DNA of 54,514 nt. It comes from Flavobacteriia bacterium. GTDB lineage: Bacteria > Bacteroidota > Bacteroidia > Flavobacteriales_D > Crocinitomicaceae. Position 1 is the stretch's first letter; every line of letters begins with the position of its first letter. A program made the translations under genes and the position numbers. The stretch spans positions 1-54,514 of the forward strand of contig CANGOF010000006.1 of assembly GCA_947455515.1 (NCBI GenBank), in the 5' to 3' direction. Of this stretch, positions 1 to 54,514 are shown piece by piece. Below the pieces are notes generated by a model that saw only the letters and a list, made by a program, of their open reading frames with translations, was not told the origin of the DNA and ran no database searches.

Positions 1-489
1 AATCGATTTTTTCCAAACAAAGGTGTACTTATTAGCATTAGCTTCTATTTTGGTTCCATCCGTATAAATCTCCTCAATACTAATAAGACCTTCTTGTACT
101 AACAACTTAACTACTTGCTCGAAAATAGCACGTAAAGCATCTTTTAGTCTAACTCCTCTAAATCTATTAATCGTATTATGGTCAGGATAGTTCATTGCAC
201 TTAACCACATAAAATTGATATTTTCTTTACAAGCTACTTCTAACTTTCTACTAGAATATATGTTGGTTACATAACCATAAACTAATATTTTTAGAAGCAT
301 CTGTGGATGATAACTAGAACTACCTGTAGGTTGATATGCTGAAAGAAGTGGTTCGATGTTTACACTATTAATAACATCATTAACTATTCTCACAGGATGG
401 TCTTTAGATATTAATTCTTCTAAAGATGGTGGTAACATCATGATTTGATGTTGGTTGTATGGTTTGAATGTAGGAAAACGCTTTGCCAT
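1..489 (-). mobile_element. IS1182-like (DDE) transposase, N-terminal 163 codons, truncated by window edge
   Basis: Not in the ORF track. Reverse-strand translation from ATG at 489: MAKRFPTFKPYNQHQIMMLPPSLEELISKDHPVRIVNDVINSVNIEPLLSAY...KILVYGYVTNIYSSRKLEVACKENINFMWLSAMNYPDHNTINRFRG...YTDGTKIEANANKYTFVWKKSI, typical of IS1182/IS5-superfamily transposases. Confidence 0.9.
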
Positions 490-564
490 ATAAAATCAAT
501 AATACAGGTTAAATATACTGATTATCAATTAAATAACAAAATGTTATTCTGATTTTTTAAGTAA

Positions 565-597
565 AAAAGAAGCTGTCCTTTTGAGACAGCCTCTTTT
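565..597 (-). terminator. Hairpin with T-tract downstream of gltA (or IS end, see findings)
   Basis: aaaagaagctgtc / gacagcctctttt, 13-bp stem with one G-T pair, 7-nt loop; T-run on minus strand. Confidence 0.65.
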
Positions 598-645
598 GTT
601 ATCAATCAATTCATAATTTATAATCTATAAATCATAATTTCATTC

Positions 646-1932
646 TTATCTTTTTTCAATAGGAACGTAAGTACGTAATACCTCACCAGTATAAATCTGT
701 CTTGGTCTTCCGATTGGTTCTTTGTTTTCCGTCATTTCTTTCCATTGCGCGATCCATCCTGGAAGACGACCAATTGCAAACATTACGGTAAACATTTCTG
801 TTGGAATTCCTAATGCTTTGTAGATGATTCCAGAATAGAAATCCACGTTTGGATATAAGTTTCTTGCTTTGAAATATTCGTCTTCTAAAGCAACTTGTTC
901 TAATTTTTTAGCGATAGCTAATAAAGGATCGTTAACACCTAATTTAGTAAGGATATCATCACATGCTTTTTTAATAATTTTCGCACGTGGATCAAAGTTT
1001 TTGTATACTCTGTGTCCGAATCCCATTAAACGGAAAGGATCTTCTTTGTCTTTCGCTTTTAAAACCCATTTATCAACGTCTCCACCATCTGCGTGAATTT
1101 TTTCTAACATTTCAATTACTTCTTGGTTAGCACCACCGTGAAGAGGACCCCAAAGAGCAGAAATACCAGCAGAAATAGAAGCGTAAAGGTTAGCTTGTGA
1201 AGAACCTACGATACGAACCGTTGAAGTTGAACAGTTTTGTTCATGGTCAGCGTGTAGAATGAATAATTTATTCAATGCATCCACAACTACAGGATCTACT
1301 TTGAATTCTTCTGTAGGCATAGCAAACATCATGTACAAGAAATTCTTACAGTAGTCGAATTCATTTTTTGGATACATGAATGGGTGACGTGTAGAATTTT
1401 TGTAAGCCCAAGCAGCTAACGTAGGAAGTTTCGCTAATAAACGTAAGATTGTTAAATCTTTTGCTTCTGGACTTCTATTTGGGTCTAGAGATTCTGGGTA
1501 AAAAGTAGATAGAGAACATACCATTGAAGAAAGAACTCCCATTGGGTGCGCTTTCGCTGGGTATGCCTCAAAGAATTGTTTCATGTCTTCATGAACCAAC
1601 GTATGCTTAGTGATGTTTGAACGGAATTTTTCTAATTCAGTAGTTGTAGGTAAATTACCATAAATCAATAAATAGGCAACTTCAATAAAAGTAGCTTTTT
1701 CAGCTAACTCTTCGATAGGATACCCTCTGTATTTTAAGATTCCTTCTTCACCATCTAAGAAAGTAATAGAACTTGTAGTAGCTCCAGTGTTTTTATAGCC
1801 AGTATCTAATGTTACATATCCTGTAGCAGCACGTAGGTTACTGATGTCAATTGCTTTTTCGTTTTCTGTTCCTTCGATTACTGGGAACTCATACGTAGTT
1901 CCTCCTAATTCAATTTTAGCTATTTCGCTCAT
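646..1932 (-). CDS. gltA: Citrate synthase
   Basis: ORF 428 aa; motifs LDGEEGILKYRGYPIEELAE, LWGPLHGGANQEVIEML, GFGHRVYKNFDPRA. Confidence 0.97.
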   Translation of the reverse strand: MSEIAKIELGGTTYEFPVIEGTENEKAIDISNLRAATGYVTLDTGYKNTGATTSSITFLDGEEGILKYRGYPIEELAEKATFIEVAYLLIYGNLPTTTELEKFRSNITKHTLVHEDMKQFFEAYPAKAHPMGVLSSMVCSLSTFYPESLDPNRSPEAKDLTILRLLAKLPTLAAWAYKNSTRHPFMYPKNEFDYCKNFLYMMFAMPTEEFKVDPVVVDALNKLFILHADHEQNCSTSTVRIVGSSQANLYASISAGISALWGPLHGGANQEVIEMLEKIHADGGDVDKWVLKAKDKEDPFRLMGFGHRVYKNFDPRAKIIKKACDDILTKLGVNDPLLAIAKKLEQVALEDEYFKARNLYPNVDFYSGIIYKALGIPTEMFTVMFAIGRLPGWIAQWKEMTENKEPIGRPRQIYTGEVLRTYVPIEKR

Positions 1933-2005
1933 AAAGTCATATTTTTTATAACGACACTAAATTAATAAACAATAATGTAATGCCCTATTTTTTTTAGATA
2001 AGTTT

Positions 2006-4198
2006 TTACAAATTATTTAAAGTGTATTCTAATAGCATTGTATACAAATGATTTCTGGTATTTCCCCCGTAAATTCCATGGTTTCTGTTCGGATACGTAA
2101 ATTGATCAAATTGAACATTTGCTTGTACTAATGCATTAATCATTTCTAATGCGTTTTGATAATGTACATTGTCGTCTGCTGTTCCATGAACTAATAAGTA
2201 TTTCCCTTTTAGGTTTTTTGCATATTTAATAGGGGAGTTGTCTTCGTACCCTTGGATGTTTTCTTTTGGAGTACGCATAAAACGTTCGGTATAAATATTA
2301 TCGTAATATTTCCAATTGGTAACTGGAGCAACTGCGATTCCCATTTTGAATGTCGGAGAGCCTTTTGTCATAGCTAAAGAGGTCATAAATCCTCCGTAAC
2401 TCCAACCTTGAATACCAATGCGTGTTTTATCCACATACCCTAATTTTCCTAATTCATTCGCAGTAGCGATAAAATCTTCCAATTCTAATTTCCCCATATT
2501 TAAGTAGGTTGCTTTTTTATGTGCTGCTCCTCGGTATTGTGTACCTCTTGGATCGACACTTACAACAATATATCCATTTTGCGTTAGAAGTTGGTGATAC
2601 ATATAGTCATTACTTCCCCATTGATTAAGTACTGTGTTGTGTCCTGGTCCACCATAGATGTTGATGTAAACAGGATACTTTTTCGTGGAGTCAAAATTTA
2701 CAGGTTTCATCATCCATCCAATTAATTTTCCAGCAGGACCATTAAATTCAATAAATTCTTTCTTAGTCAAAGAATAGGTCTTCAATTTTTCTTTCAAAGC
2801 TTGGTTGTCTTCGAGTACCGCTAGAACTTTACCGTTTTCGGCTTTCAATTCATAACTATTTGGAGTACTCGCGTCCGATTTATCTAATACAAAATAATTC
2901 ATCCCAGGAGTGAATTGTGCGGAATTATATCCGGTTTCATTGCTAAGTGCTATTTTATTTTTTCCGTTGATACCAATTTTATAGACACCTTTTTGAATCG
3001 CTCCTTTTTCTGCGGAAGCAAAATAAACTATAGAAGCCTTATCGTTTAAACCGTACAATTCAATGATGTCCCAATTTCCAGAGGTGATTGCAGTTTGTTT
3101 ACCGTCAAATCCTAATTTGTAAATGTGTTTGAATCCAGAAATTTCACTTGTTCTCACTAATTCTTTTCCGTTTGGTAAGATGAACATATTGTTGTCGTCA
3201 ATATCAATGTAGGTCTCTGATTTTTCAGAGAAGAATAAGGTGGTAGTGTAAGCTGGAGTCGAAGCATCCACTTTGTAAAAGTTCAATTCATTTTGATGTC
3301 TGTTAAGCGTTTGGATTACCAAAATGTTTTGATTTGGAGACCATCCTAATCTTGGAATGTATTCGTAATTAGTTAACCCAATATTTTTTGTTGTTTTGGA
3401 ATCTAGTTCATATATAAGTGCAGTCACTTTGGAGTTGTCTTCACCAGCTTTAGGGTATTTGTATGTCAATTTATCCGGATATAATTTTCCTTTAAAATAA
3501 TCGATATTAAACTCTTTCACTTGACTTTCGTCAAATCGTAAAAACGCAATTTTTTTGCTGTCGTAGGACCATTCAAACCCTTTTGTGATACTAAATTCTT
3601 CTTCGTAAACCCAGTCAGTGGTACCATTAATAATTTCATTTTGTTTTCCGTCATTCGTAACTTGTAGAATCGAGTTATCTTCTAAATTTTTAATGTACAT
3701 ATTATTTTGAAAAATAAATGCGATTTTTTTACCATTTGGTGAAAATTGAGCCAAGGTTGATTCGCTTTTTGTTTCATCCAATGGAGAAAGTAGTTTTGTT
3801 TTGAAATTGTACACGAAATAATTTGCTGTAAAACTTCTACGGTAAATCGGAGTTGTTTCAGTGGTGATTAGGAGTTGCGATTCATCTGCACTGAACTCAT
3901 ATCCATCCACTTCTATCATTCTACCTTTATACATAAGTTCTTTGGAAGATAGTAACACTTTTCCTTCTCCTTTGTAATTTTTATAGGTATGGATAGTAAT
4001 CGTCGTAGAATCTTTTGATCGATTTAATTTTGAAAAATGTTCCCCATCTTTCATCCCATTAAATCCATTTACTCCCTTTTTAGAAAATTCGAAAGATTTC
4101 CAAATTTTTTCTACAGAAAGGGTCTGTTGTGCATGACTAAAACTAATTGTTAAACTAAAAAGAAATAATACAATACAAGTAAGCTGTTTTTTATTCAT
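2006..4198 (-). CDS. S9 family dipeptidyl-peptidase IV-like prolyl oligopeptidase, secreted
   Basis: ORF 730 aa; signal peptide; DPPIV N-term propeller (TDWVYEEEF), GWSYGGFMTS nucleophile motif, NRNHGIYGGN. Confidence 0.95.
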   Translation of the reverse strand: MNKKQLTCIVLFLFSLTISFSHAQQTLSVEKIWKSFEFSKKGVNGFNGMKDGEHFSKLNRSKDSTTITIHTYKNYKGEGKVLLSSKELMYKGRMIEVDGYEFSADESQLLITTETTPIYRRSFTANYFVYNFKTKLLSPLDETKSESTLAQFSPNGKKIAFIFQNNMYIKNLEDNSILQVTNDGKQNEIINGTTDWVYEEEFSITKGFEWSYDSKKIAFLRFDESQVKEFNIDYFKGKLYPDKLTYKYPKAGEDNSKVTALIYELDSKTTKNIGLTNYEYIPRLGWSPNQNILVIQTLNRHQNELNFYKVDASTPAYTTTLFFSEKSETYIDIDDNNMFILPNGKELVRTSEISGFKHIYKLGFDGKQTAITSGNWDIIELYGLNDKASIVYFASAEKGAIQKGVYKIGINGKNKIALSNETGYNSAQFTPGMNYFVLDKSDASTPNSYELKAENGKVLAVLEDNQALKEKLKTYSLTKKEFIEFNGPAGKLIGWMMKPVNFDSTKKYPVYINIYGGPGHNTVLNQWGSNDYMYHQLLTQNGYIVVSVDPRGTQYRGAAHKKATYLNMGKLELEDFIATANELGKLGYVDKTRIGIQGWSYGGFMTSLAMTKGSPTFKMGIAVAPVTNWKYYDNIYTERFMRTPKENIQGYEDNSPIKYAKNLKGKYLLVHGTADDNVHYQNALEMINALVQANVQFDQFTYPNRNHGIYGGNTRNHLYTMLLEYTLNNL

Positions 4199-4384
4199 AT
4201 AAAATAGGTGTATGGTTTGGTTAAAAGCATTACAAATCTAACTAAGATTTTACAACTATAAAATTACGTGTAAACTTTTGAAAAATGCAATTTCAAAACA
4301 ACGTATTTCTACGCATTCTTTCCATTTGACTTGCCTGTGAATGTAAAACTAAGTAAAATTGTTAATCGAAATCAACGCTCAGTT

Positions 4385-5752
4385 ATGCGGCTTTTAGTTG
4401 TGTTTTTATTCTTTTATAACCTACTTTTTTCTCAAATAATAGAAGAGAAGTCTAGTGGTATTCACGTTGTAGAATTGACTTCTTATTCGTTAAAGATTGC
4501 TATTTCATCCACCGTAAAAGGGGAGATTCATTTGCTTGTGCTTTCTACTATTCCTTTTAAACTCGGAGTGCCAAAAGATGGGGTAAAGTATATGCGAGGA
4601 GATCAAATAGGGGAGGGTAAAATTGCTTTTGTAGGAACGGACACGCTTTTTTCTGTTCGAGGAATAAGAGCAAACACGATGTATTATCTGAAATTATATG
4701 CTGTAGAAATTAAAAACAACGCTTTTGTTTATTCACAGGTTCCGCCTATCGAATTTCAGGTCTCAACACCTGGATTACGGATGGAAAATTATTACGAATC
4801 TATTTCTATGGGGGCGCCTAATTTTCTAACGATGCTTTCAGAATTACTTCAAGTTCATAAGGTAATACCTTATTCTAACTATAAAACTACCATTTTAAAG
4901 GAAGTAGAATTAAGGGATACTGTAGGAGGTAAAACATTTGTGGAATGTGCTTATTCTGGAGAAAAGAAAGTCTTTCAAGAGCCTTTTGACTGGAATGCAA
5001 CCGGCTACAGTCGTGAGCATACCTTTGCCCACTCATGGATGCCCACACATCCTGCGGATAACCCGCCATTACCCGAGTATAGTGATTTACATAATTTATA
5101 TCCAGCTAATTTGGATAAGGCGAATACGGTTCGAAATAATTTTCCTTTAGGCGAGGTGACTGGTGATGTATTGTATTCGTATTTAGAAGGTAGGTTAGGG
5201 TATCATGGAAATCAGATTGTGTATGAACCAAGAGCTAAGCATAAAGGAAATGCCGCTAGATCTATGATGTATATGGCTTTAGCATACAATGGTATTTCCG
5301 GTAATCATTGGGTGTTTCCAAAAAATCAAGATCAAGACGTGTTGAAAAAATGGCATTTTGAAGATCCACCGGATAATTATGAGATTGCAAGACAAGAATA
5401 CATTTTTGCTGTACAAGGGAATCGTAATCCTTTTATTGATCATCCAGAATACGTGTGTGGTATTGATTTTTCTAAAATGGTAAAAATGAAAGCGGAGTGT
5501 ATTAATATGTTATACGGAAATGAAATGCCAACTATTTCGATATCCTATGAAAATCCTATTCTTAATATCACATCGGATGAAATTATAACCGGAGTTATAT
5601 TGCACGATGCAACAGGTAAATCGTTATATCTAAACTTGTTAAATGATTTTCATTTTCAAATAGAAAACTATATGTGGAAAAGTGGTGTTTATTTTTTGGA
5701 AATCACTTTGAAAGGGAGGGAGATAGTACGGAGAAAAATTTTGTTAGACTAA
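4385..5752 (+). CDS. Secreted endonuclease I (EndA/NucM-like) with C-terminal T9SS sorting-like domain
   Basis: ORF 4331-5752; better start at ATG 4385 (MRLLVVFLFFYNLLFSQ signal peptide). Motif GYSREHTFAHSWMP...EYSDLHNLYPANLDKANTVRNNFPLG; C-term GVILHDATGKSLYL...MWKSGVYFLEITLKGREIVRRKILLD. Confidence 0.9.
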   Translation: MRLLVVFLFFYNLLFSQIIEEKSSGIHVVELTSYSLKIAISSTVKGEIHLLVLSTIPFKLGVPKDGVKYMRGDQIGEGKIAFVGTDTLFSVRGIRANTMYYLKLYAVEIKNNAFVYSQVPPIEFQVSTPGLRMENYYESISMGAPNFLTMLSELLQVHKVIPYSNYKTTILKEVELRDTVGGKTFVECAYSGEKKVFQEPFDWNATGYSREHTFAHSWMPTHPADNPPLPEYSDLHNLYPANLDKANTVRNNFPLGEVTGDVLYSYLEGRLGYHGNQIVYEPRAKHKGNAARSMMYMALAYNGISGNHWVFPKNQDQDVLKKWHFEDPPDNYEIARQEYIFAVQGNRNPFIDHPEYVCGIDFSKMVKMKAECINMLYGNEMPTISISYENPILNITSDEIITGVILHDATGKSLYLNLLNDFHFQIENYMWKSGVYFLEITLKGREIVRRKILLD

Positions 5753-6160
5753 ATTATTAATAAAATCATCTGGAGTGACAGCTTGTATTTTGCTGTTTTT
5801 AAAGTCTTTTATATTTCTTGTTACAATAAATGAAATTTGATTTATTGTTAATGCAGAGAAAATTTGAATTGAATCTTCAAAATCTTTTATAGAAGATTTT
5901 AGCCCTTTTTTTATTATTTCTACATCAATAGGAAGAATAGTTATTAAATCCAATAATTCAAAAAGAATAGTACGTAATTCTTTTTCTGATATGTATTTTT
6001 TAAGAATATAATGTGTTGTCGCAAAACTGTGTGATGAAGTGAAAATTTTCACTTTATTGTCGTTTGCTAATTCAAATATTTTTTCCGCAAAGTTACTATG
6101 CGGCTTTCTGTCTCCGAGAAAATCGATAAGAATATTTGTGTCTATAAAAATTGATTTCAT
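5744..6160 (-). CDS. PIN domain ribonuclease toxin (VapC-like)
   Basis: ORF 138 aa; FIDTNILIDFLGDRKPH start, conserved acidic residues (DFEDSIQ; VTRNIKDFKNS). Confidence 0.88.
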   Translation of the reverse strand: MKSIFIDTNILIDFLGDRKPHSNFAEKIFELANDNKVKIFTSSHSFATTHYILKKYISEKELRTILFELLDLITILPIDVEIIKKGLKSSIKDFEDSIQIFSALTINQISFIVTRNIKDFKNSKIQAVTPDDFINNLV

Positions 6161-6399
6161 AGATGTTTATTTTCAAAATATGTTCTAAGTTCATTATCTT
6201 CGTTAAAGTCATCAGGTAGTTTGACGGAACCTTTTAATCTGCTTATTTTTGAGGATGTTGAAACTTGAGTTTCTGTAGATGTAATCTTTTCCAAATATTT
6301 TTCAATAATGTCAGATAAACTTCTACCAGTTTCTTTTGCAAATTGTTTCGCCTTTGCAATTGTATGTTGCTCTATTGTTAATGTTAATTTAGTATTCAT
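6157..6399 (-). CDS. Cognate antitoxin (DUF6364-like, ribbon-helix-helix type)
   Basis: MNTKLTLTIEQHTIAKAKQFAKETGRSLSDIIEKYLEKIT...; overlaps toxin start by 4 bp; start reassigned from 6459 to 6399 because the promoter lies between them. Confidence 0.8.
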   Translation of the reverse strand: MNTKLTLTIEQHTIAKAKQFAKETGRSLSDIIEKYLEKITSTETQVSTSSKISRLKGSVKLPDDFNEDNELRTYFENKHL

Positions 6400-6416
6400 T
6401 GCACGTGCTTTTATTT

Positions 6417-6447
6417 CAAATATACGTGATATCCTATTTATTTCAAA
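6417..6447 (-). promoter_or_regulatory. Bacteroidetes sigma-A promoter TTTG-N19-TATATTTG upstream of antitoxin
   Basis: Minus strand TTTG at 6447-6444, 19-nt spacer, TATATTTG (TAnnTTTG) at 6424-6417. Confidence 0.7.
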
Positions 6448-6460
6448 ATATTTTAACATA

Positions 6461-6490
6461 AAAAAGCCGTATCTTGCGAAACGGCTTTTT
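6461..6490. terminator. Bidirectional rho-independent-type terminator downstream of lpdA
   Basis: Perfect 10-bp stem aaaaagccgt / acggcttttt, 10-nt loop. Confidence 0.85.
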
Positions 6491-6531
6491 ATATATTTAT
6501 TATCGTAACTCGTAACTTTCGTCTCCCGTCA

Positions 6532-7923
6532 CTATAAGTGAATCACTTCTCCGTATGCAGCAGCAGCAGCTTCCATAATTGCTTCTGACATTGTTGGGTG
6601 AGGGTGAACTGTTTTGATTAATGCTTCTCCAGTTACTTCTAACTTACGAATAGCAACGATTTCAGCGATCATTTCAGTAACATTTGCACCAATCATGTGT
6701 GCACCTAATAATTCACCGTATTTTGCATCGAAAATTAATTTCACGAAACCATCTTTTGCACCTGCAGCACTTGCTTTACCAGAAGCAGAGAAAGGGAATT
6801 TACCAATTTTGATATCTAATCCTTTTTCACGAGCAGCTTTTTCAGTTAAACCAACCGAAGCAACTTCTGGAGAGCAATATGTACATCCTGGGATGTTTCC
6901 ATAATCTAATGGTTCTGGGTGGTGTCCTGCAATTTGTTCTACACAAATAATTCCTTCTGCAGAAGCAACGTGCGCTAAAGCTGGTCCAGGAACGATGTCT
7001 CCAATAGCATAGTAACCAGGGATGTTTGTTTGGTAGTATTCGTTTACTAATACACGACCTCTATCGGTAGCAATACCAACTTGTTCTAATCCTAAGTTTT
7101 CAAGGTTTGTTTCAATTCCTGCAGCAGATAGAACGATGTCGCATTCGATTTTTTCTTCTCCTTTTGCAGTTTTGATAGTAACAACGCAACCAGCGCCAGA
7201 AGTATCCACAGACTCTACAGAAGAATTTGTTAAAACTTTAATACCTGATTTTTTGAAAGACTTTTCTAATTGTTTTGAAACTTCTTCGTCCTCTACATTT
7301 GCAATGTTGCCAAGGAATTCAACGATAGTAACATCTGTTCCTAAAGTATTGTAGAAATAAGCAAATTCCAATCCGATAGCACCAGAACCAATCACTAACA
7401 TTTTTTTAGGTTGAGATGGTAATGTCATCGCTTCACGGTAACCAATCACTTTTTTACCATCTTGTGGTACGTTAGGTAATTGGCGAGAACGAGCTCCAGT
7501 TGCTAAAATCACTCCTTTATCTGCAGTGTATTCTGTAACTGTTCCGTCTTCTGCTGTAACAGTAACTTTTTTACCTGGTAACACTTTACCAGTACCTTTG
7601 ATTACATCAATTTTATTTTTCTTCATCAAGAACTGAATACCAGTACTCATTCCATTTGCAACCCCTCTACTACGAGCGATGATTGCATCGAAATCTGCAG
7701 AACCACCTTCTACTTTGATTCCATAGTCAGAAGCGTGTGTTAAATATTCATATACATTTGCACTTTTTAATAAAGCTTTAGTCGGAATACATCCCCAATT
7801 TAAGCAAATACCACCAAGTGATTCTCTTTCGATAATAGCAGTTTTTAATCCTAGTTGTGATGCACGGATAGCAGTCACATATCCACCAGGTCCACTTCCG
7901 ATAACTAATATGTCGTAATTCAT
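6532..7923 (-). CDS. lpdA: Dihydrolipoyl dehydrogenase
   Basis: ORF 463 aa; GSGPGGYVTAIRASQLG, GGICLNWGCIPTKALL, HPHPTMSEAIMEA. Confidence 0.96.
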   Translation of the reverse strand: MNYDILVIGSGPGGYVTAIRASQLGLKTAIIERESLGGICLNWGCIPTKALLKSANVYEYLTHASDYGIKVEGGSADFDAIIARSRGVANGMSTGIQFLMKKNKIDVIKGTGKVLPGKKVTVTAEDGTVTEYTADKGVILATGARSRQLPNVPQDGKKVIGYREAMTLPSQPKKMLVIGSGAIGLEFAYFYNTLGTDVTIVEFLGNIANVEDEEVSKQLEKSFKKSGIKVLTNSSVESVDTSGAGCVVTIKTAKGEEKIECDIVLSAAGIETNLENLGLEQVGIATDRGRVLVNEYYQTNIPGYYAIGDIVPGPALAHVASAEGIICVEQIAGHHPEPLDYGNIPGCTYCSPEVASVGLTEKAAREKGLDIKIGKFPFSASGKASAAGAKDGFVKLIFDAKYGELLGAHMIGANVTEMIAEIVAIRKLEVTGEALIKTVHPHPTMSEAIMEAAAAAYGEVIHL

Positions 7924-8027
7924 AATGATTTCGTTTTTGTTTTGTGCTGTGAAATTAAGAAATATTTAGGAAAATAGTTTTGCTGGAACGATTATTTTGA
8001 AGGGAAATGTAATTCAAAAGTGAAATT

Positions 8028-8483
8028 TTACATTTCTGCGTAAAGAGGTAGGTTTTCCAATTCTACTAATTTATTCTCTGAACGATTTACGAAATAAAAT
8101 TTATGGTGTATTCCATTGCTCAACCATAAATAATCCGCTTGTATTTTTGAATTGTATTGCGCAATTTGATGGAGAACTTTCTCGTTAATTGAAATTTCAG
8201 GTGCTTTACATTCTACCAACACTTTTATTTTTTTGTCGTTTCCATATACCAAGATATCACAACGTCGATCCAATGTATTCACTTTAATCCCTGCTTCGGA
8301 AGAGATGAGTCCTACAGGTGTTGCTAACTGATGGATGAGGTAATGGATGATGTGTTGACGAACCCATTCTTCAGGGGTCAGTACTAAATTCTTTTTACGA
8401 ACCACACAAAATACCGAAATCACTTCGTTTTTACGCGAAAGTCGTAAAGGAGCACGAGGAAGGTTTAATGCTGTGAGGTTCAT
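8028..8483 (-). CDS. Small HsdR N-terminal (type I restriction R_N)-like nuclease-fold protein
   Basis: ORF 151 aa; TPEEWVRQHIIHYLIHQ, RCDILVYGNDKKIKVLVECKAPEISI (PD-(D/E)XK-like core). Confidence 0.85.
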   Translation of the reverse strand: MNLTALNLPRAPLRLSRKNEVISVFCVVRKKNLVLTPEEWVRQHIIHYLIHQLATPVGLISSEAGIKVNTLDRRCDILVYGNDKKIKVLVECKAPEISINEKVLHQIAQYNSKIQADYLWLSNGIHHKFYFVNRSENKLVELENLPLYAEM

Positions 8484-8647
8484 GGTGCTAAAATTAGTGA
8501 ATTTTTGGGTTTGCTAATTCTTTGATTTGTTGAAGCTAAAAAATATAATTGATACTCCGGATACTCATTTTATAGATCATTGTATTTCAAAAATGAAATT
8601 CATGTTTATTAATTATGTATTTTTAATTTGACATACTGACTGATAGT

Positions 8648-10606
8648 ATGTTTACAAAAATAAAGAATGAGTTTATGATTAAATTTTTATTACTTACATT
8701 AAGTTTCGTTTTTAGCGTTTCCTTTCTGTTTTCTCAAAAAAGCATCGTCAAAAGTGTTTATTTTGAAACAAATCAAAGTGCTTTATCAGAGCATAATAAA
8801 AAAGTTATTAAAAATGAATATAAATTTTATGCCAAACATAATTTATATAAAGTAGAAATTCAGGGTTTTACGGATTCTATCGGTTCAAAAAAATACAACC
8901 ATGAACTTTCCATAAAACGAGCATATAGTGTTCGGAAACAATTGGCTCATTGTAGTTTAGATACGAATTTAATCACTTGTTTTTATAATGGAGAATTGAC
9001 CTCTGGGACGTATGTGAACTTTGACAAACAAGATTCTGTATTAGGGAAAAATAGAAGGGTAGATATCAAGTTTTATTATAAACCGGAAATAGTAATTGAC
9101 AAATTATTTAAACTTTTAAAAACCGAAAGTGAAGTTTTTGAAATTGATCCGACAAAAGATACGATACTTCAAACCAGTCAAAATAAATTTTTCGTTTTCC
9201 GCTCAAATTCATTTAAAACTAATAGTTCCAGTAAAGTAACTTTAAGCATACGAGATTTGTCTTCTCGAAGCAATATGATTCTGAATAACGTGAGTACTAT
9301 GTCGAATGGAAAAGTATTAGAGTCTGGTGGAATGGTGGAAATATCCGCAACGCAAGATGGGGAAAAACTATCGAACAAATTAAATAAACCATTGGATTTT
9401 ATTATTCCTACTCAGAAATTCATTGATAGCATGCAACTTTTTACTGGATCTCATGATAGTATTCACGGCAATGACTGGGACCGATCTAACCCATCAAACA
9501 TGGTTGCTAGAGGGTTTAGACCTGATCCTGCATATAATTCATTTGAGGCTTATTTGTCAAAAATGAATTACTGTGGTTTCGATTGTAGATTACCATATAT
9601 TAAAGATTTGAATCTATTTCCTCAACCGTTTGCTTATTTCGATACATTAGCGAAAATCAATGGGGATTCAATGATACTTTACAAAAGTTATAGAGTATTT
9701 GAAGGATTACGTGCATTGTCTAAATTTCAAGTCAAGAAAAAAGAAAAATATTTATCGGTTGACACATTGGCATTTTTAATTCAATATGCTCAAAATGAAA
9801 ATTTTTTTAATAAATCATCTTTTTTCCAAAATTTGAATCGTAAAGTAAAGTTTAAATATTACAACCTACTAAACAAAGATTCGTTGTTATTCATAGAAAA
9901 ATTTGAGCATAAATTATCCTCCAAAACAAAGAAGAAGTTTATGAAAAATTTTACTGGATTCCTAGGAATGAAAAAAAGATATGAGTCGAACATAGGATTA
10001 ATAAAATCACATGAAAAAGATAAAGAATTTTATGATATAAATTATCAAAAGTACCTTTCATGTACTACCTTAGATAGCTTATGCAGATTGTCCAAACAAT
10101 ACAAATCAGCAGATAGTTTGTACAGAGTTGCATTAAGAGAAAAATGGGTAAAAGACAGTACGGACTATCGATTACGATGGATAAAAGACAGTACCCAAAA
10201 AAGTATTTTATTTAAAAATATTTTAAAGGACAATCCTGGTGTAGAAAACACACAGTATTTCTTGCAGTCCAACGAAATGGGGTTTGTGAATTGTGATTAT
10301 TTCGCAAGTTTTGAAGGGCAAAAAACACACTTAGAACTCACTCCTATCGATGGAAATTCGGATTTGAAATTGATTTTTGTCAATCGTAAAATTGTAATGA
10401 CTCCTTATATGCAAAATGATAAATATATATTTCTAAATATACCAATTGGTGAGGAGGTCATGGTCGTAGTTTTAAATTACGAATTTGAGCAACCGAGTTA
10501 TTTCATCAAAAAAATGACTGTTGAAAAATTGAAGGAACCAATTGAAATTATATTAAAAAAATGTTCGGTCGATGAACTCAAAAAAGAAGTGAAGAAATTG
10601 GATTGA
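8648..10606 (+). CDS. Secreted protein with N-terminal OmpA-like peptidoglycan-binding domain and long unassigned C-terminus
   Basis: ORF 652 aa; signal peptide, then VYFETNQSALSEHNKKVI...IQGFTDSIGSKKYNHELSIKRAYSVRKQL...LGKNRRVDIKF. Confidence 0.75.
   Translation: MFTKIKNEFMIKFLLLTLSFVFSVSFLFSQKSIVKSVYFETNQSALSEHNKKVIKNEYKFYAKHNLYKVEIQGFTDSIGSKKYNHELSIKRAYSVRKQLAHCSLDTNLITCFYNGELTSGTYVNFDKQDSVLGKNRRVDIKFYYKPEIVIDKLFKLLKTESEVFEIDPTKDTILQTSQNKFFVFRSNSFKTNSSSKVTLSIRDLSSRSNMILNNVSTMSNGKVLESGGMVEISATQDGEKLSNKLNKPLDFIIPTQKFIDSMQLFTGSHDSIHGNDWDRSNPSNMVARGFRPDPAYNSFEAYLSKMNYCGFDCRLPYIKDLNLFPQPFAYFDTLAKINGDSMILYKSYRVFEGLRALSKFQVKKKEKYLSVDTLAFLIQYAQNENFFNKSSFFQNLNRKVKFKYYNLLNKDSLLFIEKFEHKLSSKTKKKFMKNFTGFLGMKKRYESNIGLIKSHEKDKEFYDINYQKYLSCTTLDSLCRLSKQYKSADSLYRVALREKWVKDSTDYRLRWIKDSTQKSILFKNILKDNPGVENTQYFLQSNEMGFVNCDYFASFEGQKTHLELTPIDGNSDLKLIFVNRKIVMTPYMQNDKYIFLNIPIGEEVMVVVLNYEFEQPSYFIKKMTVEKLKEPIEIILKKCSVDELKKEVKKLD
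10149..10194 (+). repeat. Short imperfect in-frame tandem repeat (33-bp period)
   Basis: taaaagacagtac at 10149-10161 and 10182-10194; encodes WVKDSTDYRLR-WIKDSTQ. Confidence 0.7.
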
Positions 10607-10712
10607 AAATTAAAGTAGTTTAACCAATGAAAACATTGATTTTATTTTTTTCTTTTTTAGAGGGCAGATACAAAAAAAATGAATTAACGAATTTATTTAA
10701 TAAGTTTTGAGA

Positions 10713-11597
10713 ATGAAATTTATTTTGGTTCTGTTATTCATTTTTCTAGTTAGCACTTCATTTTCTCAATCTTTAAATTTGTATTCTTTACGAATTTATA
10801 CCTTATCTGATAATCAGCAAATAGGATTTGTATCGTTATCAGATAAATACTTGATATATGAATATGGGGATCCGAATGAAGTTTTACCTGATGAGCCTAT
10901 TTATAATTATCAAATACCTTTGAACGGAATTTACAGAAAACGATTATTTGCAGGTACAAACATACAAGAAACAGATACGATGTTTTTATTTAATTACAAA
11001 ACAAATACATTGGTGAAAGTACCTGTCAGTAAACTAAAATCATTTGCTCGTTTGAATGAATATGCAGATGAAGATTTTTTAAAGTGTCACCCAGAAAGTG
11101 ATTTATTTATGTTTGGTTTTGAGATTAATGAACAAGATGTCAAATCAATAGGACTTTCAGACGGTGTATTCATATATTTCGGAAATTTCAATCCTTTCAA
11201 AACCGAGAAGTTAAATCCTTTTGTATGGAAAAAAATAAAGGCCAAGGATTTTCCATTTTCTAAAATGGATACGACACAAAAATTCTATAGTGCTTTGAAA
11301 GAATTATGTTTTCATTATTATAAATCAGATTATTACCAGTATTATGTAGTGAATGATTTATATTCTGAATATGTATTGATATTCGATTTTCAAGGGAATA
11401 AAATCAATGAAATTTCTTTTCATTTTACTGAAAGTTGTCCATTGGCAGTAGTATCTGAGAATGTTTTATCCCAACAATATGTTGGATCCATTTTTAAAGA
11501 TAAGCCAGAGTTAATCATGGGTTTTGAAGATTGTAGCTTTGAGTGTTCTCATATCATTTTTACAAATCCATTGTTTGGAGAAATTGTTGTAAAATGA
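10713..11597 (+). CDS. Secreted hypothetical protein
   Basis: ORF 10707-11597; likely start ATG 10713, signal peptide MKFILVLLFIFLVSTSFSQ. Confidence 0.75.
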   Translation: MKFILVLLFIFLVSTSFSQSLNLYSLRIYTLSDNQQIGFVSLSDKYLIYEYGDPNEVLPDEPIYNYQIPLNGIYRKRLFAGTNIQETDTMFLFNYKTNTLVKVPVSKLKSFARLNEYADEDFLKCHPESDLFMFGFEINEQDVKSIGLSDGVFIYFGNFNPFKTEKLNPFVWKKIKAKDFPFSKMDTTQKFYSALKELCFHYYKSDYYQYYVVNDLYSEYVLIFDFQGNKINEISFHFTESCPLAVVSENVLSQQYVGSIFKDKPELIMGFEDCSFECSHIIFTNPLFGEIVVK

Positions 11598-11687
11598 GGT
11601 TTAGTTGTAAACATTTTGATTTAAATCTAATAAATCTTTAGCTTAGATATGTTTTAACGATTGTTCACGATAAATACTACAATAATT

Positions 11688-13409
11688 ATGAAATTTGCCC
11701 TTATTCTTTTTTGTTTGATTTTCTTTTCTTTAAATGCTTTTTCCCAAAATCAAGTATTAGTTCCCTTTCGCGTAGGTGATAAATTCGGTTTATCTGATTT
11801 AAAAGGACAACTGATTTATCCAGCAGAATATGACAATATTACAATCAAAAAGGGTGATCCAGTGGGTGTTTTTTATGCGGAAAAGGCGAACAAAACAACT
11901 TTTTTTTACAAGAATATAATCTTAATAAAAGATACAAAATATAATGTGTTTCAAGTTTTAGAAAACAAATGCGTATTAGCTAAAACAGGGTTGGAATATT
12001 TAGATATTAGTGACTTTAAAAATGAGACAGAATATAAGGCTGCAAAAAAGAGAACGAGGTATCTCTCAATTTTTAATTTGAAGGGTGAAAACTGTTACCC
12101 AGAAAATTTCAAAGAATTACATATCTTAGATACAGCTGGACAGAGTGATATTAATAAGTCATTATCAAGATACATCGCATTTATTTCGTTAAATTTTGAT
12201 GAAAAGACAAGTGTTTTTATATATGATTGTGATCTTCAGAAAATAACGGAATGGCTTATAAAAGATTACTTTTCATTTAAATTCACAGGTTCTAACAAAG
12301 ATTTTACAAGTCAAAAAACTGAAATTGATAAAGAAGAAAAATACACCTTGATTTTTGAGGGTAATAAATTTAAAATAAAACAATTGGATACTAAAAGTTC
12401 GGTTGGTTCACATCAATTCGGTTCTGCTAGTAACTCCGATAAAAGTTCTAAAAAATTGGATCGAGTAATTAATCCATTTGACGATTCATTTGAAGGTGGT
12501 ACTGCTGAGATTGCGAATAATTCTGATAAACCTCAACAGCGAAAAATAAAAAGCCTTTTTAAAATAAAAGAAGGAAGAATTTTTCAGTATATGTGCGAAT
12601 ATAAAAATGATACAATTATCAAGGAAATCAAGTTACCATTTTCAATCGATGATTTGAAGATTGAAAATAATTGTGATTTTGAAAATCAAGATACGAACAA
12701 CCTAATTAATTATGAGTTCCATAATCTAATTGTTTTCAAAACCAACAATAAGTATGGTGTTTTAATTTCGGATAAGATTCAAATTCAACCAATTTACGAT
12801 ACGATTTGTATGATTAAAACTGCTAATTTTAATGATAGTAAAATAAGTATTTGTTTTTTAGTAGGGTTAAAAAACAGTGGATCTAAAAATATGCGTTTCG
12901 GTACAATTGATATCAATTCGAAAACAATTATTCCTATTGTCTATGAACAAATTAATTATAATCGATTAGAGGCAAAAGATTCAAACGAAGATGAAATATA
13001 CAACAAAAGACATAAGGTTGTTAGATTTTGTAATACTACTTATAATAAGGAATGGCTTATAAAAAAAGATGGGAGATTTGGTTTTATATCACCAACAGAT
13101 AGTGTCATTTTAAAACCTGAATTTGATGAAATAACACAAAATGGAAGCGTATATTCTTCATTTTTCACCAATTTTAAAATAGTAAAAAAAGGAAATTTGT
13201 ACGGGGTTATGTATTTTACACACAATGGTTTAAAAATTGTCGAACCGATATTTCCACACAAACCTGAATATATAATTGAAAATTATCAAGGATTAAAAGG
13301 AAAAACGTTGTTTAGGTTAGTGGATGATACAGTTGATTCAGATAATTTTATGGATAAATTCTTTTGTTTTGCGGAAGAAAATGGACATTTATATTACAGA
13401 GAGAAGTAA
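11688..13409 (+). CDS. Secreted WG-repeat-containing protein (paralog of 23178-24833)
   Basis: ORF 11661-13409, likely start ATG 11688; VPFRVGDKFGLSDLKGQLIYPAEYD, NKYGVLISDKIQIQPIYDTI, MRFGTIDINSKTIIPIVYEQI, KDGRFGFISPTDSVILKPEFDEI. Confidence 0.85.
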   Translation: MKFALILFCLIFFSLNAFSQNQVLVPFRVGDKFGLSDLKGQLIYPAEYDNITIKKGDPVGVFYAEKANKTTFFYKNIILIKDTKYNVFQVLENKCVLAKTGLEYLDISDFKNETEYKAAKKRTRYLSIFNLKGENCYPENFKELHILDTAGQSDINKSLSRYIAFISLNFDEKTSVFIYDCDLQKITEWLIKDYFSFKFTGSNKDFTSQKTEIDKEEKYTLIFEGNKFKIKQLDTKSSVGSHQFGSASNSDKSSKKLDRVINPFDDSFEGGTAEIANNSDKPQQRKIKSLFKIKEGRIFQYMCEYKNDTIIKEIKLPFSIDDLKIENNCDFENQDTNNLINYEFHNLIVFKTNNKYGVLISDKIQIQPIYDTICMIKTANFNDSKISICFLVGLKNSGSKNMRFGTIDINSKTIIPIVYEQINYNRLEAKDSNEDEIYNKRHKVVRFCNTTYNKEWLIKKDGRFGFISPTDSVILKPEFDEITQNGSVYSSFFTNFKIVKKGNLYGVMYFTHNGLKIVEPIFPHKPEYIIENYQGLKGKTLFRLVDDTVDSDNFMDKFFCFAEENGHLYYREK

Positions 13410-13596
13410 TTAAACATAAGAAAGTTTTTACCCGCTGTGCTGGATTTGTTACCCGCTTTAGCAAAACCTTTTCAAACACGAGTATATCTGAATTGAAAGT
13501 TTGAAAAAGCTCCATCACTTTCCTCTTTTCATTTTCTTCTCAACTAACATACTAAATCTTATTTTATTACGTATTTTTAGTATAATAGAATTTTTA

Positions 13597-15207
13597 ATGA
13601 GAATATTGCGCTTTAAATTATATTCATATCGCCCATTTTTTGTAGTTATCATTTATTTAATGGTAAACAATTATATTTTCTCTCAAAATCAAACATTTAA
13701 TTATCAGTCAATATATTATGAAGACCCATTTAGGTATAATGCAAAAAAAATAGAATTAGATCCGGAATTAATATTCTTCCTTAATAAGGAAAATATAAAA
13801 AGTTTTTCTTTCAAGAATAATATTTCAAAAAACACGTATATAAATACCAATATAGATGAATACCGAATTGAACATTTACAGTACTTAGATAAAGAAGATT
13901 CGGCTAGAGATTTTCCATTAAATAAATACACTAGATTTGATTCTATTTTAGTAAAATTTCATCCAAATACATATTCTTTAAAAGAAATTCAAAAGTATTA
14001 TGTTAAAAATTATGATTTAGTAAAATGGGATACTATTACTGTTTTTTCTGAGTCTATATTTCGTGATTTTAAACAAGATGACTATACTGTTGCTGGCTTT
14101 GTGCATTTAAAGAGTACGTATAAAACGTTAGAAAATGATTTTACTGGTCAATATGCGAAATATCAATTTTATCAAGATTCAATTTTATATTTTGAATATT
14201 TAACATTGAGAGGTGGGTCTGAATTTGGAAGAGGCAAAGGTAGGCCATTAATGGATAAATTAGGAAATAAAGAATTATTTTATCATTTCGTATTAGATTC
14301 ATTAGGATGGTTAAAAAAAAGTTATACTCTTTACAATGAAAGACATGATGGTGTTTTGGAAAATTTCTATTATTATTTCAATGAAAATTCATTAGTCACA
14401 AAAAAAGTAGAATTTGCTGCTATTGCTCAAGCTGATGATTTTAGTTTACACACTAATAGTGATAAAAATATTTTTTTAAAAAGTACTGTTACTAACAAAA
14501 GTTTAATTGATTCATCTAGAATTAGTGTGCATAATAAATCTTTTAAGATTAGACTTTTAAATTTTAATGAATCTTCAGACTTACATCTAGATTTCAATTC
14601 ACATAAAGAAGATAAACTTTTTTATTTGAATTTGAATTCAGCAAAAGAAAAATTAGGCTGTGATGAAATTCATTTTAATTTTTTACCAATTGAAAGTAAT
14701 GGTAAAATTTTCACAATAAAAAACATAACACCTGAATTTTTAGATAAATATAAATTAGTATTCAAAGACACGTTTTTTTATAGGATAGAAAATAAGTTCA
14801 TGATAGAAGAAAATGACTTAAATGTAAAAAATGCACCTAAAACTATTTGGCTTTCAGAATCTAAAGATGATAAAGAATTGATTTTTAATTTATCTGCAAA
14901 AATATTCTATAATGAATTAGGGTATCCTATATCGTTTTATTACAAAGATTATCGTTTGAATAGATGGAGAAAAGAAGAATATACTTATGAAGGAGCTTTT
15001 TTATCATCAGTTAAATACTATACTTCACGATTTGGTTTTTCTGTAGAATCAACCCCAGAAAAGGCATTCTATAAACTTGATGAAATAAATGATTTTAAAC
15101 TTTCAAATCGTATTCAACAAATAAGTAATACAAAATTTAAGATTTTACCAAGCAAATACTATAAAAATGGCTTGGCTGGTGAAATTGAAGTAGAATTTTG
15201 GAAGTAG
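13597..15207 (+). CDS. Secreted hypothetical protein
   Basis: ORF 13501-15207; likely start ATG 13597 (MRILRFKLYSYRPFFVVIIYLMVNNYIFSQNQ). Confidence 0.7.
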   Translation: MRILRFKLYSYRPFFVVIIYLMVNNYIFSQNQTFNYQSIYYEDPFRYNAKKIELDPELIFFLNKENIKSFSFKNNISKNTYINTNIDEYRIEHLQYLDKEDSARDFPLNKYTRFDSILVKFHPNTYSLKEIQKYYVKNYDLVKWDTITVFSESIFRDFKQDDYTVAGFVHLKSTYKTLENDFTGQYAKYQFYQDSILYFEYLTLRGGSEFGRGKGRPLMDKLGNKELFYHFVLDSLGWLKKSYTLYNERHDGVLENFYYYFNENSLVTKKVEFAAIAQADDFSLHTNSDKNIFLKSTVTNKSLIDSSRISVHNKSFKIRLLNFNESSDLHLDFNSHKEDKLFYLNLNSAKEKLGCDEIHFNFLPIESNGKIFTIKNITPEFLDKYKLVFKDTFFYRIENKFMIEENDLNVKNAPKTIWLSESKDDKELIFNLSAKIFYNELGYPISFYYKDYRLNRWRKEEYTYEGAFLSSVKYYTSRFGFSVESTPEKAFYKLDEINDFKLSNRIQQISNTKFKILPSKYYKNGLAGEIEVEFWK

Positions 15208-15216
15208 TTTCAGATT

Positions 15217-16113
15217 ATGAAAATAAACAAGTTTACATATCTTACTTATTTTGTTTTCCTTTTTAGTTTAAAAGCATTAGGACAGCCGATTAAGAATGAT
15301 CATTCTTTAGATACTTTAAATTTTAAGCGTTGTTGTCATAATTGTAACGAAATAGATTATTGTGTTTTAGATTCTGTTTTTAAAAATCGAGATTTGCATT
15401 TTTCATATAGTCAGGAGCAAGATGAAGACAATTATATAAAAACTCGAAAATTAAGTTGGGTTTTACGAAAAGGATTGAAAAAGAAATTCTCACTTTATGA
15501 TTATGTCAATACTCATTATTATCACAGAGTAAAGAATCAAAAAATTCAAGAACTACACACTAAAAAAGCATCTTTAGATACTTTAATCGTTTGGAATGGC
15601 ATTTCTGACGAATATTGTTTTTTGGATTCAACCAAACATCATTGTTTAATTGATTTTCAACTAAATTATCTTCATTCAAACAAAATGAGTTATAAATCTC
15701 AAATGAATGCGTACCACAAAAAAATGTTTGAGAAAAAATTTCAAGAAGTAAAAGTTCTCATCTTTAATAATCCTGTTGGATGTTGTAGTGATACAATCTA
15801 TGATACCACAAACCTTTTTTTATACCATTTTCCTTTTAATAAATTTACCGCTTTAGAAACTATTGTCCTTACGGGGAATGATGCTGATATTATTATCGAT
15901 TTACCTTACACAAATTATCCATCTTCACTAAAATCAATAAAAGGATATAGTCTTCACAATAAAATACTTTTTGAAAAAAACGTAAATAAACATTTACCTA
16001 ATCTAAAATTATTTTTTGGTTACCTGAACGATTTTAGTGAAAACGAAATGTATTATTATCCTGATGGAGAAAATCTAAATTATTTTATTTACAAATTTAA
16101 ATTGCATAAATGA
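15217..16113 (+). CDS. Secreted hypothetical protein, weak LRR-like C-terminal half
   Basis: ORF 298 aa; signal peptide MKINKFTYLTYFVFLFSLKALGQ; NKFTALETIVLTGNDADIIIDLP...SLKSIKGYSL. Confidence 0.7.
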   Translation: MKINKFTYLTYFVFLFSLKALGQPIKNDHSLDTLNFKRCCHNCNEIDYCVLDSVFKNRDLHFSYSQEQDEDNYIKTRKLSWVLRKGLKKKFSLYDYVNTHYYHRVKNQKIQELHTKKASLDTLIVWNGISDEYCFLDSTKHHCLIDFQLNYLHSNKMSYKSQMNAYHKKMFEKKFQEVKVLIFNNPVGCCSDTIYDTTNLFLYHFPFNKFTALETIVLTGNDADIIIDLPYTNYPSSLKSIKGYSLHNKILFEKNVNKHLPNLKLFFGYLNDFSENEMYYYPDGENLNYFIYKFKLHK

Positions 16114-17030
16114 GACATATTTTATTCATTTTATTGACCTTATCATCAGGGATATCAATCTCCCAAACCTATTTGATTTTTCACAAAAGTCATAGTGGGA
16201 GTAAAGTCGCGTTCGACTACCTTAGGAACCATGGGTTGTTAGATAATACTTCTTGTGGAGAAGGGCTTTCATACGAAGATATCGATCGTATTGTCAAATT
16301 TGATTCGGTGAAAGTAATTGGTGCGAATCAGGTGGTTGTTTTTGGTCGCGATAAATACAAAGATCAAATTAGTGATACGAATTATATCGAAAATATTCAT
16401 ATGTATGAGTCTGAAAATGATCTTAAGAAAAAAATAAAAAACAATTATGGTGCTTCTGTAAATGATAAAACTAAATTTATAAAAGGGGAGAATCAACCAA
16501 TTCCTTATATAAATGAAAACATGATTCCAGCGTATTTGGGAGGTCGACATTTGACTCAACTTCAAACGTTACTTTCTGAAGATAGTGTTCGATTAGTATC
16601 CTTAACAAATACGACCGATATTCCGATTGATTTTCATGTGTATTTGAATAGTAAGATTACAAATTATCATGTTCTTTTAAAGCCAAACGAATCCAAAAGG
16701 ATAACCATGAAATTGTTTCAAGGAATAGAAAATAGAATGAGTTTTTATTTGTTGAGCGATGATCAAAAATGCACTAAAATGATTTATGCTTCTTTAAAAG
16801 TAACGGATACAAAATCGAAATCGTTCGTAGAAACAAGATTTGATTTAGGTACATTTTCCTCCGTGCAATTATCCAAAAATAAAGTGGATAAAGGTTCCAA
16901 AATTCCCACGTACATTCAAACAAGCAATGATCCCGACAACAAAGGGTGGTGGTTCGCGGGAATTACGTTTCTTGCACTATTGATTACCGGGATTGCATTG
17001 CTGCGTGCACGTTTAAGATGGAATTTCTAA
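16110..17030 (+). CDS. Type I membrane protein: signal peptide, extracytoplasmic domain, C-terminal TM helix
   Basis: ORF 306 aa; MRHILFILLTLSSGISISQ ... GWWFAGITFLALLITGIALLRARLRWNF; 4-bp overlap with upstream CDS. Confidence 0.75.
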   Translation: MRHILFILLTLSSGISISQTYLIFHKSHSGSKVAFDYLRNHGLLDNTSCGEGLSYEDIDRIVKFDSVKVIGANQVVVFGRDKYKDQISDTNYIENIHMYESENDLKKKIKNNYGASVNDKTKFIKGENQPIPYINENMIPAYLGGRHLTQLQTLLSEDSVRLVSLTNTTDIPIDFHVYLNSKITNYHVLLKPNESKRITMKLFQGIENRMSFYLLSDDQKCTKMIYASLKVTDTKSKSFVETRFDLGTFSSVQLSKNKVDKGSKIPTYIQTSNDPDNKGWWFAGITFLALLITGIALLRARLRWNF

Positions 17031-17044
17031 ATGCGAGGTGTACC

Positions 17045-18121
17045 ATGCATGTAAAAGGCTATCTGAAAGACATACTTCTTTTGTTTTCATTCTTAGGAAT
17101 GCTCTTCATTCCTGTGGATTATGCATTGATTCCGTTCCAAAATAAAGTAGGATTGTTTTTTTGCGCTTCCTCGGATAAGCTTGAAATGTTTTATTTCATT
17201 GCTTCCTTGCTATTGTTTTCTTGTGTGTTTGCAGTTTTTATTCCTAAAACTAGCAAAGCGCAATTTCAATCCATGGTTTTTAGTCTTTTATATTGGTATT
17301 TATCTTTGCAGTTAATGCGTTACGGAGCGAATAAACTGTTTAAACATCAGTTTTATTTGCCAGAACCGAATACCTTATTTACGCGGGTTGGAAATTTAGA
17401 TCGAGACATTTTGTATTGGACTTCCATGGGAACTTCCTACGAATACAATGTGTTTATGGGGATCGTTGAAATTCTGCCTGCAGTATTGTTATTGTTTCCA
17501 CGTTTTCGTTTTGTTGGACTGTTAGTGTCGGTTGGGGTTTTTACCAACGTGTTAGCCGTAAATATTGGTTTTGATATCACCGTAAAATGTTTCTCAGGAT
17601 TTTTATTGTTTTTGAGTGTGTTAGGGTTGTTGCTTTATAAAGATAAAATCATGTTTCTTTTTGGATTTCAACCGAAAGAAATGGAGCTCCAGCAACTCAA
17701 AACTACAAAACACAACGCTTCCTTTCTAAAACGATTCATCTCCATATTTGCTGTGTTGTTTATTTTTGCAGAAACGCTTTATTCGTATGTTCAATCAGGT
17801 AATTTCAACGATGATAAAGCTCCACGACCATTTTTACACGGTGCTTATAAATCAATAGAACCAATTACTCATTCAAAGCAACTAGCATACGTTTTTATCC
17901 ACCGAAGAGGGTACCTTATTTTTCAAAACGCCTCTGAAAAACAAAGCGACTATCTCTTACAAGTGGTTCCTAAACAGCATCTTTTTATCCTCACTGATTA
18001 CAAACAACAAAAGAAAATAGTATCTTTTAGGTATGATTTAAAAAGGAAACGTTTGGTTTTGAAGGTAGGTAAGGGAAAAGTGATGGAGTTTGAGAGGGTG
18101 GAGATGGATAAACAATTTTAA
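17045..18121 (+). CDS. DoxX-like polytopic membrane protein
   Basis: ORF 16946-18121; likely start ATG 17045 (MHVKGYLKDILLLFSFLGMLFIP); multiple TM segments, MGIVEILPAVLLLFPRFRFVGLLV. Confidence 0.7.
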   Translation: MHVKGYLKDILLLFSFLGMLFIPVDYALIPFQNKVGLFFCASSDKLEMFYFIASLLLFSCVFAVFIPKTSKAQFQSMVFSLLYWYLSLQLMRYGANKLFKHQFYLPEPNTLFTRVGNLDRDILYWTSMGTSYEYNVFMGIVEILPAVLLLFPRFRFVGLLVSVGVFTNVLAVNIGFDITVKCFSGFLLFLSVLGLLLYKDKIMFLFGFQPKEMELQQLKTTKHNASFLKRFISIFAVLFIFAETLYSYVQSGNFNDDKAPRPFLHGAYKSIEPITHSKQLAYVFIHRRGYLIFQNASEKQSDYLLQVVPKQHLFILTDYKQQKKIVSFRYDLKRKRLVLKVGKGKVMEFERVEMDKQF

Positions 18122-18184
18122 CGATTCGCTTTCTGTAAAATAAATAGCATATCAACTCGTTATAAAATGAAATACTAGAATAGG

Positions 18185-19576
18185 ATGTATAAAATAATAT
18201 TGCTATTTGTACTATTTACAAGTAATTTTCATGCTCAAACTGATTTGTTGAGTTTGGAAGAATTAGAAAATAAACCAATATATAGTATTATTTACAATGA
18301 CACTAAAGGATTTATTCATGTTGATACATATCCAATATATAGCGAAAAATCTTTTGATTCAGTTTTTAGGTCAAATTTTAATAATTTCAATATTGTACAT
18401 GATGAGATTTATAGAGTTTCATTGACTGTTCAAATAGAAGGAATAAAAAACTTGGAAAAAGTTTTTCATTTACTGCTTGAAAATTTCCCAAATCTACAAG
18501 AGTTACATTTTGTTGGAATAATGAGTCAAATTCCAAGTAGTGTTTTTAAATTCAAAAAATTACAATATTTAGATTTAGATGTTGGTTCATGTGATAATTG
18601 TCAATTATACTTCAGTACAATTCCTAAAGAATTTAATCAACTAGTTCATTTGAAAAAGTTAAAATTAAGTAATTTGTCATGGTGTTTTATACCAAATCAC
18701 TTATTTAAAAGTGATAGCTTAAAAGAAGTATTTATTTCAATTCAAAATGAAACAGAGTTTCTTCCACCAGTTCCAGCTAATTGGTTAATAAAACAAAATA
18801 CGATAGATTACAGCTTAATTTACCCAGGAAATATGGATGTCTTATTTTCTATTAACTCTATTCAAACAAAAAGACTAATAGATTTAAAGAAATACGGGAG
18901 AATATATGATAATGAAGATAGTGTTTATTTTATTACTAAAAAAGAGTCGAAAAATCAATTGAAATGGTTCGATAAAAAAAATCAATTAATTATTCAAGGT
19001 GAAATAGATAATGATCAAAAACCGCATGGCACATGGAAGGTCTTTTATCCATCTGGTAAAATAAAAGAGATACGAAAATACAAACATGGTGACGAAAGTG
19101 GTAAGTGGAAAATGTATAACGAATCAGGAAAATACATTTCAAAGTATCTTTTTAAGAAAAACAATATCACTTTTACTCATTATAGAAAATCTGGAATAAT
19201 TGAAAGTAAATTTTATGTTACGAGGGAATCTGATTCTCAAAACTATCAGCTAAACAAAATATTCAAAAGATCAAATTTTGATTGGTTTGAAAGCCGAATA
19301 ACTCGTTATCACTATCAAAATGATATTTTAACTCAAGAATTGAAATTAGAAAAGCTTCTTTTTATTCCAAATTCAATTACTAAAATAGACTATTCGAACA
19401 ATTATTCGACTTCTTATTATTTTGAAAAAAATCAATTAAAATCAATTAAAGTTTTTAAAAATGATTACTATTTAGATGAATCTTTACAAACAGGATATGG
19501 GTATGATTTTGATGAATCAGATAATACTTGGTACTATATTCAAGGAATAAATACAAAAATTAAAGTTCAAAAATAG
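18185..19576 (+). CDS. Secreted LRR-like + MORN-repeat protein (YwqK-antitoxin-like repeats)
   Basis: ORF 463 aa; FPNLQELHFVGIMSQIPSSVFKFKKLQYLDL; HGTWKVFYPSGKIKEIRKYKHGDESGKWKMYNESGK. Confidence 0.8.
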   Translation: MYKIILLFVLFTSNFHAQTDLLSLEELENKPIYSIIYNDTKGFIHVDTYPIYSEKSFDSVFRSNFNNFNIVHDEIYRVSLTVQIEGIKNLEKVFHLLLENFPNLQELHFVGIMSQIPSSVFKFKKLQYLDLDVGSCDNCQLYFSTIPKEFNQLVHLKKLKLSNLSWCFIPNHLFKSDSLKEVFISIQNETEFLPPVPANWLIKQNTIDYSLIYPGNMDVLFSINSIQTKRLIDLKKYGRIYDNEDSVYFITKKESKNQLKWFDKKNQLIIQGEIDNDQKPHGTWKVFYPSGKIKEIRKYKHGDESGKWKMYNESGKYISKYLFKKNNITFTHYRKSGIIESKFYVTRESDSQNYQLNKIFKRSNFDWFESRITRYHYQNDILTQELKLEKLLFIPNSITKIDYSNNYSTSYYFEKNQLKSIKVFKNDYYLDESLQTGYGYDFDESDNTWYYIQGINTKIKVQK

Positions 19577-19582
19577 TTTAGT

Positions 19583-20953
19583 ATGAAAATCAATTTTTAT
19601 CTCTTTTTCTTTTTAATGATTTTTGATAGCTATGCTCAAGATAATATTTCTATTATTAAATCATTTGAAAAAGATACACTTTTTTTTATTAATTATGGCG
19701 AAATTAATAGATATCAAATTCTAAATGTTAATGGAACAGGAAATAAATATGATATAAATTCTAAAAATTTAGTTTTTCCCAATGTTCGAAGATTAGTAAT
19801 TGAAAATGAGTTTGATAGTATTTATTCTAGTTCAAATTTTTTAACAGTTAATCAATTCCCCAATCTTGTTGAATTATATTTCATCGGGTATACCTTCGGA
19901 AAGTTACCTGAAGTTATATTTAAGTTTAAAAAACTTCAGGCTTTACATATTAATCCAAAATCTGTCTATTCAAAAAAACAGTTATTGAACACATACATTT
20001 TACCAAATGAACTTTTTGAATTAAACGATTTAAAGTATCTCGAAATTGGAAAAATGGATCAATTTATCTATTTACCAGAAAAAATTTCCATGTTGAAAAA
20101 TTTAGTCGAATTAAGAATTTTTGCAAATGAAGGGAATTTAAGTTGCTTACCTGTGAGTTTAATAAATCATCCAAGATTAAGAAAAGTAATAATTACGGGA
20201 GACACTACGAATCAATCATTTAACAGTTGGTATTTCAAAGACTTCCCTTTTTCAACAGATATTTTAAATTCAATTTCATCAAATCATCTAAATTTTTCGT
20301 ATTCATCAAGTTTCAAAAATGAACCATTTATAAAAAGTGGAAATGCAATTAATTTGAAAAAGAATTTGACAGGAGAATTTACGCAGAGAGCAAATAACGG
20401 TAATTTAGTGATCACTGGTTTTTTTGATGAAAAGAACCTTCCAACAGGAGCATGGAAATTTTACCATACTAACAACAAAATTAGAGAAGTAAGATTTTAT
20501 AACCATGGAAAAGAAATTGGTGAGTGGGAAGTATATGACTCATTAGGTAAAACTATTGCACAATATTCTTTTAAAGATTCAAGTATTCATTTCAATTTTT
20601 ACCATTCAAACGGCATGAAAAAGGCTGAATTATATTTGAATAATAATTTATCAGACAGTATTTGGTCTATTTACGATGAAAAAGGATTAAAATTATCAAG
20701 TATCACTTATCGAAATAATAATGTGTTTCAAACTTCCAATTTGGATTCAATACCATTAAAAGTAAATAATGACTTTGTTATGACTAAGTATTATAATATC
20801 AAGACCTATAATAAAAATCGAAATTTAATTTTAGACAGTAAAATTTTATTAGATGGTAGATATATTTTTTGTAATGGTGAATTATTTTACCTAAATCCTA
20901 AATACGGATATTACGATTTTGAGAATAACAAATTTATTGTAAAGTCTAATTAG
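19583..20953 (+). CDS. Secreted LRR-like + MORN-repeat protein, tandem paralog of previous
   Basis: ORF 456 aa; FPNLVELYFIGYTFGKLPEVIFKFKKLQALHI; TGAWKFYHTNNKIREVRFYNHGKEIGEWEVYDSLGK. Confidence 0.8.
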   Translation: MKINFYLFFFLMIFDSYAQDNISIIKSFEKDTLFFINYGEINRYQILNVNGTGNKYDINSKNLVFPNVRRLVIENEFDSIYSSSNFLTVNQFPNLVELYFIGYTFGKLPEVIFKFKKLQALHINPKSVYSKKQLLNTYILPNELFELNDLKYLEIGKMDQFIYLPEKISMLKNLVELRIFANEGNLSCLPVSLINHPRLRKVIITGDTTNQSFNSWYFKDFPFSTDILNSISSNHLNFSYSSSFKNEPFIKSGNAINLKKNLTGEFTQRANNGNLVITGFFDEKNLPTGAWKFYHTNNKIREVRFYNHGKEIGEWEVYDSLGKTIAQYSFKDSSIHFNFYHSNGMKKAELYLNNNLSDSIWSIYDEKGLKLSSITYRNNNVFQTSNLDSIPLKVNNDFVMTKYYNIKTYNKNRNLILDSKILLDGRYIFCNGELFYLNPKYGYYDFENNKFIVKSN

Positions 20954-20995
20954 ATATCAAAATACCACTGTGCTTGATTTTATACCGTGATGAAA

Positions 20996-21159
20996 TAACG
21001 AAGTTAATCTTGTGCTAAAACAACTTTCTCGCCCTCAAACAAAAACATATCTTTACCATAAACACTAAACCAACGAAAAAGTCGTTTGATGTTAGTAAGT
21101 TATGTGTAGATTGAGTAATTTTAGTTTGATGGAAATTATTCGCAGGATTAACTTCGTTA
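20996..21159. repeat. Inverted repeat, 14-bp perfect arms
   Basis: taacgaagttaatc (20996-21009) and gattaacttcgtta (21146-21159). Confidence 0.8.
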
Positions 21160-21289
21160 CTGCTACGCGTTGCAAATACAGCGGAGCAGTTGATCCTTCT
21201 ACAATAGTTTGTAATGATTTTGTTGGTGAATTATCTCCAACAAATTTAGCCGTTGATATAAATAGAAATGAATACGAATATTTAAAAAG

Positions 21290-22861
21290 ATGGTAACGAA
21301 ACTTTTTTTCTTTTTACTATTGATTTGGGTCATGGATTTACATTCTCAAGTTCCTGATTTTGATATTGATACAACGAAAACATTGGTCTTTGAATATAAA
21401 ACATTACAGGATGGTAAAGCATTTGGCTATTGTGATGAATCAGACATAATTTCGAATGTGCATATCAGTTTTTTCGTCAACATGCATAATCACCATAAGA
21501 GTGTTTATTTTGATTCGCTGAAGAATGATTTTTATTTTTACAATACTCATCCTGAGTGTGATACATTGTATGATCATTCCGGGAGTGTGTTATACCCCCT
21601 CCCTTCAATTCACAGTATCCCCCGAGATCATAAATTTTACCTTAAAAATCAAAAAAATGTCATTTGGGAACTAACTGTTATCGATGATAAACAACGAAAA
21701 AGTAATTTAAGTAAGATGAAGATATTCAATCACTTAAGTACTAATAATTGTATCGGGATAAGATTAACACTTAAAAGAGTTGGTATAAATCCAACCTATT
21801 GTTCGAAAGTAGACATAAAAAAATGGCCCAATTATTCTCAATTGCTAAATAGTAAAATCTTAAAAGAGTTTAAAATAACAGGTTATTCAAGGGAATCCTT
21901 GAAAAGAGGTAGAAAGTATATCGAATTGATCAATGCTTTCAAACAACTTGAAATAGTTGATTATGATCCTTTATTAGATATTAAGAACTTTGAAAATATA
22001 AAAGTACTTAAGGAATATAATTATTATTTGTTTCCTCTTTTCATTTTTGATCATCGGATAGTTTTACATAGAGAATTGAAAATTGAAAAATTTAAGACGG
22101 AATGTTTACCTTATTTTCCAAATTATGCTGAAAATTATTTTCTTCTTAAAAATCTGTCTTTTACTCAAAATGAGCACCCTTATTATTTAATCGATAGTGT
22201 CATTCGTACTAAGAATCTAAATCATTTACCAGAAGATGTTGATTTCAAAATCACTTGGGGTGAAATAGACTCATTACTTATTATAAGTAAAGATTCAATT
22301 CCATTTGGAATCGGAAAAATCAGAAATAGGCAAATAGCTGGGCTTTGGGAAATTTGTTCGCTTGATTTTTCGAAGGATTTAAACAAGAAACTAATCATCA
22401 AATGTTACGAAATTAATTTTGATCATCCGGAGCAGATCATCTTTCCTCAAGATGGTTCTTGGGTATATTATTACGAGAATGGCCGTAAAGCAATAGAAGG
22501 GACATTTAAAAATGGAAAGAAAGAAGGCAATTGGTATTTTTATTATCCAGATGGAGAATTGGAAAAAAAAATATCCTTTCATAAGGATAAAGTAGGAGTA
22601 GTCATTTCTTATTTTAATGAAAGTGAAAAAAGAGTATACAATTCGAAAAAATATGGACTTGTTGTCGTTTTTATTGAAGATTCTAAGATTGTATATATGA
22701 GAGCCGAAAGAGGTTTCGATGTTAATAATGAATATCAGAAACTATGTTTTTATAGTATGAATCATGATCCAAAGAAGAATAAAGAATATCCTCTCAATTC
22801 ACGTAGAGCGAAGCGTTTTATTAATCACCAGCTAAAAAAACTACAAATCGAAACTATTTGA
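21290..22861 (+). CDS. Secreted protein with MORN repeats at C-terminus, divergent relative of the two LRR+MORN genes
   Basis: ORF 523 aa; signal peptide MVTKLFFFLLLIWVMDLHSQ; GSWVYYYENGRKAIEGTFKNGKKEGNWYFYYPDGELEKKISF. Confidence 0.78.
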   Translation: MVTKLFFFLLLIWVMDLHSQVPDFDIDTTKTLVFEYKTLQDGKAFGYCDESDIISNVHISFFVNMHNHHKSVYFDSLKNDFYFYNTHPECDTLYDHSGSVLYPLPSIHSIPRDHKFYLKNQKNVIWELTVIDDKQRKSNLSKMKIFNHLSTNNCIGIRLTLKRVGINPTYCSKVDIKKWPNYSQLLNSKILKEFKITGYSRESLKRGRKYIELINAFKQLEIVDYDPLLDIKNFENIKVLKEYNYYLFPLFIFDHRIVLHRELKIEKFKTECLPYFPNYAENYFLLKNLSFTQNEHPYYLIDSVIRTKNLNHLPEDVDFKITWGEIDSLLIISKDSIPFGIGKIRNRQIAGLWEICSLDFSKDLNKKLIIKCYEINFDHPEQIIFPQDGSWVYYYENGRKAIEGTFKNGKKEGNWYFYYPDGELEKKISFHKDKVGVVISYFNESEKRVYNSKKYGLVVVFIEDSKIVYMRAERGFDVNNEYQKLCFYSMNHDPKKNKEYPLNSRRAKRFINHQLKKLQIETI

Positions 22862-22913
22862 ATAATTAAAATTTGTTTACCATGTCTAACATATTTTACC
22901 CTCCGCTGAGCTG

Positions 22914-23046
22914 GATTTATAATCCTGCTCTAAAATCAATCAAATAAACATGTATTAAACTAAACCTATACTCAGCCAAAACAAGGTGTTAAAGTGTAGA
23001 TTTGGCTGAGTAATATTCTGACTAAAATTGATTTATAATCCTGCTC
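22914..23046 (+). repeat. Exact 17-nt direct repeat pair
   Basis: gatttataatcctgctc at 22914-22930 and 23030-23046. Confidence 0.85.
22969..23012. repeat. 12-bp perfect inverted repeat, 20-nt loop
   Basis: tactcagccaaa / tttggctgagta. Confidence 0.85.
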
Positions 23047-23177
23047 AACCAACACCCTTCCAACCAAATCGAAGTCTAACTTCCACACAAACCAACTAAT
23101 CAAAAATATCATTTAGGATTGTACAATTAATTCTAATTTACCTTTTTCTAATTAATTTAGAGGATAATATAAATAGT

Positions 23178-24833
23178 ATGACAAAGCCACATTTAACGTT
23201 TAGTGTTCGAAAATTTTCAATTCTTCTGTTAATTCTCATTCATTTTAGTAGTTTTTCTCAAAATGAAATTTTAGTTCCCTTTCGCGTAGGAGACAAATTC
23301 GGTTTGTCTGATTTAAAAGGAAAATTAGTTTATCCAGCTGAATTTGAATATTTCAAATCAAACGAGTTAGGTTCGTATGAGGCTAGTTTTGAGGGGATAA
23401 AAGAGGGCAGATCCACCTTTTTTTATAGGGGTAAAAAAATTGTGGAACGCACTAAAAACACAAAATATAAAGTAATAAGAGAAAGTTTTGTTACTGTTTA
23501 TGAGGAGAATAAAGGTTTTGAGATTTTTAATTTTAAAGGTGAACAAATAACGGATAAGTCCTATGTAGAAATGATATTTTGTGATAATCTCTTACAACGA
23601 AATTTCTATTATACATGCACTCCAATCATTTTTAAAGATCAAAACGATAAGCTTACCTTACAGATTTTTAACGCAAAAACTGAAAAAATCACAAAAACGT
23701 TTGTTGAAAATGTGTCTTCATTAAAATTGGATCCTTATGATAATTTATATAAAAATCGTTTTACCATTTTTGTTCAAGAGAATATAAATTCAAAAGAAGT
23801 CAAATTGGAGTTTGTATTTGATGGTGACTCGTTCGTGATTCTTGATCCTACTAATTATTTCAAAAAAAACACCCAGAATAATCCTAAAAAGGGGAAACCA
23901 ATCATTTTGGAAGAAAATGAAAATGGAAATATGGAAAATTATAATGAGTTTGGAGTTCAAGCTCCATTGGAAGCATATAGAGAGACGGATGAATACCAAG
24001 ATTACTCTAAAAGTGGTAGAATTTTAAAAAAAATAGATGGGTTATGTTTAACCATTTTTCAAGAAAACGATAAAACCTCGATAGAAAACGAGTTTGAATT
24101 ACCACAGAATTTGGACGCGCGTTCCTTTCAAAATGTTAATGTAAAATTAGTCATAAATAAGGTGAAATATTATTTGGATGATCTAGTACTCTATAAGTCG
24201 AATGGAAAATATGGAGTCGTTTTAACGAAGGAATATTACCTTTCACCTAAATATGATTCCATTCGTTTGCTAGTATTAAATAAAAATTCAAGTAACCCTA
24301 ACTATTATTTTCAAGTTGGAATAAAAGACAGTATTACCAATAAAATGAAATTTGGGTTGGTAAATTTGTCAGGAGGAACAATTTTTCCGATCGTTTATGA
24401 TGTATTTAGAAATGCGATTGACAATCAAACCGGGGGATATAAATTCTCACTTTCCTTGCCGAACAATGCAGAATTTATTGTCGCAAAAGAAGGGAAATAT
24501 GGTATTGTTTCATTGGATGAAGTAAAAGCACCTTTAATCTATGATGACATCTTTTATTTAGATTCTAAAAATTGTGTTTTAGTTAAATCTGGTTTGTATG
24601 GTATTTATTTTCAAGATAGAATGCTTGTGAATTTGAAAATGATAGAACCTGTTTTTACAAAGATTCCCTTCAATATCAATGTGAATGCTCAGTTACCAAT
24701 TATAGAGTTATTTGAGGCACAGAACACGACGAATGAATACAGTGACTTCTATAAACCAGATATTCTCAAAAGAACAGGTAATTTCTTCTGTTATGGAAAC
24801 GTAAATGGAATGATGTATTACAAGGAAAAGTAA
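23178..24833 (+). CDS. Secreted WG-repeat-containing protein (paralog of 11688-13409)
   Basis: ORF 551 aa; VPFRVGDKFGLSDLKGKLVYPAEFE, NGKYGVVLTKEYYLSPKYDSI, MKFGLVNLSGGTIFPIVYDVF, KEGKYGIVSLDEVKAPLIYDDI. Confidence 0.87.
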   Translation: MTKPHLTFSVRKFSILLLILIHFSSFSQNEILVPFRVGDKFGLSDLKGKLVYPAEFEYFKSNELGSYEASFEGIKEGRSTFFYRGKKIVERTKNTKYKVIRESFVTVYEENKGFEIFNFKGEQITDKSYVEMIFCDNLLQRNFYYTCTPIIFKDQNDKLTLQIFNAKTEKITKTFVENVSSLKLDPYDNLYKNRFTIFVQENINSKEVKLEFVFDGDSFVILDPTNYFKKNTQNNPKKGKPIILEENENGNMENYNEFGVQAPLEAYRETDEYQDYSKSGRILKKIDGLCLTIFQENDKTSIENEFELPQNLDARSFQNVNVKLVINKVKYYLDDLVLYKSNGKYGVVLTKEYYLSPKYDSIRLLVLNKNSSNPNYYFQVGIKDSITNKMKFGLVNLSGGTIFPIVYDVFRNAIDNQTGGYKFSLSLPNNAEFIVAKEGKYGIVSLDEVKAPLIYDDIFYLDSKNCVLVKSGLYGIYFQDRMLVNLKMIEPVFTKIPFNINVNAQLPIIELFEAQNTTNEYSDFYKPDILKRTGNFFCYGNVNGMMYYKEK

Positions 24834-24907
24834 TGCTTGATTCAGGATCATTTACCATTCTGATATTAGGTTTATAATGCGTATTTTTAGTTTACTATAT
24901 TATAGAT

Positions 24908-26524
24908 ATGAAAAATCTTCTTGTTCTACTATCCCTTCTTTGTTTTTTTAATGCAAATAGTGTTGCTCAATCTAAAAGTACAGGTTCAAAAAAACGAAGC
25001 ATTTCATCAAGTATCAAAGATTCAATAACAACAGAAAAGAAGAATAATACAACGAAGAGCATTTTAAATAGTTTTTACGATGACGAAGGGTATTTATTAG
25101 CATATGAAGATTTACCCAACTTGAAAGGTTATAATCCAAACAAACCTATATTAGAGAATGAAGAGGAAGCATTAAACTATATACTTTCAAATATTGACTT
25201 TGTTTGTAATTATAATCCAGGATTTTACAAAAGCGATATATTAAATTTTAAAATTAAAAATGGAAAAATCACTAATGTAGATCATGATAAAGCAACAATA
25301 TTTAAAGATTCTTTATTTTACAAAAAAATCAAATTGAATCAAAAGAGTTTACCCAATTTTTATATACCAATAGCTTATCTTTATTCTAAAAAATTATCTA
25401 CAAAACGAATTTCAACCTATCAATTGGAAATTTTACACACTAATAATAAACGATTTTACGATTCTATTCTACTTAACAAAGAAATAAAGAAAAATTTCAA
25501 AACAGGAAGATATCAAACTTTAACGTCTAAAGAGTTGAATTTGATTAATCGATTAAATCGAACATGCAAGACTGATATAAATCCAATTCATTGTATTATA
25601 GAACATAATGATTATCTCATTGATACAACAAAAATTGATAGACAAATAAAATATGGATGTTATAGTTTTGATGAAGATGAGTATCGTTTTAAAATCATAT
25701 TTAATTATGTAAATAATAATAAATTGCATTTAAACAACGGAAAACATTTTGAGTATAATGATATTGTTTTTTATAATGATTCCACTTTGCTAACCATTTC
25801 AAAAAGAACAGATTTTTTCAGGCAGAATCTTTCTTATTCTCCTATTATTATTCGTTCAAATAATTCAATTGTTTTTGATAAACAAGATACCATTCCAGGA
25901 AATTATTTAATTCAAAATCCATTATTAAAAGATAGTTTAATTTATATTCATAGTGAATTTCATCGGTATGAAAATCCATTTCAACTAATTAAAATTGAGT
26001 CGTATAAGAAAGTGAAAACATTTCGATTTGGTTTTTTTAAAAGGTCTTACTTATTGGAACTGAAAATAAAAGGAAGTTTTCCTAAAATGGTAGATTCAAC
26101 TATTTATCTATATGTTTCTAAAAAGGGTGAAAAAAGTATCGTGAAAAATAAAATTATCGATGTTTTTCAAGTTATGTCAAAGTCTGATTCCCTTAAGGTT
26201 AATTATTTTGTAATAAGATATAATCACAAGATAAATTACTTCTGTGATAGTGTAAATGTTCGTTTGTCAACAATTGGTATTCAGTACAATACTTTAATTC
26301 CAGATATATACAATCATTCAAAGAATCTAGAAGTTACACCAAGAAAAGCGAACTTAATTAGCAGGAAAATAGTTGGTTATATTTATTATAGACCAGTAAA
26401 TTTATATTATAAATCCATAAATTATCTAAAATACCAATGTAGGGTTGGTTTTAATGCAAAGCAAAATGACCCAACGGGTAAATACAAAGATCCGATTATT
26501 TATTATTTAGAAAAACGATTGTAA
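24908..26524 (+). CDS. Secreted hypothetical protein
   Basis: ORF 538 aa; signal peptide MKNLLVLLSLLCFFNANSVAQS. Confidence 0.72.
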   Translation: MKNLLVLLSLLCFFNANSVAQSKSTGSKKRSISSSIKDSITTEKKNNTTKSILNSFYDDEGYLLAYEDLPNLKGYNPNKPILENEEEALNYILSNIDFVCNYNPGFYKSDILNFKIKNGKITNVDHDKATIFKDSLFYKKIKLNQKSLPNFYIPIAYLYSKKLSTKRISTYQLEILHTNNKRFYDSILLNKEIKKNFKTGRYQTLTSKELNLINRLNRTCKTDINPIHCIIEHNDYLIDTTKIDRQIKYGCYSFDEDEYRFKIIFNYVNNNKLHLNNGKHFEYNDIVFYNDSTLLTISKRTDFFRQNLSYSPIIIRSNNSIVFDKQDTIPGNYLIQNPLLKDSLIYIHSEFHRYENPFQLIKIESYKKVKTFRFGFFKRSYLLELKIKGSFPKMVDSTIYLYVSKKGEKSIVKNKIIDVFQVMSKSDSLKVNYFVIRYNHKINYFCDSVNVRLSTIGIQYNTLIPDIYNHSKNLEVTPRKANLISRKIVGYIYYRPVNLYYKSINYLKYQCRVGFNAKQNDPTGKYKDPIIYYLEKRL

Positions 26525-26538
26525 AATTCAACACTTCT

Positions 26539-26566
26539 ATAATCCATAATTCATAATCCATAATTC
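26539..26566 (+). repeat. Perfect 2 x 14-bp tandem repeat upstream of holA
   Basis: ataatccataattc ataatccataattc. Confidence 0.85.
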
Positions 26567-26572
26567 TTTTCT

Positions 26573-26580
26573 TATCTTTG
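26573..26580 (+). promoter_or_regulatory. -7 box TATCTTTG, 4 nt before holA ATG
   Basis: Matches TAnnTTTG; ATG at 26585. Confidence 0.6.
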
Positions 26581-26584
26581 ATTC

Positions 26585-27583
26585 ATGGATTTCAAGTCGC
26601 TTTTACAAGCCATCAAGAATAAGGATTTTAAGCCGGTGTATTTATTGCATGGGGAGGAACCGTATTACATTGATGTTTTAACCAAAGAGATTCAATTACA
26701 GGTACTCGAAGATCACGAACGTGACTTTAATGAAACGGTGGTTTATGGAAAGGACGCGGATGTATTAGCAATTATTTCGGAGGCTAAGGGTTATCCTATG
26801 ATGGCGGAACGTCGCTTGGTAATCGTCCGTGAAGCGCAAGACTTGAAAGAAATTGATAAGTTAGAGAGTTATATTGAAAATCCAAATCCTACGACGGTAT
26901 TAGTGTTGGCGCACAAATACAAAAAAGTGGATGCTCGTAAAAAGTTTGTAAAAAATATCCCGAAAGTAGGGGAGGTATTCGTTTCGGATAAGGTTCGCGA
27001 CTATCAATTGGTCGATTGGATTACGAAATACTTAGCAACGACCGATTACAAGATTACTTCCAAAGCGAGTATGTTACTTGCAGACTTTTTAGGAAACGAC
27101 CTTGCGAGAATTACCAATGAATTAGATAAGTTGGCCATTCTGTTAGAGAAAGGAACAACAATCAATGAGGTACACATCGAAGAAAATATTGGAATTTCTA
27201 AAGATTACAATGTGTTTGAGATGACCAAGGCACTTGGCGATAAAGATTTTTATAAAGCAATGCAAATCATTCATTACTTTAAAAATAATCCAAAATCGGG
27301 ACCTTTGGTGGTAGTAATTTCATCGTGTTATACCTTTTTTAGTCAATTGATGCGCGTACATTTTGCTGCGGATAAATCACAGAATGGAATTGCGCAATCT
27401 GTGAAAGTGCATCCTTTTGTGGCTGGTGAATTAATCAAAAATGCGCGTATGTATAATCCGAAAAAAGTCGCTGCGAATATTTCCGTGTTGTACGAATACG
27501 ACTTAAAGTCGAAAGGAATTAATAATTCGAATTTTACAGAAGCACAGTTAATGGAAGAAATGATGTTTAAATTAATTCATTAA
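26585..27583 (+). CDS. holA: DNA polymerase III subunit delta
   Basis: ORF 332 aa; PVYLLHGEEPYYIDVLTKEI, FLGNDLARITNELDKLAIL. Confidence 0.93.
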   Translation: MDFKSLLQAIKNKDFKPVYLLHGEEPYYIDVLTKEIQLQVLEDHERDFNETVVYGKDADVLAIISEAKGYPMMAERRLVIVREAQDLKEIDKLESYIENPNPTTVLVLAHKYKKVDARKKFVKNIPKVGEVFVSDKVRDYQLVDWITKYLATTDYKITSKASMLLADFLGNDLARITNELDKLAILLEKGTTINEVHIEENIGISKDYNVFEMTKALGDKDFYKAMQIIHYFKNNPKSGPLVVVISSCYTFFSQLMRVHFAADKSQNGIAQSVKVHPFVAGELIKNARMYNPKKVAANISVLYEYDLKSKGINNSNFTEAQLMEEMMFKLIH

Positions 27584-27584
27584 G

Positions 27585-28283
27585 ATGCATTTATTCTACG
27601 TTCCAGAACTAACACCAACTACAAAATCGATCTATTTATCGGAAGATGAATCCAAACATGCGTGCCGTGTCTTACGTTTGAAAATGAACGATGAGGTAAG
27701 CTTGTTAGATGGGGTAGGCGGTGTGTATCATGCACGAATTGAAGAAGATAATCCCAAAAAATGCCTGTTGCAGATTATCGCTGTAACACAAGAACCAAAA
27801 CCAACGCACGAAGTACATATTGCGATTGCTCCAACCAAAAACATGGATCGCATAGAATGGTTTGTAGAGAAGGCAACGGAAATAGGTATTACGGAATTAA
27901 CCTTACTAATTTGTGATCATTCAGAACGAAAAGTGGTGAAAACGGAACGTTTGGAGAAAATTTTGATTTCAGCAATGAAACAATCGAAACGAACGTTTAT
28001 TCCCAAATTAAATGCTGTAGTTACATTTTCTGAATTCATGAAACAACATACGCAAGGTGCATTAGCGCATTGTGAAGAGGGGGAGAAAAAGTCCTTGCAA
28101 ACGCTATATCAAGCAAGTAATTATCCCATTCTCATAGGACCCGAAGGCGATTTTTCCACCAAAGAAATAGCTGCAGCGAAAACGAATGGGTTTGATTTTG
28201 TTGTGTTAGGAAATACGCGTTTACGCACGGAGACAGCTGGTCTTTATGCGTGTGTACAAGCTAAAATGATAGCCGATGCGTAA
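27585..28283 (+). CDS. rsmE: 16S rRNA (uracil(1498)-N(3))-methyltransferase
   Basis: ORF 232 aa; EDESKHACRVLRLKMND, ATEIGITELTLL, LIGPEGDFSTKEI, LGNTRLRTETA. Confidence 0.94.
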   Translation: MHLFYVPELTPTTKSIYLSEDESKHACRVLRLKMNDEVSLLDGVGGVYHARIEEDNPKKCLLQIIAVTQEPKPTHEVHIAIAPTKNMDRIEWFVEKATEIGITELTLLICDHSERKVVKTERLEKILISAMKQSKRTFIPKLNAVVTFSEFMKQHTQGALAHCEEGEKKSLQTLYQASNYPILIGPEGDFSTKEIAAAKTNGFDFVVLGNTRLRTETAGLYACVQAKMIADA

Positions 28284-28923
28284 GTTTCTATTCGTATTCA
28301 TGTTACTATGTACTTCGTTTGTCGGAGCACAATACACCTATCAATTGGCGGTATTGAAATACCATGGTGGTGGTGATTATTATGCAAACCCGACTTCGTT
28401 ACCAAACTTGATTTCTTTTTGTAATCTGAATTTGAAAATGAAAATCAATCCCGAAGTTCCATACGTAGATGTCGGAAGTAAAGATTTGTTTCAGTATCCT
28501 TTCATCCACATGACTGGCCATGGGAACGTTGTCTTCTCCAATGCGGAATTAGAAAATTTACGAACCTATTTACAAGGGGGAGGATTTCTACATATCGATG
28601 ATAATTATGGTATGGATGCTTATATTCGTTCGCAATTAAAGAAATTATTTCCGGAAAATGAATTAGTAGAGTTACCACCTACACATCCTATATTTCATCA
28701 GAAGTACGATTTCAATGGTTTGCCTAAGATACATGAGCACGATGATAAAGCACCGAAGGCGTATGCAATTATTATAAATGGTAAAGTAGTTTGTTTATAC
28801 ACCTATGAAACCGATTTAGGGGATGGTTGGGAAAATTCTTCTGTACACAACGATTCACCTGAAAAAAGAACACAAGCATTGCAAATGGGAGCAAATATTC
28901 TCCAATATGCATTTTCAAGATAA
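28276..28923 (+). CDS. DUF4159 domain-containing secreted protein
   Basis: ORF 215 aa; LKYHGGGDYYANPTSLPNLISF, LQGGGFLHIDDNYGMD. Confidence 0.85.
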   Translation: MRKFLFVFMLLCTSFVGAQYTYQLAVLKYHGGGDYYANPTSLPNLISFCNLNLKMKINPEVPYVDVGSKDLFQYPFIHMTGHGNVVFSNAELENLRTYLQGGGFLHIDDNYGMDAYIRSQLKKLFPENELVELPPTHPIFHQKYDFNGLPKIHEHDDKAPKAYAIIINGKVVCLYTYETDLGDGWENSSVHNDSPEKRTQALQMGANILQYAFSR

Positions 28924-28935
28924 GAAATAGAAATT

Positions 28936-29850
28936 ATGGCAATACGTAAAAAGATTACTCCAAAAGGAGCAGCACCAAGCATACAAAATTTTAAAGTTTC
29001 GAAAGATCATACTCTGTTTGCTTTTTTGAGTGAAGCGATGCCACACAAAGCACGTACTGCGTTAAAACTTATCTTGAAAAATCAGTTAATATCGGTTAAT
29101 GGGATAGGTCAAACACACGTAAATTTTGTGTTGAAGGCAGGCGATACTGTTACTTTTGGTAAGAAAGCTGAAAAAGCCATTGAAATTCCGATTAAATTAG
29201 ATATTTTATTTGAGGATGCTTCCATTCTTGTTGTAAATAAACCAGAAGGTTTGCTAACTATGGGTACAGACAAAGAGAAGCGTAAAACCATGTATGCTTA
29301 CTTGAGTACTTATGTAAAAACAAAAGATCCAAACGCAAAGATTTTTATTGTTCATCGTTTAGATCGTGAAACTTCTGGATTGTTAGTGTTTGCAAAATCC
29401 ATGGATATCAAAAATGTGTTGCAAAATGCTTGGAATGACGATACCAAACACCGTAAATACCTTGCGTTGGTTGAAGGATTGGTAAAAACACCTGCAGGAA
29501 CCATTACTTCGTATTTGCGTGAAAGTAAAGCGTTGAAAGTGCATTCAAGTAAAAATGCGACTTACGGAAAAGAATCCATTACCCATTATAAAGTTGTTGG
29601 AACGAAAAAGAATACTTCTTTGTTGGAGGTTGTGTTAGAAACAGGACGTAAAAATCAAATTCGTGTTCACATGGAGGAGATTGGTCATCCAGTAGTTGGA
29701 GATAAGAAATATGGCGCTAAAACGAATCCAATTGGACGTTTGGGGTTACATGCCTTAGAGCTTGGGTTTAAGCATCCAGTAAGCGGAAAAGTGGTTTCTT
29801 TTAAAACACCTATCCCAGGGAAATTTGTGATAAAAAGCACCAAAGAATAA
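28936..29850 (+). CDS. RluA-family pseudouridine synthase (with S4-like N-terminus)
   Basis: ORF 304 aa; IFIVHRLDRETSGLLVFAKS, LLEVVLETGRKNQIRVHMEEIGHPVVGDKKYG. Confidence 0.92.
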   Translation: MAIRKKITPKGAAPSIQNFKVSKDHTLFAFLSEAMPHKARTALKLILKNQLISVNGIGQTHVNFVLKAGDTVTFGKKAEKAIEIPIKLDILFEDASILVVNKPEGLLTMGTDKEKRKTMYAYLSTYVKTKDPNAKIFIVHRLDRETSGLLVFAKSMDIKNVLQNAWNDDTKHRKYLALVEGLVKTPAGTITSYLRESKALKVHSSKNATYGKESITHYKVVGTKKNTSLLEVVLETGRKNQIRVHMEEIGHPVVGDKKYGAKTNPIGRLGLHALELGFKHPVSGKVVSFKTPIPGKFVIKSTKE

Positions 29851-29851
29851 C

Positions 29852-29893
29852 CGTCACTTCGTATCCCGAAAGCTTTCGGGACGTCACTTCGTA
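29852..29893. repeat. 18-bp perfect palindrome flanked by identical 12-bp direct repeats
   Basis: cgtcacttcgta | tcccgaaagctttcggga | cgtcacttcgta. Confidence 0.9.
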
Positions 29894-29898
29894 ACTCG

Positions 29899-30186
29899 TC
29901 ACTCAATTTTGTCCATGCTCCAAGCTTCTGCTTTTTCTTTAAACCAAGGTTTGATGGTAGGCCAGATTGTCTGGAATAGTTCGGAATTACGGTAGGTGTT
30001 TAAATCCTCTTCTTTTTCCCAGCGACTATGTGTAATGAAAATTGCAGGGTTGTACAGGTCTTGTAACATATACATCTCTATGCAGCCCGGTTGCTTATTC
30101 ACCTTAGTTACTACTTGGTCAAATAATGCGAGAAAGTCAGCAACTTTGTCGGCTTGAAAATGAAGTTTGACAATGCGATAAATCAT
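29899..30186 (-). CDS. Antibiotic biosynthesis monooxygenase (ABM)-like small protein
   Basis: ORF 95 aa; MIYRIVKLHFQADKVADFLALFDQVVTKVNKQPGCIEMYML...SRWEKEEDLNTYRNSELFQTIW. Confidence 0.85.
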   Translation of the reverse strand: MIYRIVKLHFQADKVADFLALFDQVVTKVNKQPGCIEMYMLQDLYNPAIFITHSRWEKEEDLNTYRNSELFQTIWPTIKPWFKEKAEAWSMDKIE

Positions 30187-31046
30187 TAGAAAAGCGATTC
30201 GAGTGTGTCTTTAGAACCTCTTGGTGTGTATTCAATACGAATGATGTCATTGATTTGCATACCAAACAAGGTACTTGCACCATTTCTTCTATCAATAGCC
30301 CCCTGATTTAAGGCAATTTCTAAATAATCATTCGAATTAAAAATGGCTACTTTTTCACCATTGGAAACATCGGAATAGGATGTAGAGATAACATCAATAA
30401 AATATTCTTTTCTTCGGAAAAAGATGGTGAAAGGAACGTCTTTACCAAATTGGTAGAAGTCTTTTTTCTTGATATTCGTAATTAAATTTCCAAAGTGATC
30501 GATGTGTATCACATTGCCTTTGATAACATTCGGTTCCACAATAGGATGGAAGGTAGTAGCACGTTGGAATTGTTCCGTTTCAGATGCAAAGGAGGTAATT
30601 TCTACCTTATTTAAAATCTTACAAGCTGCAGGAACAAGGATGTTTTTTGTAGGAAATTGAAATACATTTTTGTTCGACAAAACATCGTCTAAACGCCAAA
30701 ATCCTTGGTGTTCCTCTTCTCCAATCAATAAGCTGAAAAAACCATTGTCATTCGAAACGAAATAGTGGTCTTTAAACAACATAATTGCTGGGTAGGAACT
30801 CAATGAATCATCATTAAGATTGATCATCGGTTCGCTATTCACTCCCATGATATGAACCGTTCCTTTTGGGAATTCCTCAAAACAATTTTGTAATACAAAT
30901 GCTGCTTGTAGGGAAGAAAAAGATTGGATTTCGTGCGTGATGTCAATAATTTGAACTTGTTCAATATGGGATAAAATTGCGCCTTTGATGGAAGCAACAT
31001 AATGGTCTTTCAAACCCATGTCTGTTGTAAGCGTAATTATTGGCAT
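30186..31046 (-). CDS. SAM hydrolase / hydroxide adenosyltransferase (DUF62 family)
   Basis: ORF 286 aa; LTTDMGLKDHYVASIKGAIL, IIDITHEI, HIDHFGNLITNI. Confidence 0.9.
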   Translation of the reverse strand: MPIITLTTDMGLKDHYVASIKGAILSHIEQVQIIDITHEIQSFSSLQAAFVLQNCFEEFPKGTVHIMGVNSEPMINLNDDSLSSYPAIMLFKDHYFVSNDNGFFSLLIGEEEHQGFWRLDDVLSNKNVFQFPTKNILVPAACKILNKVEITSFASETEQFQRATTFHPIVEPNVIKGNVIHIDHFGNLITNIKKKDFYQFGKDVPFTIFFRRKEYFIDVISTSYSDVSNGEKVAIFNSNDYLEIALNQGAIDRRNGASTLFGMQINDIIRIEYTPRGSKDTLESLF

Positions 31047-31150
31047 GTTTAATTATTGATGGATGATTGACAAAAAAAATATAACTTTGGTGTAAAATTA
31101 AGATTTATTCTAACAAGAAAGTTCAATTACACATTTTATAAAGAATATTT

Positions 31151-32125
31151 TTGGAGAAAATTTACACATTAGAAGGGATTAATCTAGTTGACTTTTTTGG
31201 AGTTAACAACGTGTATTTACAAATACTTAAACGTTATTATCCTAAATTAAAAATTGTTGCAAGAGGGAATGACCTAACACTCTTAGGAGATGAGGAGGTG
31301 GTAGCTCTTTTTGAACGTAAATTGACTCAGCTTATCGAATATTACCATCGATTTAATACCTTGAACGAAAATATTATTGAACAAATCTTATTAGAAGATG
31401 AACGTTTAAAACCAGCTTCGCAAGGAGATGAAGTTTTGGTACATGGTAATAACGGTTCAAAAATCAAAGCGAAGACGATAAACCAACAAAAGTTAGTCGC
31501 TGAAGCGAATAAAAATGCGATGGTATTTGCAGTTGGACCAGCAGGAACCGGTAAAACATATACGGCGATCGCACTTGCTGTACGCGCATTAAAAGCAAAA
31601 GAAGTGAAACGTATCGTGTTGACACGACCAGCAGTGGAAGCAGGGGAAAATCTTGGGTTTTTACCTGGAGATATGAAGGATAAATTGGATCCGTATATGA
31701 TGCCGTTGTACGATGCTTTACGCGATATGATTCCTCCAGATAAGCTGTTGCAAATGATGGAATACGGAGTGATCGAGATTGCACCCTTAGCTTTTATGAG
31801 AGGGAGAACCTTAGATAATGCATTTGTTATTTTGGACGAGGCACAAAATGCTACCGTGATGCAAATGAAGATGTTTTTAACCCGTATGGGACAAACAGCT
31901 CAATTTATCATAACAGGGGATATGTCGCAAACCGATTTACCTTCCAAACAACGTTCCGGCTTATCTTATGCATTGGATGCATTGCGAGGAGTAGAAGGAA
32001 TAGGGGTTGTTCGCTTAAATCAAAACGATGTGATTCGTCATCCGTTGGTGAAGAAAATTATCGAAGCATTTGAAAAGAAAGAGTCTAGCGATTCAATAGA
32101 AAAAGAAAAGAAAAATAATTTATAA
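31151..32125 (+). CDS. phoH: PhoH family ATPase
   Basis: ORF 324 aa; FAVGPAGTGKTYTAIALAVRAL, LTRPAVEAGENLGFLPGDM, FVILDEAQNAT, TGDMSQTDLP; ORF begins at TTG, start uncertain. Confidence 0.93.
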   Translation: MEKIYTLEGINLVDFFGVNNVYLQILKRYYPKLKIVARGNDLTLLGDEEVVALFERKLTQLIEYYHRFNTLNENIIEQILLEDERLKPASQGDEVLVHGNNGSKIKAKTINQQKLVAEANKNAMVFAVGPAGTGKTYTAIALAVRALKAKEVKRIVLTRPAVEAGENLGFLPGDMKDKLDPYMMPLYDALRDMIPPDKLLQMMEYGVIEIAPLAFMRGRTLDNAFVILDEAQNATVMQMKMFLTRMGQTAQFIITGDMSQTDLPSKQRSGLSYALDALRGVEGIGVVRLNQNDVIRHPLVKKIIEAFEKKESSDSIEKEKKNNL

Positions 32126-32154
32126 TTCATAACACATAATTCATAATTCAAAAA

Positions 32155-33102
32155 ATGGGTAATACAATTAGCACCACCAATTATAACTTTCCAGGACAAT
32201 TAGATGTGTACAAAGGGAAAGTGAGAGACGTTTATACCTTAGAAAATGACATCGTTGTAATGATTGCATCCGATCGTATTTCTGCGTTTGATCACGTGTT
32301 ACCAAAAGGAATTCCGTTTAAAGGACAAGTGTTAAATCAAATTGCTACTTTGTTTTTGAATGCGACAAAGGATATCGTTCCGAATTGGTTGTTGGCAACT
32401 CCAGATCCATCGGTTTCGGTAGGGATTAAATGTGAGCCAATTCGTGTGGAAATGGTGATTCGTGGTTATTTGGCTGGACATGCAGCACGTGAGTATGCTT
32501 TAGGCAAGCGTGAAGTATGTGGTGTGCAATTACCAGAAGGATTAAAAGAAAACGATCGTTTTCCAGAGCCAATTATTACACCAACATTGAAAGCGGATGC
32601 TGGTCACGATGAAGATATTTCAAGAGAAGAAATCATTGCTAACAATTATGTTCCTAAAGATATTTACGAACAATTAGAAGCCTACACACGTGCTTTGTTT
32701 CAACGTGGTTCGGAAATGGCGTTAGAAAGAGGTTTATTGTTGGTGGATACGAAATATGAGTTTGGACTAAAAGATGGTAAAGTAATCTTAATTGATGAAA
32801 TTCATACGCCAGATTCTTCCCGTTATTTCTATGCGGATGGTTACCAAGAAAGACAAGACAAAGGAGAAAATCAAAAACAATTATCCAAAGAGTTTGTTAG
32901 ACAATGGTTGATTGACAATCATTTTCAAGGCTTGGAAGGACAAACAATCCCGGATATGCCAGAAGAATTTGTGCAATTAGTAACCGATCGTTACATTGAA
33001 CTTTTTGAGAAAATTTCGGGTACTACGTTTGTGAAAGCGGATAATGCGAACATCGAAGCTAGAATTCAAAAAAATGTAGAAGACTATTTGAAGTCACTAT
33101 AA
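32155..33102 (+). CDS. purC: Phosphoribosylaminoimidazole-succinocarboxamide synthase
   Basis: ORF 315 aa; [62 protein letters not shown]. Confidence 0.96.
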
Positions 33103-33123
33103 AAGAATAGTTAAAATTGAAGT

Positions 33124-33153
33124 AAAAGCCGTGGGAATGATCTCACGGCTTTT
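33124..33153. terminator. Terminator hairpin downstream of purC
   Basis: aaaagccgtg / cacggctttt with T-run. Confidence 0.85.
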
Positions 33154-34512
33154 TTATTTATAATTTCGTTCTAGTTTTAAACCGTTCATATATAGTGTTT
33201 CATAATATCTTAAAGCATTAAAACCATTCACAAAACCTCCTTCCCTTTGATCTTCACCTGAATAACTTATTCCATCGTTTCCCCCATATTTGGATTTAGT
33301 TGGATCGTTTTTAATTTTCATCAATATTTTTTTTTCACCTTCTGTTAAAGTTCTTGGTGGTTTTAAATTATGCATCTTAGGCATTTGTGCTAATGCTAGT
33401 ATTTGATTAAAAGGGATGTTACCATTTAATGAGAGGTAACTTAGGTTTGGTAATGAAAAAAAATCAGGAGGTAATTTATCAATGTAATGGTTGATATATA
33501 AAGCACTGAGATCCTTTAACGTACAAATACCATTTGGTAATACTCTATATTTTGAAGGAGTTTCTAACCAAATAAAATTTAGGTTTGGTGTTTTTGAAAA
33601 ATCAAGGTTATATTTATAGGTGTACCCGATATGATACCATAGAAACAACATTTTATCCAAATTTGAAATATTAGGATATTCATTTATAGTATCAGCCCAA
33701 ATACGGATATTTCTTAGATTCTTTAATTTATTAAATTCAAAAGGAAAATTAATTCGACCATCATGTACACTTAAACTTAAATTTTCTAAGGAATCTAATT
33801 CACCAAATTCTGATGGTAAGGTTAAAAATCCAGTTTGTATATCTAACGCTTTTAATCGTTTCATGTTTTTTACAGTAGCAGGAATAACTAAAGGACCGGT
33901 TTGTAAACTCAATGCTTCCAAATGAGGCATATCAAAAAGTTTAGTTTCAAAATTTTCACCGCCACCAATTAAATTGATAAATTTTAAATTTTTCATTTCT
34001 TTGATGCAAGAAGGGAAAATTGGAGAACCATAGATTATAAGTACTTTTAATTCGTTTAATTCACAAAAGCAATCTGGAATAGTGTCATTTATATTAACCT
34101 CGAGATATCTTATTTTTTTTGCCGTGCTAAATAATTGGTTAACCTGGTATTGATTGATTGATGGTTTAAAAATTACTTCCCGAAGATTTGGAAACCAACT
34201 AAAATCGAAACGTTTATCAAGAATCGATTCATCATAATAATTTAAAAAAGCAATATTTTTATATCTAGAAAGTTTGGGTAGCGTCATATGGTTTTGTTCA
34301 CTGTCTTTACTTAGATAACTCACCCATATTGATAATACATTTTCTGGAATATCATTTATTACAGGAAAATGAGATAGGTTTTCAAAAGGGATTTTATGTG
34401 TATTCCAAATACTATAATTATTTGAGATTGCTTCAATGATGGAATCATTTAATTGTGAGAAAGTGTTAAAAGAAGACAATAAGATAATTAAAAGCAAGTT
34501 AAATTTGAACAT
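33154..34512 (-). CDS. Secreted leucine-rich-repeat protein
   Basis: ORF 452 aa; repeated LxxLxxLxL units (MPHLEALSLQTGPLVIPATVKNMKRLKALDIQTGFLTLPSEFGELDSLENLSL). Confidence 0.82.
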   Translation of the reverse strand: MFKFNLLLIILLSSFNTFSQLNDSIIEAISNNYSIWNTHKIPFENLSHFPVINDIPENVLSIWVSYLSKDSEQNHMTLPKLSRYKNIAFLNYYDESILDKRFDFSWFPNLREVIFKPSINQYQVNQLFSTAKKIRYLEVNINDTIPDCFCELNELKVLIIYGSPIFPSCIKEMKNLKFINLIGGGENFETKLFDMPHLEALSLQTGPLVIPATVKNMKRLKALDIQTGFLTLPSEFGELDSLENLSLSVHDGRINFPFEFNKLKNLRNIRIWADTINEYPNISNLDKMLFLWYHIGYTYKYNLDFSKTPNLNFIWLETPSKYRVLPNGICTLKDLSALYINHYIDKLPPDFFSLPNLSYLSLNGNIPFNQILALAQMPKMHNLKPPRTLTEGEKKILMKIKNDPTKSKYGGNDGISYSGEDQREGGFVNGFNALRYYETLYMNGLKLERNYK

Positions 34513-34547
34513 AGATATAATAATAAAAGATTGATAATGGAGATTTG

Positions 34548-34751
34548 TTAATTATAGGATGACTTTAACTGAGCAAGAATTTCATTCTTAGAAACCAATG
34601 CATTCGTTTTTATAGCGTCCATTTGATTTCCTAATATAATGTCTTCGTATTTATCCTTTTTTAAAGAAATAACCTCTGCACCAAGTTTTTTTGCTAATTT
34701 GAGTAATAGCTTACTGTTTGTAGCGTCAGTTTTTATAAGTAATGTGCTCAT
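34548..34751 (-). CDS. Small hypothetical protein
   Basis: ORF 67 aa, MSTLLIKTDATNSKLLLKLAKKLGAEVISLKKDKYEDI. Confidence 0.6.
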   Translation of the reverse strand: MSTLLIKTDATNSKLLLKLAKKLGAEVISLKKDKYEDIILGNQMDAIKTNALVSKNEILAQLKSSYN

Positions 34752-34904
34752 TGTTATTTGATTTGTTACTAAAGTTAAGGATTTTACTTATAGTGTTTAT
34801 TTACCATTCCTTTTTTCTGACAAAAATCAGCTTTTTTTCTAATTCCAATCAATCTTTAGTTTTATTCATTTTCAAATCTTTGTAATGTATTAAAACATAA
34901 TAAA

Positions 34905-35189
34905 ATGGGAACTAAAAGTATGGAAGCAAGTGTTATAAAAGAATCAGAATTTAATCGTTTTGGATTGATAAGTATGATTTTGTTAGTAGTTGGTTGTGTT
35001 GGTGGAATTGCTGTTGGATTAGGAGCAATTAAGTATACAGGAACATTAATTTTATGTGTGGTTCCTACAATGACAACGTTAAGTCTGTTGTTGGCAGTTG
35101 CTCCAATGAAATGGATTTGGAGATCTGCATTTTTAAGTATGGCAATTGATTTTATTTTGATAATTTACTTTTTGTTTATTGAGAAATAA
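34905..35189 (+). CDS. Small membrane protein (about 3 TM)
   Basis: ORF 94 aa, hydrophobic segments; terminator immediately downstream. Confidence 0.65.
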   Translation: MGTKSMEASVIKESEFNRFGLISMILLVVGCVGGIAVGLGAIKYTGTLILCVVPTMTTLSLLLAVAPMKWIWRSAFLSMAIDFILIIYFLFIEK

Positions 35190-35214
35190 AAATTGTTTGT
35201 AAATAGTTAGTTAG

Positions 35215-35245
35215 AAACCCAAGATGAAAGTCTTGGGTTTTTTTG
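35215..35245 (+). terminator. Terminator hairpin, perfect 10-bp stem
   Basis: aaacccaaga-tgaaag-tcttgggttt then ttttg. Confidence 0.9.
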
Positions 35246-35273
35246 TGCACTACGCTTTTGTATGTTACCTTTG
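35242..35273 (+). promoter_or_regulatory. Promoter TTTG-N20-TACCTTTG, 4 nt before ATG 35278
   Basis: TTTG 35242-35245, TACCTTTG 35266-35273. Confidence 0.7.
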
Positions 35274-35277
35274 AAAG

Positions 35278-35916
35278 ATGAAATTGCTGTTTTTTTTATT
35301 TTTCTTGCTTGGGGTAATAGCCTGTTCTTCGAAAACGGAAAAGGTTGTCACCTTAGATGAGTTAAATGCTCCATCGGAGAAATACCAAGAGAAAGAGAAT
35401 GCGATTACCCAAAAACAAGTCGAAATCTGTGATTACGATTCCTTGTCCTTGTTTTCTAAAAGATTCATAGATACCTTGGATATTCCCAAAAAATCAATTC
35501 GTCGTATTAAAACAGCGTTATTTCCAGATCGTTTTAACCCGATAAAGTCGGAAAAATGGGTTGCGGTCGACAAAAAGGATTCGTTAGTTTATCAGCATTG
35601 GAAATATTCGGATAGCGTTGTTGCTGAAAATACATTTTATAATTACTTAGATAATTTTGGTGCTAAAAAAATAGCTTTGAAGTTTGGAGATAAATACCGT
35701 ATTAGCGTAAATGCTTTCGTACTTTTACTTCAAGATCGAAGTATGGTTACCGTAGAGTCGCGAATTGGTATCGATCTAAAAAAAATGACTGCTATTTTAG
35801 ACACCTTGGGTTTTGGTTCCCAATGGAAATTGGTCCTATTCCAACAAAAAGGAAAAAAGTCGGAATGGTTTGAAAAATTGAACTTAAACAAAAAAAATGA
35901 AAGTAGTAAACCGTAG
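35278..35916 (+). CDS. Lipoprotein of unknown function
   Basis: ORF 212 aa; MKLLFFLFFLLGVIACSSK lipobox. Confidence 0.75.
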   Translation: MKLLFFLFFLLGVIACSSKTEKVVTLDELNAPSEKYQEKENAITQKQVEICDYDSLSLFSKRFIDTLDIPKKSIRRIKTALFPDRFNPIKSEKWVAVDKKDSLVYQHWKYSDSVVAENTFYNYLDNFGAKKIALKFGDKYRISVNAFVLLLQDRSMVTVESRIGIDLKKMTAILDTLGFGSQWKLVLFQQKGKKSEWFEKLNLNKKNESSKP

Positions 35917-36223
35917 TTACATCACCATTCACCCACGACAAGCGTTTTGGGATTGGGCAAATAAGTATAATACCGAAGTGAAATTTGATGTAGAGGATTC
36001 TACGGAGGGTACGGTTTATTTAGTAGAAGAAGATTTTTTTGATTTTGAACCTGTATTGGAGAAAAATTTCAAAAAGATGTTTAAAAACGAATTGTCCAGT
36101 ATTACGGATGAAGAAGAATATTGGCCAGAAAAATTAACCATCGAGTTGTTTTTAGAATGGTTCGTGATTGATTTTGGATCCATCGTGGTTGATTTAGATA
36201 AATCGGATTTACGAAGCGAGTAA
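35897..36223 (+). CDS. Conserved hypothetical protein
   Basis: ORF 108 aa, overlaps upstream gene by 20 bp; MKVVNRSYITIHPRQAFWDWANKYN. Confidence 0.7.
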   Translation: MKVVNRSYITIHPRQAFWDWANKYNTEVKFDVEDSTEGTVYLVEEDFFDFEPVLEKNFKKMFKNELSSITDEEEYWPEKLTIELFLEWFVIDFGSIVVDLDKSDLRSE

Positions 36224-36234
36224 GAAGTGACGGG

Positions 36235-37332
36235 ATGTATTTAAAGCATATTAATTTAATCAATTTCAAAAATTACGATCAGGCGGAATTTTCGCTTGAA
36301 TCAGGAGTAAATTGCTTCGTCGGAAGAAATGGAATTGGGAAAACAAATGTGTTAGATGCAGTACATTACTTAAGTATGTGTAAATCCTATTTGAATCCGA
36401 TCGATAAGCAAAACATACGGTTTGACGAGAAGTTTTTTGTCGTACAAGGTCAGTGGGATGTCGAAGGGGATGAGGTGGAGATTTACTGTGCGGTAAAAGC
36501 TGGAGAGAAGAAAGTCGTAAAACGAAATAAGGTTAATTACGAAAAATTAGGCGATCATATTGGTGAATTTCCATCGGTAATTATTTCTCCGTACGACCGA
36601 GATTTGATTTCAGAAGGAAGTGAATCGCGTCGTCGTTGGGTGGATGGGATTATTTCTCAATTTGACCGAGAATACCTTTATAGTTTAGTGAAGTACAATA
36701 AGGTGTTGGATCAACGAAATATGTTGTTAAAACAGTTTTATGAAAACGGATTTTTTGAAAGAGAAAGCATTGAGGTTTGGGACATGCAGTTGGAATTGAT
36801 AGGGAATGCAATCTATCAAAAACGACTAGCCTTTTTAAAAGAATTTATACCAACCTTTCAATATTACTACGAATTTATAGGTAACGAAACCGAACACGTA
36901 AAGCTGGAATATAAATCCCAATTAAACGATGCTTCTTTTGCAGATTTATTAGTGCAAAATTTGAAAAAAGATTCGTTTTCTGGATATACCAATGCCGGAA
37001 TTCATAAAGATGATTTCGTGTTTTTAATCAATGATCATTTAGTAAAGAAATTTGGGTCGCAAGGACAGCAAAAATCCTTTGTGATTGCATTACGTTTGGC
37101 GCAGTTTGATTGGTTAAAAAAACAATTAAATAAGAAACCGATTTTATTACTCGATGATATTTTTGATAAATTAGATAACCATCGGGTAGAAAAATTAATG
37201 AAATTAGTGTCGGATAATGTCTTTGGACAAGTATTGGTAACCGATACCGACAAAGAAAGAGTTGCAACCATTTTTAATCGCATATCCATGGATTACAAAT
37301 TGTTCGATATGCGTGAAATTTTAGAAGGATAA
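36235..37332 (+). CDS. recF: DNA replication and repair protein RecF
   Basis: ORF 365 aa; FVGRNGIGKTNVLDAVHYLSMCKSY, KFGSQGQQKSFVIALRLAQF, ILLLDDIFDKLD. Confidence 0.95.
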   Translation: MYLKHINLINFKNYDQAEFSLESGVNCFVGRNGIGKTNVLDAVHYLSMCKSYLNPIDKQNIRFDEKFFVVQGQWDVEGDEVEIYCAVKAGEKKVVKRNKVNYEKLGDHIGEFPSVIISPYDRDLISEGSESRRRWVDGIISQFDREYLYSLVKYNKVLDQRNMLLKQFYENGFFERESIEVWDMQLELIGNAIYQKRLAFLKEFIPTFQYYYEFIGNETEHVKLEYKSQLNDASFADLLVQNLKKDSFSGYTNAGIHKDDFVFLINDHLVKKFGSQGQQKSFVIALRLAQFDWLKKQLNKKPILLLDDIFDKLDNHRVEKLMKLVSDNVFGQVLVTDTDKERVATIFNRISMDYKLFDMREILEG

Positions 37333-37333
37333 T

Positions 37334-37636
37334 ATGAACGAAAACAAACGGATTTCCAACCAAAGTACCCTTGGCGATGTCATTGATAAATTGATGAAAG
37401 CGTATGGCTTAGATGGTCGTATGAAAGAAATGGAAGTCATCAATAAATGGGAAGAGATGATGGGGAGAGCAGTTTCTTCGCGTACTAAAAATATCTATAT
37501 CAAAAACCAAGTTCTGCATTTGACCTTGGATTCATCCGTAATGCGAGACGAATTAATGCAAGGCAAATCGATAATTATTCAACGAGTGAATGAAGTCGCT
37601 GGTTGTGCGATGATTCGCGATGTTTGGTTTAGTTAA
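37334..37636 (+). CDS. DUF721 (DciA-like) protein
   Basis: ORF 100 aa directly after recF; VINKWEEMMGRAVSSRTKNIYIKNQVLHLTLDSSVMRDEL. Confidence 0.88.
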   Translation: MNENKRISNQSTLGDVIDKLMKAYGLDGRMKEMEVINKWEEMMGRAVSSRTKNIYIKNQVLHLTLDSSVMRDELMQGKSIIIQRVNEVAGCAMIRDVWFS

Positions 37637-37712
37637 TTTCCTCCAAAAAACGTTAATTACCCAATTTATTTCTAAAAATTCCGTTACTTTTAAAGTACCT
37701 AAATAAAAATCT

Positions 37713-39305
37713 ATGTTCAAGAATCTATTTTCAGTATTCCTATTATTTGTTTCAATTACTTCTTTTTCACAACAAAACAGCTTGTTGAAAGACGCTAAAA
37801 AAATCGAAGAAATTTACAATTACATCAACTATATGTATGTAGACGATGTAAACTCAAAAGAAGTTACGGAAGCTGCTATTGTTGCTGCGTTAGAAAAATT
37901 GGACCCACACTCTGTGTATATTTCCAAAGAAGATGTGGACGATGCAAACCAGCAAATAAATGGAAATTTTGTAGGGGTAGGTATTCGTTTTCAGTTATTA
38001 AAAGACACACTGATCGTAGTTGCGACGATACCTGGTGGTCCTTCCGAAAAAGTAGGCTTACGTGCAGGAGATAAAATAATCATGGTGGGTGGTGAAAATA
38101 TTGCCAATGTGAAATTGAAGAATTCCCAAGTACGTGAAAAATTAATGGGAGAATTAGGAACGAAAGTGAAAGTGCTTGTTCTTCGTAAAGGGGAACCAAA
38201 TAATTTATCGTTTGAAATTACACGCGACAAAATCCCTGTGTATTCGGTGGATTGTCATTACATGATTACACCAGAAACTGGTTATTTGAAATTGAATAGT
38301 TTTTCCCATACAACAACCGATGAAATCAAAGCAAGTTTGGCAGACCTTAGAAAAAAAGGAATGAAGAATCTAATTTTAGATTTACAAGACAATGGAGGTG
38401 GATTAATGTATGCTGCGAAAACAGTAAGTGACGAGTTTTTGACAAAAGATAAATTGGTAGTTTATTCGCAAGGAAAACACCAACCAAGACAAGACATGAA
38501 CTGTGATTCCAAAGGAGAATTTGAAAAAGGAAAATTGTTGGTACTTGTAAATGAAAATTCCGCATCAGCAAGTGAGATTGTTTCCGGTGCGATTCAAGAT
38601 TGGGATAGAGGCTTGGTAGTAGGACGTAGAACCTATGGTAAAGGCTTAGTACAACGACCAATAGATTTATCCGATGGTTCTCAAATTCGTTTGACCATTG
38701 CACGTTATTACACGCCTTCTGGTCGTAATATCCAAAAGCCATACGAAGGTAATTCGGAGGAATACCATAACGATGTGTTGAAACGTTTGAAACATGGAGA
38801 GTTAATGAACCAAGACAGTATTAAGTTCCCTGATTCCTTGAAATATAAAACCTTAGTGAAACAACGCACCGTATATGGAGGTGGTGGTATTATGCCAGAT
38901 GTATTCGTTCCGTTAGACACAACAGAATTTACTAAATACTTTAGAGCAATCTTAGGTACGGGTGCATTTAACACTTTTTCCTTGACCTATGTAAATAAAA
39001 ACAGAGAAAAATTTAAGACGAATTATCCTACTTTTGAAACGTATGTTGCAAAATTTAATTGCGATCAAGCATTTATGGATGAGTTCTTTCAATATATTGC
39101 GAAAGAACATCCAACGTTGAAATTGGAAGAAAAGGAGTATCCAGAAAGTGAGAAATTGGTTAAGTTATTTTTAAAAGCGATGGTTGCTCAAGATTATTGG
39201 GGAAATACAGAGTTTTATAAAATATACAATGAACGTAATGCTATTTTACAAGCTGCTTTGAAAACGTTGAAAAATGGAAGTTACGAAAAAGCAGGATTAG
39301 AGTAA
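37713..39305 (+). CDS. S41 family C-terminal processing peptidase with PDZ domain
   Basis: ORF 530 aa; GGPSEKVGLRAGDKII, LDLQDNGGG, NENSASASEIVSGAIQDWDRGLVVGRRTYGKGLVQ. Confidence 0.95.
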   Translation: MFKNLFSVFLLFVSITSFSQQNSLLKDAKKIEEIYNYINYMYVDDVNSKEVTEAAIVAALEKLDPHSVYISKEDVDDANQQINGNFVGVGIRFQLLKDTLIVVATIPGGPSEKVGLRAGDKIIMVGGENIANVKLKNSQVREKLMGELGTKVKVLVLRKGEPNNLSFEITRDKIPVYSVDCHYMITPETGYLKLNSFSHTTTDEIKASLADLRKKGMKNLILDLQDNGGGLMYAAKTVSDEFLTKDKLVVYSQGKHQPRQDMNCDSKGEFEKGKLLVLVNENSASASEIVSGAIQDWDRGLVVGRRTYGKGLVQRPIDLSDGSQIRLTIARYYTPSGRNIQKPYEGNSEEYHNDVLKRLKHGELMNQDSIKFPDSLKYKTLVKQRTVYGGGGIMPDVFVPLDTTEFTKYFRAILGTGAFNTFSLTYVNKNREKFKTNYPTFETYVAKFNCDQAFMDEFFQYIAKEHPTLKLEEKEYPESEKLVKLFLKAMVAQDYWGNTEFYKIYNERNAILQAALKTLKNGSYEKAGLE

Positions 39306-39372
39306 AGAGAGACGAAGTGAAGAGTTACGAATGAAGTTTAAAAGCAGAATAGATAATTATTAATTTATTGAT

Positions 39373-39873
39373 TTGTTTACTATGAAACGAGTTTTTTTGA
39401 TTGTTGGAATTGTGAGCGGAATGTTTTCTTGTACCACTACGACCACTGATAATAAAGCACAAGAAGGAAGTGTTTCTGTCCTTTCCGAAGGAGAATCGGA
39501 TGCGGAATTAGCTGCGAAAGTCAAAGCTTTTGAAGCGGAAGAAAAAGCTAAAAAAGAGGCGGTGACTTCGATGTCGTTCGATAAAATGCTACATGATTTT
39601 GGAAATGTAAAACCAGAATCGGATAATACATGCAAATTTAAAGTGACGAATACTGGAAAAAAACCATTGATAATAGAAAAGGTTTCTGCAAGTTGTGGTT
39701 GTACGACTCCTCACAAACCAGAAGGACCAATTTTACCTGGTCAGTCTGATTATATAGAAGTAGGTTTTCATCCTAAACCAGGACAAGTAGGTGAGATTTC
39801 TAAAACGGTTACGATCGAAGCAAATACAGACCCTATTTTAACAGATGTTCAGATTAAAGCTTTTGTTAAATAG
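39373..39873 (+). CDS. DUF1573 domain lipoprotein
   Basis: ORF 166 aa; HDFGNVKPESDNTCKFKVTNTGKKPLIIEKVSASCGCTTP. Confidence 0.88.
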   Translation: MFTMKRVFLIVGIVSGMFSCTTTTTDNKAQEGSVSVLSEGESDAELAAKVKAFEAEEKAKKEAVTSMSFDKMLHDFGNVKPESDNTCKFKVTNTGKKPLIIEKVSASCGCTTPHKPEGPILPGQSDYIEVGFHPKPGQVGEISKTVTIEANTDPILTDVQIKAFVK

Positions 39874-40320
39874 TTAGATTTTCTTAACGCGAACTGCATT
39901 CATTCCTTTCATTCCTCTTTCCAATTCGAAAGAAACGGCATTTCCTTCTTCTACTTCTTGAAGTAAGCCATGTACGTGAACGAAATATTTCTCTTGCGTT
40001 TCATTTTCTTTGATGAAACCAAATCCTTTTTGGTGGTTGAAGAAATCAATACGACCAACTCTTACCGCTGGCATTTCTTCTTCTACACGCTTAGGTACAG
40101 AGATTTCAATACTTGAAAGTGCTATTTTTTTCTTTGTTGCTGGATCTGGCGGAGTATCGGAGATGTGTCCATTTTCATCTACATATGCCATCATCGCATC
40201 TAATCCACTTGCTGTAGGATTCGATTTACGCTCCTCCATTTTAAGGTTTTTGTCTTGACGTTTTTTTAAACGTTTCTTTTCTTTTTCTTTTTTGTTGTAG
40301 GTTTCTTGCGACTTAGCCAT
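39874..40320 (-). CDS. Cold-shock-domain protein with basic N-terminal extension
   Basis: ORF 148 aa; GRIDFFNHQKGFGFIKENETQEKYFVHVHGL. Confidence 0.88.
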   Translation of the reverse strand: MAKSQETYNKKEKEKKRLKKRQDKNLKMEERKSNPTASGLDAMMAYVDENGHISDTPPDPATKKKIALSSIEISVPKRVEEEMPAVRVGRIDFFNHQKGFGFIKENETQEKYFVHVHGLLQEVEEGNAVSFELERGMKGMNAVRVKKI

Positions 40321-40458
40321 TCAATAGTATATAGTATTAGACAATAAATACCATCGAAGTAAGAAGCTTATATCAAACGAAATAACGAAGTTATCGGTGA
40401 GATTAGAAATTATTTGTAGGTATTATCCGTAGTAGGATGGTCAAAGGTACAACAAAAA

Positions 40459-40480
40459 AGGGATGCAATTACGCATCCCT
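40459..40480 (-). terminator. Terminator downstream of lhgO
   Basis: agggatgc / gcatccct hairpin with A-run at 40454-40459 (T-run on minus strand). Confidence 0.8.
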
Positions 40481-40503
40481 CTATATTTAAGTCGCTTAAT
40501 TTA

Positions 40504-41715
40504 TTACTTTAAAGCAAAATGTTTTTCAGCTTCATCTGCAATATAACCTCCAATTGCCAACGATGCCGTTGCTGCAGGGGATGGTGCATTCAATACATGG
40601 ATGGAATTACCATGGTATTCTATTCTAAAGTCATCACGTGTATCCCCATCCTCGCCAAGAAGAAGGGCACGTACTCCAGCACGACCAGGAACAATATCCT
40701 CCATCGTTAAACTTGGAATCATTACTTGCAATGTTTTTAAGAATAATTTTTTGGAAAATGCACGACGGTATTCATTGATACCATAACTCATATTTTGGAA
40801 AAATAATTTCCAAGTTCCTTTATAGGTTAATGCGTCCCATGAATCTTTTAAAGAGAAATCTGTTTTTCCATATCCTTCACGTTTAAACGTAAATACTGCG
40901 TTTGGACCACATTCAACATCTCCGTTTGTCATTCGAGTGAAGTGTACACCTAAGAATGGAAATGCTGGATCTGGAACTGGGTATACTAAATTTTTAACTT
41001 TCTTCTTTGCTTCTTCGGTTAATTCGTAATAATCTCCACGGAAACCTACCACTTGCTCTTTTAAATTAACACCATCTTTACGTGCCAAACGATCCGCTTG
41101 TAAACCCGCGCAGAAAACCAAATGTTTCGCTTCGAAATTTCCTTTGTTTGTGATAATTGTGGAAGTAGAAGATCCTTTTTTCACATCGATTACCTCGTGC
41201 TCTAACAATAATTTACTTTCTGGTTGAATCGCTACAGAAAGCTCTACCATTTTTGCTGTAGCTCCTCGGAAATCAATAATTCCTGTACAAGCGACAAATA
41301 AACCTGCGATTCCTTCTACAAAAGGTTCGTATTGTTTGATTTCTTCTCCTGTAATTTTCTTTAAGCCTTCAATTTGATTAGCAACACCATTTTGATAAAT
41401 TTTCTCAAGGTATTCCAATTCACTTTCTTTGGTTGCAACCACCACTTTTCCACAAATGTCATGCGCAATATTGTGTTCTTTAGCAAAGGCTACTAATTCA
41501 TGTCTTCCATCGACACAATTTTTTGCTTTTAAGGAACCCGGTTTGTAATATAAACCAGAGTGAATTACACCAGAATTATGTCCTGTTTGATGATCTGCTA
41601 AACATTTTTCCTTTTCCAGTAAAACAATTTTTAGATTTGGAAATCGTGTTTGTAATTTGTAAAGCGTTGCTGCTCCAACAATTCCTCCTCCAACAATGGC
41701 AATATCATACGTCAT
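40504..41715 (-). CDS. lhgO: L-2-hydroxyglutarate oxidase
   Basis: ORF 403 aa; YDIAIVGGGIVGAATLYKLQ, HQTGHNSGVIHSGLYYKPGSLKAKNCVDG. Confidence 0.92.
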   Translation of the reverse strand: MTYDIAIVGGGIVGAATLYKLQTRFPNLKIVLLEKEKCLADHQTGHNSGVIHSGLYYKPGSLKAKNCVDGRHELVAFAKEHNIAHDICGKVVVATKESELEYLEKIYQNGVANQIEGLKKITGEEIKQYEPFVEGIAGLFVACTGIIDFRGATAKMVELSVAIQPESKLLLEHEVIDVKKGSSTSTIITNKGNFEAKHLVFCAGLQADRLARKDGVNLKEQVVGFRGDYYELTEEAKKKVKNLVYPVPDPAFPFLGVHFTRMTNGDVECGPNAVFTFKREGYGKTDFSLKDSWDALTYKGTWKLFFQNMSYGINEYRRAFSKKLFLKTLQVMIPSLTMEDIVPGRAGVRALLLGEDGDTRDDFRIEYHGNSIHVLNAPSPAATASLAIGGYIADEAEKHFALK

Positions 41716-42349
41716 AATCCTTGATTTTAGTCGTGCAAAAATAGTAAAAAAACAAACTGATTAAGATGAATAAATGACTGAAGTCATCTTTATTAAATAA
41801 TGGGTGAATTGTTAATTTTAAACCAAAAATGAAGATGGTTGGATATATTAACATAGAACCAACTAATAAATAGTAGTTGTTAGTCTTTTTCTTAAATTTT
41901 AATCCGAAATACGTTCCTATTAAAACAAATGAAAATACAGAGTCGATTGCTATGTAGGTAAAGGATTTTATATAATACGATAAGCATAATAAAACCATAC
42001 CCTTGATTAGTAAACCTTTTTTCCAATTGGATAAATATGCATTCTTTGTAACTTCTAAAACGGAAATACAGAAATAATAAGCGGTAATAATGGTGCTAAG
42101 CCAAGATGGATATTTACCAAACACACCAAGGTAATAGAAAAATACGTGTCCAATCACTCCAAAAAAAGTAGCGCTTCCCATCCAAAAAAAGAATGTTTGA
42201 AAACTTCGAGAAGCATGGAATTGTCTTTTTTTTAGTAGAAAATAAAAATAAAATGAAATGATAGAGATTAATCCGTCCCAAAATATTGACATAGGTTCCT
42301 GTAGGTGTAGACCTAAGAAGTTGAAAGTAACGAGTTCGGTTGGATTCAC
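41705..42349 (-). CDS. Polytopic membrane protein, unknown function, GTG start
   Basis: ORF 214 aa; about 6-7 hydrophobic segments; 11-bp overlap with lhgO. Confidence 0.7.
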   Translation of the reverse strand: MNPTELVTFNFLGLHLQEPMSIFWDGLISIISFYFYFLLKKRQFHASRSFQTFFFWMGSATFFGVIGHVFFYYLGVFGKYPSWLSTIITAYYFCISVLEVTKNAYLSNWKKGLLIKGMVLLCLSYYIKSFTYIAIDSVFSFVLIGTYFGLKFKKKTNNYYLLVGSMLIYPTIFIFGLKLTIHPLFNKDDFSHLFILISLFFYYFCTTKIKDYDV

Positions 42350-42353
42350 ACAG

Positions 42354-42361
42354 CAAAGGTA
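42354..42361 (-). promoter_or_regulatory. -7 box TACCTTTG, 4 nt before GTG start at 42349
   Basis: Matches TAnnTTTG on minus strand. Confidence 0.55.
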
Positions 42362-42430
42362 TAAATATAATTTATTGTTTTTTTCTTGGTATGCTTTTTT
42401 GAATGTAACTTTACGTCTACATTTTCACTT

Positions 42431-43036
42431 ATGAAATTACCTTCAAAATACATGGAAGATGCTGTTGAGCAGTTAGCTACTTTACCAAGTATTGGTAAAC
42501 GAACAGCGCTACGACTTGTTTTACAGTTATTGAATAGAAAGCCAGAAGAAATAGAACGTTTTGCTCAGTCTTTTATCACCATGAAGGAAAAAGTGAAACA
42601 CTGTACTTCTTGTGGAAATATTTCGGACGAAACAATGTGTTTTATCTGCGTAAATCCACAACGAACTCGCTCGATAGTGTGTGTGGTTGAAGATGTGCGA
42701 GATGTGATGGCAATAGAGGAAACATCTTCCTATAAAGGAATCTACCATGTGTTAGGTGGCATAATCTCACCAATGGATGGGGTAGGTCCTTCCGACTTAA
42801 ACATTCCTTCTTTGGTTGAAAAAGCCGCATGTGGGGAGGTAGAAGAAATTATTTTCGCATTGAGTCCAACCATGGAAGGAGATACAACAAATTTTTATTT
42901 GTATAAGAAACTGAAAGAATTTGATCTTCGAATTACTACGCTATCTCGTGGCGTAACTGTAGGTAGTGAACTACACTATGCAGACGGTTTGACATTAGGT
43001 AGATCTATTGTCAATCGTACAGAGTTTAAGGTGTGA
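42431..43036 (+). CDS. recR: Recombination protein RecR
   Basis: ORF 42386-43036; start likely ATG 42431 (MKLPSKYMEDAVEQLATLPSIGKRTALRL); CTSCGNISDETMCFIC zinc finger, TOPRIM VVEDVRDVMAIE. Confidence 0.95.
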   Translation: MKLPSKYMEDAVEQLATLPSIGKRTALRLVLQLLNRKPEEIERFAQSFITMKEKVKHCTSCGNISDETMCFICVNPQRTRSIVCVVEDVRDVMAIEETSSYKGIYHVLGGIISPMDGVGPSDLNIPSLVEKAACGEVEEIIFALSPTMEGDTTNFYLYKKLKEFDLRITTLSRGVTVGSELHYADGLTLGRSIVNRTEFKV

Positions 43037-44041
43037 TCACTTAAACCATCCTCTTTTATAAAAAGCAAATAGTAAAATACCAGTTATTAGTATCATTATA
43101 CCCCAACAGATATAGTAACCATATTTTAGACTTAACTCAGGAATATCTCTAAAATTCATACCATAAATTCCTGCTATAAAAGTTAAAGGGATGAATATGG
43201 AACTTACAACAGTGAGTAATTTCATTACTTGATTCATTCGTTGGCCTTGAACTGCAAAATATAGGTTTGAAAATCCGTCTAAAATTTGTTTATTGTCATC
43301 GATTTCCTCTAAAACAGTTAAACAATTATCTTTTATTTCAGAAAAATAATAATGATTGGATTTATCAATTAAGGGAGTAATTACTCTTTCTAAGTGGGAA
43401 GCAATTTCTTTTATTGGAAAAACAATTTTACGAAGTTCAATTAGTTTTCGTTTTTGAACCTCAATTTCTTTAAGTATGGAATTGTCAGGAGTATTTATAA
43501 GATTATGCTCAATTTTTTCAATGGATTTCACAATGTCATCTAATACTTCAAAATAATTGTCGGTTATGCTTTCAAGCATTCTGAATAGAAGAAAATCGGG
43601 ACCTTTACTACGAATTTTCCCACGTTTCTTTTCAATTCTATCACGAACATCTTCAAAATGCTCTGATTTTTTGGACTGAAAGGAAATAAGAAAATTTTTA
43701 CCTAAAATAAACGAAATTTGGTCTTTATTCAAAAAGAAAGAATTCAATCCTTTAGATAAAGCTGAACGAACGGTGAAATATAAATAATCAGGATACTCTT
43801 CAATCTTTGGTCTTTTCTCCGTTTTGTAAATACTCTCTATTGTTAGTTTGTCAATAGAAAGCGAATTAAATAAAGTCTCTAAAGAGTCTTTACACGAAAT
43901 GGAGTGAAAATTCAACCAATATGTATCCTTAGGATTTTTATCTAAAATGTTTTTGAAATGTTCGGAGAAAAACTTGGCTGAATTTGAATCTATCGTAAAT
44001 TCATCACTATTGTATTGGTATAGTTGACTAACAGCTTCCAT
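43037..44041 (-). CDS. corA: CorA-type magnesium/cobalt transporter
   Basis: ORF 334 aa; two C-terminal TM helices with GIYGMNF motif. Confidence 0.93.
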   Translation of the reverse strand: MEAVSQLYQYNSDEFTIDSNSAKFFSEHFKNILDKNPKDTYWLNFHSISCKDSLETLFNSLSIDKLTIESIYKTEKRPKIEEYPDYLYFTVRSALSKGLNSFFLNKDQISFILGKNFLISFQSKKSEHFEDVRDRIEKKRGKIRSKGPDFLLFRMLESITDNYFEVLDDIVKSIEKIEHNLINTPDNSILKEIEVQKRKLIELRKIVFPIKEIASHLERVITPLIDKSNHYYFSEIKDNCLTVLEEIDDNKQILDGFSNLYFAVQGQRMNQVMKLLTVVSSIFIPLTFIAGIYGMNFRDIPELSLKYGYYICWGIMILITGILLFAFYKRGWFK

Positions 44042-44042
44042 A

Positions 44043-46301
44043 TTATCTTGATTCTCTCATTAAACGTTCTAATTGATGCAAAGCATATTTGTTTCCTCGA
44101 CTATAAAAAGCTTTGTTTACTCGCGCTTTTTCTTGTCCTGTTAAATGCCATGTCAACGAAATTCTTTTTTTCTGTTCTTCTAATAAATTGAAAGAAATAA
44201 AATGTACAGGAAATCCAATTTTATGGGTTGCATAACGCATTAATGTTTCCTGATCAAAATCTTGTGTTTTTGGAAAGTTGTCATACATATTTCCAAATGG
44301 CATGGTAAATTTATTGATTAGGGAAACGTTTTTTACTACGTCACCTCTCAAAAGCTTTTTAGTGTCGCGAATTTGTAAGATGATGACACCACTTGTGTTA
44401 TTCTTTATCCATTTTCGCATCGTATACATGATCTCCATGGTTAATTTCCCTCCGTAGTTATCTCTCAAGCCTGCATCCATAATATGCATGGTTGGTTTGG
44501 TTGGCATGGTAACCATTGGTAAAACAAAAGGGAAAGTAGCACTCATACGCATGATCGAACTGAAGCGTAAGTCATTTGTTGTGTTGTTTTTAAAATAGGA
44601 TTGGTAATCTACGTACTCATAAGAGGAGGTTAATCCCGATGTTGATTTATTTCGAACGCAAAGGAAAGACATATTGTGTGTAGAAATCAATAATCTTCTG
44701 CCGTTATTTACGATTGTTGGTGTGAAAAACATCGTAGGAACTAAAGCAGTCTCTTCTGGTTTTTTAAAATAGGAGAGAGGTACATTCATTGTGTTATTCG
44801 TGTTCTCGTGTAATTGCTGCTCAAAAGCGAATCCACGGTCTTTTGTATAGGTGTTTTTCCCTAAAGTAATTCGATCTCTATAGAATAGGTCGTTTGAGTA
44901 AGCTGCGAAAATTAATTTGTTTAATAAATCTTTTGAAATATTTTTTTGTAAGTCTTCGTTAAATCGTTTTGTTGTATGATTTAATTTATCTTCCAATAAC
45001 AAACTTCTGTAATAGGCCGCTCCAATCAAACCTCCTGAAGCACCAGTCATGGTATGTATATGTTGTGAAAAATTTCCATTAAAACGCTTGTCGACTTTTT
45101 GAAGTACTGAAAATGTCCAAACAGCACTTCGTGATCCCCCTCCAGAAGTCATTACCAATATCATTTTTGGTTTTTTCTCTCCAGTTGATTTTTTCCAATT
45201 TTCTAAAACTTGAATGTATTTTTCTCGAGCGGCAATCACTTTTTCTTTTTCTAAGTTTAGTTCAGTGATAGTTTCAATGTTAAAAGGAACTAATTTTTCA
45301 GGTTTGTAGGATAAGCCATACCCATAACTTGTATAGTGGAACCAAGATGTAGTTGTACTTAAATAATTCATGAGAATTACTAAAATGATAATGATCGCCT
45401 GAGTCCAGTAACCAAACCATGATCGAAATGCACTGAAAAGCATTAAGATAATAGTGAGAAGCATAACAAAACTCATAGCTGCAGGGACTTCAAAAAACGG
45501 GGAGTTTCGAAAAACACCGATAAATACGAATGCTACGATGGTAACAATTTCAAAAAAGGAAGAATTGATTCGATTTCTTGAAAAAACTCGTTTTAATAAT
45601 AATTTATCGTAATGTTTGATGGATCTACTTTTTCTCCAATAGAATAGAGTTACCATGTAAATAAAAGTACGGTCTTTTTGGTATTTGAAATAATCCGTCC
45701 AATGGATATTGTTATGAAGAATTGATCCAACACCTTCTTCAATTTTTTCTTCTTCACTCGACTTTCCTAATAACTTATAGACATCTTTATTTACCGGGAA
45801 AAAATACAAAAGTGAAATGGCAATGAATAGTGTGAAACCTCCAATATAGGAAAAAATGTACCCATAAATATCTATATCCGTTGCAAATTCTTCGGTACGT
45901 TGAAAGTTAATAAAGCGATAGATAAAATAGATGTTAAAAATAATTGGAAGTATGGAATTGTTGAAACAGAAACGAATAAACGGACGGGATAATGTAGCTA
46001 AAAAGGCATATTTTGTTCCTAATTTCATGTAACTATAGGTATTAAATGCCATGGTAAATCCTCCAATAGCGAATCCCATTAACGCAAAGGAAATCCATCC
46101 AATTTCTCCATTATATTCAGGAGAATAAAAGAGGAAAGGAATTCCGTAGGAAAAACCAACTTTATCTGTTATGATTAGGAATAAAAAAATCCAAAATGAT
46201 AACGCAAAAAGATTATACTTTAAGTGACCAAAAAGTAACTGGATAGGAAAGAATGATCTTAAAAAAAATAAAATTTTACCTAAAATGGTGTTTGTGAACA
46301 T
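44043..46301 (-). CDS. Patatin-like phospholipase fused to N-terminal membrane domain
   Basis: ORF 752 aa; multiple N-terminal TM segments; MTSGGGSRSAVWTFSVLQ, TMTGASGGLIGAAYYRSLL (GxSxG), MDAGLRDNYGG. Confidence 0.85.
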   Translation of the reverse strand: MFTNTILGKILFFLRSFFPIQLLFGHLKYNLFALSFWIFLFLIITDKVGFSYGIPFLFYSPEYNGEIGWISFALMGFAIGGFTMAFNTYSYMKLGTKYAFLATLSRPFIRFCFNNSILPIIFNIYFIYRFINFQRTEEFATDIDIYGYIFSYIGGFTLFIAISLLYFFPVNKDVYKLLGKSSEEEKIEEGVGSILHNNIHWTDYFKYQKDRTFIYMVTLFYWRKSRSIKHYDKLLLKRVFSRNRINSSFFEIVTIVAFVFIGVFRNSPFFEVPAAMSFVMLLTIILMLFSAFRSWFGYWTQAIIIILVILMNYLSTTTSWFHYTSYGYGLSYKPEKLVPFNIETITELNLEKEKVIAAREKYIQVLENWKKSTGEKKPKMILVMTSGGGSRSAVWTFSVLQKVDKRFNGNFSQHIHTMTGASGGLIGAAYYRSLLLEDKLNHTTKRFNEDLQKNISKDLLNKLIFAAYSNDLFYRDRITLGKNTYTKDRGFAFEQQLHENTNNTMNVPLSYFKKPEETALVPTMFFTPTIVNNGRRLLISTHNMSFLCVRNKSTSGLTSSYEYVDYQSYFKNNTTNDLRFSSIMRMSATFPFVLPMVTMPTKPTMHIMDAGLRDNYGGKLTMEIMYTMRKWIKNNTSGVIILQIRDTKKLLRGDVVKNVSLINKFTMPFGNMYDNFPKTQDFDQETLMRYATHKIGFPVHFISFNLLEEQKKRISLTWHLTGQEKARVNKAFYSRGNKYALHQLERLMRESR

Positions 46302-46387
46302 TTAATAAGGATGTGTTTCTGATGTACTAAAATTAAATATAGTCAAAAAAAGGTAAAAAGTTTGTTCATTTTTGGGAAAATGTCAAA

Positions 46388-47095
46388 TTAACTATTTTTC
46401 GTTTCGAACCACAACCATAACGGTTCCTTGGGGACGGGTGCTATTACTTTGATTCTCTCTTTCGTTGTTGGATGATCAAATTCTAAGAAGCGAGCATGTA
46501 AATGAATCGATCCGTCAGGATTTGAACGCTTTGCTCCATACTTTAAGTCACCTTTTATAATACATTTTATATTAGAAAGTTGTGCTCGAATTTGGTGGTG
46601 TCTTCCTGTTTCTAAGTTTACCTCTAATAAGTGGTATTTGTCGGAGGAATTTAACAGCTTATAATATAGAATAGCTTTCTTAGATCCGTTCACATCCTTT
46701 GTATGGACGTAGGATTTATTTTGTTTTTCGTTTTTGAGTAAGAAGTTTTCTAATTTACCTTGTTTTTGTTCCGGTTTATTGTCAACTACTGCCCAATATA
46801 CCTTATTTGTTTCGTGTGTTTTGAATTGCTCATTTAATCGGGATAATGCTTTACTTGTTTTTGCAAATACTATTGCTCCGCTGGTTGGTCGATCGAGTCG
46901 ATGTACAACACCACAAAAAACATTTCCAGGTTTGTCGTATTTGATTTTAAGGAATTCCTTGATTTTATCCGGCATGGTTGTGTCACCCGTTTTGTCGCCT
47001 TGCACTATGTCCGATGGTTTTTTGTTCACTACAATCACGTGGTTGTCTTCATAGAGAATCTCAATGTCTGGTAAATTTTGATTTCCTTGTATCAT
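46388..47095 (-). CDS. RluA-family pseudouridine synthase
   Basis: ORF 235 aa; GVVHRLDRPTSGAIVFAKTSKAL, LLEVNLETGRHHQIRAQLS. Confidence 0.93.
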   Translation of the reverse strand: MIQGNQNLPDIEILYEDNHVIVVNKKPSDIVQGDKTGDTTMPDKIKEFLKIKYDKPGNVFCGVVHRLDRPTSGAIVFAKTSKALSRLNEQFKTHETNKVYWAVVDNKPEQKQGKLENFLLKNEKQNKSYVHTKDVNGSKKAILYYKLLNSSDKYHLLEVNLETGRHHQIRAQLSNIKCIIKGDLKYGAKRSNPDGSIHLHARFLEFDHPTTKERIKVIAPVPKEPLWLWFETKNS

Positions 47096-47100
47096 TCGAT

Positions 47101-47916
47101 TTAATACTGTTCGTTTTCGTTCGGGAAATCTCCTGATTTTACATCGGAAATATAGGCCTGAAAAGAAGTTAACATTTGTTCGTACAGATTGTTATATTTA
47201 CGTAAAAAACGAGGACTAAATTCATTGTTAATTCCAAGCATGTCATGAACTACGAGTACTTGTCCATCGACACCATTACCAGCGCCAATTCCGATGATTG
47301 GAATGGAAACAGACTTAGCAACTAATTCTGCAAGTTGAGCAGGAATCTTCTCAAGGACGATTGCAAAGCACCCTGCTTCTTCTAATAATTTCGCGTCATT
47401 TATCAATCTATTAGCTTCATCTTCTTCTTTAGCTCGAACTACGTAAGTGCCAAATTTATAGATAGATTGAGGTGTTAACCCCAAGTGACCCATTACAGGT
47501 ATTCCAGCAGTCAAAATACGTTTGATAGATTCAATAATTTCTTCACCACCTTCCATTTTTACGGAGTGACCACCCGTCTCTTTCATGATACGAATCGCGT
47601 TTGAAAGTGCTTCTTTGGAGTTGCCTTGGTACGACCCGAAAGGCATATCTACAACCACTAGTGCACGTTCGACAGCACGAACAACAGAAGCTGCATGATA
47701 GATCATTTGGTCGAGTGTAATTGGTAATGTCGTTTCATGACCAGCCATCACATTGGAAGCAGAATCTCCTACTAAAATGACATCGATACCAGATGCATCA
47801 ATAATTCTTGCCATTGAAAAATCATATCCAGTAAGCATGGAAATTTTTTCGCCACGATTTTTCATTTCTTGAAGTACGTGAGTGGTAACTTTTTTAACGT
47901 CTTTATGTACTGACAT
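47101..47916 (-). CDS. panB: 3-methyl-2-oxobutanoate hydroxymethyltransferase
   Basis: ORF 271 aa; [66 protein letters not shown]. Confidence 0.95.
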
Positions 47917-48005
47917 GGGAGCTAATGATTCAATTGTTTATGGTGTAAATGTAACAATTATCTATAAAATGAGGATTTTAGGAACTTGTTTTGTAAATTA
48001 GTAGT

Positions 48006-48896
48006 ATGATACATTCGCTTAGAATACGATTTATTGGTATGTTACTTTTTGTTTTATGCTTATCGAATACGTATGGACAGGACCGTAGTTTGAATAAATT
48101 AAGTTTATTGTATTCTCAAGGAAATTATCGGTTGACCTATTGGAATGCAGATAAGTTGGTAAATAATCCCGATTATGATACTTCATTAATCCCGCGTTAT
48201 TATCTTGCTATATCCTTATTACGCTTGGAAAATAAGTTTTTATTTAAACGTCGGAATCCTTCCCCTTGGGTTGAGGGAGGTAATTTATTGAAAGAACTTA
48301 AGCTAATACCTGAAAGTAAATTGCTTTTTGTGAAACACAAAGAGGAGATTTCTGCGTTACGTTTTTATTTGTTAGACGAATTAGAAAAATACAAAACCAA
48401 GAAAAATAAGGAGTCCTACCGAAGATTAAAAGAGGTACTTGTAGGACTTTTTGAAGGTTTGCCTTATACTGATCAACGCAATATCGCTTCCCCAAAAAAA
48501 ACGGAAGTATTACCATCAGATCGGGAGTTAGTAGTCGAGATTGCACAGCAGCACATTGGGGTGCCCTATGTTTTTGGGGGAGTTACTCCAGAAGGGTTTG
48601 ATTGTAGTGGATTTACTTGTTTTGTTTTTCAAAAAGCGAACGTACAAGTTGGTCGTAGTTCTCGCGATCAATTTGCAACTTGTCGTAAATTAGAAAAAGA
48701 CGAAGTTACCAAGGGCGATTTGGTGTTTTTTAATAGTGGTTCGGATGATGTTACACATGTAGGTATCATCATTTCCGAAAAAGGAGAGCCATTGAAAATG
48801 ATACATGCTAGCACATCGAAAGGTGTGATTATTTCAGAAATAGAGAATTCTGAATATTGGATGAAGAAGTTACATGGATTTGGGAGTGTGTTTTGA
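48006..48896 (+). CDS. Secreted NlpC/P60 family peptidase
   Basis: ORF 296 aa; signal peptide; IGVPYVFGGVTPEGFDCSGFTCFVFQKANV, DDVTHVGIIIS. Confidence 0.92.
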   Translation: MIHSLRIRFIGMLLFVLCLSNTYGQDRSLNKLSLLYSQGNYRLTYWNADKLVNNPDYDTSLIPRYYLAISLLRLENKFLFKRRNPSPWVEGGNLLKELKLIPESKLLFVKHKEEISALRFYLLDELEKYKTKKNKESYRRLKEVLVGLFEGLPYTDQRNIASPKKTEVLPSDRELVVEIAQQHIGVPYVFGGVTPEGFDCSGFTCFVFQKANVQVGRSSRDQFATCRKLEKDEVTKGDLVFFNSGSDDVTHVGIIISEKGEPLKMIHASTSKGVIISEIENSEYWMKKLHGFGSVF

Positions 48897-48991
48897 GATT
48901 TTTTTATTGTAAATGTAGGCTTCTAAAAATTAGATTTTTTGAGGCAAACAAAAAAATTGAACAAAAAAAAGCAATTTATAGAAGAACGCAT

Positions 48992-49555
48992 ATGAATCAA
49001 CCACCCAAACCAACCTCCTACTGCGATGCCGTTTCTCGCATGAATGCAGATAATTTGCACAAAATCTATCACGATACTGCGTATGGTTTTCCGATTATGG
49101 ATGACAACGAGTTGTTTGAACGTTTGATATTGGAGATTAACCAAGCTGGGTTGAGTTGGAATACCATTTTGCAAAAGCAACAAAATTTCAAAAAGGCTTA
49201 TAGTCAGTTTGAGGTAAAGGTGGTTGCTAATTATGGGGAGGAAGATGTGGCTCGTTTATTAGAAGATGCAGGAATAATTCGCAATCGTTTGAAAGTGCAT
49301 GCTGCGATACATAATGCGCAAGTGATAGTGCAATTTCAAGAGTCGTATGGTTCGTTTAGTGCTTGGTTGGATCATCATCATCCCTTGGTATTGAAAGATT
49401 GGATGAAGCTGTTTAAAAAGACATTCAAATTTACCGGAGGAGAGATTGTGAATGAATTTTTAATGAGTATTGGCTATTTAGATGGATGTCATGTGGAAGG
49501 CTGTCCGATAAGAGAAAAAGTGATAGCTTCGAATCCTAAATTTCTTAATTTCTAA
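48992..49555 (+). CDS. tag: DNA-3-methyladenine glycosylase I
   Basis: ORF 48857-49555, start likely ATG 48992; YHDTAYGFPIMDDNELFERLILEINQAGLSWNTILQKQQNF. Confidence 0.92.
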   Translation: MNQPPKPTSYCDAVSRMNADNLHKIYHDTAYGFPIMDDNELFERLILEINQAGLSWNTILQKQQNFKKAYSQFEVKVVANYGEEDVARLLEDAGIIRNRLKVHAAIHNAQVIVQFQESYGSFSAWLDHHHPLVLKDWMKLFKKTFKFTGGEIVNEFLMSIGYLDGCHVEGCPIREKVIASNPKFLNF

Positions 49556-49585
49556 ATGGTGAATCACGCTCACCTATAATTTGAC

Positions 49586-49593
49586 TATTTTTG
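49586..49593 (+). promoter_or_regulatory. -7 box TATTTTTG, 4 nt before ATG 49598
   Basis: Matches TAnnTTTG. Confidence 0.5.
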
Positions 49594-49597
49594 TTAT

Positions 49598-50809
49598 ATG
49601 AGTTCAAATCTTAACATTGCGGTTGTAGGTGGAGGTGCTGCTGGCTTTTTTGCGGCGATTTCTGCGAAGGAACACCATCCGAATGCACAGGTAACCATTT
49701 ACGAAAAGTCGAATAAGGTGCTATCGAAAGTGAAGGTTTCTGGTGGTGGGAGATGTAATGTTACCCATGCTTGTTTTGATAACAAAGAACTTTCAAAATT
49801 TTATCCGAGAGGAACGAATCAATTACGCAAAGCATTTGAGCAATTTAATGCACAATCGACGATAGATTGGTTTAAAAATCGTGGGGTAGCACTTGAGACT
49901 TTACCTGATAATTGTATTTTCCCAAAATCCAATAGTTCACAAACGATCATTGATTGTTTTGAGTTTGAAGCAAAACGTTTGGGTGTACGCGTACAACAAC
50001 AAACACCCATTATCGATATTCATTTTGAAAACGGACGTTTTGTGTTGAAATCGCTTGAGCAAGAAATTTTCGCAGATCGTGTGATTTATACTACGGGTGG
50101 TCAACCCAAGGCGGATTCGCTTCGTTGGGCAGAAAAGTTTGGACACACGCTTATTTCACCAGTTCCATCTTTGTTTACGTTTAACATGCCCAATGAGCCT
50201 ATACGTTCTTTGATGGGGATCGTAGTTGAGCCAGCGATGGTTCGCGTAGAAAAAACAAAATTGGAAGCAGATGGACCTTTGTTGGTTACCCATTGGGGGA
50301 TGAGTGGACCTGCAATATTGAAATTATCTGCCTTTGGGGCACGAATTTTAGCAGATAACAATTACGATTTTGCTGTATTGGTCAATTGGTTGCATACCAA
50401 AAAAGAAGACACCTTACGTCAGGATCTAGAGCGTGTCAAAGAAACGAATGCGGATAAGAAAATTAGTAATTACAATCCTTTTGGTCTATCTAGTCGTTTG
50501 TGGGAATATTTAGTTGAAAAATCAGCAATTTCAATTGATGCACGTTGGAAAGAGGTGACAGGTAAAGCGTTTAATAAATTAGTGAACACCTTATTGAATG
50601 ATCGCTATGAGGTAAAGGGTAAAACGACGTTTAAAGAAGAATTTGTTACTGCCGGTGGAATCGGTTTAGACGGAGTAGATTTTAAAACCATGGAAAGTCG
50701 TCATCAACCGGGATTGTTTTTTGCAGGCGAAGTGTTGGATGTGGATGGAGTTACCGGTGGGTTTAACTTTCAGGCGGCTTGGACGACAGGATGGATTGCG
50801 GGGAAATAA
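49598..50809 (+). CDS. HI0933-type NAD(P)/FAD-dependent oxidoreductase (BaiN-like)
   Basis: ORF 403 aa; VVGGGAAGFFAAI, KVKVSGGGRCNVTHA, FFAGEVLDVDGVTGGFNFQAAWTTGWIAG. Confidence 0.94.
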   Translation: MSSNLNIAVVGGGAAGFFAAISAKEHHPNAQVTIYEKSNKVLSKVKVSGGGRCNVTHACFDNKELSKFYPRGTNQLRKAFEQFNAQSTIDWFKNRGVALETLPDNCIFPKSNSSQTIIDCFEFEAKRLGVRVQQQTPIIDIHFENGRFVLKSLEQEIFADRVIYTTGGQPKADSLRWAEKFGHTLISPVPSLFTFNMPNEPIRSLMGIVVEPAMVRVEKTKLEADGPLLVTHWGMSGPAILKLSAFGARILADNNYDFAVLVNWLHTKKEDTLRQDLERVKETNADKKISNYNPFGLSSRLWEYLVEKSAISIDARWKEVTGKAFNKLVNTLLNDRYEVKGKTTFKEEFVTAGGIGLDGVDFKTMESRHQPGLFFAGEVLDVDGVTGGFNFQAAWTTGWIAGK

Positions 50810-52195
50810 TTATTTCACCAAGATTTTCAATTCGCCATTCAAACTACTTTGAATCAATAATTCATTGTCCATTGGATAGATTCCATCAATTACAATCGAC
50901 GAAATTGTAGTAGCCATACGAATGTTTTTATCTAAGTCACGATTCAATTCTTTTTCTACAAGCGCTTTATTGTTTTTTAAATCATTTTTCAAGTCATATA
51001 TTGCAGCTTCGCGAATTTTATCAGTTATCAGATCGTCGAAGAGCCACGCTGCACTTTTTAGTAATTTGTTTTTGGTGTCGATATCAAACGTAAGATCTGG
51101 AAATGAGATCACTTGTTTTTCTTTATCGAAAGTTGGTGTGCCGACTAAGTAGAGAATCCCACTTCGTTTTCCAGAGAAGTGTACTTGGAAAGAAAGTTGT
51201 TTGTGGGAAGCACCTAAAATTTTCACGGAGTCTAAGATGATTTTTTCTTTTTTGAGTAGAATTTCTTTTCCATTGATGTTTTTACTCAATAAGTTATTGA
51301 TCGATTGGTAACTACCGTTGATGTCTAAATGGATGGAGAAGCCGCTGTTTTTCTCTTTGTTATTACTTAGGTTTGGAAGTAGAGGAATCGGTGAGTTTTT
51401 TGTTTCGAGTAACACTTTAGGAAAAGCAGAGATTGAAACGATTAAGTTTAATTTGTTTTTGGAGAACTCAGGATTCGAGATACTTAAAGAACTAGGATTG
51501 AGCGAAAAATATCCCATTCCTGCAATAGAGATAGGAGTGTTTAGTTGTTTCCAAATATCTGTGACTTGTTTTTTGACATCCGTATCTGCGATTTTCTTGT
51601 CGATGTCTTTGGTGACATCTTTCAAGGCTTTCGCCATTTCTTCTTCCAGTTTTTTAGTTGCATCTACTTTAAAAACAGTAATTTGACATTTGTCGATGGT
51701 TTCAATTTCTTTGACTTCCGTTTTCGCTTGAAGCTGGTAATTGCTTGCAATAGAAAGTGCTGTAGACGTACTCACTTTGATTTTACGCATTGGTTCACCT
51801 ACACCACAACTCGCATAAATTCTTGGTGTAATACAGTGATCCTCGTCGGTGAACATACCTGTACATTTCGGGCAGTAATTCAATTTAATCGCATATTTCC
51901 CTGAAAGTTCGAGTAGTAAGTTATTGTCTTTACCATCAAATTCTAAGGGATTTCGTTCTAATTTATACCAAAAACTAATGCCTTCACATTGTTTTTTCTC
52001 ATCTTCGAATGTTTTAGGTGTTTGTTTTTCTGCTTCTTTGAGGTAGGAGGTAAGGTCAACCTGAATCGGAACATTGATTTCAGATTTTTCTTGTTTTACA
52101 ACAGGTTCAACAGTTTGTATTGCAGGCGCTTTTGGTTGAATCGTTCCGCAACTGAATAAGGTAATAAGTAAAACAAATAGGATTAAATTCTTCAT
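50810..52195 (-). CDS. DUF4403 family lipoprotein
   Basis: ORF 461 aa; MKNLILFVLLITLFSCG lipobox; INVPIQVDLTSYLKEAE. Confidence 0.85.
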   Translation of the reverse strand: MKNLILFVLLITLFSCGTIQPKAPAIQTVEPVVKQEKSEINVPIQVDLTSYLKEAEKQTPKTFEDEKKQCEGISFWYKLERNPLEFDGKDNNLLLELSGKYAIKLNYCPKCTGMFTDEDHCITPRIYASCGVGEPMRKIKVSTSTALSIASNYQLQAKTEVKEIETIDKCQITVFKVDATKKLEEEMAKALKDVTKDIDKKIADTDVKKQVTDIWKQLNTPISIAGMGYFSLNPSSLSISNPEFSKNKLNLIVSISAFPKVLLETKNSPIPLLPNLSNNKEKNSGFSIHLDINGSYQSINNLLSKNINGKEILLKKEKIILDSVKILGASHKQLSFQVHFSGKRSGILYLVGTPTFDKEKQVISFPDLTFDIDTKNKLLKSAAWLFDDLITDKIREAAIYDLKNDLKNNKALVEKELNRDLDKNIRMATTISSIVIDGIYPMDNELLIQSSLNGELKILVK

Positions 52196-52212
52196 TTGAT
52201 ATTTTATTTAAT

Positions 52213-52244
52213 AAAAAACTCTCCAATCTTAACGAAAGGAGAGT
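52213..52244 (-). terminator. Terminator hairpin downstream of icd
   Basis: actctcc / ggagagt with A-run 52213-52218 (T-run on minus strand). Confidence 0.75.
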
Positions 52245-52371
52245 ATGTTATTTAAAAATTGGTTAGTTGAAATTTTACGAGGCAGACAAGAAATTAAATA
52301 CCGCAGTTTACTGAAGTAAATGAGGATTTTAATTTTGAAGTCGAACGAAGTAAAAATCAACAAAACAATTT

Positions 52372-54514
<2,143 letters not shown>

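Follow-up and report, generated by a model that had tools for sequence, protein, structure and literature searches.

The question raised by this locus is what function could be served by twelve neighbouring genes that lie on one strand and whose products are, with a single exception, exported. The window, by which we mean the whole 54,514-nucleotide stretch of a contig from a Flavobacteriia bacterium (Crocinitomicaceae) that was analysed, had been described in a sequence-only reading as carrying 12 consecutive plus-strand genes, 11 with signal peptides and one encoding a DoxX-like membrane protein, between HsdR_N on the minus strand and holA, rsmE and DUF4159 downstream. This description was borne out. 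The ORFs occupy positions 8648-26524 between HsdR_N and holA, w07 is polytopic, and inspection of the 11 other products shows an N-terminal hydrophobic stretch followed by a ...xSQ/AQ sequence, the typical flavobacterial cleavage site. The features are as follows, where G000 is the window genome, G005, G008 and G010 are congeners, and the slot is the position directly upstream of a giant gene found in related genomes.

8028..8483, minus strand: HsdR_N-like gene, left border of the hotspot (PF13588, E 1.5e-33), divergent from holA in congeners
8648..10606, plus strand: w01, signal peptide, OmpA domain first (PF00691, E 5e-12), then a long C-terminal part
10707..11597, plus strand: w02, exported orphan with a homologue at 45% identity in another G010 island
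11661..13409, plus strand: w03, exported WG-type protein, of which w11 is a distant paralogue (28% identity)
13501..15207, plus strand: w04, exported orphan, its signal-peptide region common to a different G010 protein
15217..16113, plus strand: w05, exported orphan with a 97% identical G010 counterpart
16110..17030, plus strand: w06, signal peptide, mature N-terminus QTxxIxxKSHSG and one C-terminal TM segment; member of the w06-w07 pair
17045..18121, plus strand: w07, DoxX-like membrane protein with a C-terminal lipocalin-like barrel; member of the w06-w07 pair
18185..19576, plus strand: w08, exported LRR+MORN protein, slot-type (immunity-like); homologue L270:94-1446, E 5e-25
19583..20953, plus strand: w09, exported LRR+MORN protein, slot-type (immunity-like); homologue L270:94-1446, 31.5% over 311 aa, E 3e-36
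21188..22904, plus strand: captured cassette, comprising the 3' end of an 893-aa gene, w10 and the 5' start of a giant gene; 98.3% DNA identity over 1718 bp to G010:C5
21290..22861, plus strand: w10, slot-type gene for an exported MORN protein, of which a G010 operon carries a 96% identical copy
22903..22930, plus strand: REP-like hairpin repeat bounding the w10 cassette on the right; its 9-bp stem contains a mismatch
23178..24833, plus strand: w11, exported WG-type protein; close full-length relative in G010 only among 150 family genomes
24908..26524, plus strand: w12, exported orphan, a recombination mosaic of G008-type and G010-type copies
26585..27583, plus strand: holA, right border of the hotspot (PF06144, E 1.6e-15)
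33154..34512, minus strand: orphan gene of slot type lying beyond the array and encoding an exported LRR protein (LRR_14, E 1.8e-17); DNA 98.1% identical to the slot gene of G005, with a replaced signal peptide

Pfam searches confirmed the OmpA domain proposed for w01 and the proposed MORN repeats, which match MORN_2 in w08, w09 and w10. The proposed LRR repeats were recovered as weak matches in w08 and w09, whereas w05, which had been called weak-LRR, has no Pfam support, and the WG assignment of w03 and w11 corresponds to matches below the curated cut-off (E 4e-4 and 1e-3). A WG protein beside an effector in G169 was considered as a relative of w03 and w11 and is not claimed, at a probability of only 11.5%. 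The products of w02, w04, w05, w06 and w12 match no Pfam family, and the array proteins contain no T9SS C-terminal sorting domain detectable by Pfam. As in the earlier reading, in which no toxin gene was recognised, the domain search returned no toxin domain in the array. The genes are 296 to 652 codons long; the start codons of w02-w04 are uncertain, since they are listed at TTG and internal ATGs fit better. The GC content is 25-28% over most of the array versus 33-37% in the flanks, except in w06-w07, where it reaches 34%. There is no tRNA in the window and no Rfam RNA element in the interval, and promoter and terminator scans gave results near shuffled expectation. Inverted repeats at 20979 and 21143 were considered as attC-like sites of a cassette integron and rejected, as they misfit the attC core consensus when read by eye.

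We searched for holA and HsdR_N in 59 genomes. The two genes had been proposed to be divergent neighbours, and they are in seven congeners (G004, G005, G007, G008, G009, G011 and G012), where the interval is near-empty, at 70-95 bp (92 bp in G012). It is occupied in four genomes of the genus, reaching 18.1 kb in G000, 14.3 kb in G010, 2.06 kb in G001 and 0.44 kb in G003, which bears out the proposed hotspot expansion. Its contents differ among G001, G010 and G000, and across relatives the conserved gene order of a core locus was not seen, while HsdR_N and holA are adjacent. No integrase or transposase was matched by Pfam in the twelve array genes, and no recombinase ORF or domain was found in the window and the G010 array. 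The HsdR_N-holA junction is an integrase-free insertion hotspot.

Hotspots often carry defence genes, and the interval of G010, a 'Flavobacteriia bacterium' metagenome-assembled genome (isolate Jr-11may16-207), contains an AAA_14/DUF4143 ATPase that is the PADLOC candidate PDC-S01 (E 2e-108). The array might accordingly be a variable surface or periplasmic locus of anti-phage defence. We regard this as very improbable, because among the eight array proteins scanned only the generic OmpA/MotB part of w01 has a PADLOC match, and neither w10 nor the giant protein described below has a PHROG family.

Comparison with G010 revealed how the array is composed. The w01-w03 block (window 8587-13456, 4.9 kb) is missing from the G010 interval, the body of w04 is replaced, w05-w07 (15212-18105) are common to both, w08-w10 (18106-23056) are replaced, and w11, w12 and holA (23057-27600) are again common. 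Array content is thus reshuffled between the two carriers, and part of it is found in other islands too. The genome G000 is fragmented and 86.5% complete, so that one could suspect an array created by chimeric assembly of metagenome bins. This is hardly credible, since the island and both flanks lie on one contig in G000 and also in G010, and the shared blocks, 89-94% identical in DNA, are arranged and oriented alike.

Few of 150 genomes in the family carry the array families; w12, for instance, is present in G000, G010 and G008 only. Nucleotides 76-600 of w12 are mostly 97-100% identical to the G008 copy, which lies at a different locus, while the remainder is mostly 93-100% identical to G010; the mosaic is supported by a maximum chi-square of 285, reached in 0 of 1000 permutations. 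At w04, positions 13457-13670 match G010 at 94% and the match ends at the end of the signal peptide. Identity starts or stops at the signal-peptide cleavage region in three cases, w04 with G010, w12 with G008 and the 33154 gene with G005. These three switches suggest that mature parts may be swapped behind resident promoters and signal peptides. A REP-like pattern adjoins w10, occurs in two gaps of the G010 array and is also seen in unrelated islands, with 17 sites in 8 of 59 genomes and none for the reversed control.

Many integrase-free hotspots are known, and homologous recombination is frequent at their flanking core genes (Oliveira et al. 2017, PMC5635113). The HsdR_N-holA interval resembles them in its variable content between fixed core neighbours, in having no recognised mobile element and in its signs of recombination, but differs in that capture scars and swaps at signal-peptide boundaries are visible.

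The two genes of normal GC content, w06 and w07, have a history of their own. DoxX-like relatives of the w07 type were found on at least 112 contigs across Bacteroidota (GTDB), and in 67 of the 77 loci with room upstream the DoxX-like gene is directly preceded by a gene for a secreted partner with the mature N-terminus QTKxIAHKSHSG, which we call the SHSG partner. No Pfam or NCBIfam model covers the pair. The AlphaFold model of w07 (pLDDT 91) consists of a helical bundle and a C-terminal barrel, and the best PDB fold matches of the C-terminal domain are to lipocalin-like proteins, among them potempin E and BACUNI_03114, with probability 1.00 and a target TM-score of about 0.6, but E values of 0.02-0.2. 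The predicted structure of the SHSG protein is of moderate quality (pLDDT 77, pTM 0.48). W07 shares with the DoxX family a multi-helix membrane bundle, with weak matches to DUF417 and RclC, and differs from it by the added lipocalin-like barrel and the dedicated SHSG partner, here w06. The normal GC content and the wide distribution suggest that w06-w07 is a separate conserved pair riding along in the array, outside any immunity role.

A search with w10 led to the operon in which such genes reside. A 96% identical protein is encoded elsewhere in G010, on one strand with a 696-aa protein (MADFFFFTD...), an 893-aa protein and a 2113-aa giant, in the order 696-aa protein, 893-aa protein, w10 orthologue, giant. 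Window positions 21188-22904, at 98.3% DNA identity to G010, span not only w10 but also 25 codons from the end of the 893-aa gene and 7-8 codons from the start of the giant gene. Junction alignments showed that the identity ends abruptly on both sides, on the right where the REP-like hairpin repeat begins. Since the window copy keeps the 3' end of one neighbour and the 5' start of the other, the comparison of the two sequences shows w10 to be an orphan captured from a giant-type operon.

In G005, the same flanking genes are present but an unrelated 1035-aa variable protein replaces the 893-aa protein. It carries a peptidoglycan-binding domain (E 4e-8), fitting a periplasmic target. The slot of this operon is occupied by a gene for a secreted LRR protein, and this gene shares 98.1% identity with window 33154-34512. 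The window thus contains two independent orphans, each matching the slot of a different congener, and both w10 and the 33154 gene are homologous to genes in the immunity position beside variable proteins (893 aa in G010, 1035 aa in G005).

The giant was found in 18 of 240 genomes of the family. In G115, which belongs to another genus (g9), the w08/w09 homologue L270:94-1446 encodes a secreted LRR+MORN protein and lies directly upstream of the start of the giant gene; the giant open frame is only about 158 codons there and the contig begins just before the slot, leaving the upstream gene off the contig, so that the slot of w08 and w09 can be seen on its giant side only. Wherever congeners reveal the left side, a variable protein is encoded there. 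Four of the 49 window ORFs match slot proteins at E<1e-4, namely w08, w09, w10 and the 33154 gene, whereas 173 control ORFs gave weaker, MORN-type matches only (best E 8e-10). No slot homologue was found at this threshold for w01-w05, w11 and w12, which leaves 7 of the 10 array genes outside the w06-w07 pair without a traced source. At least three genes of the array, w08, w09 and w10, thus appear to be orphan copies of a gene that elsewhere directly precedes a conserved 2000-aa giant. In other islands, too, secreted genes are followed by possible remnants of giant starts (L031:3992, L082:8745 and L086:9661), each of about 20 residues and weak alone (E about 0.07-0.3).

Among the MADFF-type proteins, nine of the ten considered align over their first 300-400 aa and over hardly anything beyond; the 1104-aa neighbour of a truncated giant in G090 (L267) has no alignment to other MADFF proteins. 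The giants can be aligned with one another almost end to end. The slot protein is exported in eight loci (G010, G005, G115, G090, G091, G101, G131 and G075); it is a TM protein in G024 and a 128-aa protein without signal peptide in G019, the slot is empty in G021, G040, G133 and G169, and other, leaderless genes are found in G100. The combination of a conserved N-terminus and a variable C-terminus in its proteins gives the giant operon the layout of a polymorphic toxin system. Pfam returned no toxin domain in the variable proteins scanned, the giant has no relative in Pfam, NCBIfam, PHROG or PDB searches, and a literature search retrieved no described giant/MORN operon. The multi-gene giant locus of these related bacteria is apparently undescribed.

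Rhs and T6SS systems had been among those proposed as sources of cognate toxins, but the homology found links the array to the giant operon. The Rhs link was not supported: comparison of the array proteins with genes beside the Rhs toxins of congeners (loci of G002, G006 and G008) gave matches restricted to MORN repeats, and neither array carrier, G000 or G010, has an Rhs core match. The T6SS link fared no better, with a VipB match in 0 of 20 genomes, although the model used may overlook T6SS of Bacteroidota. The Rhs core and VipB searches turned up no delivery machinery. LRR genes with an N-terminal hydrophobic stretch do adjoin Rhs C-termini in two loci (L225:2332-2871 and L227:940-3180).

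The array is probably best explained as an integrase-free hotspot holding co-oriented, exported, orphan-immunity-like genes that would protect against the weapons of related bacteria. The immunity role suggested in the sequence-only reading has gained direct circumstantial support, of a kind out of reach for sequence reading by itself, through w08, w09, w10 and the 33154 gene, which trace to a slot beside variable proteins or the giant, while the other array genes are not tied to any toxin. The giant operon encodes a protein with a conserved N-terminus of about 350 aa and a variable C-terminus, often a second variable protein, then a variable exported protein that occupies the immunity position, and last the conserved giant. 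In the proposed mechanism, the variable proteins would be toxins and the slot genes their immunity genes. Exported array proteins would bind and neutralise incoming effectors in the periplasm, and the array would thereby protect its carrier against weapons of related bacteria. Genes may be captured together with scraps of their neighbours and inserted by homologous recombination, and new mature parts may be spliced behind resident signal peptides. We infer that the rest of the array, except w06-w07, serves the same role as the slot genes.

The slot proteins could instead be exported accessory parts of the giant system, such as adaptors, receptors or elements of surface display, and the orphans recognition or decoy proteins. 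The slot genes are flanked by leaderless genes and encode LRR/MORN repeat proteins, which are typical binding scaffolds, and domain, PHROG and PDB searches assign no function to the giant. We nevertheless consider this reading unlikely: a change of the slot protein accompanies a change of its variable neighbour, the giant remaining conserved, which is the pattern of immunity, and orphan copies are present in a genome whose search returned no giant. The position, variability and export of the slot-type genes fit immunity, which we take as their most likely function, also because slot genes alone, with no giant found, are retained in G000; this absence is provisional, G000 being a fragmented draft.

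A less probable alternative still is that the interval is a general-purpose hotspot collecting unrelated envelope and stress genes with no common function, the shared orientation reflecting read-through into holA. The single unrelated gene of G001 at the same site, with weak PADLOC matches to pAgo and Csa3, would agree with this, as would the G010 ATPase, the w06-w07 pair conserved across Bacteroidota and the OmpA-like w01. However, 11 of the 12 products are exported, typical housekeeping envelope proteins are few, and every gene that could be traced derives from the same operon slot.

For the immunity reading, we can tentatively go one step further. The giant operon, with its MADFFFFTD-type protein, variable protein, exported LRR/MORN immunity protein and giant, may be an undescribed polymorphic weapon of Bacteroidota that acts in the periplasm, and the array a library of periplasmic orphan immunity proteins against it, its stock renewed as new mature domains are spliced onto resident signal peptides; we regard this combined proposal as possible, somewhat short of probable.

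Comparable loci have been described. The rAID arrays of Bacteroidales consist of co-oriented orphan immunity genes that have their cognates next to effectors in other strains, with conserved intergenic motifs, a tyrosine recombinase at the head and genes of about 100-300 codons (PMC12247911). The present array likewise contains co-oriented genes of orphan-immunity type with cognates elsewhere. It differs by having no recombinase, longer genes and exported products, by a cognate operon that is not a recognised T6SS, and by a REP-like intergenic motif that flanks some of its genes, not all. Polyimmunity loci are tandems of structurally unrelated immunity-like genes without intervening toxins, including Imm-LRR, and the survey of Zhang et al. 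(2012, PMC3482391) describes nearly all immunity proteins as cytoplasmic and mentions neither MORN nor WG in its text. Here too, unrelated genes, LRR proteins included, stand in tandem without toxins between them, but the products have signal peptides and are predicted to be periplasmic, and the cognate operon contains a conserved giant gene. We file the array as a variant of orphan-immunity loci distinguished by exported products, the lack of a recombinase and longer genes.

Most known orphan immunity arrays come from gut Bacteroidales, and their immunity proteins are cytoplasmic. An array of periplasmic type in a freshwater lineage would, if true, extend the phenomenon. With 98% DNA identity, the capture scar of w10 connects an orphan with the operon it came from. 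Such an array would provide concrete protein pairs for testing and would point to a large system of several genes that no family model was found to cover. Swapping at the signal-peptide boundary suggests a simple route by which exported repertoires may diversify.

The passenger pair of the array in the window is a two-gene module, in which a secreted SHSG protein, whose mature N-terminus reads QTKxIAHKSHSG, precedes a DoxX-like membrane protein whose C-terminal domain is lipocalin-like. The pair is conserved across Bacteroidota, its SHSG genes are often doubled in tandem, and neither Pfam nor NCBIfam holds a model for it. Among the elements considered here are:

Window 16110-18121, plus strand; relatives at L107-L186: SHSG + DoxX-like module
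Window 22903-22930; G000:C107:7178; G000:C53:1769; in relatives, 14 more sites: REP-like hairpin repeat CCGCTGAGCTGGATTTNTAATCCTGCTC
L238:1330-14037; L260:8603-16366: giant operon, made up of a MADFFFFTD protein, a variable protein, a slot gene and the giant of ~2000 aa
L261:10270-14690: second MADFF-type protein locus in G010
L031:9206-10498; L086:5494-6289 and 16553-16987: small-protein family ending ...DFKExxxAWRDFL..PLNGS
L225:2332-2871; L227:940-3180: LRR genes encoding a hydrophobic stretch at the N-terminus

The CCGCTGAGCTGGATTTNTAATCCTGCTC repeat, which lies at the right edge of the captured w10 cassette, adjoins accessory islands within the genus. Near its copy in C53, an ORF (L081:3056-3625) resembles by eye a REP-associated transposase.

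In several order-level relatives holA and HsdR_N are 0.8-0.9 kb apart, and a conserved gene may lie in between. One complete ORF, AMP nucleosidase-like by eye, occupies this gap in G040 (L029:2575-3348). In the congener G001 the same hotspot holds a single gene for a 479-aa protein of AlbA-like helicase type by eye (L032:2709-4148), for which PADLOC gave weak pAgo and Csa3 matches. Elsewhere in the window, a PIN-type ORF and a small antitoxin ORF resemble by eye a VapBC-like toxin-antitoxin pair (5744-6459).

The giant is present in 18 of 240 family genomes and has no family model; downstream of it, another large protein (LQAAGSDGSDG...) is common to three loci. The second MADFF-type locus, close to the giant operon of G010, lacks a giant and comprises a MADFF-type protein, its variable partner of 969 aa, and a small protein that is secreted. 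The PLNGS-ending small proteins carry no signal peptide, recur within and between two G010 islands, and gave no Pfam match among the members scanned.

At an Rhs locus of the congener G006 (L221, contig C26), Rhs C-terminal cassettes lie in tandem with a common NFAYNGMKLDNEVSGNGNSY start; one matches Toxin-JAB1 (E 3e-12), and a signal-peptided small gene follows several of them. The LRR genes at L225 and L227 directly adjoin Rhs C-termini in congeners, which independently hints at an immunity role for exported LRR proteins in the genus.
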